Assembly (NCBI RefSeq): GCF_007845675.1
Contig: NZ_VOBR01000026.1
Coordinates: 1-64,000, forward strand
Origin: Lentzea tibetensis
Lineage (GTDB): Bacteria; Actinomycetota; Actinomycetes; Mycobacteriales; Pseudonocardiaceae
Length of the DNA: 64,000 bases
Direction: 5' to 3'
The notes beneath the pieces were generated by a model. It worked only from the letters and a program-made list of their open reading frames with translations, was not told where the DNA came from and did not search any database. Position numbers and translations under genes: made by a program. This document shows, piece by piece, positions 1-64,000 of the stretch. Every line of letters begins with the position of its first letter. The first letter of the stretch is position 1.

Positions 1-1
1 C

Positions 2-97
2 CGGTGCGTCGGCATCCTGCATGGCTGCCTCAAAACCCGCACGCACTACGACGAGGCGACCGCCTGGTCGCATCGTGTCGAGAAGGCTGCTGCTTGA
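2..97 (+). CDS. 3' end of a transposase-like gene (partial)
   Basis: A frame open at the left edge encodes about 31 residues and stops with TGA at 95-97. It includes VGILHGCLKTRTHYDEATAW, a pattern I associate from memory with the extreme C-terminus of IS110-type transposases. The fragment is too short to show catalytic residues and its start lies outside the window. If correct, an insertion sequence ends just left of the glucosidase gene. It could instead be the tail of another protein, so confidence is low. Confidence 0.4.
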   Translation, partial: RCVGILHGCLKTRTHYDEATAWSHRVEKAAA

Positions 98-192
98 CAT
101 TCAAGCTCCTGGGATGTCTTTCGGCTCTGTCGGCGGCTTCGCCGGCACGCGAAGGTGGCTGCGGGCGCAGTGAGCGTGGAGGAGTTCCGTCG

Positions 193-2445
193 ATGTTTTC
201 CCGCAAGCGTGCCGTTCTCGGCGCGCTCGGTGTTGCTGCCCTGATCACCTCGCTGACACAGGCCGGAAGCCTGGCGTCGGGACTGGAGACCTACCGCGAC
301 TCGTCGGCGTCGGTCGACCGGCGGGTCGAGGACCTGCTCCGGCGGATGACGCTGGAGGAGAAGGTCGGCCAGATGACCCAGATCCGCGTGGGCAAGCTGC
401 GCGGTGACTGCAACTTCGCCAACGGCCCGTTGCGCGACGACTGCATGAAGACCGTGCTGTCCGACGCGCACGTCGGGTCGATCCTGTCCGGCGGTGGCGA
501 TTTCCCGGTGGAGAACACGCCTCGGGCGTGGGCGGAGATGACCAACGGGATCCAGAGGTACGCGCTGGACCACGGCAGGCTCAAGATTCCCGTCCTGTAC
601 GGCGCCGACGGCGTGCACGGCCACTCGAACGTCGTCAGCGCGACGATGTTCCCGCACCAGATCGGCCTCGGCGCCACGTGGGATCCGGCGCTGCAGGAGA
701 AGCTCGGCCAGTCGACGTCGCGGGCGATGCGCGCGACGGGCGTGTTCTGGAACTTCGCGCCGGTGTCCGACATCTCGCGCGACACGCGGTGGGGACGCTA
801 CTACGAGACCTACAGCGAAGACCCTTACCTGGCAGGCTCTCTGGCCGCCGGAAACGTCCGGGGGCAACAGTCCCGTGTGGACGACACGGCTCAGCTGACC
901 GCCACCGCCAAGCACTTCGCCGGCTACTCGCAGCCGTTGAACGGCCACGACCGCTCCCCCGCGCAGCTGCCGGTGCGGCTGTTGCAGGACACCGTGCTGC
1001 CGTCGTTCCAGGCGCAGTTCGACGCGGGTGTGCGCACCGTGATGATCAATTCCGGCGCGATCAACGGCGTGCCGGTGCACGCGTCCCGCTTCATGCTGCA
1101 GACGCAGCTGCGCGAGCGGATGGGGTTCAAGGGCGTCGCGATCAGCGACTGGCAGGACATGCGCTACCTGGTCGACCGGTACCACGTGGCACCGGACTAC
1201 CGCGCCGCGATCGCCCAGTCCGTCAACGCCGGTGTGGACATGGCGATGGAGCCGTCGAACGCGGGCGAGTTCACCACGTTGCTGCTGGAGAACGTGCGCA
1301 GCGGTGCGGTGTCGCGCGGGCGGATCGACCAGGCGGTGCGGCGGATCCTGACGCTGAAGTTCGACCTGGGCCTGTTCGAGAAGCCGTTCGTGGACCCCGC
1401 GAAGGCCGACGCGATCGTCAACGGCGCGGACCGCGCTCTCGCTCGCCAGGCCGCTTCGGCGGGAACCGTGCTGCTGAAGAACGACGGCGTGCTGCCGCTG
1501 TCGCCGGGCGCGCGCAAGATCGTCGTGACCGGTGAGACCGCCGACGACGTCCGCCGCCAGCTCGGCGGCTGGACCGTCGAGTGGCAGGGCGTGCCGGACG
1601 ACTACCCGCTCCCGCCGACCGCGACCGTGCTGACCGGCCTGCGCGAAGCAGCCGGGTCCGTGGTGCACGCGCCGGACGTGGCCTCGGCCGTCGCGGCTTC
1701 GGCGGACGCCGACGCGGTGGTCGTCGTGCTCGGCGAGAAGCCGGGCGCCGAAGGTCCTGCCGACACCGAGACACCCGCGCTGACCGCCGAGCAGCAGGCG
1801 TGGGTGGACGCGGTGCAGGCGACCGGCAAGCCGGTGGTCGTGGTGCTGCTGACCGGCCGTCCGCAGGTGCTGGGTTCGGTGGCCGACGCGAACGCGCTGG
1901 TCGCTGGCTGGCTGCCGGGCAGCGAGGGCGGCCGCGCCATCGCCGACGTCCTGTTCGGCGCGGTCAACCCGAGCGGGCGGCTGCCGGTGTCGTGGCCGAA
2001 GCTCGTCGGCGACCAGCCGCTGTCCTACGACCAGCTGCCCGGCGCCAACACGTCGGCGACGTCCAAGTACGACCCGGCCTACGCCTTCGGCCACGGCCTC
2101 TCGTACACGACGTTCGTCACAACGGGCCTGACCGCGTCGCTCTCACGCGACCAGGTCGTCGCGCGGTTCACGGTGGCCAACACCGGCTCGCGGGCGGGCT
2201 CGGTCGTGGTCCCGGTGTACGTGCACCAGCCGGTCAGCCCGGTGGCGGTGCCGGAGAAACGCCTGGTCGGATACGCGCGGGTGGACCTGCAGCCGGGTGA
2301 GAGCCGGGCCGCCGAGGTGACCTTCTCCACGCGGCAGCTGGCCGTGACCGCGGGCGACGTGGACGGCGACGGCAGGCGTGAGGTGGCCCGCAGCGCCTAC
2401 GAGGTCGTCGTCGGCGCAGGGAAGGCCGGATTCACGGTGCGCTGA
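193..2445 (+). CDS. secreted glycoside hydrolase family 3 beta-glucosidase
   Basis: Predicted exo-acting GH3 enzyme of 750 residues that releases glucose or similar sugars from the non-reducing ends of beta-glucosides outside the cell. Residues 1-30 form a Sec-type signal peptide (FSRKR, then a hydrophobic run ending near ASG) without a lipobox cysteine. The GH3 N-terminal barrel follows ([14 protein letters not shown] near 199-212, AKHF near 239-242). The nucleophile is Asp319 in GVAISDW. Then come the GH3 C-terminal domain and a fibronectin-III-like end domain. ATG 193 was chosen because a GGAGGAG ribosome site lies about 10 bases upstream and the signal peptide begins there; the frame is open further upstream but without such support. 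It appears monocistronic. Substrate preference (cello-, laminari- or xylo-type) cannot be read from the sequence. Confidence 0.9.
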
Positions 2446-2573
2446 GCTGGCCTGATACCCTTTCTCGTCGTGCCGTGCGGCGCTCCGTCATGGAGGAGAA
2501 CCGCCCTTCGCGGGTGGTGCCGACCACAAGCGCGGTACGACAACTCCGGTTTCGAACAGACAAGGGTATTCGC

Positions 2574-2834
2574 ATGGCGAACATCAAGTCCCAGCTCAAG
2601 CGGATCAAGACCAACGAGAAGGCGCGACTGCGGAACAAGTCCGTGAAGTCGTCCCTCAAGACCGCGATCCGCAAGTTCCGCGAGGCTGCCGAGGCCGGTG
2701 ACAAGGCGAAGGCGCTCGAGCTGCTGCAGGTCGCGTCCCGCCAGCTCGACAAGGCCGCCACCAAGGGCGTCATCCACGCCAACCAGGCTGCCAACAAGAA
2801 GTCGGCCATGGCGCTGCGCGTCAACCAGCTGTGA
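2574..2834 (+). CDS. rpsT: 30S ribosomal protein bS20
   Basis: An 86-residue, lysine/arginine-rich helical protein matching bS20 over its whole length (starts [20 protein letters not shown], ends ALRVNQL). It binds 16S rRNA early in small-subunit assembly. ATG 2574 gives the canonical N-terminus; upstream extensions are not conserved-looking. It is transcribed alone and converges with holA, as in mycobacteria. Confidence 0.97.
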
Positions 2835-2896
2835 TTCGACTTCTTGGGTGAGGTGTGTCTGCGGAAAGCGCAGACCATCTCGCGAATCACGTGTCT

Positions 2897-2942
2897 TGTG
2901 GGGGCCGAGCCCCCACACCCCGCGCCGGGGGCAAGCCCCCGG
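2897..2942. terminator. paired GC-rich hairpins between rpsT and holA
   Basis: Two perfect hairpins lie in the convergent gap: TGTGGGGGC/GCCCCCACA (2897-2905 with 2909-2917) and CCGGGGGC/GCCCCCGG (2925-2932 with 2935-2942). There is no U-tract. The position suggests a bidirectional terminator. The GGGGGC-GCCCCC pattern also looks like a dispersed intergenic repeat of high-GC actinomycetes, so its role as a terminator is inferred. Confidence 0.55.
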
Positions 2943-3040
2943 ACCCCCTCAAGGGTCACCGCGCGCGGGTGAGCTTTCGAAGGGCGTCACTCCTGGTCGG
3001 GGGTGGCGCCCTTCGGCGTTTCTCAGGCGTTCGGCGACTG

Positions 3041-4009
3041 TCAGCGGCGGCCGTGGGCTGCGACGATGCGCAGCACGGCGCGTTCGAGCGCGTAGTCGGC
3101 GTCCGCCGCCACGCCCTTGACGTCGGCGTTCAGGCCGGCAACCACCTGCATGGCATCCGCGAGGCCCGCCGCGTCCCAGCCTCGGGACTGCTGCTGCGCC
3201 TTCTTGATCTTCCACGGCGGCATGCCGAGCTGACCGGCCAGGCTGAACGGGTCCGCCCGGCCGACCGCTGCCACGCGCGAGACCGTGCGCACGGCGTCCG
3301 CCAGCGCGTCCGCGACCAGCACGTGCGCCACGCCGAGCTGCATGGCCCAGCGCAACGCCTCCAGCGCACCCGCCCGGTCACCGACGACGGCCTTCTCTGC
3401 GACCGCGAAGCCGGTGACCTCGGCCTTGCCCTGGTGGTAGCGCCGGATCTCGTCGACCGTCACCTTGCCGTCGGTGTCCGCGACCAGCTGTGAGCTGGCC
3501 GCGGCCAGCTCACGCAGGTTCGACCCGACCGCGTCGATGAGCGTCGCCACGGCCTCACCGTCGATCTTGCCGCCCGCCTGGCGCACCTCGTTGCGGACGA
3601 ACGCCTCGCGGTCCGCCGGCTTGGTGATCTTGGCGCACTCGGTGACGCGGGCCTTGGCCTTCTTGAGCGCGCCGGGCAGGTCCTTGGCGGCCTTGCTGCG
3701 GCCGCCGCCGGTGTGCGTGACGACCAGCGTGATGCCGTCCGCGGGCGCCTTGACGTAGGCGAGCACCGCGTCCGCGATCTCCTTGCCGATGTCCTGCGCA
3801 CCCTGCAGAACGATCACGCGCCCCTCGGCGAACAGCGACGGGCTGACCAGTTCGGCCAGCTCCGGAGGGGTGAGGTCGCTCACTTGGACCCGCGTCAGGT
3901 CAGCCTGCGGATCGGCCGCCCTCGCCTCGTCCAGCGCGACCTTGACGGCCCGTTCGACCAGCAGCTCCTCCTCGCCGACGACGAGGTGCAGTGGATCCGG
4001 TGCACTCAC
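3041..4009 (-). CDS. holA: DNA polymerase III subunit delta
   Basis: A 322-residue clamp-loader delta subunit that opens the beta sliding clamp. The sequence shows the delta-family N-terminal region (PLHLVVGEEELLVERAVKVA), the central segment SLFAEGRVIVLQGAQDI, and the helical C-terminal collar domain (GMPPWKIKKAQQQSRGW). GTG 4009 starts immediately before the conserved N-terminus; the frame extends to 4114 but those 35 residues overlap the riboswitch-side intergenic region and look non-coding. It is convergent with rpsT and divergent from thrC. Confidence 0.93.
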   Translation of the reverse strand: MSAPDPLHLVVGEEELLVERAVKVALDEARAADPQADLTRVQVSDLTPPELAELVSPSLFAEGRVIVLQGAQDIGKEIADAVLAYVKAPADGITLVVTHTGGGRSKAAKDLPGALKKAKARVTECAKITKPADREAFVRNEVRQAGGKIDGEAVATLIDAVGSNLRELAAASSQLVADTDGKVTVDEIRRYHQGKAEVTGFAVAEKAVVGDRAGALEALRWAMQLGVAHVLVADALADAVRTVSRVAAVGRADPFSLAGQLGMPPWKIKKAQQQSRGWDAAGLADAMQVVAGLNADVKGVAADADYALERAVLRIVAAHGRR

Positions 4010-4105
4010 GAGGGCGATCCTCCCACGGAGCACCGACATCCCATCTCGTGGACGCCGGTGGCTGATCCGCGAGATCTTGCCGTAGCTTGGATGGCACAAC
4101 TGAAC

Positions 4106-4222
4106 ACCGCTCATCCAGAGGGGCAGAGGGATCGGCCCGACGAAGCCCCGGCAACCGGCGTCACGCCGTTATTTCGTGACGATCACGGTGCCAATTCCGA
4201 CCCGTTCGCGGGAAAGATGAGG
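4106..4222 (+). promoter_or_regulatory. SAM-I (S-box) riboswitch upstream of thrC
   Basis: The leader carries the SAM-I core: CAGAGGGGCAGAGGGATCGG, then CCCGACGAAGCCCCGGCAACC-type sequence at 4136-4156, and GGTGCCAATTCC at 4188-4199. Helix P1 pairs CTCATC (4110-4115) with GATGAG (4216-4221). The P1 3' strand runs directly into the AGGAG ribosome site at 4219-4223, so ligand-stabilised P1 would hide the site. I infer control at translation initiation; no separate terminator hairpin is seen. Confidence 0.93.
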
Positions 4223-4234
4223 AGATACCTCGCG

Positions 4235-5491
4235 ATGACTGCTGTCACTGTGCCCCCGAGCACCACCTTCGATCTCGGCCCCGCGCGCGCCCTGCTGTGT
4301 CGCGAATGCGGCAACGAGACGCCTCTCGCCCCCGAGTACGCCTGTCTCGAGTGTTTCGGGCCGCTGGAAGTGGCCTACGACTTCGGCAGGATTCGCCGCG
4401 AGGACATCGAATCCGGCCCCCGGTCGATCTGGCGCTACCGCGGCCTTCTCCCGGTCCCGTCCACTGTGGACCAGCACCCGAACACGAACCCCGGCGGCAC
4501 CCGCCTGGTCGAGGCCGACCGCCTCGCGAAGGCGCTCGGCGTCCGCAAGGTGTGGGTGAAGGACGACACCGGCAACCCCACCCACTCCTTCAAGGACCGC
4601 GTCGTCGGCGTCGCACTCGCGGCAGCCCGCGAGCTCGGCTTCAAGGTGCTCGCCTGCCCGTCGACGGGCAACCTGGCGAACGCGGTGGCCGCGGCGGCCG
4701 CCCGCGCGGGCTGGCAGTCGGTTGTCCTCGTTCCCTCCTCTCTCGAGCGCGCCAAGATCCTCATGACGGCCGTGTACGAAGGCGCGCTGATCGCCGTCGA
4801 CGGCAACTACGACGACGTCAACCGCCTCGCCCAGGAACTGGCCGCCGAGCACGAGGACTGGGCGTTCGTGAACGTCAACGTCCGCCCCTACTACGCCGAG
4901 GGCTCCAAGACCCTCGGCTACGAGGTCGCCGAGCAGCTCGGCTGGCGCCTGCCCGACCAGATCGTCGTCCCGATCGCCTCCGGCTCCCAGCTGACCAAGG
5001 TCGACAAGTCGTTCCGCGAACTCGGCCAGCTCGACCTCGTCGAGCAGACCCCGTACCGCGTGTTCGGCGCACAGGCCACCGGCTGCTCTCCCGTCTCGGC
5101 CGCCTTCAAGGAAGGCCACGACGTGGTCCGCCCGGTCCGCCCGGACACCATCGCCCGCTCACTGGCGATCGGTGCCCCCGCCGACGGCCCCTACGTCCTC
5201 GACGCCGTCCGCCGCACCAACGGCGCCATCGAGGACGTCACCGACGAAGAGGTCGTCGAGGGCATCAAGCTCCTCGCCCGCACCGAGGGCATCTTCGCCG
5301 AGACGGCCGGTGGCGTGACCGTGGCGACGGCCAAGAAGCTGATCGAGACCGGCCAGCTCGACCCCGACGGTGAGACCGTCCTGCTCATCACCGGCGACGG
5401 CCTCAAGACCCTCGACGCGCTCGGCGACACCATCGGCCCGCGCGCCACGGTGCCCGCGTCGGCCGAAGCCGTGATCAACGCACTGAAGTAG
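4235..5491 (+). CDS. thrC: threonine synthase
   Basis: PLP-dependent enzyme of 418 residues converting O-phosphohomoserine to threonine and phosphate. The PLP lysine is K120 in NPTHSFKDRV, and the cofactor phosphate loop is CPSTGNLANA. The N-terminus carries four cysteines (C22, C25, C37, C40) in a CREC...CLEC pair, a zinc-ribbon-like element seen in this threonine synthase subfamily. ATG 4235 is set by the AGGAG site 11 bases upstream; longer versions of the frame would run through the riboswitch. The SAM-I leader implies that threonine output is tied to S-adenosylmethionine supply, probably because thrC competes with methionine synthesis for the homoserine branch. Confidence 0.93.
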   Translation: MTAVTVPPSTTFDLGPARALLCRECGNETPLAPEYACLECFGPLEVAYDFGRIRREDIESGPRSIWRYRGLLPVPSTVDQHPNTNPGGTRLVEADRLAKALGVRKVWVKDDTGNPTHSFKDRVVGVALAAARELGFKVLACPSTGNLANAVAAAAARAGWQSVVLVPSSLERAKILMTAVYEGALIAVDGNYDDVNRLAQELAAEHEDWAFVNVNVRPYYAEGSKTLGYEVAEQLGWRLPDQIVVPIASGSQLTKVDKSFRELGQLDLVEQTPYRVFGAQATGCSPVSAAFKEGHDVVRPVRPDTIARSLAIGAPADGPYVLDAVRRTNGAIEDVTDEEVVEGIKLLARTEGIFAETAGGVTVATAKKLIETGQLDPDGETVLLITGDGLKTLDALGDTIGPRATVPASAEAVINALK

Positions 5492-5502
5492 TCGCCCCGG
5501 AC

Positions 5503-5526
5503 GGTGCCGCGCACCCGCGCGGCACC
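5503..5526. terminator. hairpin terminator after thrC
   Basis: Perfect 10-bp inverted repeat GGTGCCGCGC (5503-5512) and GCGCGGCACC (5517-5526) with an ACCC loop, 12 bases beyond the thrC stop and before the convergent gene ending at 5574. There is no clear U-run, as is common in high-GC actinomycetes. Confidence 0.7.
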
Positions 5527-5573
5527 AGCTCTGGCCCCTGCTCGGGCCTCGGCACGTCAGCCGAGCGCGTCGC

Positions 5574-6044
5574 TCAGCCGACCCGGAGCAAGGGGATCTC
5601 GTCTGCTCGCCGCCAGCAGGTGCTCGGGAACCGGCCGACGTCCGGCACGTACGGACCCACCGGCTCGACGAGACCGCGCCACGCGGTGACGAACTGCGGC
5701 CAGGGCGCCTTCGCCTTGATCTGGTTGTAGTCGTTGGCCCACCAGGTGACCTGGTCGATCGTGAACTCGTCGTCGAACAGGTGGTCCGCCACGATCCGGT
5801 AGGCGTCCGCGGCGGACGCCACCTCGGTCCGCGGCAGGGCCGCCTCGACGGTCACTCTCGCGGTGATGGCTCTGCGGCCGGGATCGGTGTCCTCGCAGAC
5901 GTAGTACGCGAAGTCGGGTTTCAGCTCGTCGTGCGGCCACGGGGCCGGGACGTACCTCGGTTGCCAGATGGCCCAGCCGAAACCGATGCCGCACTGGGCG
6001 AACTGGGCCCGCCCGCTGTTCAGCCTGATCCACACATCGTTCAC
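5574..6044 (-). CDS. uncharacterised protein, paralogue of 6779-7240
   Basis: A 156-residue protein of unknown function. GTG 6044 is preceded by GAGGAGA at a good distance. It shares a clear full-length pattern with the gene at 6779-7240: VWIRLNSGR near the N-terminus, GFGWAIWQPRY, PWPHDEL, FAYYVCED, an ITARVTVE strand, and PWPQFVTAWR followed by EPVGPY near the C-terminus. The many aromatic residues and alternating strands suggest a compact alpha/beta fold, possibly PUA/EVE-like, but that is a guess. There is no signal peptide or membrane segment. It is divergent from the small gene at 6094. The two copies probably arose by local duplication on either side of 6094-6441. Confidence 0.75.
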   Translation of the reverse strand: MNDVWIRLNSGRAQFAQCGIGFGWAIWQPRYVPAPWPHDELKPDFAYYVCEDTDPGRRAITARVTVEAALPRTEVASAADAYRIVADHLFDDEFTIDQVTWWANDYNQIKAKAPWPQFVTAWRGLVEPVGPYVPDVGRFPSTCWRRADEIPLLRVG

Positions 6045-6093
6045 CTTGTTCTCCTCGTTGCTACGCTCGCCGCCATGACGACCCGAAAGGGAC

Positions 6094-6441
6094 ATGGCGC
6101 GTAGGTCTCCGGCGCGCGTGCGCGCCCACCTTCGATTCGCTCCTCGCCAGTGCGACGAGATCGCCTGGCTGTCCGCTCGCGGCAGGCTCGCTGTCTCGCG
6201 GCTCGAACGCTCCCGTGGCTGGACTCCCGGCAACGGGGCCACTGCCTACCGGTCCTGGGCGATCTTCGTCCGGGACCCGATGCGGCGGTTGTGGCGGACC
6301 GAGTTCGGTTGCGGTGTCTGGGAATGCTGCCCAGACCCGGCTGAGCTCAGGGCTGTGCTCGCCGCCGTCGCCGCCGCACTGCCACCCCGCGACGCTCGCG
6401 AGTTCCGACACCGGGTGGCGAGACTCGACGACAAGTGGTGA
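6094..6441 (+). CDS. small conserved-looking hypothetical protein
   Basis: A 115-residue arginine-rich protein sitting between the two paralogues and transcribed away from the first. Recognisable stretches are LAVSRLERSRGW, GNGATAYRSWAIFV, FGCGVWECCPDP and a C-terminal LPPRDAREFRHRVARLDDKW helix. The CGVWECC cluster may bind metal. ATG 6094 is the first good start; AAAGGG lies close upstream. I believe similar short proteins occur in actinomycetes but no function is known to me. Confidence 0.6.
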   Translation: MARRSPARVRAHLRFAPRQCDEIAWLSARGRLAVSRLERSRGWTPGNGATAYRSWAIFVRDPMRRLWRTEFGCGVWECCPDPAELRAVLAAVAAALPPRDAREFRHRVARLDDKW

Positions 6442-6778
6442 TCGCCGGCCAGCGCCCGCCACCCCACGACCGCAGACACCTCGGCGGAGGGCGAGGCGGC
6501 GTCTGGCCAGCAGGCGGAGCGGCGAGTCGACTGCGGCCCGCCCAGCGCGCACACGGCGGCCCTCACCCGTCCGCCCACCAGCGGGCGGGGCACCAAACGC
6601 ACGAGCGGCTGGGGGCAGGCGTGGCCAGCAGGCGGTATCGCCGCCCGCCCACACCGGCCGCGCGGCCGCAATCCCGTGTTCGGGGGTGTGCGGCAAGGGT
6701 GCGGGCTGCATCCAGGCGCACACCCCACGGGGGCGCCGTGCGGTTGGACTGCGTGCCGGTTGCGCGAAAGGTCGGCGG
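6442..6778. other. intergenic stretch without a supported gene
   Basis: About 340 very GC-rich bases between the small gene and the second paralogue. Several frames are open on both strands, but none has a ribosome site with a plausible protein; the translations are arginine/proline-rich low complexity. No convincing hairpin terminator or repeat was seen. Confidence 0.5.
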
Positions 6779-7240
6779 TTACATGGCGATCTCCTCGGTG
6801 CGGAGCCAGCCGGTTCGGGGGAAGCGATCCAGGCACTTGAGGGCGTAGGGGCCCACCGGTTCGATGGTGCTGCGCCACGCCGTGACCAGTTGTGGCCACG
6901 GGGAGTTCGCCTTGGCCAGGTTGTAGTGGTGGGCGTGCCACTCCTCGCGGCGGATGGAGAACTTGCCGTCGAAGAGGTGTTCGGCGACCAGGCGGTAAGC
7001 CTCCTCGGGGGACGCCACTTCTGTTGGTGGCACAGCGTCTTCGACGGTTGCCCTGGCGGTCACGACTCTGCCGCCCGGCTTGTTCCGTTCGCAGACGTAG
7101 TACGCGAAGCCGGTTTCGAGGTCGTCGTGCGGCCAGTGGGTCGCGTTGTACTTGGGCTGCCACAGGGCCCAGCCGAAGCCGTAGCCGCCGTCAGCGGTCG
7201 GGGCCCAGCCGTTGTTCAGCCTGATCCACACCTGGTCCAT
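6779..7240 (-). CDS. uncharacterised protein, paralogue of 5574-6044
   Basis: A 153-residue protein of the same unknown family as 5574-6044, with matching blocks VWIRLNNGW, GFGWALWQPKY, HWPHDDL, FAYYVCER, VTARATVED, NSPWPQLVTAWR and EPVGPYAL. The start ATG 7240 lies inside the last 25 bases of comEC on the same strand, so translation is probably coupled to comEC. No domain with an assigned role is visible. Confidence 0.75.
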   Translation of the reverse strand: MDQVWIRLNNGWAPTADGGYGFGWALWQPKYNATHWPHDDLETGFAYYVCERNKPGGRVVTARATVEDAVPPTEVASPEEAYRLVAEHLFDGKFSIRREEWHAHHYNLAKANSPWPQLVTAWRSTIEPVGPYALKCLDRFPRTGWLRTEEIAM

Positions 7241-9540
7241 CTCGGGTTCCTTCCTTGTTTGCGCCGGACGATTCGGACGCCCGGCAGCACTGCCAGATCT
7301 CCATCGCGATCGGTGCGCAGAACTAGCGCGCCGTTCGCTGTCAGCACGTCGATGACGTGTTTGCTCGGGTGGCCGTAGCGGTTGTCGGCGCCGACGCTCA
7401 CCAGCGCCACCCGCGGGCGCACGCGGGTCAGGAACGCTGGAAGCGAGTAGCGCGAGCCGTGGTGCGGGACCTTCAGGACCTCGGCCTGCAGGTCCGGGCG
7501 GCCCAGCAGTGCGGCCTGGCCCGCGAGTTCCACGTCGCCGGTCAGCAGCACTCGGCCTGCTGGGGTGTGAGCGCGCAGCACCAGGGACTGGTCGTTCACC
7601 GCGGTGTTCTCGTCGTCACCGGTGGCCACCGGTGTGCGGCGTGGGCCGATCACCTCCAGTTCCAGGCCGGGCCACGTGAAGCGTTGGCCGGCAACGGGTT
7701 CGACTACGCGCACGCCACGAGTGCGTGCTTGGCGTTCCACCTCCCGCCACGCCCATGCGGGCTGACGCAGCGGGCCCACCGCGATCGCGCCGACAGCCCG
7801 GTCCGCCAGCACCGACGACAGGCCGCCACCCACGTGGTCGGCGTGGAGGTGGGTGAGCACCAGCAGCGGGATTTCCTTGACGTGCAACGACCGCAGGCAC
7901 TTGGCCACCGCGCCGGGATCCGGGCCGGTGTCGACCAGGACGGCGCGGCCTGGGTCCGCGGTCGCCAGGACGACGGCGTCGCCCTGGGACACGTCGCAGG
8001 CGACCACCGACCAGCCCGGTGGTGGCCAGCCTGGTGCGATTCCCTTCAGCGGCACCAAAGCGATGAAGCCACCGACCAGGAACGCGACCACCAGCACCCG
8101 CGTGCGGCGCAGGCGGAGCAGTGCCGCGGCCGTGGCGATCACGACCAGCAGGAGCAGTGCGCCCAGCCAGCCCTCCGGCCAGGACACGGACGCTCCTGGC
8201 ACAGCGGCCGCGTGTCTGCCCACGGCGATCAGCCAGTCGACCTCCGGGCCCGCGATCCGCACCAGCAGTTCGGCGGTCCACCGGTGCAGCGGCGCTACCA
8301 CCGCGGCCAGCACGCCCAGCACCGTTGCCGGTGCCACAACCGGTGCGGCAGCCAGGTTCGCGGCCACCGCCACCAGGCTCACCTCGCCGGACAGACCGGC
8401 CACCAGCGGTGCGGTGGCCAGGTTCGCCGCCACCGGCACCACCAGCGCCTCAGCCAGACCGACCGGCACACCGCGGTCCCGAAGGGCGCGGGCCCAGCGC
8501 GGTGCCAGCAGCACCAGGGACGCTGTTGCCACCACCGAGAGCGCGAAGCCCGGTTCGGTGGCCAGTGCCGGGTCGTACAGGACGAGGCACAGCACCGCGA
8601 AGGCCAGAGCGGACAAGGCGGAGCGTTCACGGCCCAAGACCAGTGCGAGCAGCGCTACCGCCGCCATCGCCGCGGCACGCAGGACGCTCGGTTCCGGTCC
8701 GGCCAGCAGGACGAACCCGATCAGGGCGGCCAGGCAGCCTGCCGCGCAGAGCTTGGGCCCCGCGTGGAGCGCACGGAGCAGCAACAGGACCGCACCGCAC
8801 AAGATCGCCAGATTCGCGCCGCTCACCGCGAGCAGATGGGACAGGCCCGCGGTGCGGAACTCGTCCACGACCCGTGGCGACATGCCCTCGGTGTCACCGA
8901 CGACCAGCGCGGGCAGCAGGCCCGCCGACTCGGGGGCCAGCACCTGGCTCGCCGAGCGCAGGCCGGCGCGCAGGCTTTCGGCGCCGCGTTGCCAGACCGG
9001 CGCGGCGCCGAGGAGCTGCGGCGGGCCGCGCACTCTCAGGAGGGCCACCGTCAGGTCGCCGCCGCGTGGTGGCGCCAGGGTGCCTTTCACGAGTACCGGT
9101 TGGCCCGGCAGGAGGTCGCGCCAGCGTTCGGCGGGAGCCAGCAGGATCACGCGGGCGCCGTGCACCTGAGCGCCCATGACGACCTGGGCGATACCGCCCT
9201 GCCGTGAGCCGAAGCCTTCCGAGCGCACGCCTCGCGGACGGTCGGTGATCTCCGCCCGCACGGTGACCTGGTCGCCCCGGTCCGCCGCGAAGCGCAGCGG
9301 GTGGGACTCGGCCCGGTGGACCTGAGTGCCGATCCACATCGCCACCACCGGGCCGCAGACCATGAGCGCCAGAGCGCACGCCCGGCCCGTCCAGCCGCGG
9401 CGGAGGCACGTCAGGCCGGCCAGGCCAGCCACGGCGCCGGCGACCAGGGCGACCTGCCAGCTCAGCAGGAGGCCGGCCAGAGCCACTCCCCACACCGCCA
9501 GCGAGGCCGGGACCAGGCGGAAGTCGTGTCTGGTCGTCAT
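7216..9540 (-). CDS. comEC: ComEC/Rec2-type DNA uptake channel protein
   Basis: A 774-residue membrane protein predicted to carry single-stranded DNA across the cytoplasmic membrane. It has several N-terminal hydrophobic segments, an OB-like extracytoplasmic region (about 60-160), the ComEC competence domain containing GLSHLLAVSGANLAIL, more membrane spans, and a C-terminal metallo-beta-lactamase-like domain with LTHLHADHVGGG and VLKVPHHGS. ATG 9540 overlaps the comEA stop as ATGA, so the two are translationally coupled. Natural competence is rarely shown in actinomycetes, so its use in vivo is uncertain. Confidence 0.9.
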   Translation of the reverse strand: MTTRHDFRLVPASLAVWGVALAGLLLSWQVALVAGAVAGLAGLTCLRRGWTGRACALALMVCGPVVAMWIGTQVHRAESHPLRFAADRGDQVTVRAEITDRPRGVRSEGFGSRQGGIAQVVMGAQVHGARVILLAPAERWRDLLPGQPVLVKGTLAPPRGGDLTVALLRVRGPPQLLGAAPVWQRGAESLRAGLRSASQVLAPESAGLLPALVVGDTEGMSPRVVDEFRTAGLSHLLAVSGANLAILCGAVLLLLRALHAGPKLCAAGCLAALIGFVLLAGPEPSVLRAAAMAAVALLALVLGRERSALSALAFAVLCLVLYDPALATEPGFALSVVATASLVLLAPRWARALRDRGVPVGLAEALVVPVAANLATAPLVAGLSGEVSLVAVAANLAAAPVVAPATVLGVLAAVVAPLHRWTAELLVRIAGPEVDWLIAVGRHAAAVPGASVSWPEGWLGALLLLVVIATAAALLRLRRTRVLVVAFLVGGFIALVPLKGIAPGWPPPGWSVVACDVSQGDAVVLATADPGRAVLVDTGPDPGAVAKCLRSLHVKEIPLLVLTHLHADHVGGGLSSVLADRAVGAIAVGPLRQPAWAWREVERQARTRGVRVVEPVAGQRFTWPGLELEVIGPRRTPVATGDDENTAVNDQSLVLRAHTPAGRVLLTGDVELAGQAALLGRPDLQAEVLKVPHHGSRYSLPAFLTRVRPRVALVSVGADNRYGHPSKHVIDVLTANGALVLRTDRDGDLAVLPGVRIVRRKQGRNPRWTRCGSG

Positions 9541-10211
9541 GTGCGGAGTCGATCGGAGAGCTTCGCCAGCTTGCTGTCGCCGATGCCGTCCACCTCGCGG
9601 AGCTGCTCGACGGACGCGAACGGGCCGTGCCGGGTGCGCCAGTCGACGATGCGCTGCGCCGTCACCGGTCCCACGCCCGGCAACTCGTCGAGCTGGGCCT
9701 GCGTGGCGGTGTTCAGGTCGAGCTTCTGGTCGGTCGCACCACCACCGGGCGGCGGTGGCACGCCGACGGCGATCTGCTCGCCGTCGGTGACCTTGCGCGC
9801 CAGGTTGAGGCCGTGCAGATCCGTGCCCGCGACCGGACCACCCGCGGCGTCCACCGCGTCGGCGACGCGGGCACCGCTCGTCACCGTCACCAGGCCGGGG
9901 CGCGGCACGGCGCCGACGACGTTCACGACGAGCCGCTCGGGCGCGGAACTGGACACGACCGCCAGTTCGGGCGGGTGCTCGACGGGCGGGCGTTGCCACC
10001 ACGCGCCCAGCCCGACGACCAGGCCGACCGCGGCGACGGCCCAGGCGAGCAGGCCTCGGCGGGGCAGCCGCGGCAGGCGGCGACGGGCGCGGCCGTGCTC
10101 TTCGGCGTCCTCGGACTTGGCGAACACGACGGAGGGGTTGCTGGTGGCCTCGTCGGCCAGTGCGGCCAGGCGGGCTCGGGGCAGGTCGGCCTGGGGGTGG
10201 CGGGGGAACAT
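9537..10211 (-). CDS. comEA: ComEA-family helix-hairpin-helix DNA-binding protein
   Basis: A 224-residue protein with an arginine-rich cytoplasmic N-terminus, one membrane anchor near residues 50-70 (LLAWAVAAVGLVVGLGAWW), an extracytoplasmic SLBB-like domain (LVVNVVGAVPRPGLVTV), and a C-terminal double helix-hairpin-helix (DLNTATQAQLDELPGVGPVT; VDGIGDSKLAKL) that would bind double-stranded DNA for ComEC. ATG 10211 gives the usual short cytoplasmic tail; a longer frame to 10307 adds low-complexity residues. Confidence 0.9.
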   Translation of the reverse strand: MFPRHPQADLPRARLAALADEATSNPSVVFAKSEDAEEHGRARRRLPRLPRRGLLAWAVAAVGLVVGLGAWWQRPPVEHPPELAVVSSSAPERLVVNVVGAVPRPGLVTVTSGARVADAVDAAGGPVAGTDLHGLNLARKVTDGEQIAVGVPPPPGGGATDQKLDLNTATQAQLDELPGVGPVTAQRIVDWRTRHGPFASVEQLREVDGIGDSKLAKLSDRLRT

Positions 10212-10341
10212 GGGGACGACGCTAGGGCGGGGGATGGCGGGGCGGGGGCGGTGATGATCCAGATGTGGACAGGTCCGCGGGTGTGGACAAGTCACCCTCA
10301 GCCGCACCTCGGTGGCGCGGGGTTGTCGGTGGGGTGTGGTA

Positions 10342-11199
10342 TCAGCCCGCGATCGCGGGAAGACCGCCCGGCAGCACCACGACGCCCAGCACGCCCGGTC
10401 CCGTGTGCGCGCCGATCACGGCGCCGACCTCGGAGATGACGCACCCGGCCGACCCGTTCAGCCGCTCGTCCAGCCTGGTCGCCAGCTCCGCCGCGCGGTC
10501 GGGCGCGGCCAGGTGGTGCACCGCGAGCCCCACCGGTCCGGGCCCCGCCGCCGACACCGCGAGATCCACCAGACGCCCGACGGCACGCCCCATCGTGCGC
10601 ACCTTCTCCAGCGGCACGATCCGGCCGTCGTCCATGTGCAGCAACGGTTTCACCGCCAGCGCGGTACCCACGAGAGCCGCCGCGGTACCGATCCGCCCAC
10701 CGCGCCGCAGGAAGTCCAGCGTCTCCACGCAGAAGAACATCCGCGTCCGCACGCCGGCGGCCGCGTCGAACACGCCGTCGAGCGACTCACCGCGCGACGC
10801 GGCGGCACAGGCCGCGAGCACCGCGAACCCGAGCCCCATCCCGGTCGACCGCGAGTCGACGACCCGCACGCGAGCGGGATCGACCTCCTCGGCCGCCAGC
10901 CGCGCGGCCTCCCACGTGCCGGACAGGTCGCGGGACAGGTGCACGGACACGATCGCGTCCGTGTCGGACGCCAACAGCGACCGGTAGACGCCGGCCAGCT
11001 CGCCCGGTGTCGGCCGCGACGTGGTGACCCTGCGGTGCTCGCCGAGCGCGAGCGCGAGCTCGGCCGGACCGAAGTCGACGCCGTCGAGGCGCCCGTCGCC
11101 GTCCACCGCCACGTGCAGCGGCACCACGGTGATCGAATGGCGCTGCGCGAACCCCTCCGGCAGGTACGCCGTGGAGTCGGTGACGATGGTGATGCGCAC
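10342..11199 (-). CDS. DegV family fatty-acid-binding protein
   Basis: A 285-residue DegV/FakB-type protein (Rv2417c position). It begins VRITIVTDSTAYLP, contains TSRPTPGEL, SRDLSGTW and VVDSRSTGMGLG, and has the cover-domain segment LDFLRRGGRIG. Family members hold a fatty acid and, where a FakA kinase exists, present it for phosphorylation. GTG 11199 is 20 bases after the upstream gene's stop and directly precedes the conserved N-terminus. Confidence 0.9.
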   Translation of the reverse strand: MRITIVTDSTAYLPEGFAQRHSITVVPLHVAVDGDGRLDGVDFGPAELALALGEHRRVTTSRPTPGELAGVYRSLLASDTDAIVSVHLSRDLSGTWEAARLAAEEVDPARVRVVDSRSTGMGLGFAVLAACAAASRGESLDGVFDAAAGVRTRMFFCVETLDFLRRGGRIGTAAALVGTALAVKPLLHMDDGRIVPLEKVRTMGRAVGRLVDLAVSAAGPGPVGLAVHHLAAPDRAAELATRLDERLNGSAGCVISEVGAVIGAHTGPGVLGVVVLPGGLPAIAG

Positions 11200-11219
11200 G
11201 ATCGACGAGCCTACGGCCC

Positions 11220-11942
11220 TCACCCGTCGGAGTGACTGACCGCCACGGACCTGATCAGTTCAGCCATCGCCGAACCGACCAGCTCGTGTCCCTCCCAGCC
11301 CCAGTGCATGCCGTCGGGGTTGCCCCGACCGTCGCGCACGTGCGAGCCGATCACGGACGGCAGGTCCAGCAGCGGAACCGAGTCTCGCGCACCCCACGCC
11401 CGCACCGCGCGCACGGCCGCCGCGTGGCCCGTGTGCACGCCGCCGTACGACGACGCCCGGTGCACCGACGGCACGATCCCCACGATCGGCATGTCGTACT
11501 CGAGGTTGCGCACCGACCGCAGCGAGTCCGACAGGTACCGGACGGTCAGGTGCGGCGGCAACGCCACCGGCCAACCGCCCAGCAGCCGCGCGAGGTGAGG
11601 CTGCGCCGACACGTACGACTGACGCACCCACCTGCGCAGACCGTCCGGCCGCAGGTACCGCAGCCCGAGCCGCAGGTAGGTCGGCAGCGGCGACGGCAGC
11701 GTGTCCATGCTGCCCACCGCGAACACGATGACGTCCGTGCGCGGCAGCAACGACCACACGCGCGGGTCACCGGTCAACGCCCACCAGGCGTCCCGCGCGG
11801 TCCAGCCGAACCCGGCCGCCAGCTCGGCGTGCCCGCCCAGTGACGCGGCCGCGATGTTGTGCCACAGCCGCGGGTGATCGGCGGGGAGCGGTCCGTCAGG
11901 CCCGTGGAAGGCCAGCGAGTCGGCCAGTACGAGCAGTCTCAA
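11220..11942 (-). CDS. octT: SGNH-type acyltransferase, OctT-like (diglucosylglycerate octanoyltransferase)
   Basis: A 240-residue SGNH-fold enzyme. The nucleophile block is VLADSLAFHG near the N-terminus and the catalytic Asp/His block is DGMHWGWEGHEL near the C-terminus. It sits directly after gpgP, as Rv2418c does in M. tuberculosis, where the product octanoylates diglucosylglycerate in methylglucose lipopolysaccharide synthesis. The TTG at 11942 overlaps the gpgP stop as TTGA. Assignment to OctT relies on synteny plus fold; a general GDSL esterase is the alternative. Confidence 0.78.
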   Translation of the reverse strand: MRLLVLADSLAFHGPDGPLPADHPRLWHNIAAASLGGHAELAAGFGWTARDAWWALTGDPRVWSLLPRTDVIVFAVGSMDTLPSPLPTYLRLGLRYLRPDGLRRWVRQSYVSAQPHLARLLGGWPVALPPHLTVRYLSDSLRSVRNLEYDMPIVGIVPSVHRASSYGGVHTGHAAAVRAVRAWGARDSVPLLDLPSVIGSHVRDGRGNPDGMHWGWEGHELVGSAMAELIRSVAVSHSDG

Positions 11943-12544
11943 CGGGTGGTGCCCGCGTTGTAGGACGACAGCCGCCACCGGCCCGCACGCCGGGTGAACA
12001 CGGTCCAGTGGCAGTTGCTGATCCCGGCGAGCTGCGACCACGCCTCCACCGGCAGGTCGAGCATCCGCCCGGTCAGCGAGCTGATCAGGCCACCGTGCGC
12101 GCACAGCATCGCGGTGCCGGAGAACTCCGCGTCGACCTCGTTGACGACCTGGACGGCGCGTTCGGCGACCTCGACCCGGCTCTCGCCGTCCGGCGGCGTG
12201 AACGTCGCGTCGGACCGCCACACGTCGACCGCGCCCGGCCACTCGGCCTCGACCTCGTCGAGGGTCAGGCCCTGCCACTTGCCGAGGTGCGTCTCCCGCA
12301 GCCGCTCGTCGATGCGCAGCGGGATGCCGACGGCCGACGTGAACACCGTCGCGGTGTCCCGCGCGCGGCGCAGGTCCGAGGCCACGACGACCTCCGAGCC
12401 GAACCCGGTGAGCACCGGGACGGCGAACCTGGCCTGGTTCATCCCCGTCTCGGTGAGCATCGAGTCCAGGTGACCCTGCATGCGACCGGTCGCGTTGTAT
12501 TCGGTTTCACCGTGCCGCCACAGCACGAGCCGGCTCAGGGTCAT
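11939..12544 (-). CDS. gpgP: histidine phosphatase family protein, GpgP-like
   Basis: A 201-residue phosphoglycerate-mutase-like phosphatase with the phosphohistidine motif LWRHGETEYN at the N-terminus and second histidine in LCAHGGLISS. It sits between rsfS and octT, matching Rv2419c, the glucosyl-3-phosphoglycerate phosphatase. The role here would be removing phosphate from glucosyl-3-phosphoglycerate. It is 8 bases downstream of rsfS and overlaps octT, so the three form an operon. Confidence 0.85.
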   Translation of the reverse strand: MTLSRLVLWRHGETEYNATGRMQGHLDSMLTETGMNQARFAVPVLTGFGSEVVVASDLRRARDTATVFTSAVGIPLRIDERLRETHLGKWQGLTLDEVEAEWPGAVDVWRSDATFTPPDGESRVEVAERAVQVVNEVDAEFSGTAMLCAHGGLISSLTGRMLDLPVEAWSQLAGISNCHWTVFTRRAGRWRLSSYNAGTTR

Positions 12545-12552
12545 CTTCTACC

Positions 12553-12939
12553 TCACGCTTCCGCGGAAGACGCTGCTTCGGCGGAGGCCTCGAACTCGAT
12601 CCGCGGGCAGTCCTTCCAGAGCCGCTCGAGACCGTAGAAGCTGCGCTCCTCGACGTGCTGCACGTGCACCACCACGTCGACGAAGTCCAGCAGCACCCAG
12701 CGGCCTTCGCGCGCACCCTCGCGGCGAACCGGCTTGGTGCCGGACTCCCGCATCTTCTCCTCGATGTTGTCGACGATCGCCCCGACCTGCCGCTCGTTGG
12801 GAGCGGACGCGATCACGAAGCAGTCCGTGATCACCAGTTGGTCGGAGACGTCGAGCACCATCACGTCGTGCGCCTTCTTGTCGGACGCCGCGTTCGCGGC
12901 GACCAGCGCCAGCCGTCGTGCCTCGTCGGTGGCTGCCAC
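12553..12939 (-). CDS. rsfS: ribosomal silencing factor
   Basis: A 128-residue RsfS/Iojap protein that binds ribosomal protein uL14 and blocks subunit joining when nutrients are short. Hallmarks are AHDVMVLDVSDQLVITDCFV, VREG-type segment PVRREGAREGRWVLLDFVDV and the end LERLWKDCPRIEF. A short Ala/Glu-rich tail follows. It is separated from nadD by cspA, unlike mycobacteria where the two are adjacent. Confidence 0.95.
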   Translation of the reverse strand: MAATDEARRLALVAANAASDKKAHDVMVLDVSDQLVITDCFVIASAPNERQVGAIVDNIEEKMRESGTKPVRREGAREGRWVLLDFVDVVVHVQHVEERSFYGLERLWKDCPRIEFEASAEAASSAEA

Positions 12940-13040
12940 GTCACTCCTCTAACTTCCGGCGAGCGCTGATGCGCCCACACGAGTTAATGAGGGTACCGGC
13001 GACGGCCAGCAGGTACTTTCCTGGATTTCCAGGACATGAC

Positions 13041-13070
13041 GAAGCCCACCCCCGTTCGGAGGTGGGCTTC
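13041..13070 (-). terminator. terminator of cspA
   Basis: Perfect 10-bp stem GAAGCCCACC (13041-13050) with GGTGGGCTTC (13061-13070) and a 10-base loop, 15 bases beyond the cspA stop on the minus strand. Confidence 0.8.
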
Positions 13071-13085
13071 GGCGAAAGCTGCTGC

Positions 13086-13289
13086 CTAGAGCGGCTTGAC
13101 CTGCTGGGCCTGCGGCCCCTTCTGGCCCTGCCCGATCTCGAACTCGACCTTCTGGTTCTCCTCCAGGCTGCGGAAACCACCACTCTGGATCTCGGAGTAG
13201 TGGACGAACACGTCCGCACTACCGTCGTCCGGGGCGATGAACCCGAACCCCTTCTCGGAGTTGAACCACTTCACGATGCCTGTAGCCAA
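13086..13289 (-). CDS. cspA: cold shock protein
   Basis: A 67-residue OB-fold RNA chaperone with RNP1 (KGFGFI) and RNP2 (VFVHY) motifs and the usual C-terminal QKGPQAQQV. The start is TTG at 13289: the conserved ATGIVKWFN follows it directly and a GAAAGG site lies about 8 bases upstream, while no ATG or GTG fits. It has its own terminator and an 86-base leader behind nadD, so it is probably an independent unit inserted between nadD and rsfS. Confidence 0.93.
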
Positions 13290-13375
13290 AGTCTTGCCTT
13301 TCACCAACCGCCAACAACTGGTCGATTCTGACCCTCTTGGGGCCGAAGCGCGACCGAAATCCACCCGAACGTGGG

Positions 13376-13963
13376 TCAAGCGTCAGGTTCGCTGTACAGC
13401 CCGGTCTTCGAGATGTACTGCACGACACCGTCCGGCACGAGGTACCAGACGGGCAGACCTGCGGCGTTGCGCGCGCGGCAGTCCGTGGACGAGATGGCCA
13501 TCGCGGGCACCTCCACCAGCGACACCGCCCCAGGTGGGAGGTGGTGGTCGTTCAGCGTGTACCCCGGTCGGGTGACGCCGATGAAGTGCGCGAGCGCGAA
13601 CGCGTCCGCCGCGCGGCGCCACGACAGGATCTGCTCGAGCGCGTCCGCGCCGGTGATGAAGAACAGCTCCGCGTCGGGGTGCTTCGCCTTGAGATCGGTC
13701 AGCGTGTCGACCGTGTAGGTGGGGCCGTCGCGGTCGACGTCGACCCTGCTGACCGAGAAACGCGGGTTGGACGCGGTCGCGATGACCGTCATCAGGTATC
13801 TGTCCTCGGCGGGGCTGACCACGCGGGAGGTCTTCTGCCACGGCTGGCCGGTGGGCACGAAGATGACCTGGTCGAGCTCGAACCTGGCCTGCACTTCGCT
13901 CGCTGCGACCAGGTGGCCGTGGTGGATGGGGTCGAAGGTGCCACCCATGACGCCGATGCGCAT
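13376..13963 (-). CDS. nadD: nicotinate-nucleotide adenylyltransferase
   Basis: A 195-residue nucleotidyltransferase making nicotinate adenine dinucleotide in NAD synthesis. It shows [12 protein letters not shown] with the HxGH motif at the N-terminus, the ATP site ISSTDCRAR near the C-terminus, and the [14 protein letters not shown] segment. ATG 13963 starts at the conserved [12 protein letters not shown]. Confidence 0.96.
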
Positions 13964-14143
13964 AGCTGATCAGCGTAGACGGGCAGCGGCCGCTCCCATG
14001 GCCGCCACCCGTCGCGCCTTGATCACACCGGACGGTCCGGGGGGAGGATGGACCGTACGGGTCGCGGCCCACCCCGAAGCGGAGCCGCGTACCCGAGGAA
14101 CGGCCGTGTCACGCGCGCATGACGTGAATCCGCGAACTTTTCC

Positions 14144-15328
14144 TCACCACGTCACGACGAGCCGCCGCGGGCCGCGCACGAGCGTCCCGGTGCGGAACTC
14201 GACGGGCTCGGCGAGCCGCAGTCCGGGCAGCCGTCGCAGCAACGTGCCCACCGCGACCTGCAGTTCCACCCGCGCCAGCTGGGCGCCGAGGCAGAAGTGG
14301 ATGCCGTGCCCGAACGCCAGGTGGTGACCGACCTTGCGGTGCAGGTCGAGCCGGTCGGCGTGGTCGAACACGGACTCGTCGCGGTTGCCCGACGCCATGC
14401 TGACCAGCACCGTGTCGCCCGCGGGGATGGTCACGCCGCCGAGCTCGACGTCCTCCAGCGCGACACGGGCGAACCCGCCGGCCGCACCCAGCGGGATGAA
14501 CCTGAGCAGCTCTTCGAGTGCGGACGGCAGCAGGTCCGGGTCGGCGCGCAACGCCGCCAGCTGGTCCGGGTGGTCGAACAGGGTGGCGACGACGTTGCCG
14601 ATCTGGTTCGAGGTCGTCTCGTGGCCCGCGACCAGCAGCGTGACGCCGAAGACGACCAGCTCGTGCTCGGCGAGCTGGTCGCCCTCGTCGCGGGCGAGCA
14701 CGAGCGCGCTGAAGAGGTCGTCGGTCGGCTGTTCGCGGCGCTGGGCGACGAGGCCGGCGAAGTACTCGACCAGCTTGGTGAGGCCGTCGGCGCTCTCCTC
14801 GGCCGTGTACGCGCCGGTCGTCATGAGCTGCTCGGACCACCGGCGGAAGTCGCCGTGGTCGGCGTACGGGACGCCCAGGAGGTCGCAGATGATCGTGATC
14901 GGCAACGGCAGCGCGAGGTTCTCGACCAGGTCGACGGGGTTGTCGAACCCGTCGATCAGCCGGTCGGTGATCTCCTGCGCCCGCGGCCGCAGCTCCTCCA
15001 TGCGGCGCACCGTGAACGCCTTGGACACCAGCCTGCGCAGCCGGGTGTGCTCCGGCGCGTCCATCGCGAGGATCGAACCGCCGCGCGCGGTGTTGGGCGT
15101 CATCCTGGGCACGTCCGCGCCGACCGCGGCCGCCCGGCTGAACCTCGGGTCGGCCAGTACCGTCCGCACGTCCTCGTACCTGGTGACGAGCCAGCCGTCA
15201 CCGCCGAACGGGGCGGTGATGCGGCAGACCGGTTCCCCCTGGCGCAGCTCCGCGTACCGGGGGTCGTGCTTGAGACCATCGTTCTCGCTGAAGGGATAGG
15301 TCCTCGGCATGCCACCGACGTTAGTCAT
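14144..15328 (-). CDS. cytochrome P450
   Basis: A 394-residue bacterial class I P450, soluble, dependent on separate ferredoxin and reductase. The I-helix is LVAGHETTSNQ, the K-helix ExxR is EELLRF, and the heme loop is FGHGIHFCLGAQLAR with the cysteine ligand. The first ATG (15328) was kept; ATG 15310 (MPRTYPFS) is an equally possible start. There is no redox partner gene next to it and no biosynthetic cluster around it, so the substrate is unknown. The general type resembles CYP105/CYP107 enzymes. Confidence 0.92.
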   Translation of the reverse strand: MTNVGGMPRTYPFSENDGLKHDPRYAELRQGEPVCRITAPFGGDGWLVTRYEDVRTVLADPRFSRAAAVGADVPRMTPNTARGGSILAMDAPEHTRLRRLVSKAFTVRRMEELRPRAQEITDRLIDGFDNPVDLVENLALPLPITIICDLLGVPYADHGDFRRWSEQLMTTGAYTAEESADGLTKLVEYFAGLVAQRREQPTDDLFSALVLARDEGDQLAEHELVVFGVTLLVAGHETTSNQIGNVVATLFDHPDQLAALRADPDLLPSALEELLRFIPLGAAGGFARVALEDVELGGVTIPAGDTVLVSMASGNRDESVFDHADRLDLHRKVGHHLAFGHGIHFCLGAQLARVELQVAVGTLLRRLPGLRLAEPVEFRTGTLVRGPRRLVVTW

Positions 15329-15378
15329 GTCACCAGGTCACGTGGAGCGCAACTGACCACATGCGCCGACGTCACGTC

Positions 15379-16644
15379 TCACGCACGCGGGCGGACATGC
15401 CCCTCGCCCCACGCCACCCACTTGGACGAGGTCAGCTCGGACAGGCCCATCGGACCGCGTGCGTGCAGCTTCTGGGTGGAGATGCCGATCTCCGCGCCCA
15501 TGCCGAACTCGGCGCCGTCCGTCCACGCCGTGGAGGCGTTGACGAACACCGCCGCCGCGTCCACTCGCGCGGTGAACCGGCGCGCGGCGCGCACGTCGTC
15601 CGTCACGATCGCCTCGGTGTGGCCGGAGCCGTGCCGCGCGATGTGCCGCACGGCCTCGTCGAGCGAGTCGACCACGCGGGCGGAGATGTCGAGCGACAGG
15701 TACTCGGTGCCCCAGTCCTCGTCCGTGGCGGGCACGACGCCCTGTTGCCTCGTGAACTGCTCGTCGCCGTGGATCGTGACCTCGGCGTTCTGCAGCGCCT
15801 TCGTGATGCGCGGGACGAACGCCTCCGCGACGTCCGCGTGCACCAGCAGCGACTCGGCCGCGTTGCAGACGCTGGTTCGCCGGGTCTTGGAGTTGAGGAC
15901 GATGCTCTCGGCCATGTCGAGGTCGGCGTGCGCGTCGACGTACACGTGGCAGTTGCCGACGCCGGTCTCGATGGTGGGCACGGTGGCCTGCTCGACGACG
16001 GCGTTGATCAGTCCGGCGCCGCCGCGCGGGATGACGAGGTCCACCAGGCCGCGCGCGGTGATGAGATGCGTGACGCTCGCGCGGTCGTGGCACGGCAGGA
16101 GCTGCACGCAGTCCGCGGGCAGGCCTGCCTTGTCGAGCGCGTCGCGCAGCACCTCGACGAGCGCGGTGTTGGAGTGCTCGGCGGTGCTCGATCCGCGCAG
16201 CAGCGCGGCGTTGCCGGACTTCAGCGCGAGGCCCGCCGCGTCGACCGTGACGTTCGGACGCGCTTCGTAGACCATGCCGACCACGCCCATCGGGACGCGG
16301 ACCTGACGCAGCTCCAGCCCGTTCGGCAGGATCGAGCCGCGGAGCACCTCACCCACTGGATCCGCAAGTCCCGCAACGGTTTCCAAGCCCTTGGCGACGC
16401 CTTCGATCCTGGTTTCGCTGAGAGCGAGGCGGTCGAGGATGCCTTCTGGGAGGCCTGCTGCCCTGCCCGCCTCGATGTCCTTCGCGTTGGCCTCGAGGAT
16501 CTCCGGGGCGCGGGAGCGCAGCGCGGCGGCCATCTCGTGCAGCGCGGTGTCCTTGCGCTCGCGGGTGGCCAGGACGAGCTCGTCGGCGGCGACGCGGGCA
16601 CGGCGGGCGGCGGCGTGCACCTGTTCGCGCAGGTCGTCAGTCAC
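15379..16644 (-). CDS. proA: glutamate-5-semialdehyde dehydrogenase (gamma-glutamyl phosphate reductase)
   Basis: A 421-residue NADPH-dependent enzyme for the second step of proline synthesis. The catalytic cysteine lies in [15 protein letters not shown], and other family blocks are [20 protein letters not shown] and LPCHDR. GTG 16644 starts just before [14 protein letters not shown]; an upstream frame to 16671 is short and would reach toward the divergent recQ. proB is 10 kb away, an arrangement also seen in mycobacteria. Confidence 0.95.
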
Positions 16645-16696
16645 GTCCTCCAGCCTACGACCCCACGCCAATCAGAAACTGTCGGTGCCCCGTGGC

Positions 16697-18787
16697 ATGG
16701 TGGGCCACGTGGACGACATCGCTTTGCGGGAACTGGCCGAAGAACGCCTGCGGGCCCTCGCGGGTCCGGAGGCGACCCTGCGCGAGGACCAGTGGACGGC
16801 GATCCACGCCCTCGTCGCGCAACGCCGCCGCGCGCTGGTCGTGCAGCGCACCGGGTGGGGCAAGTCGGCCGTGTACTTCATCGCGACGGCGTTGCTGCGC
16901 GAGCTGGGTGAGGGGCCGACGGTCATCGTGTCGCCGCTGCTCGCGTTGATGCGCAACCAGGTCAGCGCGGCGGCGCGGCTCGGTGTGCACGCGGCGACGA
17001 TCAACTCGGCTAACACGGACGAGTGGACTTCGGTGCAGGAGCAGGTGTCCGCGGGTGAGGTGGACGTGCTTCTGGTCAGTCCGGAACGGCTGAACAACCC
17101 GGACTTCCGCGACACGGTGCTGCCGTCGCTGACCGCGTCGGCGGGGATGCTCGTGGTCGACGAGGCGCACTGCATCTCGGACTGGGGCCACGACTTCCGG
17201 CCGGACTACCGCAGGCTGCGCACGTTGCTCACTGAACTGCCACCGGGTGTGCCGGTGCTGGCGACCACGGCGACGGCGAACGACCGGGTCGTGCACGACG
17301 TCACCGAGCAGCTGGGGCTGGGTTCCGGGTCGGACACGCTGGTCATGCGCGGGCCGCTCGATCGGCAGAGCCTGCACCTGTCCGTGGCGCGGCTGCCCAA
17401 CGCCGAGGCGCGGCTCGGCTGGCTCGCCGAGCACCTGGCGAAGCTGCCCGGCTCGGGGATCATCTACACGCTGACCGTGGCGCAGGCGGACGACGTGGCG
17501 GCGTTCCTGCGCGACCGCGGTTACGAGGTCGCCGCGTACTCGGGCAAGACCGAGCAGGCGGAACGGTTGCGCGCGGAGGACGACCTGCTCGCGAACCGGG
17601 TCAAAGCGCTGGTGGCGACGTCCGCGCTGGGCATGGGTTTCGACAAGCCGGACCTCGGGTTCGTGGTGCACCTGGGCGCGCCGCAGTCGCCGATCGCGTA
17701 CTACCAGCAGATCGGCCGTGCGGGCCGTGGTGTGGAACGCGCCGAGGTGCTGCTGCTGCCCGGCCCGGAGGACAAGGACATCTGGGCCTACTTCGCGTCT
17801 CTCGCCTTCCCGCCGGAACTGGTGGTGCGGCAGGTGCTGGGCGCGCTGGGCGACCGTCCACTGTCGACAGCCGCGCTGGAGCCGATGGTGGAGCTGTCGC
17901 GCACGCGGCTCGAGGTCGTGCTGAAGGTGCTGGACGTCGACGGTGCGGTGAAGCGGGTGCGCGGCGGCTGGGAGTCGACCGGCCAGCCGTGGTCCTACGA
18001 CGCCGAGCGGTACGGGCGCATCGCCGCGGCGCGCCGGGCCGAGCAGGACGCGATGCTCGGTTACCTCGGCACGACCGACTGCCGGATGCAGTTCCTGCAG
18101 CTGCAGCTCGACGACCCGCACGCCCGGCCCTGCGGACGGTGTGACAACTGCACCGGCACGCAGGTGTCGACGTCGGTGTCCTCGGACGCGGCGGCCGCGG
18201 CGCGCGACCGGCTGATGCGCCCCGGTGTGGACGTGGCGCCGCGCAAGATGTGGCCGACCGGCATGGCCGCGATCGGGGTGTCGCTGTCCGGGCGCATCAA
18301 GGCCGGGGACATGGCGGAGACCGGGCGCGCGCTGGGCAGGCTCACCGACATCGGCTGGGGCAACCGGCTGCGCACCCTGCTCGCGGACGGCAACGACGAG
18401 CCCATCCCGGACGACGTGTTCCAGGCGTGCGTCAAGGTCCTCACCGGCTGGGGCTGGGAGCAGCGCCCGGTCGGCGTCGTGACCGTGGGGTCACGACGCC
18501 GGCCTGACCTGGTCGGCAGCTTCGGCCAGCGGATCTCCGCGATCGGCAGGCTGCCGCTGCTCGGCCAGGTGTGGGTGGGCGAGTCGACGCACCGCGCGAA
18601 CTCCGCGCAGCGGCTCGCCGGGCTGGTGCGGGAGACCCAGGCCCCCGACCTGTCCGGTGTGGACGGTCCGGTGCTGCTGGTGGACGACCAGGTCGACACC
18701 GGCTGGACCATGACCGTCGCGGCACGGCTGCTGCGTCAGGCCGGAGTGCCGGCCGTGCTGCCGTTCGCGTTGGGGGTGACCGCCTAG
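16697..18787 (+). CDS. recQ: RecQ-family DNA helicase with C-terminal phosphoribosyltransferase-like domain
   Basis: A 696-residue 3'-5' DNA helicase. Motif I is RTGWGKSAVYF, motif II is VVDEAHCISDWGHDFRPDY, motif VI is YYQQIGRAGRG, and the RecQ zinc site ends CGRCDNC near residue 480. No HRDC domain is visible. Instead the last 200 residues resemble a PRPP-binding fold, ending in VLLVDDQVDTGWTMT, the signature loop of phosphoribosyltransferases and ComF-like proteins. ATG 16697 was chosen; GTG 16709 is possible. The stop overlaps the convergent gene by 4 bases. Confidence 0.9.
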   Translation: MVGHVDDIALRELAEERLRALAGPEATLREDQWTAIHALVAQRRRALVVQRTGWGKSAVYFIATALLRELGEGPTVIVSPLLALMRNQVSAAARLGVHAATINSANTDEWTSVQEQVSAGEVDVLLVSPERLNNPDFRDTVLPSLTASAGMLVVDEAHCISDWGHDFRPDYRRLRTLLTELPPGVPVLATTATANDRVVHDVTEQLGLGSGSDTLVMRGPLDRQSLHLSVARLPNAEARLGWLAEHLAKLPGSGIIYTLTVAQADDVAAFLRDRGYEVAAYSGKTEQAERLRAEDDLLANRVKALVATSALGMGFDKPDLGFVVHLGAPQSPIAYYQQIGRAGRGVERAEVLLLPGPEDKDIWAYFASLAFPPELVVRQVLGALGDRPLSTAALEPMVELSRTRLEVVLKVLDVDGAVKRVRGGWESTGQPWSYDAERYGRIAAARRAEQDAMLGYLGTTDCRMQFLQLQLDDPHARPCGRCDNCTGTQVSTSVSSDAAAAARDRLMRPGVDVAPRKMWPTGMAAIGVSLSGRIKAGDMAETGRALGRLTDIGWGNRLRTLLADGNDEPIPDDVFQACVKVLTGWGWEQRPVGVVTVGSRRRPDLVGSFGQRISAIGRLPLLGQVWVGESTHRANSAQRLAGLVRETQAPDLSGVDGPVLLVDDQVDTGWTMTVAARLLRQAGVPAVLPFALGVTA

Positions 18788-19938
18788 TCGAACGAGCGCG
18801 CGACGGTGGTGCCGTCGCTGATGTGCAGGATCACGTCGACGCAGTCGACAGTCGCTTGGTCGAGCGGGAAGTAGTGCTGCGGTGAGGTGGTTTGGGTCCG
18901 CATGCGGGTAGCCGTGACCGCGGTGGCCTTGATCAGCCCCCAGGTGGTGACGAGGCCCTGCAGGAAGCCCTCGTAGGTGTCCGGCTCGGGATCCCCGAGC
19001 TCGAAGGCTTCGGCGCGGCCCAGGCTGCCGGCGACGACGGTGTACTGCTCGCCGAGCAAGGACGCCATGACGGCACCGGCGCCGGACCAGGTGAGGTCTT
19101 TGTCTCCCATGCGCCAGGCGCTCGGGTTCCGCCGCAGGTGCAGGTTGTGAGCGAAGACCAGGGTCGGGCCCCGGCTCGTCTCGATGGCGCGGATGTCGAG
19201 GAGGTTCTGGGCCATCAGCGCATCGCGGGTGCCGAGCAGGAGAGCGATCCGCGCACTCTGTTCGAGGGGTTTGGCTGCCTCCCGGTGGTAACGCAGCAGG
19301 CCGATGCCGGCGGTGAGATGCGTCTTGATCCTGTACCACTCGGCGCGTGAGGTCGCCGCGATCAGTTCCGCGGCACGGGCGTACAGCGAGTCGAGCATGT
19401 CCTGGGCGAGCGTTCGCAGCCTGTCGGCGTCAGCCGTGGCACCGATCGACTCGGCCGCGTTCAAAATCGCCTCCGAGCGGCTCCAGCGTTCGTCGTCACC
19501 CAGGAGGCTCGCGAGCTCGAGGTCGAGTCCCAGGTAGTCGCGGGCGTGTTCGAGGTAGGTCCGCGGGCTGGGCGCGCTGTAGTTCTCGGTCGGGGCGTCG
19601 AAGCCGTGGAACGACACTCGTTCCTCGGGCGGTCGGTGCTGGTTGTGCTCACGCATCCAGGTGACCAGCTGCCGGTTGCCGTCCAGGTTTCCGAACCCGT
19701 GGGAGAAGCCTTCGCTCAGCACCGCGTCCAGGCTGCCGATCCCGTCCTGGACGAAGTCGTTCACGGCGAGCGCGGCCACGCGATCGGTTTCGAGTGCGAT
19801 CGACCGGAAGCCGCGGCCGACCAGCTGGGCGAACAGCTCGTTGCGGACCCGAGCGAAGGCCGGTTCCTGGTGCGTCGGTTCACCGAAGGCCAGCAGGTCA
19901 CATGAGGGCGTTACGAAGTCGCAGATTTCCTGGCTCAT
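18784..19938 (-). CDS. erythromycin esterase family protein
   Basis: A 384-residue EreA-like hydrolase with the family block FGEPTHQEPAF, then SIALETDRVAAL, GFDAPTENYS and VFAHNLHLRR. Classical Ere enzymes open the macrolide lactone ring; many environmental homologues have other or unknown substrates. It is transcribed divergently from a double-MerR regulator with GTCTCAA repeats in the gap, suggesting inducible expression. ATG 19938 gives the conserved start region; upstream in-frame residues belong to the promoter. Specificity for macrolides is not demonstrated by the sequence. Confidence 0.85.
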   Translation of the reverse strand: MSQEICDFVTPSCDLLAFGEPTHQEPAFARVRNELFAQLVGRGFRSIALETDRVAALAVNDFVQDGIGSLDAVLSEGFSHGFGNLDGNRQLVTWMREHNQHRPPEERVSFHGFDAPTENYSAPSPRTYLEHARDYLGLDLELASLLGDDERWSRSEAILNAAESIGATADADRLRTLAQDMLDSLYARAAELIAATSRAEWYRIKTHLTAGIGLLRYHREAAKPLEQSARIALLLGTRDALMAQNLLDIRAIETSRGPTLVFAHNLHLRRNPSAWRMGDKDLTWSGAGAVMASLLGEQYTVVAGSLGRAEAFELGDPEPDTYEGFLQGLVTTWGLIKATAVTATRMRTQTTSPQHYFPLDQATVDCVDVILHISDGTTVARSFD

Positions 19939-19940
19939 GT

Positions 19941-20015
19941 GTCTCAATCGTATCGTTGAAAGCTCTGTTGAGACTTCTGCTCCGCTGACTGCTCGGTTCT
20001 GCGGTAAAGTCTCAA
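19941..20015. promoter_or_regulatory. divergent operator with GTCTCAA repeats
   Basis: The gap between the esterase and the MerR-type regulator holds GTCTCAA at 19941-19947, its inverted copy TTGAGAC at 19968-19974, and a third GTCTCAA at 20009-20015 just before the regulator start. Spacing and position fit binding sites of the adjacent TioE-type regulator controlling both genes; that link is inferred. Confidence 0.65.
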
Positions 20016-20019
20016 ACCG

Positions 20020-20739
20020 GTGATCACCTTGCGACCAGCTGACCTCGCGCGAGAGCACGGTATCTCGACCCAGGCGGTCCGCAACTACGAGCGGGACGGG
20101 TTCATCCCGCCCGCTGACCGCACGGACAGCGGCTACCGGCTCTACACCGAGGTGCACGCGGCAGCACTGCGCGCCTTCCTCGCCCTGATTCCGGCGTACG
20201 GGCACTCGGCGGGCGGCCAGATCATGAACGCGCTCAACGACGGCGAGCTCGACCACGCGTTGATGATCATCGACCGCGGCCACGAACAGCTGCTGCGCGA
20301 CCGGGCCACCCTCGCCGCGGTGAGGACGGCGGTGGATCACCTGACGGCGGAGCCGGCCGCCGACCCGGACCAGGCGCAGGACACCGAACCCCGGACGATC
20401 GGCGAACTCGCGCACCAGCTCCGGGTCACCCCCGCGACCGTTCGCAAGTGGGAGAGCGCCGGCATCCTCACCCCGGTGCGAGACCCGGCCACCGGATACC
20501 GCGTCTTCCACGGGAGCGACGTCCGCGACGCCGAGCTCGCCCATCTCCTCCGGCGCGGGGGCTACCCGCTCGACCACATCCGCACCGTGGTCCAGCAGAT
20601 CCGCGGGGCAGGCGGCACGGACGCGCTGGCCGCCGCACTGGACGACTGGCGACGAAAGCTCACCGCACAGGGTCTTGCGATGCTCGACGCGGCCAGTCAG
20701 GTCAGCCGCTACCTGACCACGGCGCACCGTACTGTCTGA
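20020..20739 (+). CDS. TioE-family MerR-type transcriptional regulator with two DNA-binding domains
   Basis: A 239-residue regulator. An N-terminal MerR helix-turn-helix (LAREHGISTQAVRNYERDGF) and a second MerR-like unit near residues 127-190 (IGELAHQLRVTPATVRKWES) flank a helical linker. This double arrangement is typical of the TioE family found in actinomycete antibiotic loci. GTG 20020 begins the conserved N-terminus. It probably represses or activates the divergent esterase and forms an operon with the P450 two bases downstream. Confidence 0.88.
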   Translation: MITLRPADLAREHGISTQAVRNYERDGFIPPADRTDSGYRLYTEVHAAALRAFLALIPAYGHSAGGQIMNALNDGELDHALMIIDRGHEQLLRDRATLAAVRTAVDHLTAEPAADPDQAQDTEPRTIGELAHQLRVTPATVRKWESAGILTPVRDPATGYRVFHGSDVRDAELAHLLRRGGYPLDHIRTVVQQIRGAGGTDALAAALDDWRRKLTAQGLAMLDAASQVSRYLTTAHRTV

Positions 20740-20741
20740 CC

Positions 20742-21980
20742 ATGACCCCGGACGTCGTGAGCTTCCGGCAGGCCGACTTGCTGTCGGCGTTGTACCGCCG
20801 CCGCGGCCCCGTGGCACGCCTCGGCCCGTACGTGTACCTGCTGGGCCCGGAGGCGAACCAGTTCGTGTTCGCCAACGCCCACCTGTTCCGCGTGCAGGAG
20901 GCGTTCCAGGCGCTGGTGCCGGTCGACGGCCCGACGTCGCTGATCGTCAGCGACGGCGAGGACCACCGCAGGCGCAGGCGGCTCGTGCAGCCCGCGCTGC
21001 ACCACCGGCAGATCGCCGGCTACCTGGACGTCATGGCGGAGAACGCCGACGCCACGCTCGACACGTGGCAACGGGGTCAGGTCGTCGACGTGTACCAGGA
21101 GTTCCGCGCGGCGATCCGGCGCAGCACGATCCACTCGCTGTTCGGGGCGCGGTTCGCGGCCGACGCGGAGTTCTTCGGCGTCCAGCTGCAGGCGTTGCTC
21201 GACCTGATCGACCGGAACCCGCCGGTGATCACGTTGCTGCGCAGGCTGAACGCGCCCGTGTGGCGGCGGGCGATGGCCGCGCGCGCCAAGGTCGACGAGC
21301 GGGTCTACGCGGAGATCGCGAAGGCGCGGGCGGGCGCGACGGACACCGACGACCACGTGCTCGCCACGCTCGCCCGCGGCGACGAGCTGAGCGACCTGGA
21401 GATCAGGGACCAGGTGGTCACGCTCATCGCGGCCGGCTACGAGACGACGAGCGCCGCGATGGCGTGGGCGGTGTTCAGCCTGCTGCGCCACGAGCAGGTC
21501 CGGCTCAAGGCGAAGTCCGAAGTGGACGGAGTGCTCGGAGCACAACGACCGACGGTCGAGAGCCTGAAGCAGCTGCCGTACCTCAACGGCGTGGTGCAGG
21601 AGACGCTGCGGCTCTACCCGCCTGCGGTGGTGTCGGCGCGCACGGCCGCGGAGGACTTCGAGTTCGCCGGACGCCGCATCAAGAAGGGCACGTTCCTCAT
21701 CTACAGCCCGTACGTCACGCACCGGCTGCCGGACGTGTGGCCGGACCCGCTGCGCTTCGACCCGGAGCGCTGGACGGAGAAGCCGGCGCCGCACGAGTTC
21801 CTGCCGTTCGGCGGCGGGCCGCACCGGTGCATCGGCGCGAACCTGGCGACGACCGAGCTGACCGTGATGCTCGCGCGGCTGCTGGCGAGAACCGAGCTCC
21901 GGTACGTGCCGCAGCGCGTCAGACCGACGAGCGTCGCGGCGATGCGGCCGAAGTACGGGCTGCGCGCCGAGGTGCTCTGA
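20742..21980 (+). CDS. cytochrome P450
   Basis: A 412-residue P450 of a different subgroup from the one at 14 kb. The I-helix is IAAGYETTSAAM, ExxR is ETLR within VVQETLRLYPPAV, the PERF-like block is RFDPERW, and the heme loop is FGGGPHRCIGANLA. The LYPPAV and PERW segments resemble CYP102/CYP110-like fatty-acid or xenobiotic hydroxylases. It starts 2 bases after the TioE-type regulator stop, so it is likely co-expressed with it. Confidence 0.92.
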   Translation: MTPDVVSFRQADLLSALYRRRGPVARLGPYVYLLGPEANQFVFANAHLFRVQEAFQALVPVDGPTSLIVSDGEDHRRRRRLVQPALHHRQIAGYLDVMAENADATLDTWQRGQVVDVYQEFRAAIRRSTIHSLFGARFAADAEFFGVQLQALLDLIDRNPPVITLLRRLNAPVWRRAMAARAKVDERVYAEIAKARAGATDTDDHVLATLARGDELSDLEIRDQVVTLIAAGYETTSAAMAWAVFSLLRHEQVRLKAKSEVDGVLGAQRPTVESLKQLPYLNGVVQETLRLYPPAVVSARTAAEDFEFAGRRIKKGTFLIYSPYVTHRLPDVWPDPLRFDPERWTEKPAPHEFLPFGGGPHRCIGANLATTELTVMLARLLARTELRYVPQRVRPTSVAAMRPKYGLRAEVL

Positions 21981-22052
21981 TGCTGCCGGGTGGCTGGCCG
22001 TGACGAGGAAACCGATCGCTTCGTGCCGTCGAGTGCGTGAAGATCCAGCGTC

Positions 22053-22583
22053 ATGACGGTCTCGGCGCGTGACGTTCTGCTGGAGAAGTTCCGGTGGATC
22101 GGTGGCCACGCGGACATGTGGCCGGTGTTCCGGGATGGCGACGCGTTCAAGGTGGTCGTCCGAGCACTGGTGGCGCCGTTCCGCGACACGGGAGTCACGG
22201 CTGTGTGCGGGATCGAGTCGCGAGGATTTCTGCTCGGAGGGGCCGCGGCGATGGAGCTCGGCGTGGGCTTCGTCGCCGTGCGAAAGGCGGCCGGGATGTT
22301 CCCCGGCGAGAAGCTGGTGCGGGAGACGGAGCCGGACTATCGCGGGTTTCGGCACTCGTTGCGGATCCAGCGGTCATCGCTGGAGCCGGCTGACCGAGTC
22401 CTGCTCGTGGACGACTGGATCGAGACCGGAAGCCAGGCTCTGGCGGTCCGGGAGTTGGTCGAGGCCGCGGGCGCGAAGCTGACCGGATGTGCCGTTGTCG
22501 TCAACCAGATGCGCGCGGACTCCACCAGGAAACTGGGCAGTCTGCATTCGCTCGTGCTCAGCGAGGACCTCCCTGACGCGTGA
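22053..22583 (+). CDS. adenine phosphoribosyltransferase-like protein
   Basis: A 176-residue type I phosphoribosyltransferase. The PRPP loop is VLLVDDWIETGSQALA and the upstream loop is GIESRGFLLGGAAAMELG, both close to Apt. The usual nearby Apt motif residues are altered (DDWIETG rather than DDvlaTG), so the base specificity may differ. It stands alone between the P450 and a convergent DUF1772 gene. Confidence 0.82.
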   Translation: MTVSARDVLLEKFRWIGGHADMWPVFRDGDAFKVVVRALVAPFRDTGVTAVCGIESRGFLLGGAAAMELGVGFVAVRKAAGMFPGEKLVRETEPDYRGFRHSLRIQRSSLEPADRVLLVDDWIETGSQALAVRELVEAAGAKLTGCAVVVNQMRADSTRKLGSLHSLVLSEDLPDA

Positions 22584-22988
22584 TCACACCAGGTACATGA
22601 CCAGTGCGGCGAGACAGGCCAGCCCGCGCACGTGGTTCCAGAGCGTCCACCGCGACAGGTAGGTCGGCCAGTACGCGTCGTCGGTCCGCTCGAGCCGGTT
22701 GTTCATCGGCACGTTGACGACCATGGTCAGCACGAACGAACCGATGATGTAGAGCAGTCCGGCGATGATCTCCCCCGCGAACAACCCGATGCCGCCGAGC
22801 ACGGCCGTCCCGGCGAACACCAGCAGGAACACGGGGTTCTGGATCCGGACGTTGATCCGCCGCATCGCAGCGCGGGCGTCCGCGGGCGACAGGTCGGCCA
22901 GCCCCGGCATCACGGCGGCGGAGAACGAGAAGAACAGCCCGGCCATGAGCCCGGACCCGACGGTGGCGAGCAGCAGGATGATGGTCAT
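22584..22988 (-). CDS. DUF1772 small membrane protein
   Basis: A 134-residue protein with four predicted membrane segments, matching the DUF1772/anthrone-oxygenase-like family (AGLFFSFSAAVMPGL near the N-terminus, NVPMNNRLE, YWPTYLSRWTLWNHVR near the C-terminus). It is divergent from an AraC-type regulator that probably controls it. Catalytic activity is unproven for most members. Confidence 0.82.
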   Translation of the reverse strand: MTIILLLATVGSGLMAGLFFSFSAAVMPGLADLSPADARAAMRRINVRIQNPVFLLVFAGTAVLGGIGLFAGEIIAGLLYIIGSFVLTMVVNVPMNNRLERTDDAYWPTYLSRWTLWNHVRGLACLAALVMYLV

Positions 22989-23069
22989 GAGCTCACTGTC
23001 CAACGCGGAAGCCGGACCATCAATGACATTTTGTCGCGTTGGCATGCTCGTTCGTCCAAACTGAAGGGC

Positions 23070-23975
23070 ATGACGGACCCGCTGGGCGAGGCTCTGCACC
23101 TGCTGCGCATGTCCGGCACGTTCTACTGCCGGTCGGAGCTGACCGAACCGTGGGGCCTGACGTTGCCGCCGATGGCGGACTGCCTGTGGTTCCACGTCCT
23201 GACGCACGGCCGCTGCTCGCTGGAGGTCGACGGCGACCTGCGAGAGCTCAAGCCCGGCGACGTCCTGCTCGTGCCGGGCGGTGAGGGCCACCGGATGGGC
23301 AGCGGGCCGGACGTGGACCAGCCGGTCGTCGTGGACCTGCCGACCGACTTCGAGACCGACAGCTACGCGATCCTGCGCCACGGTGGTGGCGGCGAGCCGA
23401 CCGACCTGGTGTGCGGGGCCGTGCGGTTCGACGACCCGGCCGCGCGGCACCTCGTCGGGCTGCTGCCGAAGGTGGTGTACGTCGAGGCGTCCGACGCGAG
23501 TCCGATGCGCGGCACGCTCGACCTGATGGCCGCCGAGGCCAGGCAGGTCCGGCCCGGCGGCGAGGCGGTGATCACGCGGCTGTCCGACGTGCTGGTCATC
23601 CAAGCGATCCGCTCGTGGCTGGAGCACGACCCCGCGGCCAGGCGGGGCTGGCTCGGCGCGTTGCAGGACGAGCAGATCGGCCGGGCGCTCGCGTTGATCC
23701 ACCGCGACCCGGCGCGGCCGTGGACGGTCGCCGCGCTGGCCAGGGAGCTGGCGATGTCGCGCAGTGCGTTCGCCGCCCGCTTCACCGAACTGGTCGGCGA
23801 ACCCGCGATGAAGTACGTGACGCGCTGGCGCATGCAGGTCGCGCTGAACCGCCTCCAGGAGGGCATCACGGTCAGCGAGCTCGCCCACCGGCTCGGCTAC
23901 CAGTCCGAAGCCGCGTTCAGCCGGGCGTTCAAGCGGATCGTCGGCATCTCGCCCGGCTCAGCCCGCGCGACCTAG
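23070..23975 (+). CDS. AraC-family transcriptional regulator
   Basis: A 301-residue regulator with an N-terminal cupin sensing domain (WFHVLTHGRCSLEVDG, LKPGDVLLVPGGEGHRM) and two C-terminal helix-turn-helices (TVAALARELAMSRSAFAARF; ITVSELAHRLGYQSEAAFSR). ATG 23070 follows GAAGGG closely. It is divergent from the DUF1772 gene across an 81-base gap, which is its likely target, and its last 18 bases overlap the convergent VOC gene. Confidence 0.92.
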   Translation: MTDPLGEALHLLRMSGTFYCRSELTEPWGLTLPPMADCLWFHVLTHGRCSLEVDGDLRELKPGDVLLVPGGEGHRMGSGPDVDQPVVVDLPTDFETDSYAILRHGGGGEPTDLVCGAVRFDDPAARHLVGLLPKVVYVEASDASPMRGTLDLMAAEARQVRPGGEAVITRLSDVLVIQAIRSWLEHDPAARRGWLGALQDEQIGRALALIHRDPARPWTVAALARELAMSRSAFAARFTELVGEPAMKYVTRWRMQVALNRLQEGITVSELAHRLGYQSEAAFSRAFKRIVGISPGSARAT

Positions 23976-24338
23976 CAGGTCCCAGCGGTTGCCGTAGAGG
24001 TCCTCGAACACGACCACGCGCCCGTACACCTCGTCGCGCGGCGCCTCCAGGAACCGCACGCCGTACGCGGTCATCCGCGCGTAGTCGGCGTCGAAGTCGT
24101 CGGTGGTCAGGAAGAACCCGACCCGGCCGCCGGTCTGGTCGCCGACCCGCGCGAGCTGCGCGTCGTCGGACGCCCGCGCCAGCAGCAGAGACGCACCGGA
24201 CGCGGGTGCGACGACCACCCAGCGCTTGTCACCCTGCGGCGTGTCCTCGACGAGCGTGAAACCCAACGCGTCAACGTAGAACCCGATGGCCTCGTCGTAG
24301 TCGCGCACGACGAGCGTCACCAACCCCAGAGATCCCAT
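23958..24338 (-). CDS. VOC/glyoxalase-fold protein
   Basis: A 126-residue vicinal-oxygen-chelate protein of two beta-alpha-beta-beta-beta units (LGLVTLVVRDYDEAIGFYVD; VGFFLTTDDFDADYARM; VVVFEDLYGNRWDLLG). A glutamate near the end of the second unit could bind metal. Relatives include glyoxalases, dioxygenases and antibiotic-binding proteins; the specific role is open. Confidence 0.85.
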   Translation of the reverse strand: MGSLGLVTLVVRDYDEAIGFYVDALGFTLVEDTPQGDKRWVVVAPASGASLLLARASDDAQLARVGDQTGGRVGFFLTTDDFDADYARMTAYGVRFLEAPRDEVYGRVVVFEDLYGNRWDLLGRAG

Positions 24339-24375
24339 CCGATGAGTATCGGCGACGAGGGAGGTCTACCCCCGC

Positions 24376-25080
24376 ATGGCATCCCACATCGAACTCAACG
24401 GCGTGCGCACCTGGTACGACGAGCGCAACGAAGGCGACCCGCTGGTGCTCCTGCACCCCGGCGGCGCGGACGCGCAGGCGTGGTCCCCGCAGCTCGACGC
24501 GCTGAAGAACTTCCACCTCTACCTGCCCGAACGCCGCGGCCACGGCCACACCCCGGACACCGAAGGTCCGCTCAGCCACGAGCTGATGGCGCAGGACACC
24601 ATCGCGTTCCTCGAGCACAAGAGCGGCCCGGCCCCCCTCGTCGGCTGCAGCGACGGCGCGACGGTCGCGCTGGTGACCGCCGTCCGCAGACCCGACCTGG
24701 TGAACAAGCTGGTGCTGGTCTGCGGCGTCTTCCACCACGACGGCTGGGCGCCCGGCGTCATCCCGCCACTCGACGGCCTGACCGGGTTCGAGGCGAAGCT
24801 GACGGCCATGCACCACGTCAGCCCCGCGCTCACACCCGACGACCTCAGGGCACTTCCCAACCGCACGCTCGTCATGGTCGGCGACGACGACGAGGTCCGG
24901 CTGGAGCACGCGATCGCGATGTACCGGGCGCTGCCCGACGCCGAGCTGGCCGTCGTACCGGGCACGTCGCACGGCCTGCTGTGGGAGAAGCCGGACCTGT
25001 GCAACGGCATGATCGTCGACTTCCTGGCGAACGACCCGGTCCCGACCTTCGCCCCGATCCGACGGAGGTCGGTTACCTGA
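24376..25080 (+). CDS. alpha/beta hydrolase
   Basis: A 234-residue hydrolase with the oxyanion segment LLHPGGADAQAW, nucleophile serine in VGCSDGATVAL, aspartate in VMVGDDDEVR and histidine in VPGTSHGLLW. It has no signal peptide, so it acts in the cytoplasm. The gene is short for the family and lacks a large lid. The MFS gene follows 28 bases downstream and may be co-transcribed. Confidence 0.88.
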   Translation: MASHIELNGVRTWYDERNEGDPLVLLHPGGADAQAWSPQLDALKNFHLYLPERRGHGHTPDTEGPLSHELMAQDTIAFLEHKSGPAPLVGCSDGATVALVTAVRRPDLVNKLVLVCGVFHHDGWAPGVIPPLDGLTGFEAKLTAMHHVSPALTPDDLRALPNRTLVMVGDDDEVRLEHAIAMYRALPDAELAVVPGTSHGLLWEKPDLCNGMIVDFLANDPVPTFAPIRRRSVT

Positions 25081-25108
25081 CCAGCGATCTCTGTGACAAG
25101 GTGCCCAC

Positions 25109-26371
25109 ATGGCGGTGGCTGAGGTAACTCATCGACTTCCCGTGCGCAAGCTCGTCGCGGCCAGCATCGGGAACGCGATCGAGTGGTACGACTGGGGCAT
25201 CTACGCGGCGTTCAGCATCTACTTCGCGACGCAGATCTTCCCGTCTGCCAACGAAGCGGCCGCGCTGGTCAACACGTTCGCGACCTACGCGCTGGCGTTC
25301 TTCTTCCGCCCGCTCGGCGGGTACCTCCTCGGCCGGTTCGCCGACCTCAGGGGCCGCCGCACGGCGATGCTGCTGACGATCGCGCTGATGTCCGGCGGTT
25401 CGGTCGCGATCGGACTGCTGCCGACGTTCTCGCAGGTCGGCTGGCTCGCACCTGTTCTGCTGCTGCTCGCGCGCATCGCGCAGGGCATGGCGCTCGGCGG
25501 CGAGGTGTCCAACGCGTCGGCCTACCTCGGTGAGGTGGCGCCGAAGGAGCACCGCGGCCGGTACTCGTCGTTCTTCTACGTCTCCACCGGTGTGGCGGTG
25601 CTGTTCGCGTCGCTGCTCGGGTTCGGCCTGGCGCGCACGCTCGACAAGGCCGCGATGGCCGAGTACGGCTGGCGCATCCCGTTCCTCATCGGCGGCGTGC
25701 TCGGGCTCGTCGGGCTGTGGCTGCGCCGCGCGCTGGAGGAGACCGAGCAGTTCGAGCAGAACAAGGCGAAGGCGCGGCAGCTCAAGAACCCGCTGATGAT
25801 GACGTTGCGCGAACACCCCAAGGCCGTCGGCAGGCTCGTCGGGTTCACGCTGCTCTCGACGCTCTGCTTCTACACGTTCTTCTCCGCGCTGACACCGTTC
25901 GCGGTGAAGACGAGGCACGCCAACGACGTGGACGTGTTCCTGGCGCTCTCGATCGGCACCGTGGTGTTCATCGCGCTGCAGTACCCGATGGGCTTGCTCG
26001 CCGACCGGATCGGCCGACGGCCGCAGCTGCTCGTGTGGTCCGCGACGACCGCGCTGCTGATCGTGCCGCTGTCCAGCCTGGTCAAGCCGGGGCTGGGCAA
26101 CCTGGTCGTCGTGTTCTGCGTCGGACTCGGCCTCTACACCGCGATGACGTCGGTCGCGCCCGCGCTGATGAGCGAGCTGTTCCCCACCGAGCTGCGCGGA
26201 CTCGGCATCGGCGCCTGGTACAACCTCACGGTCGCGCTGTTCGGCGGCACCGCGCCGCTGGTCATCCAGTGGCTCGGCACGAGTTTCTTCTGGTACGTCG
26301 CGGCGGGCGCGGTGATCGCGTTCCTCGTCATCCTGACGCTGCCGGAGACGAAGGGCGCCGAGCTCACCTAG
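25109..26371 (+). CDS. MFS transporter of the metabolite:proton symporter type
   Basis: A 420-residue, 12-span major facilitator. The N-terminal SIGNAIEWYDWGIYAAF is characteristic of the MHS group (KgtP/ShiA/ProP-like), and the loop 2-3 signature is GRFADLRGRRTAM. The cytoplasmic centre holds ALEETEQFEQ, also common in this group. Candidate substrates are organic acids, shikimate or compatible solutes. ATG 25109 is in good context. Confidence 0.9.
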   Translation: MAVAEVTHRLPVRKLVAASIGNAIEWYDWGIYAAFSIYFATQIFPSANEAAALVNTFATYALAFFFRPLGGYLLGRFADLRGRRTAMLLTIALMSGGSVAIGLLPTFSQVGWLAPVLLLLARIAQGMALGGEVSNASAYLGEVAPKEHRGRYSSFFYVSTGVAVLFASLLGFGLARTLDKAAMAEYGWRIPFLIGGVLGLVGLWLRRALEETEQFEQNKAKARQLKNPLMMTLREHPKAVGRLVGFTLLSTLCFYTFFSALTPFAVKTRHANDVDVFLALSIGTVVFIALQYPMGLLADRIGRRPQLLVWSATTALLIVPLSSLVKPGLGNLVVVFCVGLGLYTAMTSVAPALMSELFPTELRGLGIGAWYNLTVALFGGTAPLVIQWLGTSFFWYVAAGAVIAFLVILTLPETKGAELT

Positions 26372-26378
26372 GTGGGAC

Positions 26379-27506
26379 TCACCTGGCCAGCGGCACCAGA
26401 TCGTCGGCGTGCACGACCTCGCGGCGCTGGTCCTCCGGCAGGTGCTGGCTGGATCGGCCGATCAGCGACGGCAGCTCGGTCGCGTCGAAACCCGCCACGC
26501 CCCGCGCCACCACGGCACCGGACGGGTCGAGCAGCTCCACCACGTCGCCCGCCTCGAAGTCGCCGTCGACATCGGTGATCCCGGCCGCCAGCAGCGAACG
26601 GCGACGGCCCATCACCGCGGCGACCGCACCGGCGTCGAGGTGCAGACGGCCGGTCGCGTCAGCCGCGTAGCCGAGCCAGAACCGCCGCGCGGTGAGGCGT
26701 GAGCCACCGGCGGCGAAGGCCGTGCCGCAGTCGGCGGTGGACAACGCCTGGGCCGCATCGGACGCACCGGCCAACAGCACCGGAATACCCGCCGCGGAAG
26801 CCAGCCGGGCAGCAGCGAGCTTGGACGCCATCCCACCCGTGCCGAGTCCGGACGCACCAACGGATCCCGCACGCACACCGTCCACATCGGACGCCGACGC
26901 GACCTCGGCGATCCGGGTGGCGCCGGGCTGGCGCGGATCACCGGAGTACAAGGCGTCCACGTCGGACAGCAGGAACAGCGCGTCCGCGCCGACCAGGTGC
27001 GCCACCAGAGCGGCGAGCCGGTCGTTGTCGCCGAAGCGGATCTCCTCGGTGGCCACGGTGTCGTTCTCGTTCACCACCGGCACGGCACCGAGCGCGAGCA
27101 GGCGCGAGAACGTGCGCTGCGCGTTGCGGTAGTGCGCGCGCCGCACCACGTCGTCCGCCGTCAGCAGGACCTGGCCGACGGTGAGCGAGTAGCGGCCGAA
27201 CGAGTTCGCGTACGCGTGCGCCAGCGTCAGCTGGCCGACCGAAGCGGCGGCCTGCTGCGTGGCCAGGTCACGTGGACGACGCGAGATGCCCAGCGGCGCC
27301 AGGCCGGCCGCGATGGCGCCGGACGACACGAGCACCACCTGGCTGCCCGAGGACACACGGGCGGACACCGCGTCGACCAGCGCGTCCAGCCGGGTCGGGT
27401 CCAGTCCGCCCGCCGCCGTCGTGAGCGACGACGAGCCGACCTTCACCACGATGCGGTTCGCCGAGGCGACCGCGCTTCGAGCCGGTGAGACCACGGGGGC
27501 CGTCAC
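26379..27506 (-). CDS. proB: glutamate 5-kinase
   Basis: A 375-residue enzyme for the first step of proline synthesis, phosphorylating glutamate. The amino-acid-kinase domain shows [20 protein letters not shown] and [22 protein letters not shown]-terminal PUA domain (about 280-370) completes the usual full-length form, where proline feedback acts. It is 3 bases downstream of obgE in the same direction, matching the mycobacterial order. Confidence 0.96.
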
Positions 27507-27509
27507 GGT

Positions 27510-28949
27510 TCACTCCTCGTCGTAAGTCCCGGGAACGCGACGCGCCTTCTTCGCGATCTTGCGCTCGGACGCGCCGATCCGCTCGTTGCGCTCCAGGCGC
27601 GGGTCGGTGCCGCGGCCCGTCATGGTCATCGCGATACCGGCCGGGGTGGTCGGCTCCCAGTCGAACACCAGGTCGCCGATGGTGACCTGGCAACCGGGGA
27701 TCGCGCCCATCTTGACCAGCTGGTCCTCGACGCCGAGGCGGCTGAGCCGGTCCGCGAGGTAGCCGACGGCCTCGTCGTTCGAGAACTCGGTCTGGCGGAT
27801 CCAGCGCTCGGGACGCTCGCCCCGCACGATGAAGCCGCCTTCGACCTGCGGGTCCTCGATCACGGTGAACCCGGCGTCGTCCACGGCGGTCGGCCGCAGC
27901 ACGATGCGGGTGGCTTCCTTCACCGGCTGCGCCGCGCGGTACTCGCGCACGACCTCGCCGAGTGCGTACGTCAGCTCGCGCAGACCCTCCCGCGAGGCCG
28001 TCGAGATCTCGTACACGCGCAGGCCGCGCGCCTCGATCTCGGGCTTCACGATCTCCGCGAGCTCGCGGGCGTCCGGCACGTCGATCTTGTTGAGGATCAC
28101 GACGCGGGGCCGGTCGGCGAGCTCGCCACCGAGCGACGGCGTGTACTGCGCCAGCTCGGCCTCGAGCGCGTCGATGTCCGACAGCGGGTCGCGGCCCTCT
28201 TCGAAGGTCGCGCAGTCGACGACGTGCGCCAGCACGGCGCAGCGCTCGATGTGGCGCAGGAAGTCCAGGCCGAGGCCCTTGCCCTCGGACGCACCGGGGA
28301 TCAGGCCGGGCACGTCGGCCATCGTGAAGATGGTCTCGCCCGCGGTGATCACGCCCAGGTTCGGCACGAGGGTGGTGAACGGGTAGTCGGCGATCTTCGG
28401 CTTCGCGGCGGACAGCACGGAGATCAGCGACGACTTGCCGGCGGACGGGAAGCCCAGCAGGCCGACGTCCGCGACGGACTTCAGCTCCAGCACCAGGTCA
28501 CGGGTCTCGCCGGGCTCGCCGAGCAGCGCGAATCCGGGGGCCTTGCGGGCCTTGGACGCGAGCGAGGCGTTGCCGAGACCACCGCGGCCACCGGCGGCGG
28601 CGATCAGGCGGGTGCCCTCGCCGACCAGGTCGGCGATGAACTCGCCGTCCTCGGTGAGCACGACGGTGCCGTCCGGCACGCGCAGCTCGAGGTCGCCGCC
28701 GTTCGCGCCGTCCCGGTTCGCGCCCGCGCCCGCCTTGCCGTTGGTCGCGGCCGCGTGCGGGCGGAAGTGGAAGTCGAGCAGGGTGTGCACCTGCGAGTCG
28801 ACGACGAGGATCACGTCGCCGCCGTTGCCCCCGTTGCCCCCGTCGGGGCCGCCGAGCGGCTTGAACTTCTCGCGGTGCACTGAAGCACAGCCGTTGCCCC
28901 CGTTGCCGGCGGCAGCGTGGATCACCACCCGGTCTACGAAGCGGGCCAC
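27510..28949 (-). CDS. obgE: Obg-family GTPase
   Basis: A 479-residue ribosome-associated GTPase. It has the glycine-rich Obg domain (residues 1-158), the G domain with [17 protein letters not shown] and NKID, and a C-terminal OCT domain followed by a basic tail. GTG 28949 is preceded by AGGAAG and starts at [11 protein letters not shown]; six further upstream codons are possible but lack a site. It lies between rpmA and proB. Confidence 0.96.
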
Positions 28950-28986
28950 GGAACTACTTCCTCTCAAAATGACTGAAAAAACGCAA

Positions 28987-29021
28987 CGAGGGGCGGAGCC
29001 GGAGACCGGTCCCGCCCCTCG
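28987..29021 (-). terminator. hairpin between rpmA and obgE
   Basis: Perfect 10-bp stem CGAGGGGCGG (28987-28996) with CCGCCCCTCG (29012-29021), downstream of rpmA and upstream of obgE. It could end the ribosomal protein transcript or reduce readthrough into obgE. Confidence 0.65.
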
Positions 29022-29054
29022 TTGGGGTGTCTAACTACGTGCGGAACAGGTCGC

Positions 29055-29312
29055 TCAGACCTGGACCGGAACGATGTTGACGGTCTTGCGACCACGCTTC
29101 ATGCCGAACTCGACCGCACCGGGCTCGAGAGCGAACAGCGTGTCGTCCTTGCCACGACCGACGTTCACGCCGGGGTGGAACTTCGTGCCGCGCTGGCGGA
29201 TCAGGATCTCGCCGGCCTTGACGACCTGACCGCCGAACCGCTTGACCCCGAGGTACTGCGGGTTGGAGTCACGGCCGTTGCGGGAGCTGGATGCACCCTT
29301 TTTGTGTGCCAT
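29055..29312 (-). CDS. rpmA: 50S ribosomal protein bL27
   Basis: An 85-residue bL27. The mature-type N-terminus [19 protein letters not shown] needs no cleavage, unlike Firmicutes bL27. It follows rplU after 14 bases and contributes to the peptidyl transferase region. Confidence 0.98.
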
Positions 29313-29326
29313 GAGAAGTCAGGTCC

Positions 29327-29641
29327 TCACTTACCGGGAGTGATGCCGGTGACCTCGACGCGGGTCAGCTTCTGACGGTGACCCTGCCGCTTGTGGTAGC
29401 CGGTCTTGTTCTTGAACTTGTGGATGCGAATCTTCGGGCCCTTGGTGTGCTCGACCAGCTTGCCGGTCACCGAGAACTTCTCCAGGGCCGCCGCGTCAGC
29501 GGTCACGTCGGTGCCGTCGACAACCAGCAGAGCCGGGAAGTTCACTACGGTGCCCGGCTCGCCCTCGAGCTTCTCGACCTCGACGATGTCGCCGACAGCG
29601 ACCTTGTACTGCTTGCCGCCGGTCTTGACGATCGCGTACAT
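29327..29641 (-). CDS. rplU: 50S ribosomal protein bL21
   Basis: A 104-residue bL21 ([20 protein letters not shown] ... [17 protein letters not shown]). It is first in the rplU-rpmA-(obgE-proB) unit. The roughly 130-base region between it and the next gene upstream holds the promoter. Confidence 0.98.
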
Positions 29642-29770
29642 CAGGACGGAAGTCTCCTGCTACTCGACGGTGACGGGCCATGCGCCAACCCACCAGCGAA
29701 AGTGCCTTCTACCGAAGGCAGCTGAGGGGGCACACGACAGGACCCGCCGGATGACGGGCCACGCAATAGG

Positions 29771-31984
29771 TTACGGGGCGGGCCGGAACGAGGTCAAACC
29801 GGGGTGCCCGCCGCGGCGCGCGGCCTCCGCCAGATACCCCTTCACCAAGGTCGTGCCGGGGGCGTCGGCGGGCTGGCCCGCCCGCAGCCACAAGCTTTCC
29901 AGCAGCAAGGGCTGTGCGACAGCCGCCGCTTCCGCCCAGTCCAGCGCGCGGGGTGTGTCGTCCCTCACCAGCCCCGCCACCTCCCCTCCGGAGAGCGCCG
30001 CGGAGCCCAGATGGGCCAGGCAGCGGGCCGCGCCGACGTCCTCGCCGAGCTCCCGGTAGAGCCCGAGCGCCTGCTTCCACCGGTTCACCGCTTCGGGGTA
30101 CCTGCCGCGCCGCCAGCTCGCGACGCCGAGCAGTTCCACGGCGTGCGCGCGGCCCGCCCAGTCGCCCGCGTCGGTGGCGAGCTCCGCCGCCCGCGCCAGG
30201 TGCTCGGCCGCCTTCACCGGCTGGTGCTGCCGCAGCCGGACGACGCCGAGGTTGATCCGCACGCACGCCTGGCCGGCGAGGTCGCCGTGCGGCAGCAGTT
30301 CGAGCGACCGGCGCAGCGTGCGCTCGGCGGTCTGCAACGAGTCCGGATCGGACCGTTCCAGGTGCAGCAACGCCCATGCGAGCTGCGCACGTGCCGCCAC
30401 CGCGGGCACCTTCTTCGCGTCCGCCTCGGCCAGTCCGGCGGTCGCCGCGTCGGCGCGCCCCGCCATGCGCAGCGCGGTCGAGCGGCGCACCGCGGCCAGC
30501 GCGCGGACACCGGCGTCGTTCTCCCGTTCTGCGGCCGCGGCGAGTGCGTCCGCGACCGCCAGCAGGTCGGCCGTGCGCTGCTCGCGGCCGTGCCAGCCGT
30601 CCAGCGCGTCGGCGATGCGGCACACGTCGGGGAACGGCGCCGGGTGGCGGACCAGCTCCAGCAGCAGCGCCTCCTCGGCCTGGAACCACTGGCTCGCTCG
30701 CGCGACTGTGTCCGGCGCGGTCAGCTCCAGCGCGCGGGCCTCTGCGAGGTCCGCGTAGTACCGCGCGAGCCGGGCCAGCGGACGGCCGCGCACCGACCCC
30801 GCGCGCACGCTCTGCCTGATCGCCCAGCGCACCTCCAGCGGCATCCGGTAGCGGCCGGGTGGCACGTACCGGACGAGGTCGCGGTCGACCAGCTCGCGCA
30901 GCGCCGCGTCACCGGACGGCGCGAGCGTCGCCACCGCGGCGGGCGGCAGTTCGGTGACCGGCAGCGACGCGAGCGCGTCCATGAGCCGGATCGCGTGCGG
31001 CGACAGGGTTTCCCTGATCTTGGCGAGCACCGCGACGCGCACCCGGAACACGTGCCCAGGAGTGTCCTCGGTGGACTCGATGGCTGCCGCGAGCTCTGCG
31101 ACCGTCCAGTCGCCCTTGAGCTGGATCGCGACGTCGCGGATCGCCCTCGGCCGGCCGAGGCACGCCGCCGCGAGCCGGTGGATCATGCGCTTCTCGTTGT
31201 CGTCAACGGGTTCCCGGCCCAGTTCGGCGAGCAACATGCGCGCGCCGTCCTCAGTGGACAACGGCGACACGTGGACGGCCTCGTCGGTCCGCACGGCCTC
31301 CGCGACGGCCTGCTCGCCCGCGATGACGACGGTCGTGTCCCTGCCGCCGACCAGCAGCCACCCCACCTGCTCCGGCAGCGACACCTCGTCGAGGAACAGC
31401 ACCGTGCGCCGCCCGGCCAGGTGGTCGTAGAGGCGGTGCGCGGCGTCCTTGAGCGAGGCCTCGTCGTCACGCGCCGGCACGTCCAGCCCGAACGAGCCGA
31501 GCAGCCTGCTCGCCACGACCCTGACCTCTTCGGGGCGTTCGGACGACCGGCTGCGCATGTCGAGCCGGTAGTGCTCGTCCACCGGCAACCGCCGCACGAC
31601 CTCCGCCCCGATGGCGGACGTGCCGATGTCCGCCTGCCCGACGATCGCCACGACCCCGTGCGCGGCCGCTCGTTCGACAGCCTCGCGCACCTCGTCGTCC
31701 CGGCCGAACAGCGTGCTCGGCGCGGGGTCCCAGCGCAGCTGCGGCAGCGGGGTGTCGACGGCGGTCGTGACCGGCTCGCCCTGGTGCGCGCGCCGCAGCG
31801 CCAGCACGAGCAGCGCGACGACGCAGCCGGAGATCACGACGAGCATCGGGATCGAGATCGCCCTGCGCACGCCGGCGCTGAGCACGTTCTCCGACACCAC
31901 GTCGCTGATCATCTGCACGAGCGTCGCGAACAGCAGGGTGGCGAGCACCTTGCGCATGTCGATCTTGCCGGACCAGCGCCTCAC
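29771..31984 (-). CDS. membrane-anchored NB-ARC/TPR-like protein
   Basis: A 737-residue protein. Two hydrophobic segments in the first 55 residues (VLATLLFATLVQMI; ISIPMLVVISGCVVALLVLA) anchor it. A STAND-type nucleotide-binding-like region follows (LFGRDDEVREAVERAAAHG, VLFLDEVSLPEQVGWLLVGG), then a winged-helix-like part and about six TPR-type helical pairs to the C-terminus. The Walker A position reads VGQADIGTSAIG, without the usual lysine, so ATP hydrolysis is doubtful. GTG 31984 overlaps the permease stop. As the last gene of an importer-like operon it may relay or modulate signals from the complex; that is speculation. Confidence 0.8.
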   Translation of the reverse strand: MRRWSGKIDMRKVLATLLFATLVQMISDVVSENVLSAGVRRAISIPMLVVISGCVVALLVLALRRAHQGEPVTTAVDTPLPQLRWDPAPSTLFGRDDEVREAVERAAAHGVVAIVGQADIGTSAIGAEVVRRLPVDEHYRLDMRSRSSERPEEVRVVASRLLGSFGLDVPARDDEASLKDAAHRLYDHLAGRRTVLFLDEVSLPEQVGWLLVGGRDTTVVIAGEQAVAEAVRTDEAVHVSPLSTEDGARMLLAELGREPVDDNEKRMIHRLAAACLGRPRAIRDVAIQLKGDWTVAELAAAIESTEDTPGHVFRVRVAVLAKIRETLSPHAIRLMDALASLPVTELPPAAVATLAPSGDAALRELVDRDLVRYVPPGRYRMPLEVRWAIRQSVRAGSVRGRPLARLARYYADLAEARALELTAPDTVARASQWFQAEEALLLELVRHPAPFPDVCRIADALDGWHGREQRTADLLAVADALAAAAERENDAGVRALAAVRRSTALRMAGRADAATAGLAEADAKKVPAVAARAQLAWALLHLERSDPDSLQTAERTLRRSLELLPHGDLAGQACVRINLGVVRLRQHQPVKAAEHLARAAELATDAGDWAGRAHAVELLGVASWRRGRYPEAVNRWKQALGLYRELGEDVGAARCLAHLGSAALSGGEVAGLVRDDTPRALDWAEAAAVAQPLLLESLWLRAGQPADAPGTTLVKGYLAEAARRGGHPGLTSFRPAP

Positions 31985-34062
31985 CGCCCACCTCCGGTCA
32001 GCCCGCGCACCACGTGCTTCCAGGTGACCAGCAGCAGCACCAGCGGCACGACCGCAGACATCACCGCGCCCGCCGCGACCGGCCCGATCGCCGTCGCGAA
32101 CTGCCGCGCCTGACCCCACAGCACGACCTGCAGCGGCGTCGCGCCGTTGACCAGCAGCCCGACCACGAAGTCGTTCCACACCTGGACGAACTCCAGCACC
32201 GCCACCGCGATCAACGCGGGCGCCGCGTACCGCACGACGTGCTCGAACACCGCCCGCCGCCCGACCTCACCGAGCCGCGCGCCCGCCACCAGGTGCGGCG
32301 GCGCGGCCGCGAACGCAGCGCGCAGCAGCAGCACCGCGAACGGCACGCCCGCGGCGGCGTGCACGAGGATCAGCGGCGCCCGCGAGTTCGCCAGCCCCAG
32401 CTCACCGAACACCGCGTTCAACGGCTCCGCGTACAGCTGCACCGGCGCGACCGCCAGCAACGTGAGCAGCACGACCAGCGCCTTGACCACGCGCGGCGGC
32501 ACGTCGCCCCACGCCAGCTGGTACGCGGCGGGCACGGCGACGAGCAGCACGAGCGCGGTGGCCGTGACCGCGATCAGCGCCGTCGACCCGAACGCCGTCG
32601 CCAGCCCGTTGCCGAGCACCTCCGCGTACGACGCGATGCCGGGCGCGGGCCACTCGCCCACCGCGGCCGCCTGCGGGTCCTTCGTGGACGTCACGACCAG
32701 CGCCAGCAACGGGAACGCCCACAGCAGCGCCACGATCGCGGCGAGGAACGTGCCCCACCGCCTGCGCGGCCGCGGTGCGCTTCTCGGTGTCGCCTGCCCC
32801 GGCCACGGGTGCCGCAGCCCGCGCACCCCGAACAACGCCACCACGGCGACGACCGCGAACAGCACGACCGCCAGCGCAGCCGACTCCCCCTCGTCGCGGA
32901 ACGGCCGCTCGCGCCACCAGTTGACCGCGACCACGTCCGCGTCGGCCTGGATCGAGCCCGGCACCATCACGAGCACGAGGTCGAACAGCCGGACCGCCGC
33001 GACCACCACCGTCAGCAGCACCACGGCCGTCACCGGCCGCAGCAACGGCAGCACGACCGTGCGCAGTTGCCGCCACCGCCCGACGCCTTCGGTGCGCGCC
33101 ATCCGCAGCAGTCCGGGCGGCACCGCGTCCAGTCCCGCGCGGAACAACGCCGCCGCGAACCCGACCCACGCCCACACGAACGCCGACGCCAGGCACAGCC
33201 CGATCCAGTCCGGCCCCAGCCAGTCCGGCGGCGTGAAGTGCGGCCGGATCGCCTCCTCGGGCAGCACCAGGTGGTAGCCGGCGTCCGACTCGCCGACGCC
33301 GATGCGGAACACGCCGTCCGCGCCGGTGATCCCGACGCCCTTCTGCTCACCGAAGCTCCACGCGCTCACCGGTACGCCCGCCAGCACGCGCTGCCGGTCC
33401 GTGACCACGCGACCGGTGATCTCGCCGGGCCTGCCGGTGACCGTCGGGCCGATCCCGTTGCCGGGCACCGTGACGCCCACGACCTCCAGCTCCACCACAG
33501 CACCCTGCTCGAACGTGCCGCTGGTCTGCAGGCCGTCGGCAGCCGGTTGCCTGATCAGCTGACGGGCACCGCTGACCTTGGCGTCCGGCCGCGCGCCGGC
33601 CGCAGGCGCTTCGCCTTCGACGGCGTTGTGCAGCGTGGTCACGAGTGCCGACACCACGCCCCGGTGCGGGGACGGGTCGTACATCTGCCGGAACGCCACG
33701 CCGGTGACCAGCGCCGACACCGCCATCGGCGCCACCAGGACCAGCAGCAGGACGCTCGCGCCCCAGCGGACCCGGCGGCTCAGCACCGCCAGGCCGAAGC
33801 CCAGCACGCACACGCCCAGTGCCACCAGTACCCACAGGAGGCTGTTGCGGACGGCCACCCACGTGCCCGGATCGGACAGGAGCGTGCCGTAGTGGCCGGT
33901 GCTGATGACGATCGTGTAGACGACCGGTGCGGCTAGCACCGCGCCCACCAGCAGGAGACCGGGTAGGCCCAGCAACCAGCCCACCGTCGCCCTGCGGGGG
34001 CGGCCGGTGACGACGGGGCCGTTCAGCTCTCGGGTCGCGACCTCCAGCTCCAGTTCGCTCAC
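31981..34062 (-). CDS. fused double carbohydrate ABC permease
   Basis: A 693-residue fusion of two MalF/MalG-type permeases. The first half spans about 30-390 and contains, between its second and later membrane groups, an extracytoplasmic beta-rich insert (LELEVVGVTVPGNGIGPT ... VGITGADGVFRIGVG) like a carboxypeptidase-regulatory or SpaA-type domain. Its EAA-like loop is MARTEGVGRWRQLRTVVLP. The second half starts near 420 and its EAA-like loop is VAGARLGEVGRRAVFEHVV; both are weak matches to the consensus. GTG 34062 lies at the end of the repeat block. It overlaps the TPR gene by 4 bases. Normally the two permeases are separate genes. Confidence 0.85.
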   Translation of the reverse strand: MSELELEVATRELNGPVVTGRPRRATVGWLLGLPGLLLVGAVLAAPVVYTIVISTGHYGTLLSDPGTWVAVRNSLLWVLVALGVCVLGFGLAVLSRRVRWGASVLLLVLVAPMAVSALVTGVAFRQMYDPSPHRGVVSALVTTLHNAVEGEAPAAGARPDAKVSGARQLIRQPAADGLQTSGTFEQGAVVELEVVGVTVPGNGIGPTVTGRPGEITGRVVTDRQRVLAGVPVSAWSFGEQKGVGITGADGVFRIGVGESDAGYHLVLPEEAIRPHFTPPDWLGPDWIGLCLASAFVWAWVGFAAALFRAGLDAVPPGLLRMARTEGVGRWRQLRTVVLPLLRPVTAVVLLTVVVAAVRLFDLVLVMVPGSIQADADVVAVNWWRERPFRDEGESAALAVVLFAVVAVVALFGVRGLRHPWPGQATPRSAPRPRRRWGTFLAAIVALLWAFPLLALVVTSTKDPQAAAVGEWPAPGIASYAEVLGNGLATAFGSTALIAVTATALVLLVAVPAAYQLAWGDVPPRVVKALVVLLTLLAVAPVQLYAEPLNAVFGELGLANSRAPLILVHAAAGVPFAVLLLRAAFAAAPPHLVAGARLGEVGRRAVFEHVVRYAAPALIAVAVLEFVQVWNDFVVGLLVNGATPLQVVLWGQARQFATAIGPVAAGAVMSAVVPLVLLLVTWKHVVRGLTGGGR

Positions 34063-34738
34063 GGGCCGCTCCTGAGCGAGAGGTCGATCGGCCTGCTTCC
34101 GCGCGCCACCAGGCCACGCCCGGTCCCACGATCGCTGGGCGCCACCACGACTGACGAACCGGCGCGGCCCACACCGCCCGCACAGCCGCTCACGACCGCC
34201 CAAGAGGCCGCGAGCCGACAGGACAGGCGCCAGCCGCCCGGCAGCCTGCCCACGCGGGCCTCGGGGTCGCTCACGAGCCGCTCCGCGCGGCGAGACGCTC
34301 CATCCGAGCCGCCGCGGCCTCCACGCGGGACCCACCGCCCACAGGAAGACCCGCAAGACCCGCGCCGACTTCCCGGCCACTCACGGACCGCCCCGCGGGG
34401 CAAGACGCCCGTTCCGGGCCGCCGCAGCCTCCACGTGGGACTCGTTGCCGCCGACGGCCCGCTAGGAAGACCCGCAAGGCCCACGCAGACCTCCCGGCTC
34501 ACGAGCCGCTCCGCGCGGCGAGACACTCCATCCGAGCCGCCGCAGCAGCCGCTTCGGCCACCACACGCGACCCGGTGCCACCGACCGCCCACAGGAAGTC
34601 CTGCAGCGCCGACACCGACCTCCAGCTCGCTCACGAGCCGCTCTGCGCGGCGATACGCCCCAACCGAGCCACCACAGCGGCCACCACGCGCGACCCGGTG
34701 CCACCCACCGCCCACAGGAACGCGGACCTCCCGGCCGC
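34063..34738 (-). repeat. tandem degenerate copies of the binding-protein/permease junction
   Basis: The gap between the binding-protein stop and the permease start is built from repeats of about 110-130 bases. Copies begin (in + coordinates, at the TCA of a minus-strand TGA) near 34271, 34381, 34499 and 34631, with the real gene end at 34739 and a more decayed unit between 34063 and 34270. Each repeats TCACGAGCCGCTCCGCGCGG and corresponds to the last ~30 codons of the binding protein plus the overlapping GTGAGC start of the permease. Every copy keeps the TGA stop. It looks like slipped-strand amplification of a translational-coupling junction. Confidence 0.8.
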
Positions 34739-35998
34739 TCACGAGCCGCTCCGCGCGGCGAGACGCTCCATCCGAGCCGCAGCGGCGGCCGCTTCGGCCT
34801 CCACGCGCGACTCGTTGCCTCCGACGGCGCGCAGGAAGTCCTGGAGCACCCGGCGCAGACCGACCCCGACGGGGCCGAGCTGGTCGGCCAGGTCGAACAC
34901 GAGCCTGCCGATCGGTTCGGCCGTCACCTCGCGGGCGAGGTCCGCGATGCGGGTCGTCGGGTAGGTGTTGCCGGTGCGGCTGATCTCGGTGTGCACGGAC
35001 AGCAGGCCGCCCTGGCTCGCCCAGATCCGCTGCGCCTCGGCGGTGGCCAGCCACTCGGCCAGTGCGAGTGCGCCGTCGCTGGCCGGGGCGGGCACGACCA
35101 CGACATCGCCGCCGACCTTCGGGGAGCGGGTGCGGTTGTTCGGGGCCGGGAAGCGGAACCAGTCCAGCCAGCGGCCGGTCAGGTCGGCGCCGCGGTGGCG
35201 CTGGATGACCGGGTAGGTGAAGTCCGCGCCCGCGACCATGGCCGCGCGGCCGGTGAGGAAGTGGTCGACCACGGCGCTCTCCGCCTGGGTGAGCAGCGCG
35301 CCTCCCGCCTCGCCGGACAGGGCTCCCTGCGGCGACCACATGCGGCCCACCTCGCGGAACGCGTCGACCACTTGGGAGGAACGCCAGGCGTTCTCCGTCT
35401 TGTCCGCCAAGGACAAGTACGTGTCCTGGTCCAAGCCGTACAGGACGTTCTCGAAGAAGTCCGACAGCACCCAGCCGTCCGCGCCCGCCAGCGCGAGCGG
35501 TGCGGTGCCGCTGTCCGCGAGCCTGCGGTTGAGGCCGATCCAGTCCGACCACGTGCGCGGCGGCTGTTCGCCGCGCCGTTCGAAGAGGTCTTTCCGGTAC
35601 CAGACAACGGACTTGTGCGCGACCTTGAACGGGATGCCGCGCACCGCTCCCTCGTGCGTGAGGATGTTGCGCCACGCCAGCGGAAAGCGGCTCGGCGGGA
35701 CGAACCTGTCCAGCGGCGCCAGGCGGTCACCGAGGCCGTGCACCGCCCAGATCTGCGGCAGCATCACCACGTCCACCGCGCCGCCGCGCCGCGAACCGAG
35801 CACGGCTGAGATGTCGTCGCCGAGGCCGACCACCTCGGTGGACACGCCGTACTCGCGTTCGAAAGCCTTGAGCACCAAGCGGAACCGGCCCAGCTCCCAC
35901 CCGCTCCACGTCACCGCGACCCGCACCGGGCCACCCGTCGTCACCCCGCACGCGGCGAGCGCGAGCGGAGCGGTGAGCACCAGGCGGCGTCCGATCAC
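34739..35998 (-). CDS. ABC-importer substrate-binding lipoprotein (sugar type)
   Basis: A 419-residue family 1 extracellular binding protein. The lipobox is LALAAC within the first 20 residues. Typical blocks are VAVTWSGWELGRFRLVLKAF, VDVVMLPQIWAVHGLGDRL, GIPFKVAHKSVVWYRKDLF and the late FPAPNNRTRSPKVGGDVVVV. GTG 35998 overlaps the stop of the ATPase-like gene (GTGA). Its last codons are those copied in the adjacent repeat block. Confidence 0.88.
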   Translation of the reverse strand: MIGRRLVLTAPLALAACGVTTGGPVRVAVTWSGWELGRFRLVLKAFEREYGVSTEVVGLGDDISAVLGSRRGGAVDVVMLPQIWAVHGLGDRLAPLDRFVPPSRFPLAWRNILTHEGAVRGIPFKVAHKSVVWYRKDLFERRGEQPPRTWSDWIGLNRRLADSGTAPLALAGADGWVLSDFFENVLYGLDQDTYLSLADKTENAWRSSQVVDAFREVGRMWSPQGALSGEAGGALLTQAESAVVDHFLTGRAAMVAGADFTYPVIQRHRGADLTGRWLDWFRFPAPNNRTRSPKVGGDVVVVPAPASDGALALAEWLATAEAQRIWASQGGLLSVHTEISRTGNTYPTTRIADLAREVTAEPIGRLVFDLADQLGPVGVGLRRVLQDFLRAVGGNESRVEAEAAAAAARMERLAARSGS

Positions 35999-36594
35999 CC
36001 GGCCTCCACGACGCTGTCCGCGATGCCCGCCACGCGGTCGCGCCGGTCGGCCAGCACCAGCACGGCCGTGCCGTCCAGCGGGTCGCGGCGGTGCAGCTGC
36101 GCCGCCCACGACGGACGGTCGCTCCGGTCCTCCAGCACCACCGCGACGGGCGCACGGAGCAGCGCACGGGCCAGGCCGACCCGCAGCCGCCTGCCCGCCG
36201 TGAGCTCGTACGGATAGGCGTCGAGCACGTCGAGCAGGCTCAACTGCGTTGCCGCGGAACGGAGTTGGCCGCGCAGCTGCTCGACGCGCAGGCCCTCGCC
36301 GACGCAGCGGCCGTAGAGGATGTTCGCGCGCACGGTCAGGTGCGGCAGCAGGCCGCCGTCCGACGGCACCAGCGCGACCCGCGACGGCACGCCCGCCCTC
36401 GGCACGGCGACGGGTGCGCCGTCGACCCGCACCTCACCGCCGTCCGGTTCCGCGATGCCGGTGACGACGTCGGCCAGCGCCGTCGCCACAGGTTCGGACA
36501 GGACTACCGCGACCACCTCGTCGAGCTCGACGGTCACGGTCAGCGGTTCGGTGAGGCCCGGCAGCGCCAGCTCGCGCAGCTCGAGACCGATCAC
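35995..36594 (-). CDS. degenerate ABC ATPase-like protein lacking a P-loop
   Basis: A 199-residue protein recognisable as an ABC nucleotide-binding subunit by GIAEPDGGEVRVDG, LLPHLTVRANILYG and YELTAGRRLRVGLARALL followed by AVVLED. The Walker A position reads VVLSEPVATALADVV, with no GxxGxGK[ST], and the signature is LTAGRR instead of LSGGQ. It is unlikely to hydrolyse ATP. GTG 36594 was preferred; ATG 36618 is possible. First gene of the overlapping four-gene operon. Confidence 0.75.
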   Translation of the reverse strand: MIGLELRELALPGLTEPLTVTVELDEVVAVVLSEPVATALADVVTGIAEPDGGEVRVDGAPVAVPRAGVPSRVALVPSDGGLLPHLTVRANILYGRCVGEGLRVEQLRGQLRSAATQLSLLDVLDAYPYELTAGRRLRVGLARALLRAPVAVVLEDRSDRPSWAAQLHRRDPLDGTAVLVLADRRDRVAGIADSVVEAG

Positions 36595-36636
36595 GCCTAG
36601 CACCGTAACGGCAGGCACCGACAGTTTCGGAAGAAA

Positions 36637-36673
36637 CGAGCCGGGCTGCGCCCGATCGGCGCAGCCCGGCTCG
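36637..36673 (-). terminator. terminator of rne
   Basis: Perfect 16-bp stem CGAGCCGGGCTGCGCC (36637-36652) with GGCGCAGCCCGGCTCG (36658-36673), loop CGATC, 23 bases beyond the rne stop. It separates rne from the ABC-like operon. Confidence 0.85.
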
Positions 36674-36696
36674 TTCTGTCCTGCCCAGACTCCTGG

Positions 36697-39648
36697 TCAG
36701 CCCTCCTGGCCGTCCACCGGCGGTCCCGCGGGCCGCGACACGACGCGGCGCCTGCGGGTGGTGGTGACCACCGGTGCGGGCATCTGGGGCTCCGGCTGCT
36801 TCGGCGGCTCGACGACGGCGACCGTGGTGGGCGCCTCGTGCTTCACCGGCGCACCGGCGGAACGACGTGCCGCGCGGCGCCGCGTGTTCGCCTTCGGAGC
36901 GGGCTCCTCGGCAACCGGCTCAGCAAGGGGTTCGACGACGGTCTCCGCGACGGCGACCGGCTCGGCCTCGGGCTCCTCGGAGCTCTCGGCGACCGGCTCG
37001 TCCGCGGCGAAGTCCTCTTCGGCCTCGACGGTCTCGACGGGCTCAACAGCGGCCTCGACCTCAGCGGCCTCCTCGGCCACCGGCTCGTCGGCCTCAGCTG
37101 CGTCCTCAGCGACAGGCTCGTCGGCGACGGGCTCGTCGGCGACGGGCTCGTCGGCAACAGGCTCGTCATCGGCGGTCTCGTCGTCGTGCGGCACGTGGCC
37201 GTTGAGCGGCTGGTCCTCGCTCACCACGAGGTCGACCTCGGCCGACCCGCTGCGACGCGACCGGCGACGACGGCGCTCACGCCGCGAGCCAGCGGGCTCC
37301 TGGTCGGCGAGCAGCGCGGCCTCGGCGTCCTCGGGCAGCGGCTCGGCGACGACCTCGGGAGTCTCCTCCTGGACCGGCGCCTCGACCACGGCCGCGGATG
37401 CCTCGGCGGCCTGGTCGCCGCCCTTGTTGCGACGCGACTTGCGGCCGCTCTGCTGCGGCTGTTGCTGCTGCTGGGGCTGGCCACCGCCGCTCTGCACGTG
37501 CGACGGGTCGGTGGACACGACCACGCCACGACCGCGGCAGTGCTCACAGGTGGAGCTGAACGCCTCGAGCAGGCCGGTGCCGACCCGCTTGCGGGTCATC
37601 TGCACCAGGCCCAGCGAGGTGACCTCGGCGACCTGGTGACGCGTCCGGTCCCGGCCGAGGCACTCGGTCAGGCGGCGCAGCACGAGGTCGCGGTTCGACT
37701 CGAGCACCATGTCGATGAAGTCGATGACGATGATGCCGCCGATGTCGCGCAGCCGGAGCTGGCGGACGATCTCCTCGGCCGACTCCAGGTTGTTCCTGGT
37801 GACGGTCTCCTCGAGGTTGCCGCCCGACCCGGTGAACTTGCCGGTGTTGACGTCGATGACGGTCATCGCCTCGGTGCGGTCGATGATCAGGTAGCCACCC
37901 GACGGCAGCCAGACCTTGCGGTCGAGCGCCTTCATCAACTGCTCGTCGATGCGGTACTCCACGAACGCGTCGTTGTTGCCGACGTGCTTGCGCAGGCGGT
38001 CCTGCAGGTCCGGCGCCACGTGGCGGACGTAGCCGTCGATGGTCTCCCACGCCTCGTCGCCCTGGACGACGAGCGTCGCGAAGTCCTCGGTGAACAGGTC
38101 GCGGACGACCTTCACCAGCAGGTCCGGCTCTTCGTAGAGCAGCGTCGGCGCCTTGGTGGAGGTGCTGTCGGACTTCTCCTTGATGATCTTCCACTGAGCC
38201 TGCAGACGCGTGACGTCGCGGCCGAGCTCCTCCTCGGAGATGCCCTCCGAGGCGGTGCGGATGATCACGCCGGCGTCCTCGGGGACGACCCGCTTGAGGA
38301 TGTCCTTGAGGCGCTTGCGCTCGACGTCCGGCAGCTTGCGGCTGATGCCGGTCGCGCCGCCGCCGGGCACGTACACGAGGAAGCGGCCGGGCAGGCTGAT
38401 CTGCGTGGTGAGCCGGGCACCCTTGTGGCCGACCGGGTCCTTGGTCACCTGGACGAGCACGCTGTCACCGCTGGACAGCGCCTGCTCGATCTTGCGGGAC
38501 TTGCCCTCGAGACCGGCTGCGTCCCAGTCCACCTCACCGGCGTACAGCACGGCGTTGCGGCCGCGGCCGATGTCGATGAACGCGGCCTCCATGCTCGGCA
38601 GCACGTTCTGCACGCGGCCGAGGTAGACGTTGCCCACGATCGAGCCGCTGCCCGACGAGGTCACGAAGTGCTCGACGAGCACGCCGTCCTCGAGCACGCC
38701 GATCTGGGTGCGGTCGCCGCGCTCGCGGACGACCATGGTGCGCTCGACGGCCTCGCGACGGGCCAGGAACTCGGCCTCGGTGAGCACCGGCGCGCGACGG
38801 CGACCGGCCTCGCGACCGTCCCTGCGGCGCTGGCGCTTGGCCTCGAGGCGGGTCGAGCCGCGGATGCTGCGGACCTCGCTCTGCGCGGCCTCGGAGTCCG
38901 CCTTGTCGTCACGCGCGTCGCGGGACTCACGAACGTGCACGACCGTGTTCGGCGGGTCGTCCTCGGACGGGGTCTCGTCGTCCGCGCCGGTCTTGCGGCG
39001 ACGACGACGGCGACGGCGACGGCTCGAGCTGTCCGAGTCGTCGTCGGTGGCCTCCTCGGCCTCCGCCTCGGCCTCGGCCTCCTCGGCCTGCTCGTCCGAC
39101 TCGTCGGCCGAACCGTCTTCACCGACGCCCTTGCCGCGGCCACGGCCACGACGGCCACGACGGCGACGACGACGGCCCTCGCTCTCGTCCGACGCGTCGT
39201 CGGTGTCCGACTCGTCGCTCTGGTCCTCGTCGTCCTCCTGCTCGACGACGACCGCCGGCTGCGGCGGCGCCGCCTTGGGGCGCTCGACCGGCTGCGGCGG
39301 CAGGAAGACCGCGGAGGGTGCGGCGAAGAGCGGCGTGAGCGCGACGGCCTCGCGGGGCGCGACGGTCGGCTCCTCGTAGTCCTCGGTCAGCTCGCCGGTG
39401 ACGATTTCGTCCCAGTCGAGCAGGGTCTCCGCGACCTTCAGCGCGACGTCGCGGCTCACGCTCGACTGAGCGCTCCTGACGACCTCACCGAGGTCGGCCA
39501 GTGCGGCGACGACGTCCTTGCTGCTGACGTCCAGCAGCTTGGCCAGTGCGTGCACACGCAGCTTCGATGGCAGATCTGCCAGCTCCGGGCGTGCGGATAC
39601 CACGCTATTCCCGCCGGCGCCGCCGGCGGGCTTGTCCTTGTTCGACAT
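36697..39648 (-). CDS. rne: ribonuclease E/G with IF2-like N-terminal domain
   Basis: A 983-residue endoribonuclease for mRNA decay and rRNA processing. Near residues 27-75 is an IF2_N-like unit (LRVHALAKLLDVSSKDVVAA). A long acidic/arginine-rich linker (RRRRRGRRGRGRGKG) follows, then the S1 domain (GSIVGNVYLGRVQNVLPSME), the DNase I-like catalytic part with DVNTGKF and IVIDFIDM, and the zinc-link CEHC. The C-terminus is Glu/Ala/Val-rich with DEPVA repeated several times, a flexible scaffold region. ATG 39648 has a strong GGAGGAG site. Confidence 0.94.
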   Translation of the reverse strand: MSNKDKPAGGAGGNSVVSARPELADLPSKLRVHALAKLLDVSSKDVVAALADLGEVVRSAQSSVSRDVALKVAETLLDWDEIVTGELTEDYEEPTVAPREAVALTPLFAAPSAVFLPPQPVERPKAAPPQPAVVVEQEDDEDQSDESDTDDASDESEGRRRRRRGRRGRGRGKGVGEDGSADESDEQAEEAEAEAEAEEATDDDSDSSSRRRRRRRRRKTGADDETPSEDDPPNTVVHVRESRDARDDKADSEAAQSEVRSIRGSTRLEAKRQRRRDGREAGRRRAPVLTEAEFLARREAVERTMVVRERGDRTQIGVLEDGVLVEHFVTSSGSGSIVGNVYLGRVQNVLPSMEAAFIDIGRGRNAVLYAGEVDWDAAGLEGKSRKIEQALSSGDSVLVQVTKDPVGHKGARLTTQISLPGRFLVYVPGGGATGISRKLPDVERKRLKDILKRVVPEDAGVIIRTASEGISEEELGRDVTRLQAQWKIIKEKSDSTSTKAPTLLYEEPDLLVKVVRDLFTEDFATLVVQGDEAWETIDGYVRHVAPDLQDRLRKHVGNNDAFVEYRIDEQLMKALDRKVWLPSGGYLIIDRTEAMTVIDVNTGKFTGSGGNLEETVTRNNLESAEEIVRQLRLRDIGGIIVIDFIDMVLESNRDLVLRRLTECLGRDRTRHQVAEVTSLGLVQMTRKRVGTGLLEAFSSTCEHCRGRGVVVSTDPSHVQSGGGQPQQQQQPQQSGRKSRRNKGGDQAAEASAAVVEAPVQEETPEVVAEPLPEDAEAALLADQEPAGSRRERRRRRSRRSGSAEVDLVVSEDQPLNGHVPHDDETADDEPVADEPVADEPVADEPVAEDAAEADEPVAEEAAEVEAAVEPVETVEAEEDFAADEPVAESSEEPEAEPVAVAETVVEPLAEPVAEEPAPKANTRRRAARRSAGAPVKHEAPTTVAVVEPPKQPEPQMPAPVVTTTRRRRVVSRPAGPPVDGQEG

Positions 39649-39802
39649 GCAGCTCCTCCACCCCCGGGCGCGTCCATCAGGACGCGGCCGCGCAGGGGCC
39701 TCTCGTGTCACTCTCCGCCGCTGCTCGCGGCGGGAATCCTTGCCTCGCGTCGGGTGTGGCCGGGCTCGGCCCACATCTCGACAGGTCCCGCGACGACGCT
39801 GC

Positions 39803-40618
39803 TCAGCGCCGCTCCTCCTGCTGCTTCCCGGCCACCGGTGCGCCCTGCGTCGCCAAGGACCCTCTGTCCTGGGCAAACGGGTCGACCAGCCGGCCTGCGT
39901 CGTCGAGCCGTCCCTGCGCCAGCCGGGTCGCCTTGGCGGGAACCGGTGGCACGAGGTCGGCGACTTCGCGAAGCGCGTTGAGTACGTCGTCGGGTCGGAC
40001 GGTAGGCGTTACCTGCCGTACGACCGTCATGAGTATCCCACACGGTTGTGACAATCCGGGCTCATCGTGTCCGGCGTCGCTCGAATGGGCCTCGACGTGC
40101 GCTGACACCACAGCGGGCCGCACGTCGATCGTGCGCTTGCCGTCCTTGGTCAGCCGCTCGACCAACACCTGGTCAAGGGCCATGAACCGCTCCACGGCCG
40201 CCGCCAGTTCTTCCGGCGACACCCCGTCCAGCTCGACCCGCCACGAACTCGCGTCGATCCGCTCGGTGAGGTTCCCACCGGCGGCCTGCACGACCTCGAT
40301 CACGTCGATGCCGGGTGGCAACGCCGCGTCGAGCGCCGTCCGCAGGGCCTCGGGATCGACCTGCTCGACCACCGAGACCTCGACGTACTCCGCCTCGCTC
40401 GCCACGCCGGTCGGCGCGGCACCCACCCACGACACCTTCGGGTGAGGGCTGAACCCCTGCGAGTACGCCATGGGCACGCCAGCCCGTCGCAACGCGCGCT
40501 CGAACGTCCGAGCGATGTCGCGGTGCGACGTGAACCTCAGCCTCCCCCGCTTGGTGTAGCGGAGGCGCAGCTTCTGCACGGCTGCGGCAGAGGGGTTGTT
40601 GGGCTGCTGGCGACTCAG
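39803..40618 (-). CDS. TIGR03936 family radical-SAM-associated protein
   Basis: A 271-residue protein of the TIGR03936/DUF2344 family that accompanies the TIGR03960 radical SAM protein. Key segments are LRLRYTKRGRLRFTSHRDIA and VPMAYSQGFSPHPKVSW. The conserved-looking N-terminus SRQQPNNPSAAAVQKLRLRY starts at a CTG (40618) placed correctly behind AAGGAG; the first conventional start is the GTG at 40579, which lacks a site. The pair is thought to act on tRNA or rRNA, but the reaction is not established to my knowledge. Its partner lies beyond the inserted subtilase gene. Confidence 0.83.
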   Translation of the reverse strand: MSRQQPNNPSAAAVQKLRLRYTKRGRLRFTSHRDIARTFERALRRAGVPMAYSQGFSPHPKVSWVGAAPTGVASEAEYVEVSVVEQVDPEALRTALDAALPPGIDVIEVVQAAGGNLTERIDASSWRVELDGVSPEELAAAVERFMALDQVLVERLTKDGKRTIDVRPAVVSAHVEAHSSDAGHDEPGLSQPCGILMTVVRQVTPTVRPDDVLNALREVADLVPPVPAKATRLAQGRLDDAGRLVDPFAQDRGSLATQGAPVAGKQQEERR

Positions 40619-40637
40619 TGTGACTCTCCTTGATCAC

Positions 40638-40661
40638 CCGATGGGTGTGCAGTCCCATCGG
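40638..40661. promoter_or_regulatory. hairpin in divergent promoter region
   Basis: Perfect 8-bp inverted repeat CCGATGGG (40638-40645) and CCCATCGG (40654-40661) in the 164-base gap between the TIGR03936 gene and the divergent subtilase gene. It could be an operator or part of a leader; no known motif is matched. Confidence 0.4.
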
Positions 40662-40782
40662 CGCAGGCTGTTGCTCCGGTAGGACGGTACCGTGGATCCG
40701 AATCAGGACGTTCGGCTTGTCTAGATCGTTGCACCTGGCTACCGTCCGCCTGACTGGACGCCTGGCCAACTGGAGGTCCCCC

Positions 40783-42222
40783 GTGCCTCTGCTCCGCCGC
40801 GCACGGGCGGCAGCGGCAACCGCCGCTCTGCTCGCGACCGGTTGCCTGGCAGTGTCGCTGCCGGCAGGCGCAGAACCCGCCCCTCAGCCCAGCTGCATCC
40901 AGCCTGGGCCGACCTTGCGTTACCTGGTGCTGTTCCCGGTGGGCACAGCAGAGGCGACAGCGCAGGCGGAGATCGGCACGGCGTGCGGTTCCACGACCGT
41001 GTACTACCCGGAGATCGCGGTCGCCGTGGCGACGTCGCCCGACCCGAGCTTCCTGAAGCTGATCGGCCCCGAGCGGGCCTACAGCGCGCAGGCCGAGGGC
41101 GCGCTGAGGCGTGCCGAGAAGCGCAAGAAGGACGACACGGAGCTGCTGTCCGCGTCCGGTGTCCGATCGGGTGCGAACCGCACCGACGAGCAGTGGGACA
41201 TGGACCTGATCAACGCCCCCGAGGCGCACAAGATCTCGGTCGGCAGCAAGTCGGTCGTGGTGGGCGTCCTCGACTCCGGCGTCGACCCGCAGCACCCCGA
41301 ACTCGTCGGCGCGCTGGCGCCGGAGCTGTCCGCCGGGTGCCTGACCGGCAAGCCGGACACCTCGGTGGCCTCCTGGTCGCCGACGACGTCCGCGCACGGC
41401 ACGCACGTCGCGGGCACCATCGCGGCCGCCAACGACGGCCGCGGCGTCACCGGCGTCGCCCCCGGCGTCCGGATCGCGTCGGTCAAGGTCGTCGACAGCG
41501 ACGGCTTCATCTACCCCGAGTACGCCGTGTGCGGCTTCATGTGGGCCGCCACGAACGGCATGACGATCACCAACAACAGCTACTTCATCGACCCGTGGCT
41601 GTTCACCTGCCAGCGTGAACCCGGCCAGTCCGTCGTCTACCAGGCCGTGAAGCGCGCCGTGGACTACGCGACCGCGCGCAACGTGCTGAACGTCGCCGCC
41701 GCGGGCAACAACGGCGTCGACCTGTCCCGGCCCGGCCGCGACGCGGCGAGCCCCACCAACGGCGACGTGCGCGCACGTGCCGTCGACCCGTCGTGCGTCG
41801 TCCTGCCCGCCCAGCTGAAGAACGTCGTCGGCGTGTCCGCGGTGTCCGCGTCCTCGACGAAGGCGGGCTACAGCTCGTACGGCCTCGGCTCGATCGACGT
41901 GACCGCCCCCGGCGGGGAGCAGCGGGAGAAGCCCGGCTGCGTGCTGTCGACCGTGCCGTCCGGCTACGACTACTCGTGCGGCACGTCCATGGCCGCTCCG
42001 CACGCCTCGGGTGTCGCCGCGCTCATCGCGTCCACGCACCCGGATGCGGACGCGGCGTCGGTCGGCCGGATGCTGAACGCGCAGGCCGAGACGCTGGCGT
42101 GTCCCGCGGACTACGACCTGAACCGGACCGGGGTGCAGGACGCGTTCTGCACCGGGTACTCCGAGTACAACAGCTTCTACGGGCACGGCCTCGTGGACGC
42201 GCTGGCCGCGGTCACGAAGTAG
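40783..42222 (+). CDS. secreted S8 (subtilisin-like) serine protease
   Basis: A 479-residue subtilase. It has a signal peptide (LLRRARAAAATAALLATG ... PAGA), a short inhibitor-like propeptide region, and the catalytic triad in VLDSGVDPQHPEL (Asp), SAHGTHVAGT (His) and GTSMAAPHASG (Ser). Six or more cysteines suggest disulphides in the mature enzyme. GTG 40783 has GGAGG 7 bases upstream and starts at the signal peptide; the frame is open to 40630 without support. It sits between the TIGR03936 and TIGR03960 genes, which are usually adjacent. Confidence 0.93.
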   Translation: MPLLRRARAAAATAALLATGCLAVSLPAGAEPAPQPSCIQPGPTLRYLVLFPVGTAEATAQAEIGTACGSTTVYYPEIAVAVATSPDPSFLKLIGPERAYSAQAEGALRRAEKRKKDDTELLSASGVRSGANRTDEQWDMDLINAPEAHKISVGSKSVVVGVLDSGVDPQHPELVGALAPELSAGCLTGKPDTSVASWSPTTSAHGTHVAGTIAAANDGRGVTGVAPGVRIASVKVVDSDGFIYPEYAVCGFMWAATNGMTITNNSYFIDPWLFTCQREPGQSVVYQAVKRAVDYATARNVLNVAAAGNNGVDLSRPGRDAASPTNGDVRARAVDPSCVVLPAQLKNVVGVSAVSASSTKAGYSSYGLGSIDVTAPGGEQREKPGCVLSTVPSGYDYSCGTSMAAPHASGVAALIASTHPDADAASVGRMLNAQAETLACPADYDLNRTGVQDAFCTGYSEYNSFYGHGLVDALAAVTK

Positions 42223-42223
42223 G

Positions 42224-42251
42224 GCTTTCGGTCGCCGTGGCGACCGAAAGC
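42224..42251. terminator. bidirectional terminator
   Basis: Perfect 12-bp stem GCTTTCGGTCGC (42224-42235) and GCGACCGAAAGC (42240-42251) with loop CGTG, between the subtilase stop and the convergent TIGR03960 gene end. Confidence 0.85.
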
Positions 42252-42261
42252 ACTCACAACC

Positions 42262-44226
42262 TCAGGTGTTGGTGAGAGCCGGGTTGCGCACCGGCGAGCC
42301 CTTGCCGACCGGGGTGATCGGGATCAGGTTCTTGCCGGTCGGCCCGACCTCGATGTCGGTGCCCATCGCGGGGCACACACCGCAGTCGAAGCACGGCGTC
42401 CAGCGGCAGTCGTCCTGCTCACGCTCGTCGAGCGCGTCCTGCCAGTCCGCCCACAGCCACTCCTTGTCGAGCCCGGAGTCCAGGTGGTCCCACGGGAGGA
42501 CCTCCAGCTCCTCGCGCTCACGCGTGGTGAACCAGGCGAGGTCGACGCCGAGCGGCTCGAGCACCTCGGCGGCCTTACCCGTCCAACGCTCGTAGGAGAA
42601 GTGCTCGGACCAGCCGTCGAAGCGGCCACCGTCGCGCCACACGGCCTCGATGACGTGACCGATGCGGCGGTCGCCGCGGCTGAGCAGTCCTTCGACGAGG
42701 CTCGGCTTGCCGTCGTGGTAGCGCATGCCGATGTTGCGGCCCAGGCTGCGGTCCGAGTTCACGGCCTCGCGCAGCTTGCGCAGCCGGTCGTCGACCGTGT
42801 CCGGGTCGCACTGCGCCGCCCACTGGAACGGCGTGTGCGGCTTCGGCACGAACCCGCCGATGGAGATCGTGCAGCGGACGTCGTTGCGGCCGCTGGCCTG
42901 CCTGCCCGCGCGGATGACGTTCTTCGCCATCTCCGCGATCTGCAGGACGTCCTCGTCCTCCTCGGTGGGCAGGCCGCACATGAAGTACAGCTTCACCTGG
43001 CGCCAGCCGTTGGCGAACGCCGCGCTGACCGTCCGGATGAGGTCCTCTTCGGACACCATCTTGTTGATGACGCGCCGCATCCGCTCGCTGCCGCCCTCGG
43101 GCGCGAACGTCAGGCCGGAGCGCCTTCCGTTGCGGGACAACTCGTTCGCGAGGTCCACGTTGAACGCGTCGACGCGCGTGCTCGGCAGGCTGAGGCCCGT
43201 GTTCGTGCCCTCGTAGCGGTCCGCGAGGCCCTTGGTGATCTGCGCGATCTCGGAGTGGTCCGCGCTGCTCAGGCTGAGCAGGCCGACCTCCTCGAACCCG
43301 GTCGCCTCCAGTCCCTTCTGGACCATCGCGCCGATGCCCTCGATGGACCGCTCGCGGACGGGTCGCGTGATCATGCCCGCCTGGCAGAACCGGCAGCCGC
43401 GCGTGCAGCCGCGGAAGATCTCGACGCTCATCCGCTCGTGCACGCTCTCCGCGAGCGGCACCAGCGGCTGCTTCGGGTACGGCCACGCGTCGAGGTCCAT
43501 GGTGGTGCGCTTGAAGACGCGGTACGGCACCCGCTCGCGGTTGGGCACGACGCGCTGGATGCGCCCGTCCGGCAGGTACTCGACGTCGTAGAAGCGCGGG
43601 ATGTACACGCCGCCGGTCTCGGCGAGGCGCGTGAGCACCTCGTCGCGCCCGCCGGGGCAGCCTTCCTGCTTCCAGGTTCGCACGATCTCGGTGATCTCGA
43701 GAACGGCTTCCTCGCCGTCACCCAGCACGGCCGCGTCGACGAACTGCGCGATCGGCTCGGGGTTGAACGCGGCGTGCCCGCCCGCGACCACGATGGGGTG
43801 GTCCTCGGTGCGGTCCTCGGCGTGGATCGGGATCCCCGCCAGGTCCAGCGCGGTGAGCATGTTCGTGTACCCGAGCTCGGTCGAGAAGCTGACGCCGAAC
43901 AGGTCGAACGCGCCGACGGGCCGGTGCCCGTCCACGGTGAACTGCGGGACGTCGTGCTCCCGCATCAGCTGCTCGAGGTCCGGCCACACCGCGTAGGTGC
44001 GCTCGGCGAGCACGTCCGGAAGCTCGTTGAGGATCTCGTACAGGATCATGACGCCCTGGTTGGGCAGCCCGACCTCGTACGCGTCCGGGTACATCAACGC
44101 CCAGCGGACCGTCGTCTCGTCCCAGTCCTTGAGGGTCGCGTTGAGCTCCCCGCCGACGTACTGCACCGGCTTGGACACCCTCGGCAGCAGGGGTTCCAAC
44201 CTGGGGAAAACAGACTCGACAGTCAC
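42262..44226 (-). CDS. TIGR03960 family B12-binding radical SAM protein
   Basis: A 654-residue protein. The N-terminal half resembles a B12-binding domain (FDLFGVSFSTELGYTNMLTA, VVAGGHAAFNPEP). The radical SAM cluster motif is CTRGCRFCQAG near residue 270. A late cysteine group (TPCFDCGVC) may bind a second cofactor. ATG 44226 was kept. It is the usual partner of the TIGR03936 gene; the substrate is unknown to me. Confidence 0.92.
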   Translation of the reverse strand: MTVESVFPRLEPLLPRVSKPVQYVGGELNATLKDWDETTVRWALMYPDAYEVGLPNQGVMILYEILNELPDVLAERTYAVWPDLEQLMREHDVPQFTVDGHRPVGAFDLFGVSFSTELGYTNMLTALDLAGIPIHAEDRTEDHPIVVAGGHAAFNPEPIAQFVDAAVLGDGEEAVLEITEIVRTWKQEGCPGGRDEVLTRLAETGGVYIPRFYDVEYLPDGRIQRVVPNRERVPYRVFKRTTMDLDAWPYPKQPLVPLAESVHERMSVEIFRGCTRGCRFCQAGMITRPVRERSIEGIGAMVQKGLEATGFEEVGLLSLSSADHSEIAQITKGLADRYEGTNTGLSLPSTRVDAFNVDLANELSRNGRRSGLTFAPEGGSERMRRVINKMVSEEDLIRTVSAAFANGWRQVKLYFMCGLPTEEDEDVLQIAEMAKNVIRAGRQASGRNDVRCTISIGGFVPKPHTPFQWAAQCDPDTVDDRLRKLREAVNSDRSLGRNIGMRYHDGKPSLVEGLLSRGDRRIGHVIEAVWRDGGRFDGWSEHFSYERWTGKAAEVLEPLGVDLAWFTTREREELEVLPWDHLDSGLDKEWLWADWQDALDEREQDDCRWTPCFDCGVCPAMGTDIEVGPTGKNLIPITPVGKGSPVRNPALTNT

Positions 44227-44244
44227 GCGGACAGAGTAACGGCT

Positions 44245-45084
44245 TCAGCTCAAGAGCAATTTCCCCAGCCGCCGCGAGGCCACGACCACCCCCAACGCGG
44301 CCATGACCGCGAAGTACGCGAGGTGACCGAGCAGGCCCCAGCCGACGACACCCGTGGTGAGGCCGCGCATGAGCTCGATCGCGTGGTAGAGCGGTGTCCA
44401 GGTGACGACGGTCTGGATCGCGGACGGGTACACCGACAGCGGGTAGAAGGTGGTCGAGAACAGGAACAGCGGCAGGATCGCCAGCTGCACCAGGTCGAAG
44501 TCCTGCCACGACCGCATGAACGTGGTCGCCGCCATCCCGACCGCCGCGAAGGCGAACGCCACCAGCAGCGCCACGGGTAAGGCGAGCAGCGCCCACGGCG
44601 AGGCGATGAGCCCCATCCCGAGCATCACGGCGAGGAACCCGGTCGCGTACAGGCCACCGCGCAGCAGCGCCCAGGCGATCTCGCCGATCGCGATGTCCAT
44701 CGGCCCGAGCGGCGTGGCCAGCATCGCGTCGTAGAGCTTGGCGTACTTGAACTTGAAGAACACGTTGAACGTCGCGTCGTACACGGCGCCGTTCATCGCC
44801 GATGCGGCCAGCAGCGCGGGCGCGACGAACGCCGCGTAGCTGATGGGCTCGCCACCGGGGCCGGCCACGGAGCTGACCATCTGCCCGAAGCCGAGCCCGA
44901 GCGAGAGCAGGAAGAACAGCGGCTCGACGGCACCGGAGAACAACACGAACCACGCGCGGCGGTTCACCAGCGCGGCCCGTTCGACGAGCACGCTCGCCCT
45001 GCCCGCGTAGAGACCCGGCGGGATCACCCGCCACAGCAGCCCGCTGGACTGCGGGGCGTCGGTCCGCTCGATCGTCTGCGTCAT
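44245..45084 (-). CDS. ABC-2 type exporter permease
   Basis: A 279-residue membrane protein with six predicted spans and the ABC-2 pattern (LGLGFGQMVSSV, FVAPALLAASAMNGAVYDAT, LFLFSTTFYPLSVYP). ATG 45084 is 1 base after the preceding permease stop. With the next two genes it forms a DrrAB-like drug or lipid exporter with two different permeases. Confidence 0.9.
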   Translation of the reverse strand: MTQTIERTDAPQSSGLLWRVIPPGLYAGRASVLVERAALVNRRAWFVLFSGAVEPLFFLLSLGLGFGQMVSSVAGPGGEPISYAAFVAPALLAASAMNGAVYDATFNVFFKFKYAKLYDAMLATPLGPMDIAIGEIAWALLRGGLYATGFLAVMLGMGLIASPWALLALPVALLVAFAFAAVGMAATTFMRSWQDFDLVQLAILPLFLFSTTFYPLSVYPSAIQTVVTWTPLYHAIELMRGLTTGVVGWGLLGHLAYFAVMAALGVVVASRRLGKLLLS

Positions 45085-45085
45085 G

Positions 45086-45892
45086 TCACACCGCCAGCCT
45101 GCGTCGGAAGGTCTTCCTGGCGAGCACGACACCGACCGCGACCAGCGCGACCAGGTAGGCGGTGTGGCCGAGCGCGGGCAGGAGCTCGAGCGTCCCGAAG
45201 GTCGCACCGCGGGCGAGCTCGATGCCGTGCCACACGGGCGTGATCCAGGCGAGCGGCTCCAGCCAGTCCGGCAGCTGGCTGACCGGGAAGAACGCGCCGG
45301 TGAACAGGGTCATCGGCATCAGCACGAAGCGGAAGATCGTGTTGAAGCTGTCCGGTTTGTCGAGCGTCGCGGCGTAGGCGACGATCGGGACGCTGAACGC
45401 CATTCCGGCGAGCGTGGCGAACGGCAGCGCGAGCAGCACACCGGGGCCGCTGACGGCACCCAGCAGGCTCGCGATGACCAGGAACACCGCGCAGCCGGCG
45501 AACAGCCTGCCCGCGATCCAGATCAGCTGGCCGTACAGGACCTGGGCGGGCGTGATCGGCGTCGCCACCATGCCGATGAAGGTCTTCTGCCAGATGAACG
45601 CCGAGAGGATCGCGTAGGTCGACTCGAACGTGGCGCTCTGCACCGCCGTGACGACGACCAGCGCGGGCGCGAGGAACACGATGTAGCGCACCCCACCGGT
45701 GATCTCGCTCGGCTGCACCTGCGAACCGAAACCGAGACCGAGTGCGACCAGGAACAGCACCGGCTGCAGGAAGCTGGAGATGACCGTCGCGCGCCAGTTG
45801 CGGCGGTACCAGGCCCAGTGCTTCTCGACGGTGAGCCACGAGGCGTGCAGCGTGCCGACGACGCGGCCGGTGGGTACGAGCGCGGTCGTCAT
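45086..45892 (-). CDS. ABC-2 type exporter permease
   Basis: A 268-residue paralogue of the neighbouring permease, with matching blocks LGLGFGSQV, FLAPALVVVTAVQSATFEST and LFTGAFFPVSQLP. Its start overlaps the ATPase stop by one base. The two permeases probably form a heterodimer. Confidence 0.9.
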   Translation of the reverse strand: MTTALVPTGRVVGTLHASWLTVEKHWAWYRRNWRATVISSFLQPVLFLVALGLGFGSQVQPSEITGGVRYIVFLAPALVVVTAVQSATFESTYAILSAFIWQKTFIGMVATPITPAQVLYGQLIWIAGRLFAGCAVFLVIASLLGAVSGPGVLLALPFATLAGMAFSVPIVAYAATLDKPDSFNTIFRFVLMPMTLFTGAFFPVSQLPDWLEPLAWITPVWHGIELARGATFGTLELLPALGHTAYLVALVAVGVVLARKTFRRRLAV

Positions 45893-46809
45893 CAGTCCAC
45901 CAACGTCCGGCCGGTGAGGCGGAGGAACACGTCCTCCAGGCTGCTGCGGCGCACCAGGCTCGACAACGGGTTGATGCCGCGCGCGTGGACCGCCTTGAGC
46001 GCCGCCTCACCGTCCGCGGTGTAGAGCAGCACCCGGTCCGGCAGCACCTCGACGCGGTCAGCGAACTGGCCGAGCTCGGGTGGTTGCGCGCCCGGCTGGA
46101 AGCGCAGCTCCAGCACCTCGCGCGTCGAGTACCGGTTGATCAGGTCCTTCGGCGAGCCCTCGGCGGCGATGCGGCCGCCGTCCATCACGACGAGCCGGTC
46201 GCACAGCTGCTCGGCCTCGTCCATGTAGTGCGTGGTGATGATGAGCGTGACGCCGTCCTGCTTCAGCCGGAACAACCGGTCCCACAGCAGGTGCCGCGCC
46301 TGCGGATCGAGCCCGGTCGTCGGCTCGTCGAGCAGCAGCAGCTCCGGGTCGTTGATCAGCGAGCGAGCGATCGTGAGCCGGCGCTTCATGCCGCCGGACA
46401 GCGGTTCGACCTCGTCGTTCGCCCGATCGACGAGCTGCGCGAACTCGAGCAGCTCGGTCGCCTTCTCCCGCACGTGCGCGCGAGAAAGCCCGAAGTACCG
46501 CCCGTACACCTGCAGGTTCTGCCGCACGGTCAGCTCGGTGTCGAGGTTGTCGAGCTGCGGCACGACCCCGATCCGCGCCCTGATCTTCGGCCCGTCGCGG
46601 TCCGGATCCATGCCCAGCACGCTGAGGGCGCCACCGGTGCGGCCGGACACGCACGCGATCATGCGCATGGTGGACGACTTGCCCGCACCGTTCGGTCCGA
46701 GGAAGCCGAAAGCCTCCCCGCGGCGCACGTCGACGTCGATGCCGCGAACGGCCTCGAAATCGCCGAAGTGCTTGGTCAGGGCCTTGGCCTCCACCAGGTG
46801 CGTCGTCAC
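45892..46809 (-). CDS. ABC transporter ATP-binding protein, DrrA-like
   Basis: A 305-residue ATPase with intact Walker A (GPNGAGKSS), signature (LSGGMKRRL), Walker B (LLLLDEPTTGLDP) and switch histidine (ITTHYMDEAEQ), plus the C-terminal extension typical of DrrA-type exporters. GTG 46809 was preferred over TTG 46839. Export substrate unknown; daunorubicin-type resistance pumps and lipid exporters share this layout. Confidence 0.92.
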   Translation of the reverse strand: MTTHLVEAKALTKHFGDFEAVRGIDVDVRRGEAFGFLGPNGAGKSSTMRMIACVSGRTGGALSVLGMDPDRDGPKIRARIGVVPQLDNLDTELTVRQNLQVYGRYFGLSRAHVREKATELLEFAQLVDRANDEVEPLSGGMKRRLTIARSLINDPELLLLDEPTTGLDPQARHLLWDRLFRLKQDGVTLIITTHYMDEAEQLCDRLVVMDGGRIAAEGSPKDLINRYSTREVLELRFQPGAQPPELGQFADRVEVLPDRVLLYTADGEAALKAVHARGINPLSSLVRRSSLEDVFLRLTGRTLVD

Positions 46810-46865
46810 GTTCCCGACACTAACCGCGGGGTCTGACAATTTTCATCGCATTAAGCTGCGGGGCC

Positions 46866-47450
46866 GTGGAACTACTGTGGCCGTCCGAGGCCGATGAACG
46901 CCTGCGCTCGGAAGTGCACGCGGTCGTGCACGCCGTGGTCGCGGCAGGCGGCGCCATCGGCTACCACTCGCCACCCGGCCGCGAGCGCGTCGACGCCTGG
47001 CTCGACGACGTGCTGAAGCAGGTCCGCGCCGGTGACGCCGCGCTCGTGGTGGCTCTGGTGGACGGTTCCGTCGCGGCGCTGGCGTTGTGGCGGCGCGGAT
47101 CGGCGGCCGTGCACCGGCGGCAGGCGGAGGTCCAGCAGGTGATGGCCCATCCGGCGCGGCGCGGGCTCGGGCTGGGGCAGCACGTGATGGCGGCGCTCGT
47201 GTCGCACGCCCGTACGGCCGGGCTGGAGCTGCTGACCCTGTTCACGCGCGGCAACAACCACGGTGCGATCGAGCTGTACGAGTCGCTCGGGTTCCGCGAG
47301 TGCGGCCGAATCCCCAACGCGATCGCGGTCGGTGCGGAGCGGTGGGACGAGGTGTGGATGCACCTGCCGCTCGGCTTCCCGGACGACGTGGCGCTGCGCG
47401 GATCTTCGCCCGAAGGGCACGGGTACTCGCCGCGGCGTGCTCAGCCGTGA
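46866..47450 (+). CDS. GNAT family N-acetyltransferase
   Basis: A 194-residue GNAT protein. The acetyl-CoA loop is VMAHPARRGLGLGQHVM and the later motif is FTRGNNHGAIELYESLGF. GTG 46866 starts the frame. The acceptor substrate is unknown. It is divergent from the ABC exporter and convergent with the displaced ndk 3' end. Confidence 0.9.
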   Translation: MELLWPSEADERLRSEVHAVVHAVVAAGGAIGYHSPPGRERVDAWLDDVLKQVRAGDAALVVALVDGSVAALALWRRGSAAVHRRQAEVQQVMAHPARRGLGLGQHVMAALVSHARTAGLELLTLFTRGNNHGAIELYESLGFRECGRIPNAIAVGAERWDEVWMHLPLGFPDDVALRGSSPEGHGYSPRRAQP

Positions 47451-47544
47451 GATCGACTGAGGGTCACCACCCGATCGTGGCCGGGTTGTAGCTGAAAGAT
47501 GCACTCCATTTGGGGGTAAATGTTTACTCCCACCGGGGAAGTGG

Positions 47545-47580
47545 AACGGCCCTGCATCCGGGCGCGGATGCAGGGCCGTT
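47545..47580. terminator. terminator beyond the displaced ndk 3' end
   Basis: Perfect 16-bp stem AACGGCCCTGCATCCG (47545-47560) with CGGATGCAGGGCCGTT (47565-47580), loop GGCG, 12 bases past the ndk-fragment stop. It was probably the original ndk terminator and differs in sequence from the one behind the intact ndk. Confidence 0.85.
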
Positions 47581-47592
47581 GTGCACTCGAGC

Positions 47593-47844
47593 TCAGAGGT
47601 TCGGGAACCAGAGCTTGATCTCGCGCTCGGCCGACTCCGGCGAGTCCGAGCCGTGCACCAGGTTGAACTGGACCTCGAGGCCGAAGTCGCCGCGGATCGT
47701 GCCCGGCGTCGCCTTCTCGACCGGGTCGGTGCCACCGGCCAGCTGGCGGAACGCGGGGATCGCGCGGGTGCCCTCGACGACCATCGCGACCAGCGGGCCG
47801 CCGGTGATGAACTCGACCAGGTCCGCGAAGAACGGCTTAGTCAA
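47593..47844 (-). pseudogene. displaced 3' half of ndk
   Basis: Encodes the last ~81 residues of nucleoside diphosphate kinase, from [15 protein letters not shown] through the active-site histidine block LVHGSD to LWFPNL and the stop. It aligns with the end of the intact ndk (50673-50920) with only scattered base changes. It lacks residues 1-55 and its upstream sequence is unrelated, so it should be non-functional. It ends in a normal hairpin terminator, which supports it being the original 3' end. Confidence 0.9.
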
Positions 47845-47860
47845 GTGCCCACTAGGGCAC
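47801..47860. other. ndk insertion core A with arm
   Basis: CCGGTGATGAACTCGACCA at 47801-47819 is identical to copies at 49337-49355 and 50881-50899. About 26 bases further lies GTGCCCACTAGGGCAC (47845-47860), a perfect 6-bp inverted repeat with a related sequence at junction B. Homology to ndk ends at about 47844. Interpreted as an attR-like junction. Confidence 0.65.
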
Positions 47861-47940
47861 CGTGAGGCACAGCAAGGGGTTCCCGCTGGTCAGCGGGCTA
47901 TTTTCGACATAGGGTAGGCCGCCTCGGTCGACCCTAGGGG

Positions 47941-49293
47941 ATGGTACTGGTGCCAAACTCAACCTCAGTATCCGGCCGAGTGCAGAGTTTCACAGTCTTC
48001 ATCGCGCGTAAGTCCGGCAACCGCTCCCGCCTCCAGCCTGTTCCACGCCCCGCACGCCTGATGGCTTGGCGAACGGCTATTCAGGTCTACAGACTTGCCG
48101 TAATTGGGAAGGCCCGCCGCACCCCGGAGCTGGAGCTCGCTCAGCTCGCGCTCCGCCGTTGCCTCTATCTCACCCGAGAGCTAGGCCGTCTACATCACAG
48201 CGCTCCGGAAGCCGCGATCATGGTCGCACGGTCGATCATTGAAACAGCGCTCGCCGGTTCCTACCTTTCCATACATGGAGCTGGCGGCGCTCAGCGAATG
48301 ATGAAGAAGCAGTCCGGAGCAGCAAGGAGGCTACGCGACCGCTTTCTAGCGGGAGACCCATTGGGCGCGCTCGCACTGCTGACCGAAATTGACCTCATCG
48401 CAACACCACTATCACCAACGCTCGCTAACGTACAAAAGACTGAAAACTTCGACCAAATATGTCGAGAGCTCGACAAGCACCCTCCGTTTTCTAGCGGAGC
48501 GCTGGCAACCCTCCTATACGAGGAAAGTTACAGCCTCTTCTCGAACCACGTGGAACATCCAACACCGCAGTCGCTTCGACGACACGCACGGCGGGTGATC
48601 AGCCTTGGCGGCCATGGACCTCGTCTCTTCAGGCCAACCAAGCTAGCGCCACAGAACACTATTGATCACGTTGTCCTACCGGCAATCGGAGCGCTTTGCA
48701 GCTGCATCACACGCAGTATAGGCAAGCCGTATGCACTACTCGATCAATGGACATCAGAGGCGGCGGGAGCTGACGGATACCTCTGGACAGGTTCCCCCGC
48801 CCGGACGCTCGCCGCCTCAGAATTGGCACATCTTGCAGGCCTGCCATCGCTACGCACACTCAACTGGTACGGACTGAGCGTTCGAGCCATCGGAATGCTA
48901 GACGTCATGCTCCAGAGCAGCGACGCCGATCAACTAGTCATCGCGTGCGAACTGCTCGACCGCAGTCGGAAGTTTCCTTACCTTCTAACGGTGATCCTTC
49001 CAAAAATTTGGCCAAAAAGCATTCTTAGTCGCCTACGAACGACCGATCAAGCTGAGACAATCGCGAAAGGTAACGCCACAGATCACCCTCAAGCGTTACT
49101 GGCAGCCTTGGCACTGGTATACGCCGGATTGTGGCCCGACGACTCCAAACTGCTCACAACAAGGCTTGAAGCGTTCGATGCAAGCGCACCATACCCCACG
49201 GGCCTGTTAGATCAGCTTGTACGCTCGGTTGCCCCTTCCGACGTAAAGCGCCTTCGTGCGAGGCATCGCTCGCAGATCCTTCGCATGCCGTGA
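47941..49293 (+). CDS. uncharacterised cargo protein of cassette 1
   Basis: A 450-residue protein I cannot assign. It is soluble-looking, largely helical and leucine/alanine-rich. The segment EAAIMVARSIIETALAGSYL in the first third recalls DUF5677-type proteins, but this is weak. There is no signal peptide, membrane span or P-loop. Codon use (frequent CTA, CAA, ATA, AAT) is unlike its neighbours, indicating transfer. ATG 47941 sits against AGGGG; the in-frame GTG at 47950 has better spacing. It is antisense to ndk. Given the setting, an accessory or defence-type role is possible but unsupported by motifs. Confidence 0.8.
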   Translation: MVLVPNSTSVSGRVQSFTVFIARKSGNRSRLQPVPRPARLMAWRTAIQVYRLAVIGKARRTPELELAQLALRRCLYLTRELGRLHHSAPEAAIMVARSIIETALAGSYLSIHGAGGAQRMMKKQSGAARRLRDRFLAGDPLGALALLTEIDLIATPLSPTLANVQKTENFDQICRELDKHPPFSSGALATLLYEESYSLFSNHVEHPTPQSLRRHARRVISLGGHGPRLFRPTKLAPQNTIDHVVLPAIGALCSCITRSIGKPYALLDQWTSEAAGADGYLWTGSPARTLAASELAHLAGLPSLRTLNWYGLSVRAIGMLDVMLQSSDADQLVIACELLDRSRKFPYLLTVILPKIWPKSILSRLRTTDQAETIAKGNATDHPQALLAALALVYAGLWPDDSKLLTTRLEAFDASAPYPTGLLDQLVRSVAPSDVKRLRARHRSQILRMP

Positions 49294-49330
49294 ACTACTA
49301 CGACGAAGGTCACGACCGCAGCGCGGTTCA

Positions 49331-49397
49331 GGACCGCCGGTGATGAACTCGACCAAATCGCCGAAAACGCTCATAGGCCATTCCCTACTAGGGGCAC
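49331..49397. other. ndk insertion core B with arm
   Basis: Bases 49331-49371 match the intact ndk at 50875-50915 at 37 of 41 positions, including the 19-base core (49337-49355). In the minus strand this encodes [12 protein letters not shown], then leaves the ndk sequence on both sides. CCCTACTAGGGG at 49383-49394 parallels the CCCACTAGGG arm of junction A at nearly the same distance (28 versus 26 bases). Confidence 0.65.
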
Positions 49398-49436
49398 TGC
49401 TTGACTCGGCACCGTTTCCACTGGTCACAGCATTCG

Positions 49437-50591
49437 CTAGCTGTCAGCTGTATCAACACGTCGATGCGACAACAACGTCCGTTGGTCAATATCAACAGAT
49501 CCAAGCTGCTCAGCGGTCAAGGTTGTATTTCGTAGGTTCGCGCCTTGAAGCTGTGCACCACTCAGGCTCGCCCCCTGTAGTTGAACACTCTCCAGTCGCG
49601 CTCCCTGGAGTTGCGCCCCATCAAGAAGCGCCTCTTGTAATTGCGCCCCATCCAGACAGGCCGATTGCAGCAGCGCATGCTCCAGAACCGCGTTCTGAAG
49701 CTGGGCACCTCTCAGCACCGCTCCCTGAAGCTCCGCGTTTCGTAGCGTCGCACCCTGGAGTTGCGCTCCTTCAAGACTAGCCCCTTGAAGGCCTGCGCGC
49801 GACAACCATGCATTTTGAAGGCGCGCATCGTCCAGATTCGCAAGGTGAAGCTCTGCGTCCCAAAAAACTGCGCCCCGCAAGTCTGCACATCGCAGGTTCG
49901 CGCCAACTAGCACCGCTCCTTGCAGATTCGCATCTCGAAGATCTGCGTCATGCAGATTCACGCCAAAGAGGTGCAGATCATGGAAGTCAAGTTCTCCTCG
50001 CTCCTGGTTGGCACGCTTTGGACGTTGCGCTAAGGCGGTGAGTGCGGCTTGCACGTCCGCGGCCGGTTCACGCGACAACTTTGGAGTGTCCGTTCCGATC
50101 GGCGGATGCATCCATTGCCGCTGGTCCACAGGTTCGTCCCGTCGTCGCGGTGCTCGACCGCGAACAAATGCGACTAGAACCTCGACAACATCTCCGTGGT
50201 GTTCAGGAGAATCGCGCATGACGTGCTCGAGCGCATGCACTCCACCGATTCGGACATATAGCTCATCAGAGCCAAGCCGTTCAAGAGCTTTAGTGAACCG
50301 CTCGGTCACCTGTCCTCGATGCGCTAACCGATAGTTTCTGGCGGTGTAAAGCAGACCTGTAACCACGACCAACGCACCGCCGATCGAAATGACTATCAGC
50401 CGAGCGTTGTGTTCCGCAATCAAGCGATGCTCAGGCCCAAGTCGATGGTCGCGGAGGAGATCCTGGTTAACCAGCAGCGAAGGAGCACGCCAAAGCATGA
50501 GTGTGTAGAGCCCGAGTAGAACTAGCGCCGCTAGGACGACTCCTAGAGTCCGAATCGCTGACCAGCCGCTACGGCGCACACCATGCTTCAC
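49437..50591 (-). CDS. membrane-anchored pentapeptide-repeat protein (cassette 2 cargo)
   Basis: A 384-residue protein with two N-terminal membrane spans (LGVVLAALVLLGLYTLML; LIVISIGGALVVVTGLLYTA), a conserved block RGQVTERFTKALERLGSDEL with VRIGGVHALEHVMRDSPEHH, and a C-terminal right-handed beta-helix of about 30 pentapeptides of the A(D/N)LxG type (LQGAxL repeated). This architecture is widespread in actinomycetes with no proven function. It is co-oriented with ndk. Base composition is lower in GC than the backbone, consistent with transfer. Confidence 0.87.
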   Translation of the reverse strand: MKHGVRRSGWSAIRTLGVVLAALVLLGLYTLMLWRAPSLLVNQDLLRDHRLGPEHRLIAEHNARLIVISIGGALVVVTGLLYTARNYRLAHRGQVTERFTKALERLGSDELYVRIGGVHALEHVMRDSPEHHGDVVEVLVAFVRGRAPRRRDEPVDQRQWMHPPIGTDTPKLSREPAADVQAALTALAQRPKRANQERGELDFHDLHLFGVNLHDADLRDANLQGAVLVGANLRCADLRGAVFWDAELHLANLDDARLQNAWLSRAGLQGASLEGAQLQGATLRNAELQGAVLRGAQLQNAVLEHALLQSACLDGAQLQEALLDGAQLQGARLESVQLQGASLSGAQLQGANLRNTTLTAEQLGSVDIDQRTLLSHRRVDTADS

Positions 50592-50627
50592 GCCATGTTG
50601 TCGGCGTACTTGAACAAACAGTTACAA

Positions 50628-50662
50628 CGATGGCCCGGATCGAAGTCCGATCCGGGCCATCG
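50628..50662 (-). terminator. terminator of intact ndk
   Basis: Perfect 15-bp stem CGATGGCCCGGATCG (50628-50642) with CGATCCGGGCCATCG (50648-50662), loop AAGTC, 11 bases past the ndk stop. Its sequence is unrelated to the hairpin behind the displaced ndk 3' end, so it came with the restoring 3' segment. Confidence 0.85.
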
Positions 50663-50672
50663 AAACAGCAGC

Positions 50673-51083
50673 TCAGAGGTTCGGGAACCAGAGCTTGATC
50701 TCGCGCTCGGCCGACTCCGGCGAGTCCGAGCCGTGCACCAGGTTGAACTGGACCTCGAGGCCGAAGTCACCGCGGATCGTGCCCGGCGTCGCCTTCTCGA
50801 CCGGATCGGTGCCACCAGCCAGCTGACGGAACGCGGAGATCGCGCGGGTGCCCTCGACCACCAGGGCGACCAGCGGACCACCGGTGATGAACTCGACCAG
50901 ATCGCCGAAGAAGCTCTTCCCGTCGTGCTCCGCATAATGCTGCTCGGCGGTCGCGCGGTCGACGGTGCGCAGCTCGAGCGCGGCCAGGGTCAGGCCCTTG
51001 CGCTCGATGCGTGCGATCACCTCACCGACCAGACCACGGCTGACGCCATCGGGCTTGACCAGAACCAGGGTGCGCTCAGACAC
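50673..51083 (-). CDS. ndk: nucleoside diphosphate kinase
   Basis: A complete 136-residue NDK, transferring the gamma-phosphate of NTPs to NDPs through His117 in NLVHGSD. Other family blocks are [31 protein letters not shown] and LWFPNL. GTG 51083 starts at [12 protein letters not shown]; another in-frame GTG lies 9 bases upstream. By the insertion model, codons before about K56 are native and those after came with a cassette; the protein is intact either way. Confidence 0.97.
50881..50899. other. ndk insertion core C (inside intact ndk)
   Basis: The 19-base CCGGTGATGAACTCGACCA within ndk codons for VEFITG, identical to cores A and B. Lies in a part of the gene that is strongly constrained, so it would serve as a dependable attachment site. 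Confidence 0.65.
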
Positions 51084-51292
51084 GACGGTCACGTACTCCT
51101 TCTTGCGGGGATAACGGAGGCCCCGTCGTTCCACGGGTATGCCGCACAGGGTAGCGATGGGGCCGACGGGTCAGCATAGGAACCCGGTTGCAGCTGCTCC
51201 GGGTGCCAGCTGCACGGGCCTGAGTGGAACCAACCAGCACGGCTAGGCGACCAGCCACAACGAGAATCAGGGGACGCGTGTCGCCCCGATCG

Positions 51293-52138
51293 TCAGGCGT
51301 TCGCTCCGAGTGCGTGAAGCACTCGGACGGCCTCCTTCTTGACTGGCTCCAGCAGTGGGCTTGGCTTCGGCTTGCTGGAGTTCAGCCGAATGACGTTGGA
51401 GCAGAACAGCAACTGCGCCAGCAGGCCCGAACGCGAACTCAGGTCGTCCACGAACTCCGCTTGGACCCGATGCGCCACGCTCGGCACAAGCAGACAGTGA
51501 CCCCAGAGGGTCGCGGCGTCGAGGCCTCGCGGCGCACGACCCCAGCTGTCCCAGTCGAGCAGGTAGCAGTCCGGCGCGGTGAGGTTGCCGAAGTGGAGAT
51601 CGGCGTGCGCCGTCGTCCACTCGTCCACCTCGGTGTCGATCCCCTCGTCGCCGAACACCTGGTTGATCCGCCGGGTCAGGTGCGCCTGCGCCATTGCAAC
51701 GCGCTCCGTCTCGACAGCTGCCAGGGCCGCCAACGATGACCCCAGGCTGTCCCACCAGGCGACCGAGAGGTCAGGTTCCTCGTTGATCAGCCCGGTGGAG
51801 TGAATCGCCCGAGAGGTGATCAGCTCAGTCTCGTCGGCCCGCCACACAACCGACCGAACACGGTCCACCCACCGGTACGAGCGGAACAGCTCCGGCTTCT
51901 TCACGCCGGTGATCGCCGAGGCGATCTCCGTCCCTGTCCACGATGGACCGTGGATGTCGTGGGCGTCCGTCCACGCGATCCGCACCCACGTGTCCGAGCT
52001 TGTCGCGAATCCGATCGTTGAACCTTGGGTGCCGTAGGCGCTGCGGGACTCGTCCAGCCGGACTTCCAGCACCTTCTCGACTTCGGCGCGCACATCGTCC
52101 AAGTTCTGCGTGCGCAGGTTGTAACCGTCGAAGTTCAC
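51293..52138 (-). CDS. APH-type phosphotransferase
   Basis: A 281-residue kinase-like protein. The catalytic loop is HADLHFGNL and the metal-binding aspartate is in LLDWDSWGRAPRG, both typical of aminoglycoside/choline/homoserine kinases. The N-terminal lobe is divergent and no clear glycine loop is seen. It overlaps the aldo/keto reductase stop by 4 bases (ATGA) and is last in the peptide-modification operon. Possible roles are phosphorylation of the peptide product or of a donor small molecule, or self-protection. Confidence 0.82.
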   Translation of the reverse strand: MNFDGYNLRTQNLDDVRAEVEKVLEVRLDESRSAYGTQGSTIGFATSSDTWVRIAWTDAHDIHGPSWTGTEIASAITGVKKPELFRSYRWVDRVRSVVWRADETELITSRAIHSTGLINEEPDLSVAWWDSLGSSLAALAAVETERVAMAQAHLTRRINQVFGDEGIDTEVDEWTTAHADLHFGNLTAPDCYLLDWDSWGRAPRGLDAATLWGHCLLVPSVAHRVQAEFVDDLSSRSGLLAQLLFCSNVIRLNSSKPKPSPLLEPVKKEAVRVLHALGANA

Positions 52139-53034
52139 GAGCGAACCCTAGCCAATCGCGATTCCAGTTGATGTTGTTCGGCCCGCCTCCGTCGTAGGAG
52201 GCCCCGATAGGTGGACACCAACTCAGCGTCGACCTGCAAGGTGGTCGCCATGACTAGATCGCTGAGGTGTGTCAGGTTCTCCGTGCCGACCACGACGCGG
52301 TCGACGGCGGGGAGTTCAAACGCCGTCCGAAACACCGCTTGTGGCTGCGTACACAGTGCTCCACCGGCGAGGTACACCCGCGCGTCCACCTCGTCCCACA
52401 CCGGCTCCTGCGCGTTGCCACCGAATGGGCTCATGCCCCATCGACCCTCGGCCGGAATGTCGAGCATCTCGAAGAGGCGTTCTGCGTCGTCGAGGCCATC
52501 CGAGTCGACGAGCAGTCCGGCCCGAACCATGATCACGGCAGGCTGCAGTGCGTGTTCGGCCACGGTGAGCGCGCTGAGGATCGGCTGCGGGTTCCAAGTC
52601 GACCAGCCCCATTCGCCACAAAGTCCTTCGGCCTGCGCTTCATCCAGCACGGCGCAGGCCGCTTGCAGCCGCTCAAGGGCTTCGGCCGGTGGCAGGTTCG
52701 CCAACGACTGTTCCGGGTTGTGCAACAGGATCGTCGACGGCTCCAGGTCGAGGTCGTCCACCGTCAGCCTTACCCCGTACCGCAGAATTTCAGGTGTCAG
52801 GTGGTGCACCGGTCGACCTGCCTCGTCGGGGAAGAACCCCACCTTGGTCGAGATGTCGAACTCTGGGAGCAGATCCTCAGCCACCTTGACGAGCGTTCGG
52901 TGCGACGCGAACTGGTGGTAGTTGAAGCTGGTGTCTAGGCGACGGACCCCGCGAGCGAGAGCTCCTTCGAGGAGATCCCGCTCATGACGAGATCGGTATA
53001 GCCCGAGCGCAACTCCGCGGTCAGCTCCGCGCAC
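52135..53034 (-). CDS. aldo/keto reductase family protein
   Basis: A 299-residue TIM-barrel oxidoreductase of the AKR type (ALGLYRSRHERDLLEGALAR, LDTSFNY, FDISTKVGFF, STILLHNPEQSLA, VVVGTENLTHL). NADPH-binding residues at the end are partly altered. The homologous N-terminus requires a start near GTG 53034, which places the first ~100 bases inside the JmjC gene. This long same-strand overlap suggests tight translational coupling. Confidence 0.83.
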   Translation of the reverse strand: MRGADRGVALGLYRSRHERDLLEGALARGVRRLDTSFNYHQFASHRTLVKVAEDLLPEFDISTKVGFFPDEAGRPVHHLTPEILRYGVRLTVDDLDLEPSTILLHNPEQSLANLPPAEALERLQAACAVLDEAQAEGLCGEWGWSTWNPQPILSALTVAEHALQPAVIMVRAGLLVDSDGLDDAERLFEMLDIPAEGRWGMSPFGGNAQEPVWDEVDARVYLAGGALCTQPQAVFRTAFELPAVDRVVVGTENLTHLSDLVMATTLQVDAELVSTYRGLLRRRRAEQHQLESRLARVRS

Positions 53035-54179
53035 AACTCCTCCTCGATCAGCACAGCGGCCAGCCCTTCAACTTCGACACCCGTCGCCGACTCGACCTCG
53101 GTGAGGTCGACGGGAGCGCCGGACAGCAGCAGCCGCAACGCGGGCAACGCCTCCTCGGCGAAGGCGATCTGCTTGCCCGCACCAGTCACGAGCACCCGGC
53201 CGCTGCGCTGCTCGAACTGCGGCGGAAACTCAGTGATGCAGGCGACCGCGTCCGGTGTGCCGAAGATGCTCTTGGTCTTGACGTGGCGCCAGACCCGACG
53301 CAGCCGCTCGCGCTCGGCGAGAAAGTCCTCGACCGGGTAGCCCTCGATGAGGCTCATCGCGGCGCCCTTGAGAGTGTCGGACTCCTGCTGCCGAACATCG
53401 CGTGTTCCCCAGCGGTTGAGGTCAGCGCGGAAGAGCCCGTCCCGACGCGCCTGGTCACCTGCCCACGTCAACCAGTCGACGGCGGTCTGCTTCGAGAACC
53501 CGAAGGTGGCGTGCAGGCTGAACCCATCACCCTGGTCAGCGCGGGTGGCACGGTGCCAGCAGCCGCGCGGAATGTTCATGACATCGCCAGCCTTCAGCGT
53601 GCCTTGCCAGATGATCTCGTCCGGCGGAGTGTTGTTCCGCTCGGCGTCGCGGTGCATCGGAGCGACGCGTGACTGACCACGGACCTCCCAGGACTTCTCG
53701 CCGGCCAGCTGCACGACGAGAACCTCGTGGTCGTCCCAGTGCAGCGGGAATCCGTCGGTAGCGCCGGTGGTCAGGTAGGTGTTGACCCGTGCGTGCTCGC
53801 GGGACCACCACCCCAGCGCACGGCAGGCCACCTCCATCGTCGGGTCGAAGGCGTCGACCCCGTCGAGGACGATGGTGCAGCCGTCCTCCATCAGGCTCGC
53901 GAGTCGGGGCATGTTGGCCATCCGGACGGCCTGCCCCCGACGGCTCGTCCCCTCGTCCAGGAACCTGGCGGGATGGATCTCCCCACCATCTTGAAAGACG
54001 CGCAGCTGCGGATTGCTCAGGCTGCGCCGCATGATGATGTCGAGCAGCCTGTTCGGATTCAGGATTCGTGCGCAGAGCTCCGCATCAGGCAGAGCCCCGC
54101 GCACGAACTGAGCACCAAGACCCTTCGGCCCCGACCAACCGAGAGCCTTCTCGATGGAACTGACGAGAACGTGTTCCAT
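52935..54179 (-). CDS. JmjC/cupin Fe(II)- and 2-oxoglutarate-dependent oxygenase
   Basis: A 414-residue protein resembling ribosomal-oxygenase-type JmjC enzymes (NO66/MINA53/YcfD). Iron ligands are H147 and D149 (FPLHWDDHEV) and H209 (IPRGCWHRA), with K162 in GEKSWEV a candidate 2-oxoglutarate contact. A dimerisation segment and C-terminal winged-helix-like region follow. ATG 54179 has GGAGG 6 bases upstream. It follows directly after a 48-codon peptide gene, suggesting the peptide as its substrate, with hydroxylation of His, Arg or Asn as the likely chemistry. Confidence 0.87.
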   Translation of the reverse strand: MEHVLVSSIEKALGWSGPKGLGAQFVRGALPDAELCARILNPNRLLDIIMRRSLSNPQLRVFQDGGEIHPARFLDEGTSRRGQAVRMANMPRLASLMEDGCTIVLDGVDAFDPTMEVACRALGWWSREHARVNTYLTTGATDGFPLHWDDHEVLVVQLAGEKSWEVRGQSRVAPMHRDAERNNTPPDEIIWQGTLKAGDVMNIPRGCWHRATRADQGDGFSLHATFGFSKQTAVDWLTWAGDQARRDGLFRADLNRWGTRDVRQQESDTLKGAAMSLIEGYPVEDFLAERERLRRVWRHVKTKSIFGTPDAVACITEFPPQFEQRSGRVLVTGAGKQIAFAEEALPALRLLLSGAPVDLTEVESATGVEVEGLAAVLIEEELCAELTAELRSGYTDLVMSGISSKELSLAGSVA

Positions 54180-54246
54180 TTGCACCTCCAAAGGCGAACG
54201 ACGCCGGGGCGTCGGATTTGGCTTCGAGATGACGTGCTGCCCAGCC

Positions 54247-54393
54247 CTACTCCGGGTGGTTCAGCTTGTCGCGGTTCTCCCCGTCGTCACCGGTCGACGT
54301 CCCCGTCGAGTCCGAGTGAGCGGCATCGGCGTAGCGAGCCTGCACCTGAGTCAGGCGCTCGACGTTGAGCACCAACTCTTTCTTCTTCTCCAC
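54247..54393 (-). CDS. small peptide, putative RiPP precursor
   Basis: A 48-residue peptide. The N-terminal part is amphipathic and leader-like (KKKELVLNVERLTQVQARYA); the C-terminal part is polar and flexible (AAHSDSTGTSTGDDGE, then NRDKLNHPE). GTG 54393 has AGGGGG about 8 bases upstream. It lacks cysteines, so lanthionine chemistry is excluded. It has two histidines (residues 26 and 46) and Asn/Asp/Arg side chains a JmjC enzyme could hydroxylate. The 67-base gap to the JmjC gene and shared strand fit an operon. Confidence 0.62.
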   Translation of the reverse strand: MEKKKELVLNVERLTQVQARYADAAHSDSTGTSTGDDGENRDKLNHPE

Positions 54394-54561
54394 TGCAATC
54401 ACCCCCTATCTCAATTTCGAATCCGGCACCGCAGGTCATCAGTGCGCACCGAACGGCTTGAGCCGTTGCGGGCCGGACACGATGCCCCGCGGTGAGGCAT
54501 GGGAGCCGGACGACAGCGCGGAGCAACTGCGGGAGAGGCCTCGACGCACTGCCGTCCGACG

Positions 54562-55143
54562 TCATCGCCGGATCGCCGTCAAGGCACACGATGCGACGGT
54601 CGCCACCGACGGAAGTCCGAAAGTCCCCGGCATGGGTGGGCTAATCCAGTGCAGTGATTCACTGTTGCATGTCGGACTAGGCGGCAACGAGAAGAGGGAG
54701 CCACTGCCGAAATGCGCCACTCCGTGAAGTGAAAGTGTTGGCATGTTCGTGATGCTCGGCGGCTGAGACTGGCAGAAGAAGGCCCAACGACGCGTCGAGC
54801 CCCGTACCTCCAAAACGGAGGCGTCGAGCCGCAGCAACTTCAAGTGGTGATTGACCTCGCCGCCAAGAGCGCTTGTCATCCAGACGACATCGACGATGTC
54901 GCCACAGCGGAGCATGACGTTGTTGCCCCGCACCAATGTCGGCCATCCGAGGCCGTTCGCGTAGAGGCTGACTGCTGGGCGCGGGGAGCAAGTCGCCGCG
55001 ATGCCGCCCCTTGGCGACTCGCTCCCTGCACAGCCGGTCGAGAGCGCCTCGGGGGTGCTGTTCTCGACCTCATTGCGCGACACCGGAAGCGCGCCCAGCG
55101 GAGAGCCGAGGGCGAAGCGTCTGTCTTCGGTGCGCGTTGCCAT
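54562..55143 (-). CDS. uncharacterised actinomycete protein
   Basis: A 193-residue protein with ATG 55143 behind AGAGGAAG. The central region (VRGNNVMLRCGDIVDVVWMT, VNHHLKLLRLD, RRWAFFCQSQ) and the end (LHWISPPMPGTFGLPS ... ALTAIRR) recall a family of short actinomycete proteins often found beside XRE regulators and loosely related to primase/polymerase N-terminal regions. I know of no function. It is divergent from the XRE gene at 55332. Confidence 0.65.
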   Translation of the reverse strand: MATRTEDRRFALGSPLGALPVSRNEVENSTPEALSTGCAGSESPRGGIAATCSPRPAVSLYANGLGWPTLVRGNNVMLRCGDIVDVVWMTSALGGEVNHHLKLLRLDASVLEVRGSTRRWAFFCQSQPPSITNMPTLSLHGVAHFGSGSLFSLPPSPTCNSESLHWISPPMPGTFGLPSVATVASCALTAIRR

Positions 55144-55251
55144 AGTGAAACTTCCTCTGTCGTATTCGCTGAGACCGCCGTCTTTCCCGAGGTCTCCCTG
55201 CGGTGACTTGAAGTTATGGCGCTAGCCCGATCGGGCGGAGTCGCCACACGA

Positions 55252-55289
55252 GGTGGCCATTTGCTGTGGGTGGCCAGAGGAGGTGGCCA
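55252..55289. promoter_or_regulatory. triple GGTGGCCA repeat in divergent promoter
   Basis: GGTGGCCA occurs at 55252-55259, 55269-55276 and 55282-55289, each containing the palindrome TGGCCA, in the 188-base gap between the unknown gene and the XRE regulator. The arrangement fits operator sites for the adjacent regulator; this is inferred. Confidence 0.55.
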
Positions 55290-55331
55290 CAATGGATGCG
55301 CACAGCGCCACGACACCGGAGGATGTGGACC

Positions 55332-56603
55332 ATGCACGAGCCGACGATCGGGCCGCTGCTCCGCGAACTCCGGGAAAGTGCTGGTAGGTCACAGGGCGAG
55401 CTGGCGGCGTTGCTGTCGGATAGTGCTGACAGACCTGTCACGCGCAACGAGGTTTCCCGGTGGGAAGGCGAAACCAGGCTGCCAACGCCCTACTGGCAGA
55501 AGCACCTGGCCGCCGCCTTGGAGGTGCCGGTGGCGGACTTGCGAGGTGCGGTCGATCGCGCCAAAGCCAAACGCCGACTCCAACAGCGCGAAGAAGACCA
55601 GCCCGAAGGGAGCGATGTGCAGCGACGTGAGTTTCTTGGTGCTATGGCCGTGGCTGGCCTCGCCGCATCGTGGCCGAGCATCACGCGCTGGACGCCGGGG
55701 CGACGACTCGGCGGGAGCGACGTCAAACGTTTACTCAGTGGGACTGCGCGGCTACGACGCCTTGACGACTTCCTCGGCGGCGCCGACACCTATCGCCTGT
55801 ATGCCCACGTGCTGAAGGAAACACAGGCTTTGGTCAAGGGCGCCAGCTGCACGTCCGACACGAAGCGCGCCTGCACAGCGGTCATCGCCGAGCAAGCGCA
55901 GTTGGCTGGTTGGGCTGCGTTCGATGCCGGCATGCACCCCGAGGCCACGGCGCACTACGAGACCAGCTTCGAGGCAGCGAAGGAAGCAGACCACGCCGCA
56001 TTAGCGGGGAATGCACTGGCTTTCCTCGCTTACCAGCAGGTGACGTTCGAAAACCCAAGTGTCGCAATGGCTACAGCTTCCTACGAGACTGCCGAGAAGC
56101 ACGCGACGCCACGTGTACGAGCCCTGCTTCTCGAGCGCATGGCGTGGACATTCGCCGTTGCCGGGCAGCCCAAGGAGACAGAACACGCGCTGGCCACCGC
56201 TGCCGAAGTGGTGCACCTGACGGATGACCGTCCGGAGCCCGACTGGGTCTTCTGGGTCGACGAAGACGAAATCAAGATCATGACCGGGCGGTGCTGGACC
56301 CAGCTACATCGACCGCTCCGGGCCGTTCCAATCCTCGAGGACGTCCTCAGCCGATACGACGACACCCATGCCCGTGACAAGGCCATCTACCTGACCTCGC
56401 TGGCGCACGCATACGTTGACGCACGAGAAATCGAACAGGCCGCAACCGTCACGCAGCAGGCAGTCGAGTTGGCGACGGGCGTCGGCTCGGTGCGGCCTGC
56501 GGAACGCATCCAGAAGGTCGTGCATCGGCTCCAACCGCACCGCGCCCTGTCGCCCGTCTCCAGTGTTCTGGAGGCAGCGGCCAACCTGCCTACTGCTCGT
56601 TGA
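55332..56603 (+). CDS. XRE-family regulator with TPR-like C-terminus
   Basis: A 423-residue protein. The helix-turn-helix is at about 10-55 (LLRELRESAGRSQGELAALL ... NEVSRWEGETRLP). A linker carries QRREFLGAMAVAGLA, a twin-arginine-like remnant often present in this regulator group, and the rest is TPR-like helices. ATG 55332 was chosen; an ATG 9 bases upstream is possible. Such regulators commonly control neighbouring actinomycete peptide clusters, so it may regulate the JmjC operon. Confidence 0.87.
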   Translation: MHEPTIGPLLRELRESAGRSQGELAALLSDSADRPVTRNEVSRWEGETRLPTPYWQKHLAAALEVPVADLRGAVDRAKAKRRLQQREEDQPEGSDVQRREFLGAMAVAGLAASWPSITRWTPGRRLGGSDVKRLLSGTARLRRLDDFLGGADTYRLYAHVLKETQALVKGASCTSDTKRACTAVIAEQAQLAGWAAFDAGMHPEATAHYETSFEAAKEADHAALAGNALAFLAYQQVTFENPSVAMATASYETAEKHATPRVRALLLERMAWTFAVAGQPKETEHALATAAEVVHLTDDRPEPDWVFWVDEDEIKIMTGRCWTQLHRPLRAVPILEDVLSRYDDTHARDKAIYLTSLAHAYVDAREIEQAATVTQQAVELATGVGSVRPAERIQKVVHRLQPHRALSPVSSVLEAAANLPTAR

Positions 56604-56913
56604 CGGACTTGTCGAGCCACGCCTTGTAAGCCTCGGGAGCAGCCACGATGGGAACCGCCGTCAGTTCAGGATTGTCCCAAGGGTGCACTTCGAGCAGATG
56701 CGCTTCCAGTTCCCTGTAGCGGTCGGCGGTCGTCCTGAGTGTGACCTGCCATTCCTCACCCTCGCCCATCTCGCCGTTGTGCCAGAAGAACGAAGTATTC
56801 GGTCCGGAGATCAGCGCAGCACCTGCCAGACGCGCAGCCACAGCCGAGCGAGCAAGACTGGCGGCCGTGTCACGGTTGTCAGCGGTCGTAGTCACCTGCA
56901 AGTAGTCGCTCAC
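56590..56913 (-). CDS. cutA: CutA1 divalent-cation tolerance protein
   Basis: A 107-residue CutA1, a trimeric PII-like protein (LQVTTTADNRDTAASLARSA; EEWQVTLRTTADRYRELEAH; HPWDNPELTAVPIVA). GTG 56913 starts the conserved region. Its end overlaps the convergent XRE gene by 14 bases. Linked to metal tolerance in other bacteria; the role here is unknown. Confidence 0.9.
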   Translation of the reverse strand: MSDYLQVTTTADNRDTAASLARSAVAARLAGAALISGPNTSFFWHNGEMGEGEEWQVTLRTTADRYRELEAHLLEVHPWDNPELTAVPIVAAPEAYKAWLDKSVNEQ

Positions 56914-57120
56914 GACAACAGCCTAGGTGGCCTGGGACGTGCCACGCCTCAGCTACTCCTCAGAGTTGCTGGTTTCGCCTGCTGGTCGCGTCGATGTCGC
57001 TGCGAGGTGTCGGCACTGCGCTGGGGTCCACTGGCGGAGAGCGCGGGCCAGCTCGTTGAGGTCGAGGCAACGGAGAGCCCGACACAGCGTGGCCAGGAAT
57101 CGCCGTTGGCGCTGACAGAG

Positions 57121-57747
57121 CTACGCAAGCCACCAGTACGGGAGACCTCCAGCTACAACACCAACCAGTGCGCCCACGAGCACCTGCGCGATGGTGTGGT
57201 CACGAAGCCGTACTCGTGACCACGCGACCAGCGCGACAGCCGCCGACAGCAGTACGAGCCAGGGGCCGTAGGCGGCCATGAGGATCAGCACCGCTCCGGC
57301 GGCTACCCCAGCGTGCATCGACAGCTTGAAGTTCAGTCCGAAGGTGATTACGACGCTCACGACGAGCGTGGCGAACATCGTGCTCGCCAGCACGATCATC
57401 TCGTTCGGGGAACCGCCGAGGACGAGGATGGCGATTCCGCCAGCGAGTGAACTGGTACAGGCGATGAATGGGACCACGCGCCCTTCTCGGTTGGTGACGT
57501 GGTGGCTGTCCCACTTGCCGTTCTTGGCCCCTCGGACGATGACGATCATCGGGATGATCGAGCCGGTGACTCCGACGACGAGGCCCCACAGCAGGGTGGC
57601 GCCAACTCTGTGGGTCGCACTCCAGGCGATCGCGAGAGGCAGGCCGAGGACCCAGACCCACGGCGCAAGGATCTCGGTAGCGAGGCGAGCAATTCGAGTT
57701 GCAGCCGTGCGGGTTGCGACGCTCTCCGTGTTACTTGGCGTGATCAT
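57121..57747 (-). CDS. PAP2-like membrane phosphatase
   Basis: A 208-residue protein with six predicted spans. The PAP2 sites are recognisable as KLSMHAGVAAG and VRLRDHTIAQVLVGALVG (conserved His in each), while the first site is weak. Substrates could be lipid phosphates or polyprenyl pyrophosphates. It overlaps the upstream membrane-protein gene by 17 bases. The frame stays open for about 55 codons after its stop but without a start codon. Confidence 0.8.
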   Translation of the reverse strand: MITPSNTESVATRTAATRIARLATEILAPWVWVLGLPLAIAWSATHRVGATLLWGLVVGVTGSIIPMIVIVRGAKNGKWDSHHVTNREGRVVPFIACTSSLAGGIAILVLGGSPNEMIVLASTMFATLVVSVVITFGLNFKLSMHAGVAAGAVLILMAAYGPWLVLLSAAVALVAWSRVRLRDHTIAQVLVGALVGVVAGGLPYWWLA

Positions 57748-58888
57748 GAAGGTTCAAGTACTCCTCGACGATGGCGGATACGAGCGGTGATTCGGTGAAC
57801 GCCTGCGCGACGCGGACGAGCCGTTGTCCTTCGGAGGCGTCATCAAGATCGTCGTCGTTGCCGATGACAACTGGCGTGGACGTCAGCGGCGGCAACTCGA
57901 GTCGCGTGGCTTCCAGTGCGACTGCGATGACCGCGGCCTCTGCGACGGCACGGGCATCCTCACCAACGAGTCCGTCTTGCTCAGCCCGTTGTTGAGCGTG
58001 CTCAAGCACCAGCGGATCCAGATAGGCGTGTAATGGTCCAATCAGGACGTCCTGGATCTCGGTGATCTGCATCCGCAGTAGCGGTCCCCGGCGGCTGCCG
58101 AAAACCAGCTCGGGTGCGACGGCGGTGACGGCGCTCCACAACGGACGCACGACCGCCACGGCTTGTCGCGCTTCTCGTCGAGCGCCAAGCGGCGGGGCCA
58201 TGACGCCGCTCATCAGGAACACGATGGCCAGCGTCACGAACCACAAGCTTGGTCCCAGCGGTCCGTTTTCGTCCCACGGCGGGACGATGCCGAAGGCGCG
58301 GGCGAACCCGTAGCCGAGCCTGTGGATCACGTAGAGCAGTCCGAAGATGCTTCCTATGCCGAGCAGTCGAAGTCCGATGCGCAGGAACCGACGAGGAACG
58401 TGGGAAGCAAGGCGGGACATCCACAGGGTGTCGAGCATCGCCAGACTCAGGTACCCGCCGTACATCGCCAGGTACTGAGGGACCCATGGTTGGTCACCGG
58501 CCGACGACGGTATGAACACCAGGTCTGATTGCAGAGGACCCAGTACGTAGAAGGTGCTGAGGCCGATCAGCGCGACGGCCAACGTGATGGCGCGTCGCCG
58601 CGTGAGGGGTGCCGTCTCGTCCGGGCGATGAGTGAGGTGCAGGCAGAACACCTGCAGCCAGTAGGCCGACGTGAGAACGCAAACGTGCTGAATGAACTGC
58701 GCGAGCCCAGGAACTCCGATGCCGGCTTCGACAGGTCCGCCCTTGACGCCGAGACACAGAGCGAGGTCGAGCAGGAGCAGTGACAGGCACATTGCCCGAA
58801 CGCCGGGCTTGCGGCTCTGCTGATACGAGCGGACCCAGAACGTCAGCGCGGCCGTCACCGATAGCACGGTGGCGAAGAAGAAGATCAT
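57731..58888 (-). CDS. MAB_1171c-like membrane protein
   Basis: A 385-residue protein with seven predicted N-terminal spans (from IFFFATVLSVTAALTFWV to VTLAIVFLMSGVMAPP) and a soluble helical C-terminal third. It matches the MAB_1171c group of putative transporters found next to ImmA/IrrE proteases and XRE regulators in actinomycetes. Function is unproven; a sensor or substrate of the protease is possible. Confidence 0.78.
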   Translation of the reverse strand: MIFFFATVLSVTAALTFWVRSYQQSRKPGVRAMCLSLLLLDLALCLGVKGGPVEAGIGVPGLAQFIQHVCVLTSAYWLQVFCLHLTHRPDETAPLTRRRAITLAVALIGLSTFYVLGPLQSDLVFIPSSAGDQPWVPQYLAMYGGYLSLAMLDTLWMSRLASHVPRRFLRIGLRLLGIGSIFGLLYVIHRLGYGFARAFGIVPPWDENGPLGPSLWFVTLAIVFLMSGVMAPPLGARREARQAVAVVRPLWSAVTAVAPELVFGSRRGPLLRMQITEIQDVLIGPLHAYLDPLVLEHAQQRAEQDGLVGEDARAVAEAAVIAVALEATRLELPPLTSTPVVIGNDDDLDDASEGQRLVRVAQAFTESPLVSAIVEEYLNLHDHAK

Positions 58889-58900
58889 GACGTTGGGGAG

Positions 58901-59464
58901 TCACCCTTCGAGGATGGAGCCGTACCTGTCGACGGCTTCCTGGTAGTCGGGGTCTGCCGATCGGCGGTCGCCGAGAACCCGCATCGGTCCCATGCGGTCC
59001 TCAAGGGCGTAGGCAAACGCCTCCGCTGCCCGCTCTTGATCGTCTTCGTACAGGCTGCGGTGCGTCGCTTCTCGCACGACTTCGGCGGAAAGGTTCTCGC
59101 TGTCGACGACCGCACTGGACGCGATCACGTGCCGGGCACAGATGTGTCCGAGCTCGTGCAGGATCGAATGACGCTGGTGGGCCGGTGATGTGTCCTGTCG
59201 GTAGAACACGTAGATACGAGCCTGACCGCCGACGCACATTGCCGCAGGCAGGCTCTCACCTGCCGTCCTCCACGCGAGTACAACGTGCTCAAGGTATGGC
59301 CGGACCACGATCGGTACACCGGCGATCTTCTCGGCTTGCTCGAGGAGACCGCTGAGGTCGAACGGCTCGGTGACTGGCAGTCGGCGGGCGAGTTTTCGCG
59401 CAGCTCGTTCGGTCAGGACCGGGCCCGAGTTCTGACTTCGCTTTAAGCCGCAACGGAACTTCAC
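58901..59464 (-). CDS. ImmA/IrrE-family metallopeptidase
   Basis: A 187-residue zinc protease with the HExxH motif in HSILHELGHICARHV near residue 97. ImmA/IrrE proteases cleave XRE-type repressors in mobile elements and in stress responses. It starts one base after the XRE gene stop, so the two are an operon and the XRE protein is its probable target. Confidence 0.88.
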   Translation of the reverse strand: MKFRCGLKRSQNSGPVLTERAARKLARRLPVTEPFDLSGLLEQAEKIAGVPIVVRPYLEHVVLAWRTAGESLPAAMCVGGQARIYVFYRQDTSPAHQRHSILHELGHICARHVIASSAVVDSENLSAEVVREATHRSLYEDDQERAAEAFAYALEDRMGPMRVLGDRRSADPDYQEAVDRYGSILEG

Positions 59465-59465
59465 G

Positions 59466-59942
59466 TCAGGCCCCGTCGCCGTTCTGCGCGCTGCCCTGCT
59501 CCAACACGCTCACCTGGTCGATCAATCCCTGTATGAGCGCCTGACTCTCGGGCGACATCTTGGCGACCTTGCGCAGCATGACCCGAGACGCGGCAGGCTG
59601 ACTCGGAACGTCGACCTCTGCGTCGCCAGGCGCGTGCCGGTCGCGGGCGATCCGTCGCTCGACCTCCCAGTACACCTGCGGATCGATGAAGTACCCAGGT
59701 TGATAGCCGAAGAACTCGCCAATGATCTTGATGTGGCTGACCCGCGGGTCACTCGGTCTGCCGAGCTGACGGAGGTTCCAGACGTGCGTTTGCGACATCT
59801 CGATGCCCTGGCTGCGCGCCCAGGACGCGACGTCCTCGTTGCTGTACGCCTTCCTCTTGCCGTCCTTCGTGTGGCGTTGGAACAACGTGTTCAGGACCTC
59901 AGCCAGGCTCGGCATCCCATCTGAGCCGCGATCGCTCACCAC
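59466..59942 (-). CDS. XRE-family regulator paired with ImmA/IrrE
   Basis: A 158-residue protein with an N-terminal helix-turn-helix (SNEDVASWARSQGIEMSQTH then VWNLRQLGRPSDPRV) and a C-terminal helix. GTG 59942 opens directly at the palindrome-rich promoter. It likely represses its own operon and the rightward genes until cleaved by the adjacent protease. Confidence 0.87.
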   Translation of the reverse strand: MVSDRGSDGMPSLAEVLNTLFQRHTKDGKRKAYSNEDVASWARSQGIEMSQTHVWNLRQLGRPSDPRVSHIKIIGEFFGYQPGYFIDPQVYWEVERRIARDRHAPGDAEVDVPSQPAASRVMLRKVAKMSPESQALIQGLIDQVSVLEQGSAQNGDGA

Positions 59943-59955
59943 TCACCCCCATCGT

Positions 59956-60070
59956 CTTCACGCCCGTGAAGAAAGTGAACAGATTTCACTATAGCCGTTG
60001 ACAGCGCAACCATCTCGCACCCTATGCTGCCTCGCGGGTTGATCTCAACGCAGATGAAGAAGAGTCTTCA
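59956..60070. promoter_or_regulatory. three palindromes in the XRE divergent promoter
   Basis: CTTCAC-GCCC-GTGAAG (59956-59971), AGTGAA-CAGAT-TTCACT (59974-59990) and TGAAGA-AGAG-TCTTCA (60055-60070) share the GTGAA/TTCAC half-site. TTGACA near 59998 and TATGCT about 19 bases later could form a rightward promoter between them. Best explained as operators of the adjacent XRE regulator. The 354-base gap to the next gene otherwise shows no gene. Confidence 0.7.
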
Positions 60071-60296
60071 CAGCAGTGGAGATCGAGGGGGGAATCGGTG
60101 CGGAGCACCGTCCGAGGGGGGACGTTGGCGCGCCGGGTGACAGGGCTCACTGCCACCCGGCCGCCACGTCGGGAGTCTCAAGCAATGCTGTCGAAGTGGC
60201 TCGCCGTGATAGCGAAGCCGGGCCTCCAAGGTTGGATGCCCGGCAAACCCAACTCCTTCTGTTCACTGGGTTTTCGCGGTCAGGGGGCCGCAAGCC

Positions 60297-60617
60297 ATGT
60301 CCAACATCTACAGCACCACAGCCGTTGCCGACTCGATCTCGCTGGACGACCTGGCGTATAACGTCGAACTACTGCGCATCGTCGAAGATCAGATCGGCCG
60401 ACTCACCGCCCTGAAGAACACCTTGCGGAGCACACTCAAGGTGCGCCTCGGCGAGCACGAGATCGGCACCGTCAACGGTGTGCCCGTCGTCAGCTACACG
60501 ACGGAGCTACGGGTCATCACCGTGGTGAAGACGCTCAAGGAGAGGTATCCCGAGCAGGCCCGCGAGTGCGAGGACATCATCCCGGTGCGGAAGTTCCGGG
60601 TGCTGGACGCCGCATGA
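60297..60617 (+). CDS. small phage-associated hypothetical protein
   Basis: A 106-residue protein with a helical N-terminal half (LDDLAYNVELLRIVEDQIGR) and a beta segment GTVNGVPVVSYTTELR followed by VVKTLKERYPEQARECEDI and VRKFRVL. The last part resembles sequences at the ends of proteins linked to phage YqaJ-type nucleases. No catalytic residues are seen. It overlaps the next gene by 4 bases. Confidence 0.7.
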   Translation: MSNIYSTTAVADSISLDDLAYNVELLRIVEDQIGRLTALKNTLRSTLKVRLGEHEIGTVNGVPVVSYTTELRVITVVKTLKERYPEQARECEDIIPVRKFRVLDAA

Positions 60618-61102
60618 CCCGCAGGACTGGGTCCGACCGGTCTCGGGGGACCGGTCGGACCCGATCTGATGGCGCCCCGGCCGCACTCGGCGAACTGTCC
60701 GCCGAGATCGCCCAACTGCTCGTCGGCCTGCCGTTGGACTACGGCACGACGGTGGAGCAGATCGCCGCGCTGCTCGCGGGCGAGCCGCGCAACACCTCGC
60801 ACGTGTCCGCGGTGATCGCGGTGATCGTCCATGACGCACTCGCTGATCCGTTCCGCGAGACGACCAGCAACCGCTGGCGTGAGCACCTACCCGCGTGGCT
60901 GCGGCCGCAGATGGTCGGCGCGACCGTGCGCCGCCTGCTGTCCGCCGAGGTGCTGATACCGACTGGCCGCTACGTCCGGTCGACCGACACCCGTGGCGGT
61001 AACGGCGGGAAGTTGATGCCGGTCTACGCGCTCAATCTCGCCGCGCCCGCGCTGCTCGCGCGCCGGGACGCCGCTGCGTCCGGTCAGGCCGTCTCGGCCT
61101 GA
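60614..61102 (+). CDS. hypothetical protein, winged-helix-like
   Basis: A 162-residue protein with a low-complexity arginine/glycine start and a helical core (LSAEIAQLLVGLPLDYGTTV, IAALLAGEPRNTSHVSAVIA) that could form a winged helix, ending in a strand-rich segment near YVRSTDTRGGNGGKL. ATG 60614 overlaps the upstream stop. Function unknown. Confidence 0.65.
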   Translation: MTRRTGSDRSRGTGRTRSDGAPAALGELSAEIAQLLVGLPLDYGTTVEQIAALLAGEPRNTSHVSAVIAVIVHDALADPFRETTSNRWREHLPAWLRPQMVGATVRRLLSAEVLIPTGRYVRSTDTRGGNGGKLMPVYALNLAAPALLARRDAAASGQAVSA

Positions 61103-61183
61103 TCTTCGCCGTTGCCATCGCCGCGCACCGTCGCGCGGCCTGTTCGTGCTGTCCGCACATCGTCTTGTTGGGGGATCACTTCC

Positions 61184-62398
61184 GTGGCACGTGACCACGC
61201 CCGCTTCTACTTGAGCATCTGGTCCGATGAGGACTTCATCGCGCTGTCCGCGCTCGCCAAGATCGTGTACGTCCAGCTCTGCACTCAGCAGAAGCTGACC
61301 TACGCCGGAGTGCTGGACGTCTCGGTGAAGCGCTGGACTCGGGCGCACCCAGACCAGAACATCGACGCCGTCCGGGCCGCGCTCGCCGAGCTCGACGCCG
61401 CCCGCTTCGTCGTGATCGACCACGACACCGAAGAGCTGCTGGTCCGCTCGTTCATCCGGCGCGATGGGCTCTACAAGCAGCCCAACGTGTTGCGCGCCGC
61501 GCTGCGGTGCGCGTTCGAGCTCGAATCGCCGCTGCTGCGCAAGGCGTTGGCGGTCGAGCTGCGCCGCCTGCCCACCGAGATCACCGGCCCCGCCCCGGCC
61601 GTCGCCGCGACCGAGCTGGAGGCCGGGGCGCGGGAGCTGCCCGCGTCGGTGAAGGCCGCGATGACGATCCGTGGCACCGGCCGCCCCGCGCCCGCCGAGC
61701 AGGCCCCGGTGCCGCCCGCGCCCGCCACCACGACGGACGTGCAGGACGGGGGTCCGCCGAGCCCTTCCGCGAAGGCCCTGGGAGAAGGGAGTGGGGAGTT
61801 GGAGACTGGAGTAGTCCCTCCTGCGTTGGAAGAAACTCAAGTGGGTGTCCCCGCGCCTACGCCCGCGCACACGGGCGCCCGCCCGCGTACACGCGAGGCA
61901 GCCCCGGCCAGCCCGGCTGCTTTCGCCGGCGTGGACGACGAGCTCGAGCACGGCTCAGTCCGGCAGATGCGTCGAGCCGAGGCCGACAGGCTGGTCACCG
62001 CGTACTGCCCACAGCAGCCGGGCCGGGTCCTCGACCGGCTTCGCGGCGAGGTGATCGGCCTGCTGCGTGACGAGATCACCCCCGAGGTCATCGCGGCAGG
62101 GCTGCGGCAGTGGTCGGCCAAGACCCTGCCGGTGACGTTCCTGCCCGAGCTGGTCGGCGAGCTCATGCGCGCCGAGTCCGTGCCGGGCACGCCGCAGGAT
62201 CGGCAGCGGGACCTGGCGGTGGTGCGCAACTTCGAGGCGATGCGCGCCGACGCCCTGGCTGAGGACGACACCACGCCGATCGGGCGGGCCGTGCGCGCCG
62301 AGCTGCCCGCGCACACCGACGCCGCGACGCTGCAAGCGATCCTCGACCGCGCGCTGGCCGAGACCATCGCCGCCTCCGGGCTGGAGGTCGCGGCATGA
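61184..62398 (+). CDS. replication-initiator-like phage/plasmid protein
   Basis: A 404-residue protein. The N-terminal 130 residues (RFYLSIWSDEDFIALSALAK, LTYAGVLDVSVKRWTR, FIRRDGLYKQPNVLRAALR) match the winged-helix domain of actinophage and integrative-element replication proteins. A long proline/alanine linker follows, then a helical C-terminal region (YCPQQPGRVLDRLRGEVIGL) like DnaD/O-type loaders. GTG 61184 has GGGGGA upstream. Its stop overlaps the next gene. Confidence 0.7.
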   Translation: MARDHARFYLSIWSDEDFIALSALAKIVYVQLCTQQKLTYAGVLDVSVKRWTRAHPDQNIDAVRAALAELDAARFVVIDHDTEELLVRSFIRRDGLYKQPNVLRAALRCAFELESPLLRKALAVELRRLPTEITGPAPAVAATELEAGARELPASVKAAMTIRGTGRPAPAEQAPVPPAPATTTDVQDGGPPSPSAKALGEGSGELETGVVPPALEETQVGVPAPTPAHTGARPRTREAAPASPAAFAGVDDELEHGSVRQMRRAEADRLVTAYCPQQPGRVLDRLRGEVIGLLRDEITPEVIAAGLRQWSAKTLPVTFLPELVGELMRAESVPGTPQDRQRDLAVVRNFEAMRADALAEDDTTPIGRAVRAELPAHTDAATLQAILDRALAETIAASGLEVAA

Positions 62399-62997
62399 GC
62401 CCGCAGCCGCCGCTGACCCGCAGCGAGGTCCGCGGACTGCTGGCGCACTACCGCCTCGCTGGCGGGGACCAGGTCCCCGACGGCATGGTCACCGCCTGGC
62501 TGCGGGACCTGCGCGGCTACAGCGCCGGGGAATGCCACGCCGCGCTGTCCTCGTTGCCGCCCAACAGGGTCACCCGCACCACGGCCGTCGAGATCACCCG
62601 CCTGGTCGACCACGCCCGCTCGCACCCCGCAACCACCGGCACGCCCAGCTCCGCCCGCCCACCCGCGCCGCGCGACCAGGCCGCCGAGCAGGCCGCCGGA
62701 GCCGCTGCAGGAGCGCGCGGCATCCGCGATGTCTACGAGGCGATGGGCTGGACCTGGAACCCCGAGCACGTGCTCGCCCGCTCGGTGCGCTGCCCGTTCT
62801 GCCGCGCGCTGGCCGGTCAGGTCTGCGGCCCGCTGACCCGCAACCGCAACGGGAAGCGGGAGCTGCGCGACCCGATCACCCGGATGCACCCGTCCCGGCT
62901 GGAAGCCGCTCGCGCCAAGCAGAAGCAGGCCGCCGAGGACCACACCACTCGCGGCCCGGCCGCGTCCGCCGCCGTCCCGCAAGGAGCCCACGCATGA
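62395..62997 (+). CDS. phage-type zinc-binding hypothetical protein
   Basis: A 200-residue protein. The N-terminal half (LTRSEVRGLLAHYRLAGGDQ, MVTAWLRDLRGYSAGECHAA) is helical; the C-terminal half has VRCPFCRALAGQVCGPLTRN and MHPSRLEAARAK, a Cys/His group typical of small actinophage zinc proteins. It overlaps both neighbours by 4 bases. Confidence 0.72.
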   Translation: MSPQPPLTRSEVRGLLAHYRLAGGDQVPDGMVTAWLRDLRGYSAGECHAALSSLPPNRVTRTTAVEITRLVDHARSHPATTGTPSSARPPAPRDQAAEQAAGAAAGARGIRDVYEAMGWTWNPEHVLARSVRCPFCRALAGQVCGPLTRNRNGKRELRDPITRMHPSRLEAARAKQKQAAEDHTTRGPAASAAVPQGAHA

Positions 62998-63707
62998 TCG
63001 AGAACCCGCGTCCGGACCAGTCGGTCTCCGACCACGCCCGCCTGATGCTCGAAGTCGCCATCGACCAGCTCGTCCAGCCCGGCCACGTGCACGTCGAGCG
63101 CCAGGCCCCGGACGGCACCGCCCGCAACGAACTGGCCGAGGTGCTGCCGCTGCTCGACCAGGTCGCCGAGGCCGTGCACCCCGGCAGTGAACGCACCGGG
63201 AAGTCCGTGCACGGCTCACGCCCTCCGGCGTCGCTGGCGCCCCTCGCGCTGGTCTCCGAGATCCGCGGCGTGGTGCGGCAGGCGTGCCGTGGGCACGACC
63301 ACGACCAGCCCGGCGAGCTGCGCGAACGGCTGGCGTTGTGGGCCAGACACGCCGAGCAGTGGCAGCTCACCGCCTTCGACTACCTCGCCTGGGCCGCCGA
63401 CCGGGCCACCGAGTGGGTACGCGAAGCGAGGCTGCTGCTCGACCCGCCGCCGCGTTTCCCATTGCACGGCAAGGCTTGCCCGATGTGCCGGGCCACCGCC
63501 GTGCAGGTCTGGTCCGACGACGAGAACGACTACCTGCGCCGCCCCGCCCTCTCGATCGACCCCGAACGCGTCGAAGCGGTCTGCGCCGCCTGCGACGCAC
63601 GCTGGGGCATGGACGTGTGGGGGCAGCTCGCCGCCGCGATCGATCAGCAACACCGCGAAACCCTCACTGTGACCGAGATCACGGCCAGTGCGGGCGAAAA
63701 GAGTTGA
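62994..63707 (+). CDS. DUF7341-like phage-associated protein
   Basis: A 237-residue protein with a helical N-terminal region and a zinc-ribbon-like C-terminal part (CPMCRATAVQVWSDDENDY, VCAACDARWGMDVWG). This layout matches a family of unknown function seen in actinophages and integrative elements. Last gene before the terminator at 63.8 kb. Confidence 0.72.
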   Translation: MIENPRPDQSVSDHARLMLEVAIDQLVQPGHVHVERQAPDGTARNELAEVLPLLDQVAEAVHPGSERTGKSVHGSRPPASLAPLALVSEIRGVVRQACRGHDHDQPGELRERLALWARHAEQWQLTAFDYLAWAADRATEWVREARLLLDPPPRFPLHGKACPMCRATAVQVWSDDENDYLRRPALSIDPERVEAVCAACDARWGMDVWGQLAAAIDQQHRETLTVTEITASAGEKS

Positions 63708-63776
63708 CCTTCAGTCGCTTTAGCAGGCACTATGACAGGGCTGGGTACACGTATGCCCAGACCCCCCAACCTCTCG

Positions 63777-63817
63777 ACGAAGCCCGCCACACCTCTCCCC
63801 GGTGTGGCGGGCTTCGT
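63777..63817. terminator. strong hairpin terminator
   Basis: Perfect 17-bp stem ACGAAGCCCGCCACACC (63777-63793) with GGTGTGGCGGGCTTCGT (63801-63817), loop TCTCCCC, followed by CGTTTCT. It closes the rightward replication-type operon and may also serve the leftward gene entering from the window edge. Confidence 0.88.
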
Positions 63818-63950
63818 CGTTTCTGCGGGGTCCCAGAACACGAAGGCCGCGCCACCCGCCACCTGGCACGGTCTTCGTCCCCGCGGGCGGCGGCACACCG
63901 CAGCACGGCGCCCCACTGCCGAGCGCGACGCCGCCGCCCGCGACTCCACA

Positions 63951-64000
63951 TCAGAACGGTGGCTCGACCTCCTTCGGCCCGCGCTTGCGCACAGCCTCGG
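63951..64000 (-). CDS. 3' end of a leftward gene (partial)
   Basis: Only about 15 codons are visible, ending KRGPKEVEPPF and a TGA at 63951-63953. The terminal EPPF resembles the acidic tip of actinobacterial single-stranded-DNA-binding proteins (DEPPF), which would fit the replication-type neighbours, but the sample is too short to decide. Confidence 0.4.
   Translation of the reverse strand, partial: EAVRKRGPKEVEPPF

Follow-up and report, generated by a model that had tools for sequence, protein, structure and literature searches.

The window, the whole 64,000-nucleotide stretch of Lentzea tibetensis DNA that was analysed (positions 1 to 64,000 of contig NZ_VOBR01000026.1), holds both a severed and a complete copy of ndk. 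The 3' half of the host gene (47593..47838, minus strand; Pfam NDK) is cut off by a prophage at the crossover bases 47837-47838, and on the same strand, at 50673..51083, the prophage brings a complete spare ndk (Pfam NDK, 5.6e-52; above the NCBIfam nucleoside-diphosphate kinase cut-off), whose crossover-equivalent site is 50917-50918. The two have in common a 243-nt repeat of 95% identity, with Pfam NDK matches in both. A 19-base ndk core, CCGGTGATGAACTCGACCA, is found exactly at 47801, 49337 and 50881, and when up to three mismatches are allowed the window has four matches, where shuffled sequence gives 0.02 on average; the middle core belongs to 42 bp of ndk that are 90.5% identical to the complete copy. 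Across the whole genome, a 17-base part of the core occurs in just three exact places and one with a single mismatch, which rules out a repeat unrelated to ndk. The original prediction for this DNA had named a complete ndk, a short ndk core, a displaced 3' half and three copies of the 19-base core, all of which are borne out by the repeat, the Pfam matches and the core search.

The spare and attR are 3 kb apart, with two cargo genes and a decayed attR in the interval. Cargo gene 1 (47941..49293, plus strand, 450 aa) matches DUF5677 weakly, with a score under the Pfam cut-off, and has no match in 386 other genomes of the family, and cargo gene 2 (49437..50591, minus strand, 384 aa) encodes a pentapeptide-repeat protein (Pfam Pentapeptide, 1.4e-36). 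Both are open frames and, as had been predicted, differ in composition from their surroundings, with 58% G+C, the host flanks on either side having 71% and 69%. The search for a known defence role gave no PADLOC match and no NCBIfam family at its cut-off for either gene. The putative fossil attR (49331..49439, minus strand) consists of a decayed phage arm and 42-44 bp of ndk. The similarity of its arm to those of the L. tibetensis prophage and of two prophages from other genera, G078 and G275, was matched by 0, 3 and 0 of 2000 shuffles, respectively, and its ndk part agrees with the spare allele at 38 of 44 positions vs 32 of 44 for the host allele.

The two ndk halves are separated by a 44.9-kb siphophage prophage, whose portion in the window (47839..64000) continues to contig position 92749. 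PHROG matches for terminase, portal, capsid, tail and lysis genes indicate a tailed-phage gene set; terminase, portal, capsid, tape measure, endolysin and a serine integrase are encoded beyond the window. Within it are a phage replication initiation protein (61184..62398, plus strand; PHROG 3171, 1.9e-55) and left-arm genes with profile matches (51293..54191, minus strand), namely an APH-like gene below cut-off, an aldo/keto reductase and a JmjC-type cupin. The APH-like and cupin genes have relatives in the G078 prophage, and the left-arm genes are without relatives in G275. The prophage also has a gene resembling phosphoadenosine phosphosulfate reductase, which is classed among the auxiliary metabolic genes. 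The large serine integrase (contig 91210-92658, minus strand), of the ~500 aa type, adjoins the ndk 5' half, 41 kb from the spare; its Resolvase N-terminal (PF00239) and Recombinase (PF07508) domains score above cut-off, and its zinc ribbon (PF13408) reaches 20.2 bits, below the 25.3-bit cut-off.

The ndk 5' half lies on the same contig at 92743-92916, 42 kb distant and beyond the end of the 64-kb window. It reads into phage sequence and then stops, and there is no intact ndk spanning attL or attR. Joined at the AA core, the 3' half and the 5' half (contig 92750-92916) yield an ndk of 136 codons. The split locus has neighbours in common with intact ndk loci (G024), and ndk is full-length in 24 of 24 congeners, so that the relatives with an empty, intact gene that had been anticipated do exist. 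At attR (47779..47870, minus strand), a phage arm ending in GGGCACTTGACTAA is fused to ndk, the minus strand reading CTTGACTAA up to the junction and GCCGTTCTTC after it; the arm end is identical in G078 and G275. A motif near the stop codon of the spare, CTCTGARCTGCGGA, was set aside as evidence because it is the start of the phage arm. The overlap of attL and attR is the two-base AA crossover only, and joining the two restores attB in all three genomes. The region is very probably the left end of a temperate siphophage prophage that splits the chromosomal ndk and carries a complete spare. This reading draws on what the sequence shows: a split gene with its two junctions, an integrase, and a spare that recurs in three genera, is absent from six related phages read at length, has low dN relative to dS and has been exchanged with host-genus alleles.

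Among 391 family genomes, the integrase has two orthologues (69% and 68%), those of G078 and G275. Both adjoin an ndk 5' half of 58-59 codons, and in both genomes ndk is split at the same place as in L. tibetensis, the prophage end far from the integrase having both the ndk 3' half and a complete ndk. The stop codons of these two spares lie 74 and 51 bp from the crossover, with no cassette between the complete ndk and attR, unlike in L. tibetensis. The three prophages have phage genes in common, in the same order. A class-wide sample gave an integrase match at 1e-100 in 3 of 394 genomes, L. tibetensis among them, the other two being without ndk beside the integrase. An integrase relative of more than 60% identity is absent from the phage records, and the search for a free phage that has ndk next to its attP found none; IMG/VR contains the L. 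tibetensis and G275 prophages with their integrase ends, and the ndk query there gave the G275 5' half only. A further candidate insertion, in G278, was rejected, as its ndk pieces are separated by about 100 bp, which suits a single gene with a broken frame.

In the proposed mechanism, the large serine integrase would insert the phage into ndk codon 56 via the AA crossover, splitting the gene. The attP and attB of serine integrases have little in common beyond the crossover. The same is seen at the ndk prophage, and therefore ndk is not rebuilt across the junction; carriage of the whole gene fits this constraint, attP and attB being too different for such rebuilding. The complete second ndk beside the attP arm should then provide the enzyme in the lysogen. 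The prediction of a site-specific attachment site within a protein-coding gene agrees with the split halves and the integrase beside the 5' half, whereas restoration of the gene by a carried 3' end does not hold, as ndk remains split and a complete, separate copy is carried.

The spare could instead be a metabolic gene that raises nucleotide supply during phage growth, independently of the insertion site. Ndk makes dNTPs, and the reductase-like auxiliary metabolic gene of the same phage would suit such a role. However, a complete ndk is carried by 3 of 3 prophages with an orthologous integrase (the three known), vs none of six related phages inserted elsewhere, which, read over 52-54 kb, lack any ndk piece in a test positive for all three ndk prophages. 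A related capsid is found in 39 genomes of 298, and in the 36 others no second close ndk was seen among the best 10 candidates per genome, a survey that may miss short ndk pieces. In addition, an ndk match was obtained for 21 of 50,697 phage records, and the spare sits at the attP arm in two of the three prophages. This explanation is therefore unlikely.

The ancestry of the spares bears on a further alternative. Monophyly of the three is rejected (AU p 1.7e-64, or 1.2e-5 when the att window is left out), and each groups with the ndk of its host genus; the spare has been exchanged with host-genus alleles. Such alleles would also be expected if the spare were a passenger without a role, host ndk acquired through imprecise excision, and in L. 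tibetensis host-like sequence does run for about 120 bp upstream of the spare. Against this, three different intact alleles occupy the corresponding place with low dN relative to dS (0.0175/0.177, 0.0101/0.460 and 0.0169/0.256 against the nearest allele), and in G078 and G275 the similarity to the host locus begins at the start codon, which leaves the passenger explanation improbable. The spare, which has an intact frame, is presumably expressed and needed in the lysogen.

It was also considered whether the spare is altered at the crossover and thereby protected as an attB. In L. tibetensis, 9 of the 22 differences between spare and host fall within 40 bp round the crossover, which 0 of 57 comparable host pairs reach. 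In the same test, the clustering was reached by 29 of 636 host pairs for G078 and 21 of 150 for G275, the pairs not being independent. Of 75 native alleles, 66 have the six bases GGCAAG round the core, among them the three attBs that were used, as against one of three spares; but the native allele most closely related to the G078 spare also lacks them. The idea is strong in L. tibetensis only, and gene conversion of the flanks would leave a similar pattern of differences.

In another genome, G410, a complete ndk is followed by one reading frame, a phage arm and a decayed ndk 3' half, without an integrase. The arm resembles those of G078 and G275 (0 and 2 of 2000 shuffles reach the similarity) and is unlike the L. 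tibetensis arm (344 of 2000) and the fossil arm (951 of 2000). Serial entry of small recombinase-free cassettes into the ndk core, each restoring the gene with its own 3' end, would account for this arrangement and for three cores with one gene between each pair, but is hardly tenable, given that the 5' half and integrase lie at the far end of the prophage, that in the window as in G410 the crossover site of the complete ndk is flanked on either side by ndk sequence, with no attL-type hybrid, and that G078 and G275 have no cassette. A one-gene unit bounded by att sites on both sides was likewise rejected, the unit being 44.9 kb with its own large serine integrase, which overturns the one-gene, recombinase-free cassettes of the original prediction. 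A one-gene arrangement without a recombinase does exist in G410, yet it reads best as the remains after prophage loss, because the complete ndk has no attL-type junction. Repeated use of the site, also predicted, is seen in the prophages of three genera, the G410 scar and the fossil attR.

Such remains may be explained if the two ndk 5' ends recombine with each other: the prophage could thereby be deleted, and the spare would stay behind as the host gene together with one cargo gene, a phage arm and a 3' half in decay, the arrangement of G410. In L. tibetensis, two cargo genes would have been gained between the spare and attR, the 42-bp middle core being the putative fossil attR of an earlier insertion; the shortest path to this layout would be insertion of a new phage beside a G410-type scar. 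Tentatively, these steps may form a cycle of core-gene swapping, in which the spare is kept as a poor target for the integrase of the phage, takes on new alleles from the genus that hosts the phage and, once the prophage is lost by ndk 5'-end recombination, becomes the sole host ndk beside a parked cargo gene. If this is true, lysogeny is a route that replaces a core metabolic gene and leaves new genes in the chromosome.

The ndk prophages show, in replicate across three genera, phage entry into a housekeeping gene combined with carriage of that whole gene, and they make the replacement of core host genes by phages testable. One-gene 'cassettes' at ndk would be explained as remains of lost prophages, and the site may serve as a new coding-gene attB for actinomycete tools.

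Among known systems, e14 and phage 21 in icd restore the gene they enter via a carried 3' end. As with these elements, a housekeeping gene is entered at ndk without its loss; unlike them, the ndk prophage leaves the gene split and brings a second, complete copy. phiC31, Bxb1 and others are actinophages whose large serine integrases have a coding-gene attB, and the ndk prophage resembles them in integrase type and attachment site and differs in its target, ndk, and in the full copy carried. Large serine integrases and their target genes are described in passages of PMC10083194; 'ndk' is absent from the main texts of that paper and of PMC12884075, and a literature search on ndk with integrases, attachment sites or prophages, and on carried gene copies, which covered few subscription papers, listed none that reports an ndk attachment site. 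The closest precedent is the 65-kb island in tmk of Pseudomonas putida KT2440, with the replacement kinase PP_1964, as presented in PMC10653934. There too, a nucleotide-kinase gene is interrupted by a prophage-like element that has a covering gene at its end, and islands of this type are described in several genera, with some strains retaining only the carried gene (PMC10653934). The replacement function of the tmk island was demonstrated experimentally, that of the ndk spare being predicted, and the recombinases of the island are of the tyrosine type (PMC10653934), in contrast to the serine integrase of the ndk prophage. Furthermore, the gene carried by the island is a T4-like dNMPK whose origin is separate from that of tmk, whereas the ndk prophage carries an ndk allele of its host genus, repeatedly exchanged.

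On the minus strand of the window, a complete ndk (51083-50673) is followed by a pentapeptide-repeat gene (50591-49437), an ndk piece of 42-44 bp adjoining 49331, a convergent plus-strand gene for 450 amino acids (47941-49293) and an ndk 3' half (47838-47593). The original prediction claimed three exact ndk cores, which are not due to chance and occupy three exact places in the window's own genome (G000), and attributed them to recombinase-free cassettes; the locus is instead a prophage with a serine integrase. With the complete Ndk as query, a third ndk piece, encoding residues 1-58, was found in the G000 genome at contig positions 92743-92916. The junction at 92.75 kb reads GACGGCAA followed by TCCTTTCTGC and that at 47.84 kb reads CTTGACTAA followed by GCCGTTCTTC, with AA common to both, and joining the ndk halves at AA restores an intact ndk of 136 codons. 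The complete ndk in the window is an extra copy, or spare, in addition to the split host ndk.

The crossovers at 47837 and 92750 enclose 44,913 bp of contig with phage genes for a replication initiation protein, terminase, portal, major head protein, tape measure and endolysin (genes were called with a simple codon-usage script, not a trained gene finder); for two of ten scanned prophage proteins, PHROG gave no match. A large serine integrase of 483 amino acids (contig 91210-92658) occupies the opposite end, separated from the ndk 5' half by about 90 bp. The sigma factor and transporter genes outside the 5' half, and the GNAT and ABC-transporter genes outside the 3' half, are common to the intact ndk locus of the compared genome G024. 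Relatives had been expected to show an intact ndk, and all 24 congeners examined encode one at full length. The left phage arm contains APH-like, aldo/keto reductase and JmjC-type genes (window 51293-54191), two of the three with relatives in the G078 prophage, and the immunity region a Peptidase_M78 (IrrE-like) gene (58901-59239) with a weak PADLOC match to capP.

Integrase matches at 1e-60 or better occur in 12 of 391 family genomes. Besides G000, orthologues are found in G078 (69%; a different genus from G000 and G275, single contig) and G275 (68%), each next to a 5' half of ndk that spans 58-59 codons, while the nine other relatives (35-48% identity) have no ndk within about 1.5 kb of flank. 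Both G078 and G275 encode a complete ndk and then an ndk 3' half, with 74 and 51 bp, respectively, from the complete-ndk stop codon to the crossover, and in all three genomes the phage arm ends in ACTTGACTAA. Most structural genes are common to the three prophages in conserved order (identity to G000 in G078 and G275: capsid 84% and 78%, terminase 87% and 77%). The attR phage arms of G078 (locus L064, about 5700-5750) and G275 (L065, about 7105-7160) also contain a long inverted repeat, which may double as a terminator for the spare. Two public viral contigs of the G000 and G275 prophages, IMGVR_UViG_2891418749_000001 (33.8 kb) and IMGVR_UViG_2675903223_000002 (39.0 kb), yielded no spare to an ndk query, thus automatic boundaries seem to trim this end.

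A related capsid is encoded in 39 of 298 family genomes (1e-40). Leaving aside G000, G078 and G275, the 391-genome search, which scored at most ten candidates per genome and could miss short pieces, found a second close ndk in none of the remaining 36; the second matches of G002 and G188 are paralogues (37% and 47%). Six of these control phages (G002, G007, G129, G268, G121 and G169; capsid 85-89%) were read over 52-54 kb, where five have a serine-integrase match (23-43% identity), none was found in G121, and no ndk piece was found in any. Self-comparison of the six revealed no duplicated target gene, the sole match being 33 amino acids between two other G121 genes, and the comparison does pick up the ndk copies when applied to G000, G078 and G275.

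The spare of G000 passes the NCBIfam nucleoside-diphosphate kinase cut-off (194 vs 155 bits), differs from the host ndk with dN 0.0175 and dS 0.177, and is preceded by about 120 bp of host-like sequence. The three spares do not form one group in a phylogeny of 78 ndk genes: the G000 spare branches with its own host ndk (100/85), the G078 spare with G081, a different species of the same genus (100/99), and the G275 spare among its congeners (100/90). Forcing the spares together was rejected (p 1.7e-64; p 1.2e-5 without 40 bp around the crossover), so the allele at this position has undergone two or more replacements or fresh captures. Nine of the 22 differences between the G000 spare and host fall within 40 bp around the crossover, a concentration reached by none of 57 comparable host pairs. 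The AA core is lost in the G078 spare, as in its nearest relative G081, and retained in that of G275. These patterns are suggestive, but not proof, of a spare shielded from the phage's own integrase.

Exactly two ndk matches were found in 19 family genomes in the 391-genome search, the second being a paralogue (37-47%) in 18. The remaining genome, G410, has as its second match a 32-residue piece, 1.1 kb past a complete ndk that keeps its usual upstream context. The complete gene is followed by 1022 bp with a 305-amino-acid frame and by CACTCGACTAAG, which leads into a decayed ndk 3' half. Downstream of that half the sequence looks, by eye, like the native one of G409, and the 18 kb read showed neither integrase nor attL. 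The simplest reading is that recombination between the ndk 5' ends removed the prophage and left the spare, the cargo and attR behind. The 305-amino-acid frame (L190, contig 12 of G410, about 156300-157350), between the complete ndk and the phage arm, has no Pfam match and is a third, distinct single cargo gene at this location. In the window, a decayed phage arm adjoins the middle core; of 2000 shuffles, none scored as high against the G000 arm, 3 did so against that of G078 and none against that of G275. The ndk part of the core matches the spare allele at 38 of 44 positions vs 32 of 44 for the host allele. The middle core is therefore read as a fossil attR; its route to a place between the two cargo genes is inferred. 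G024 also has decayed ndk pieces away from its native locus, including a minus-strand 3' part (residues about 64-130; L038, contig 1, about 10270-10520) near a tyrosine-recombinase-like fragment, perhaps a leftover of another ndk-carrying element.

Comparable elements include e14 in icd. Literature searches on ndk insertion and on carried gene copies listed no report of an ndk attachment site. The nearest known system is the Pseudomonas tmk island (PMC10653934), which differs from the ndk prophage in where its carried gene comes from, in integrase class, and in that the function of that gene has been demonstrated.
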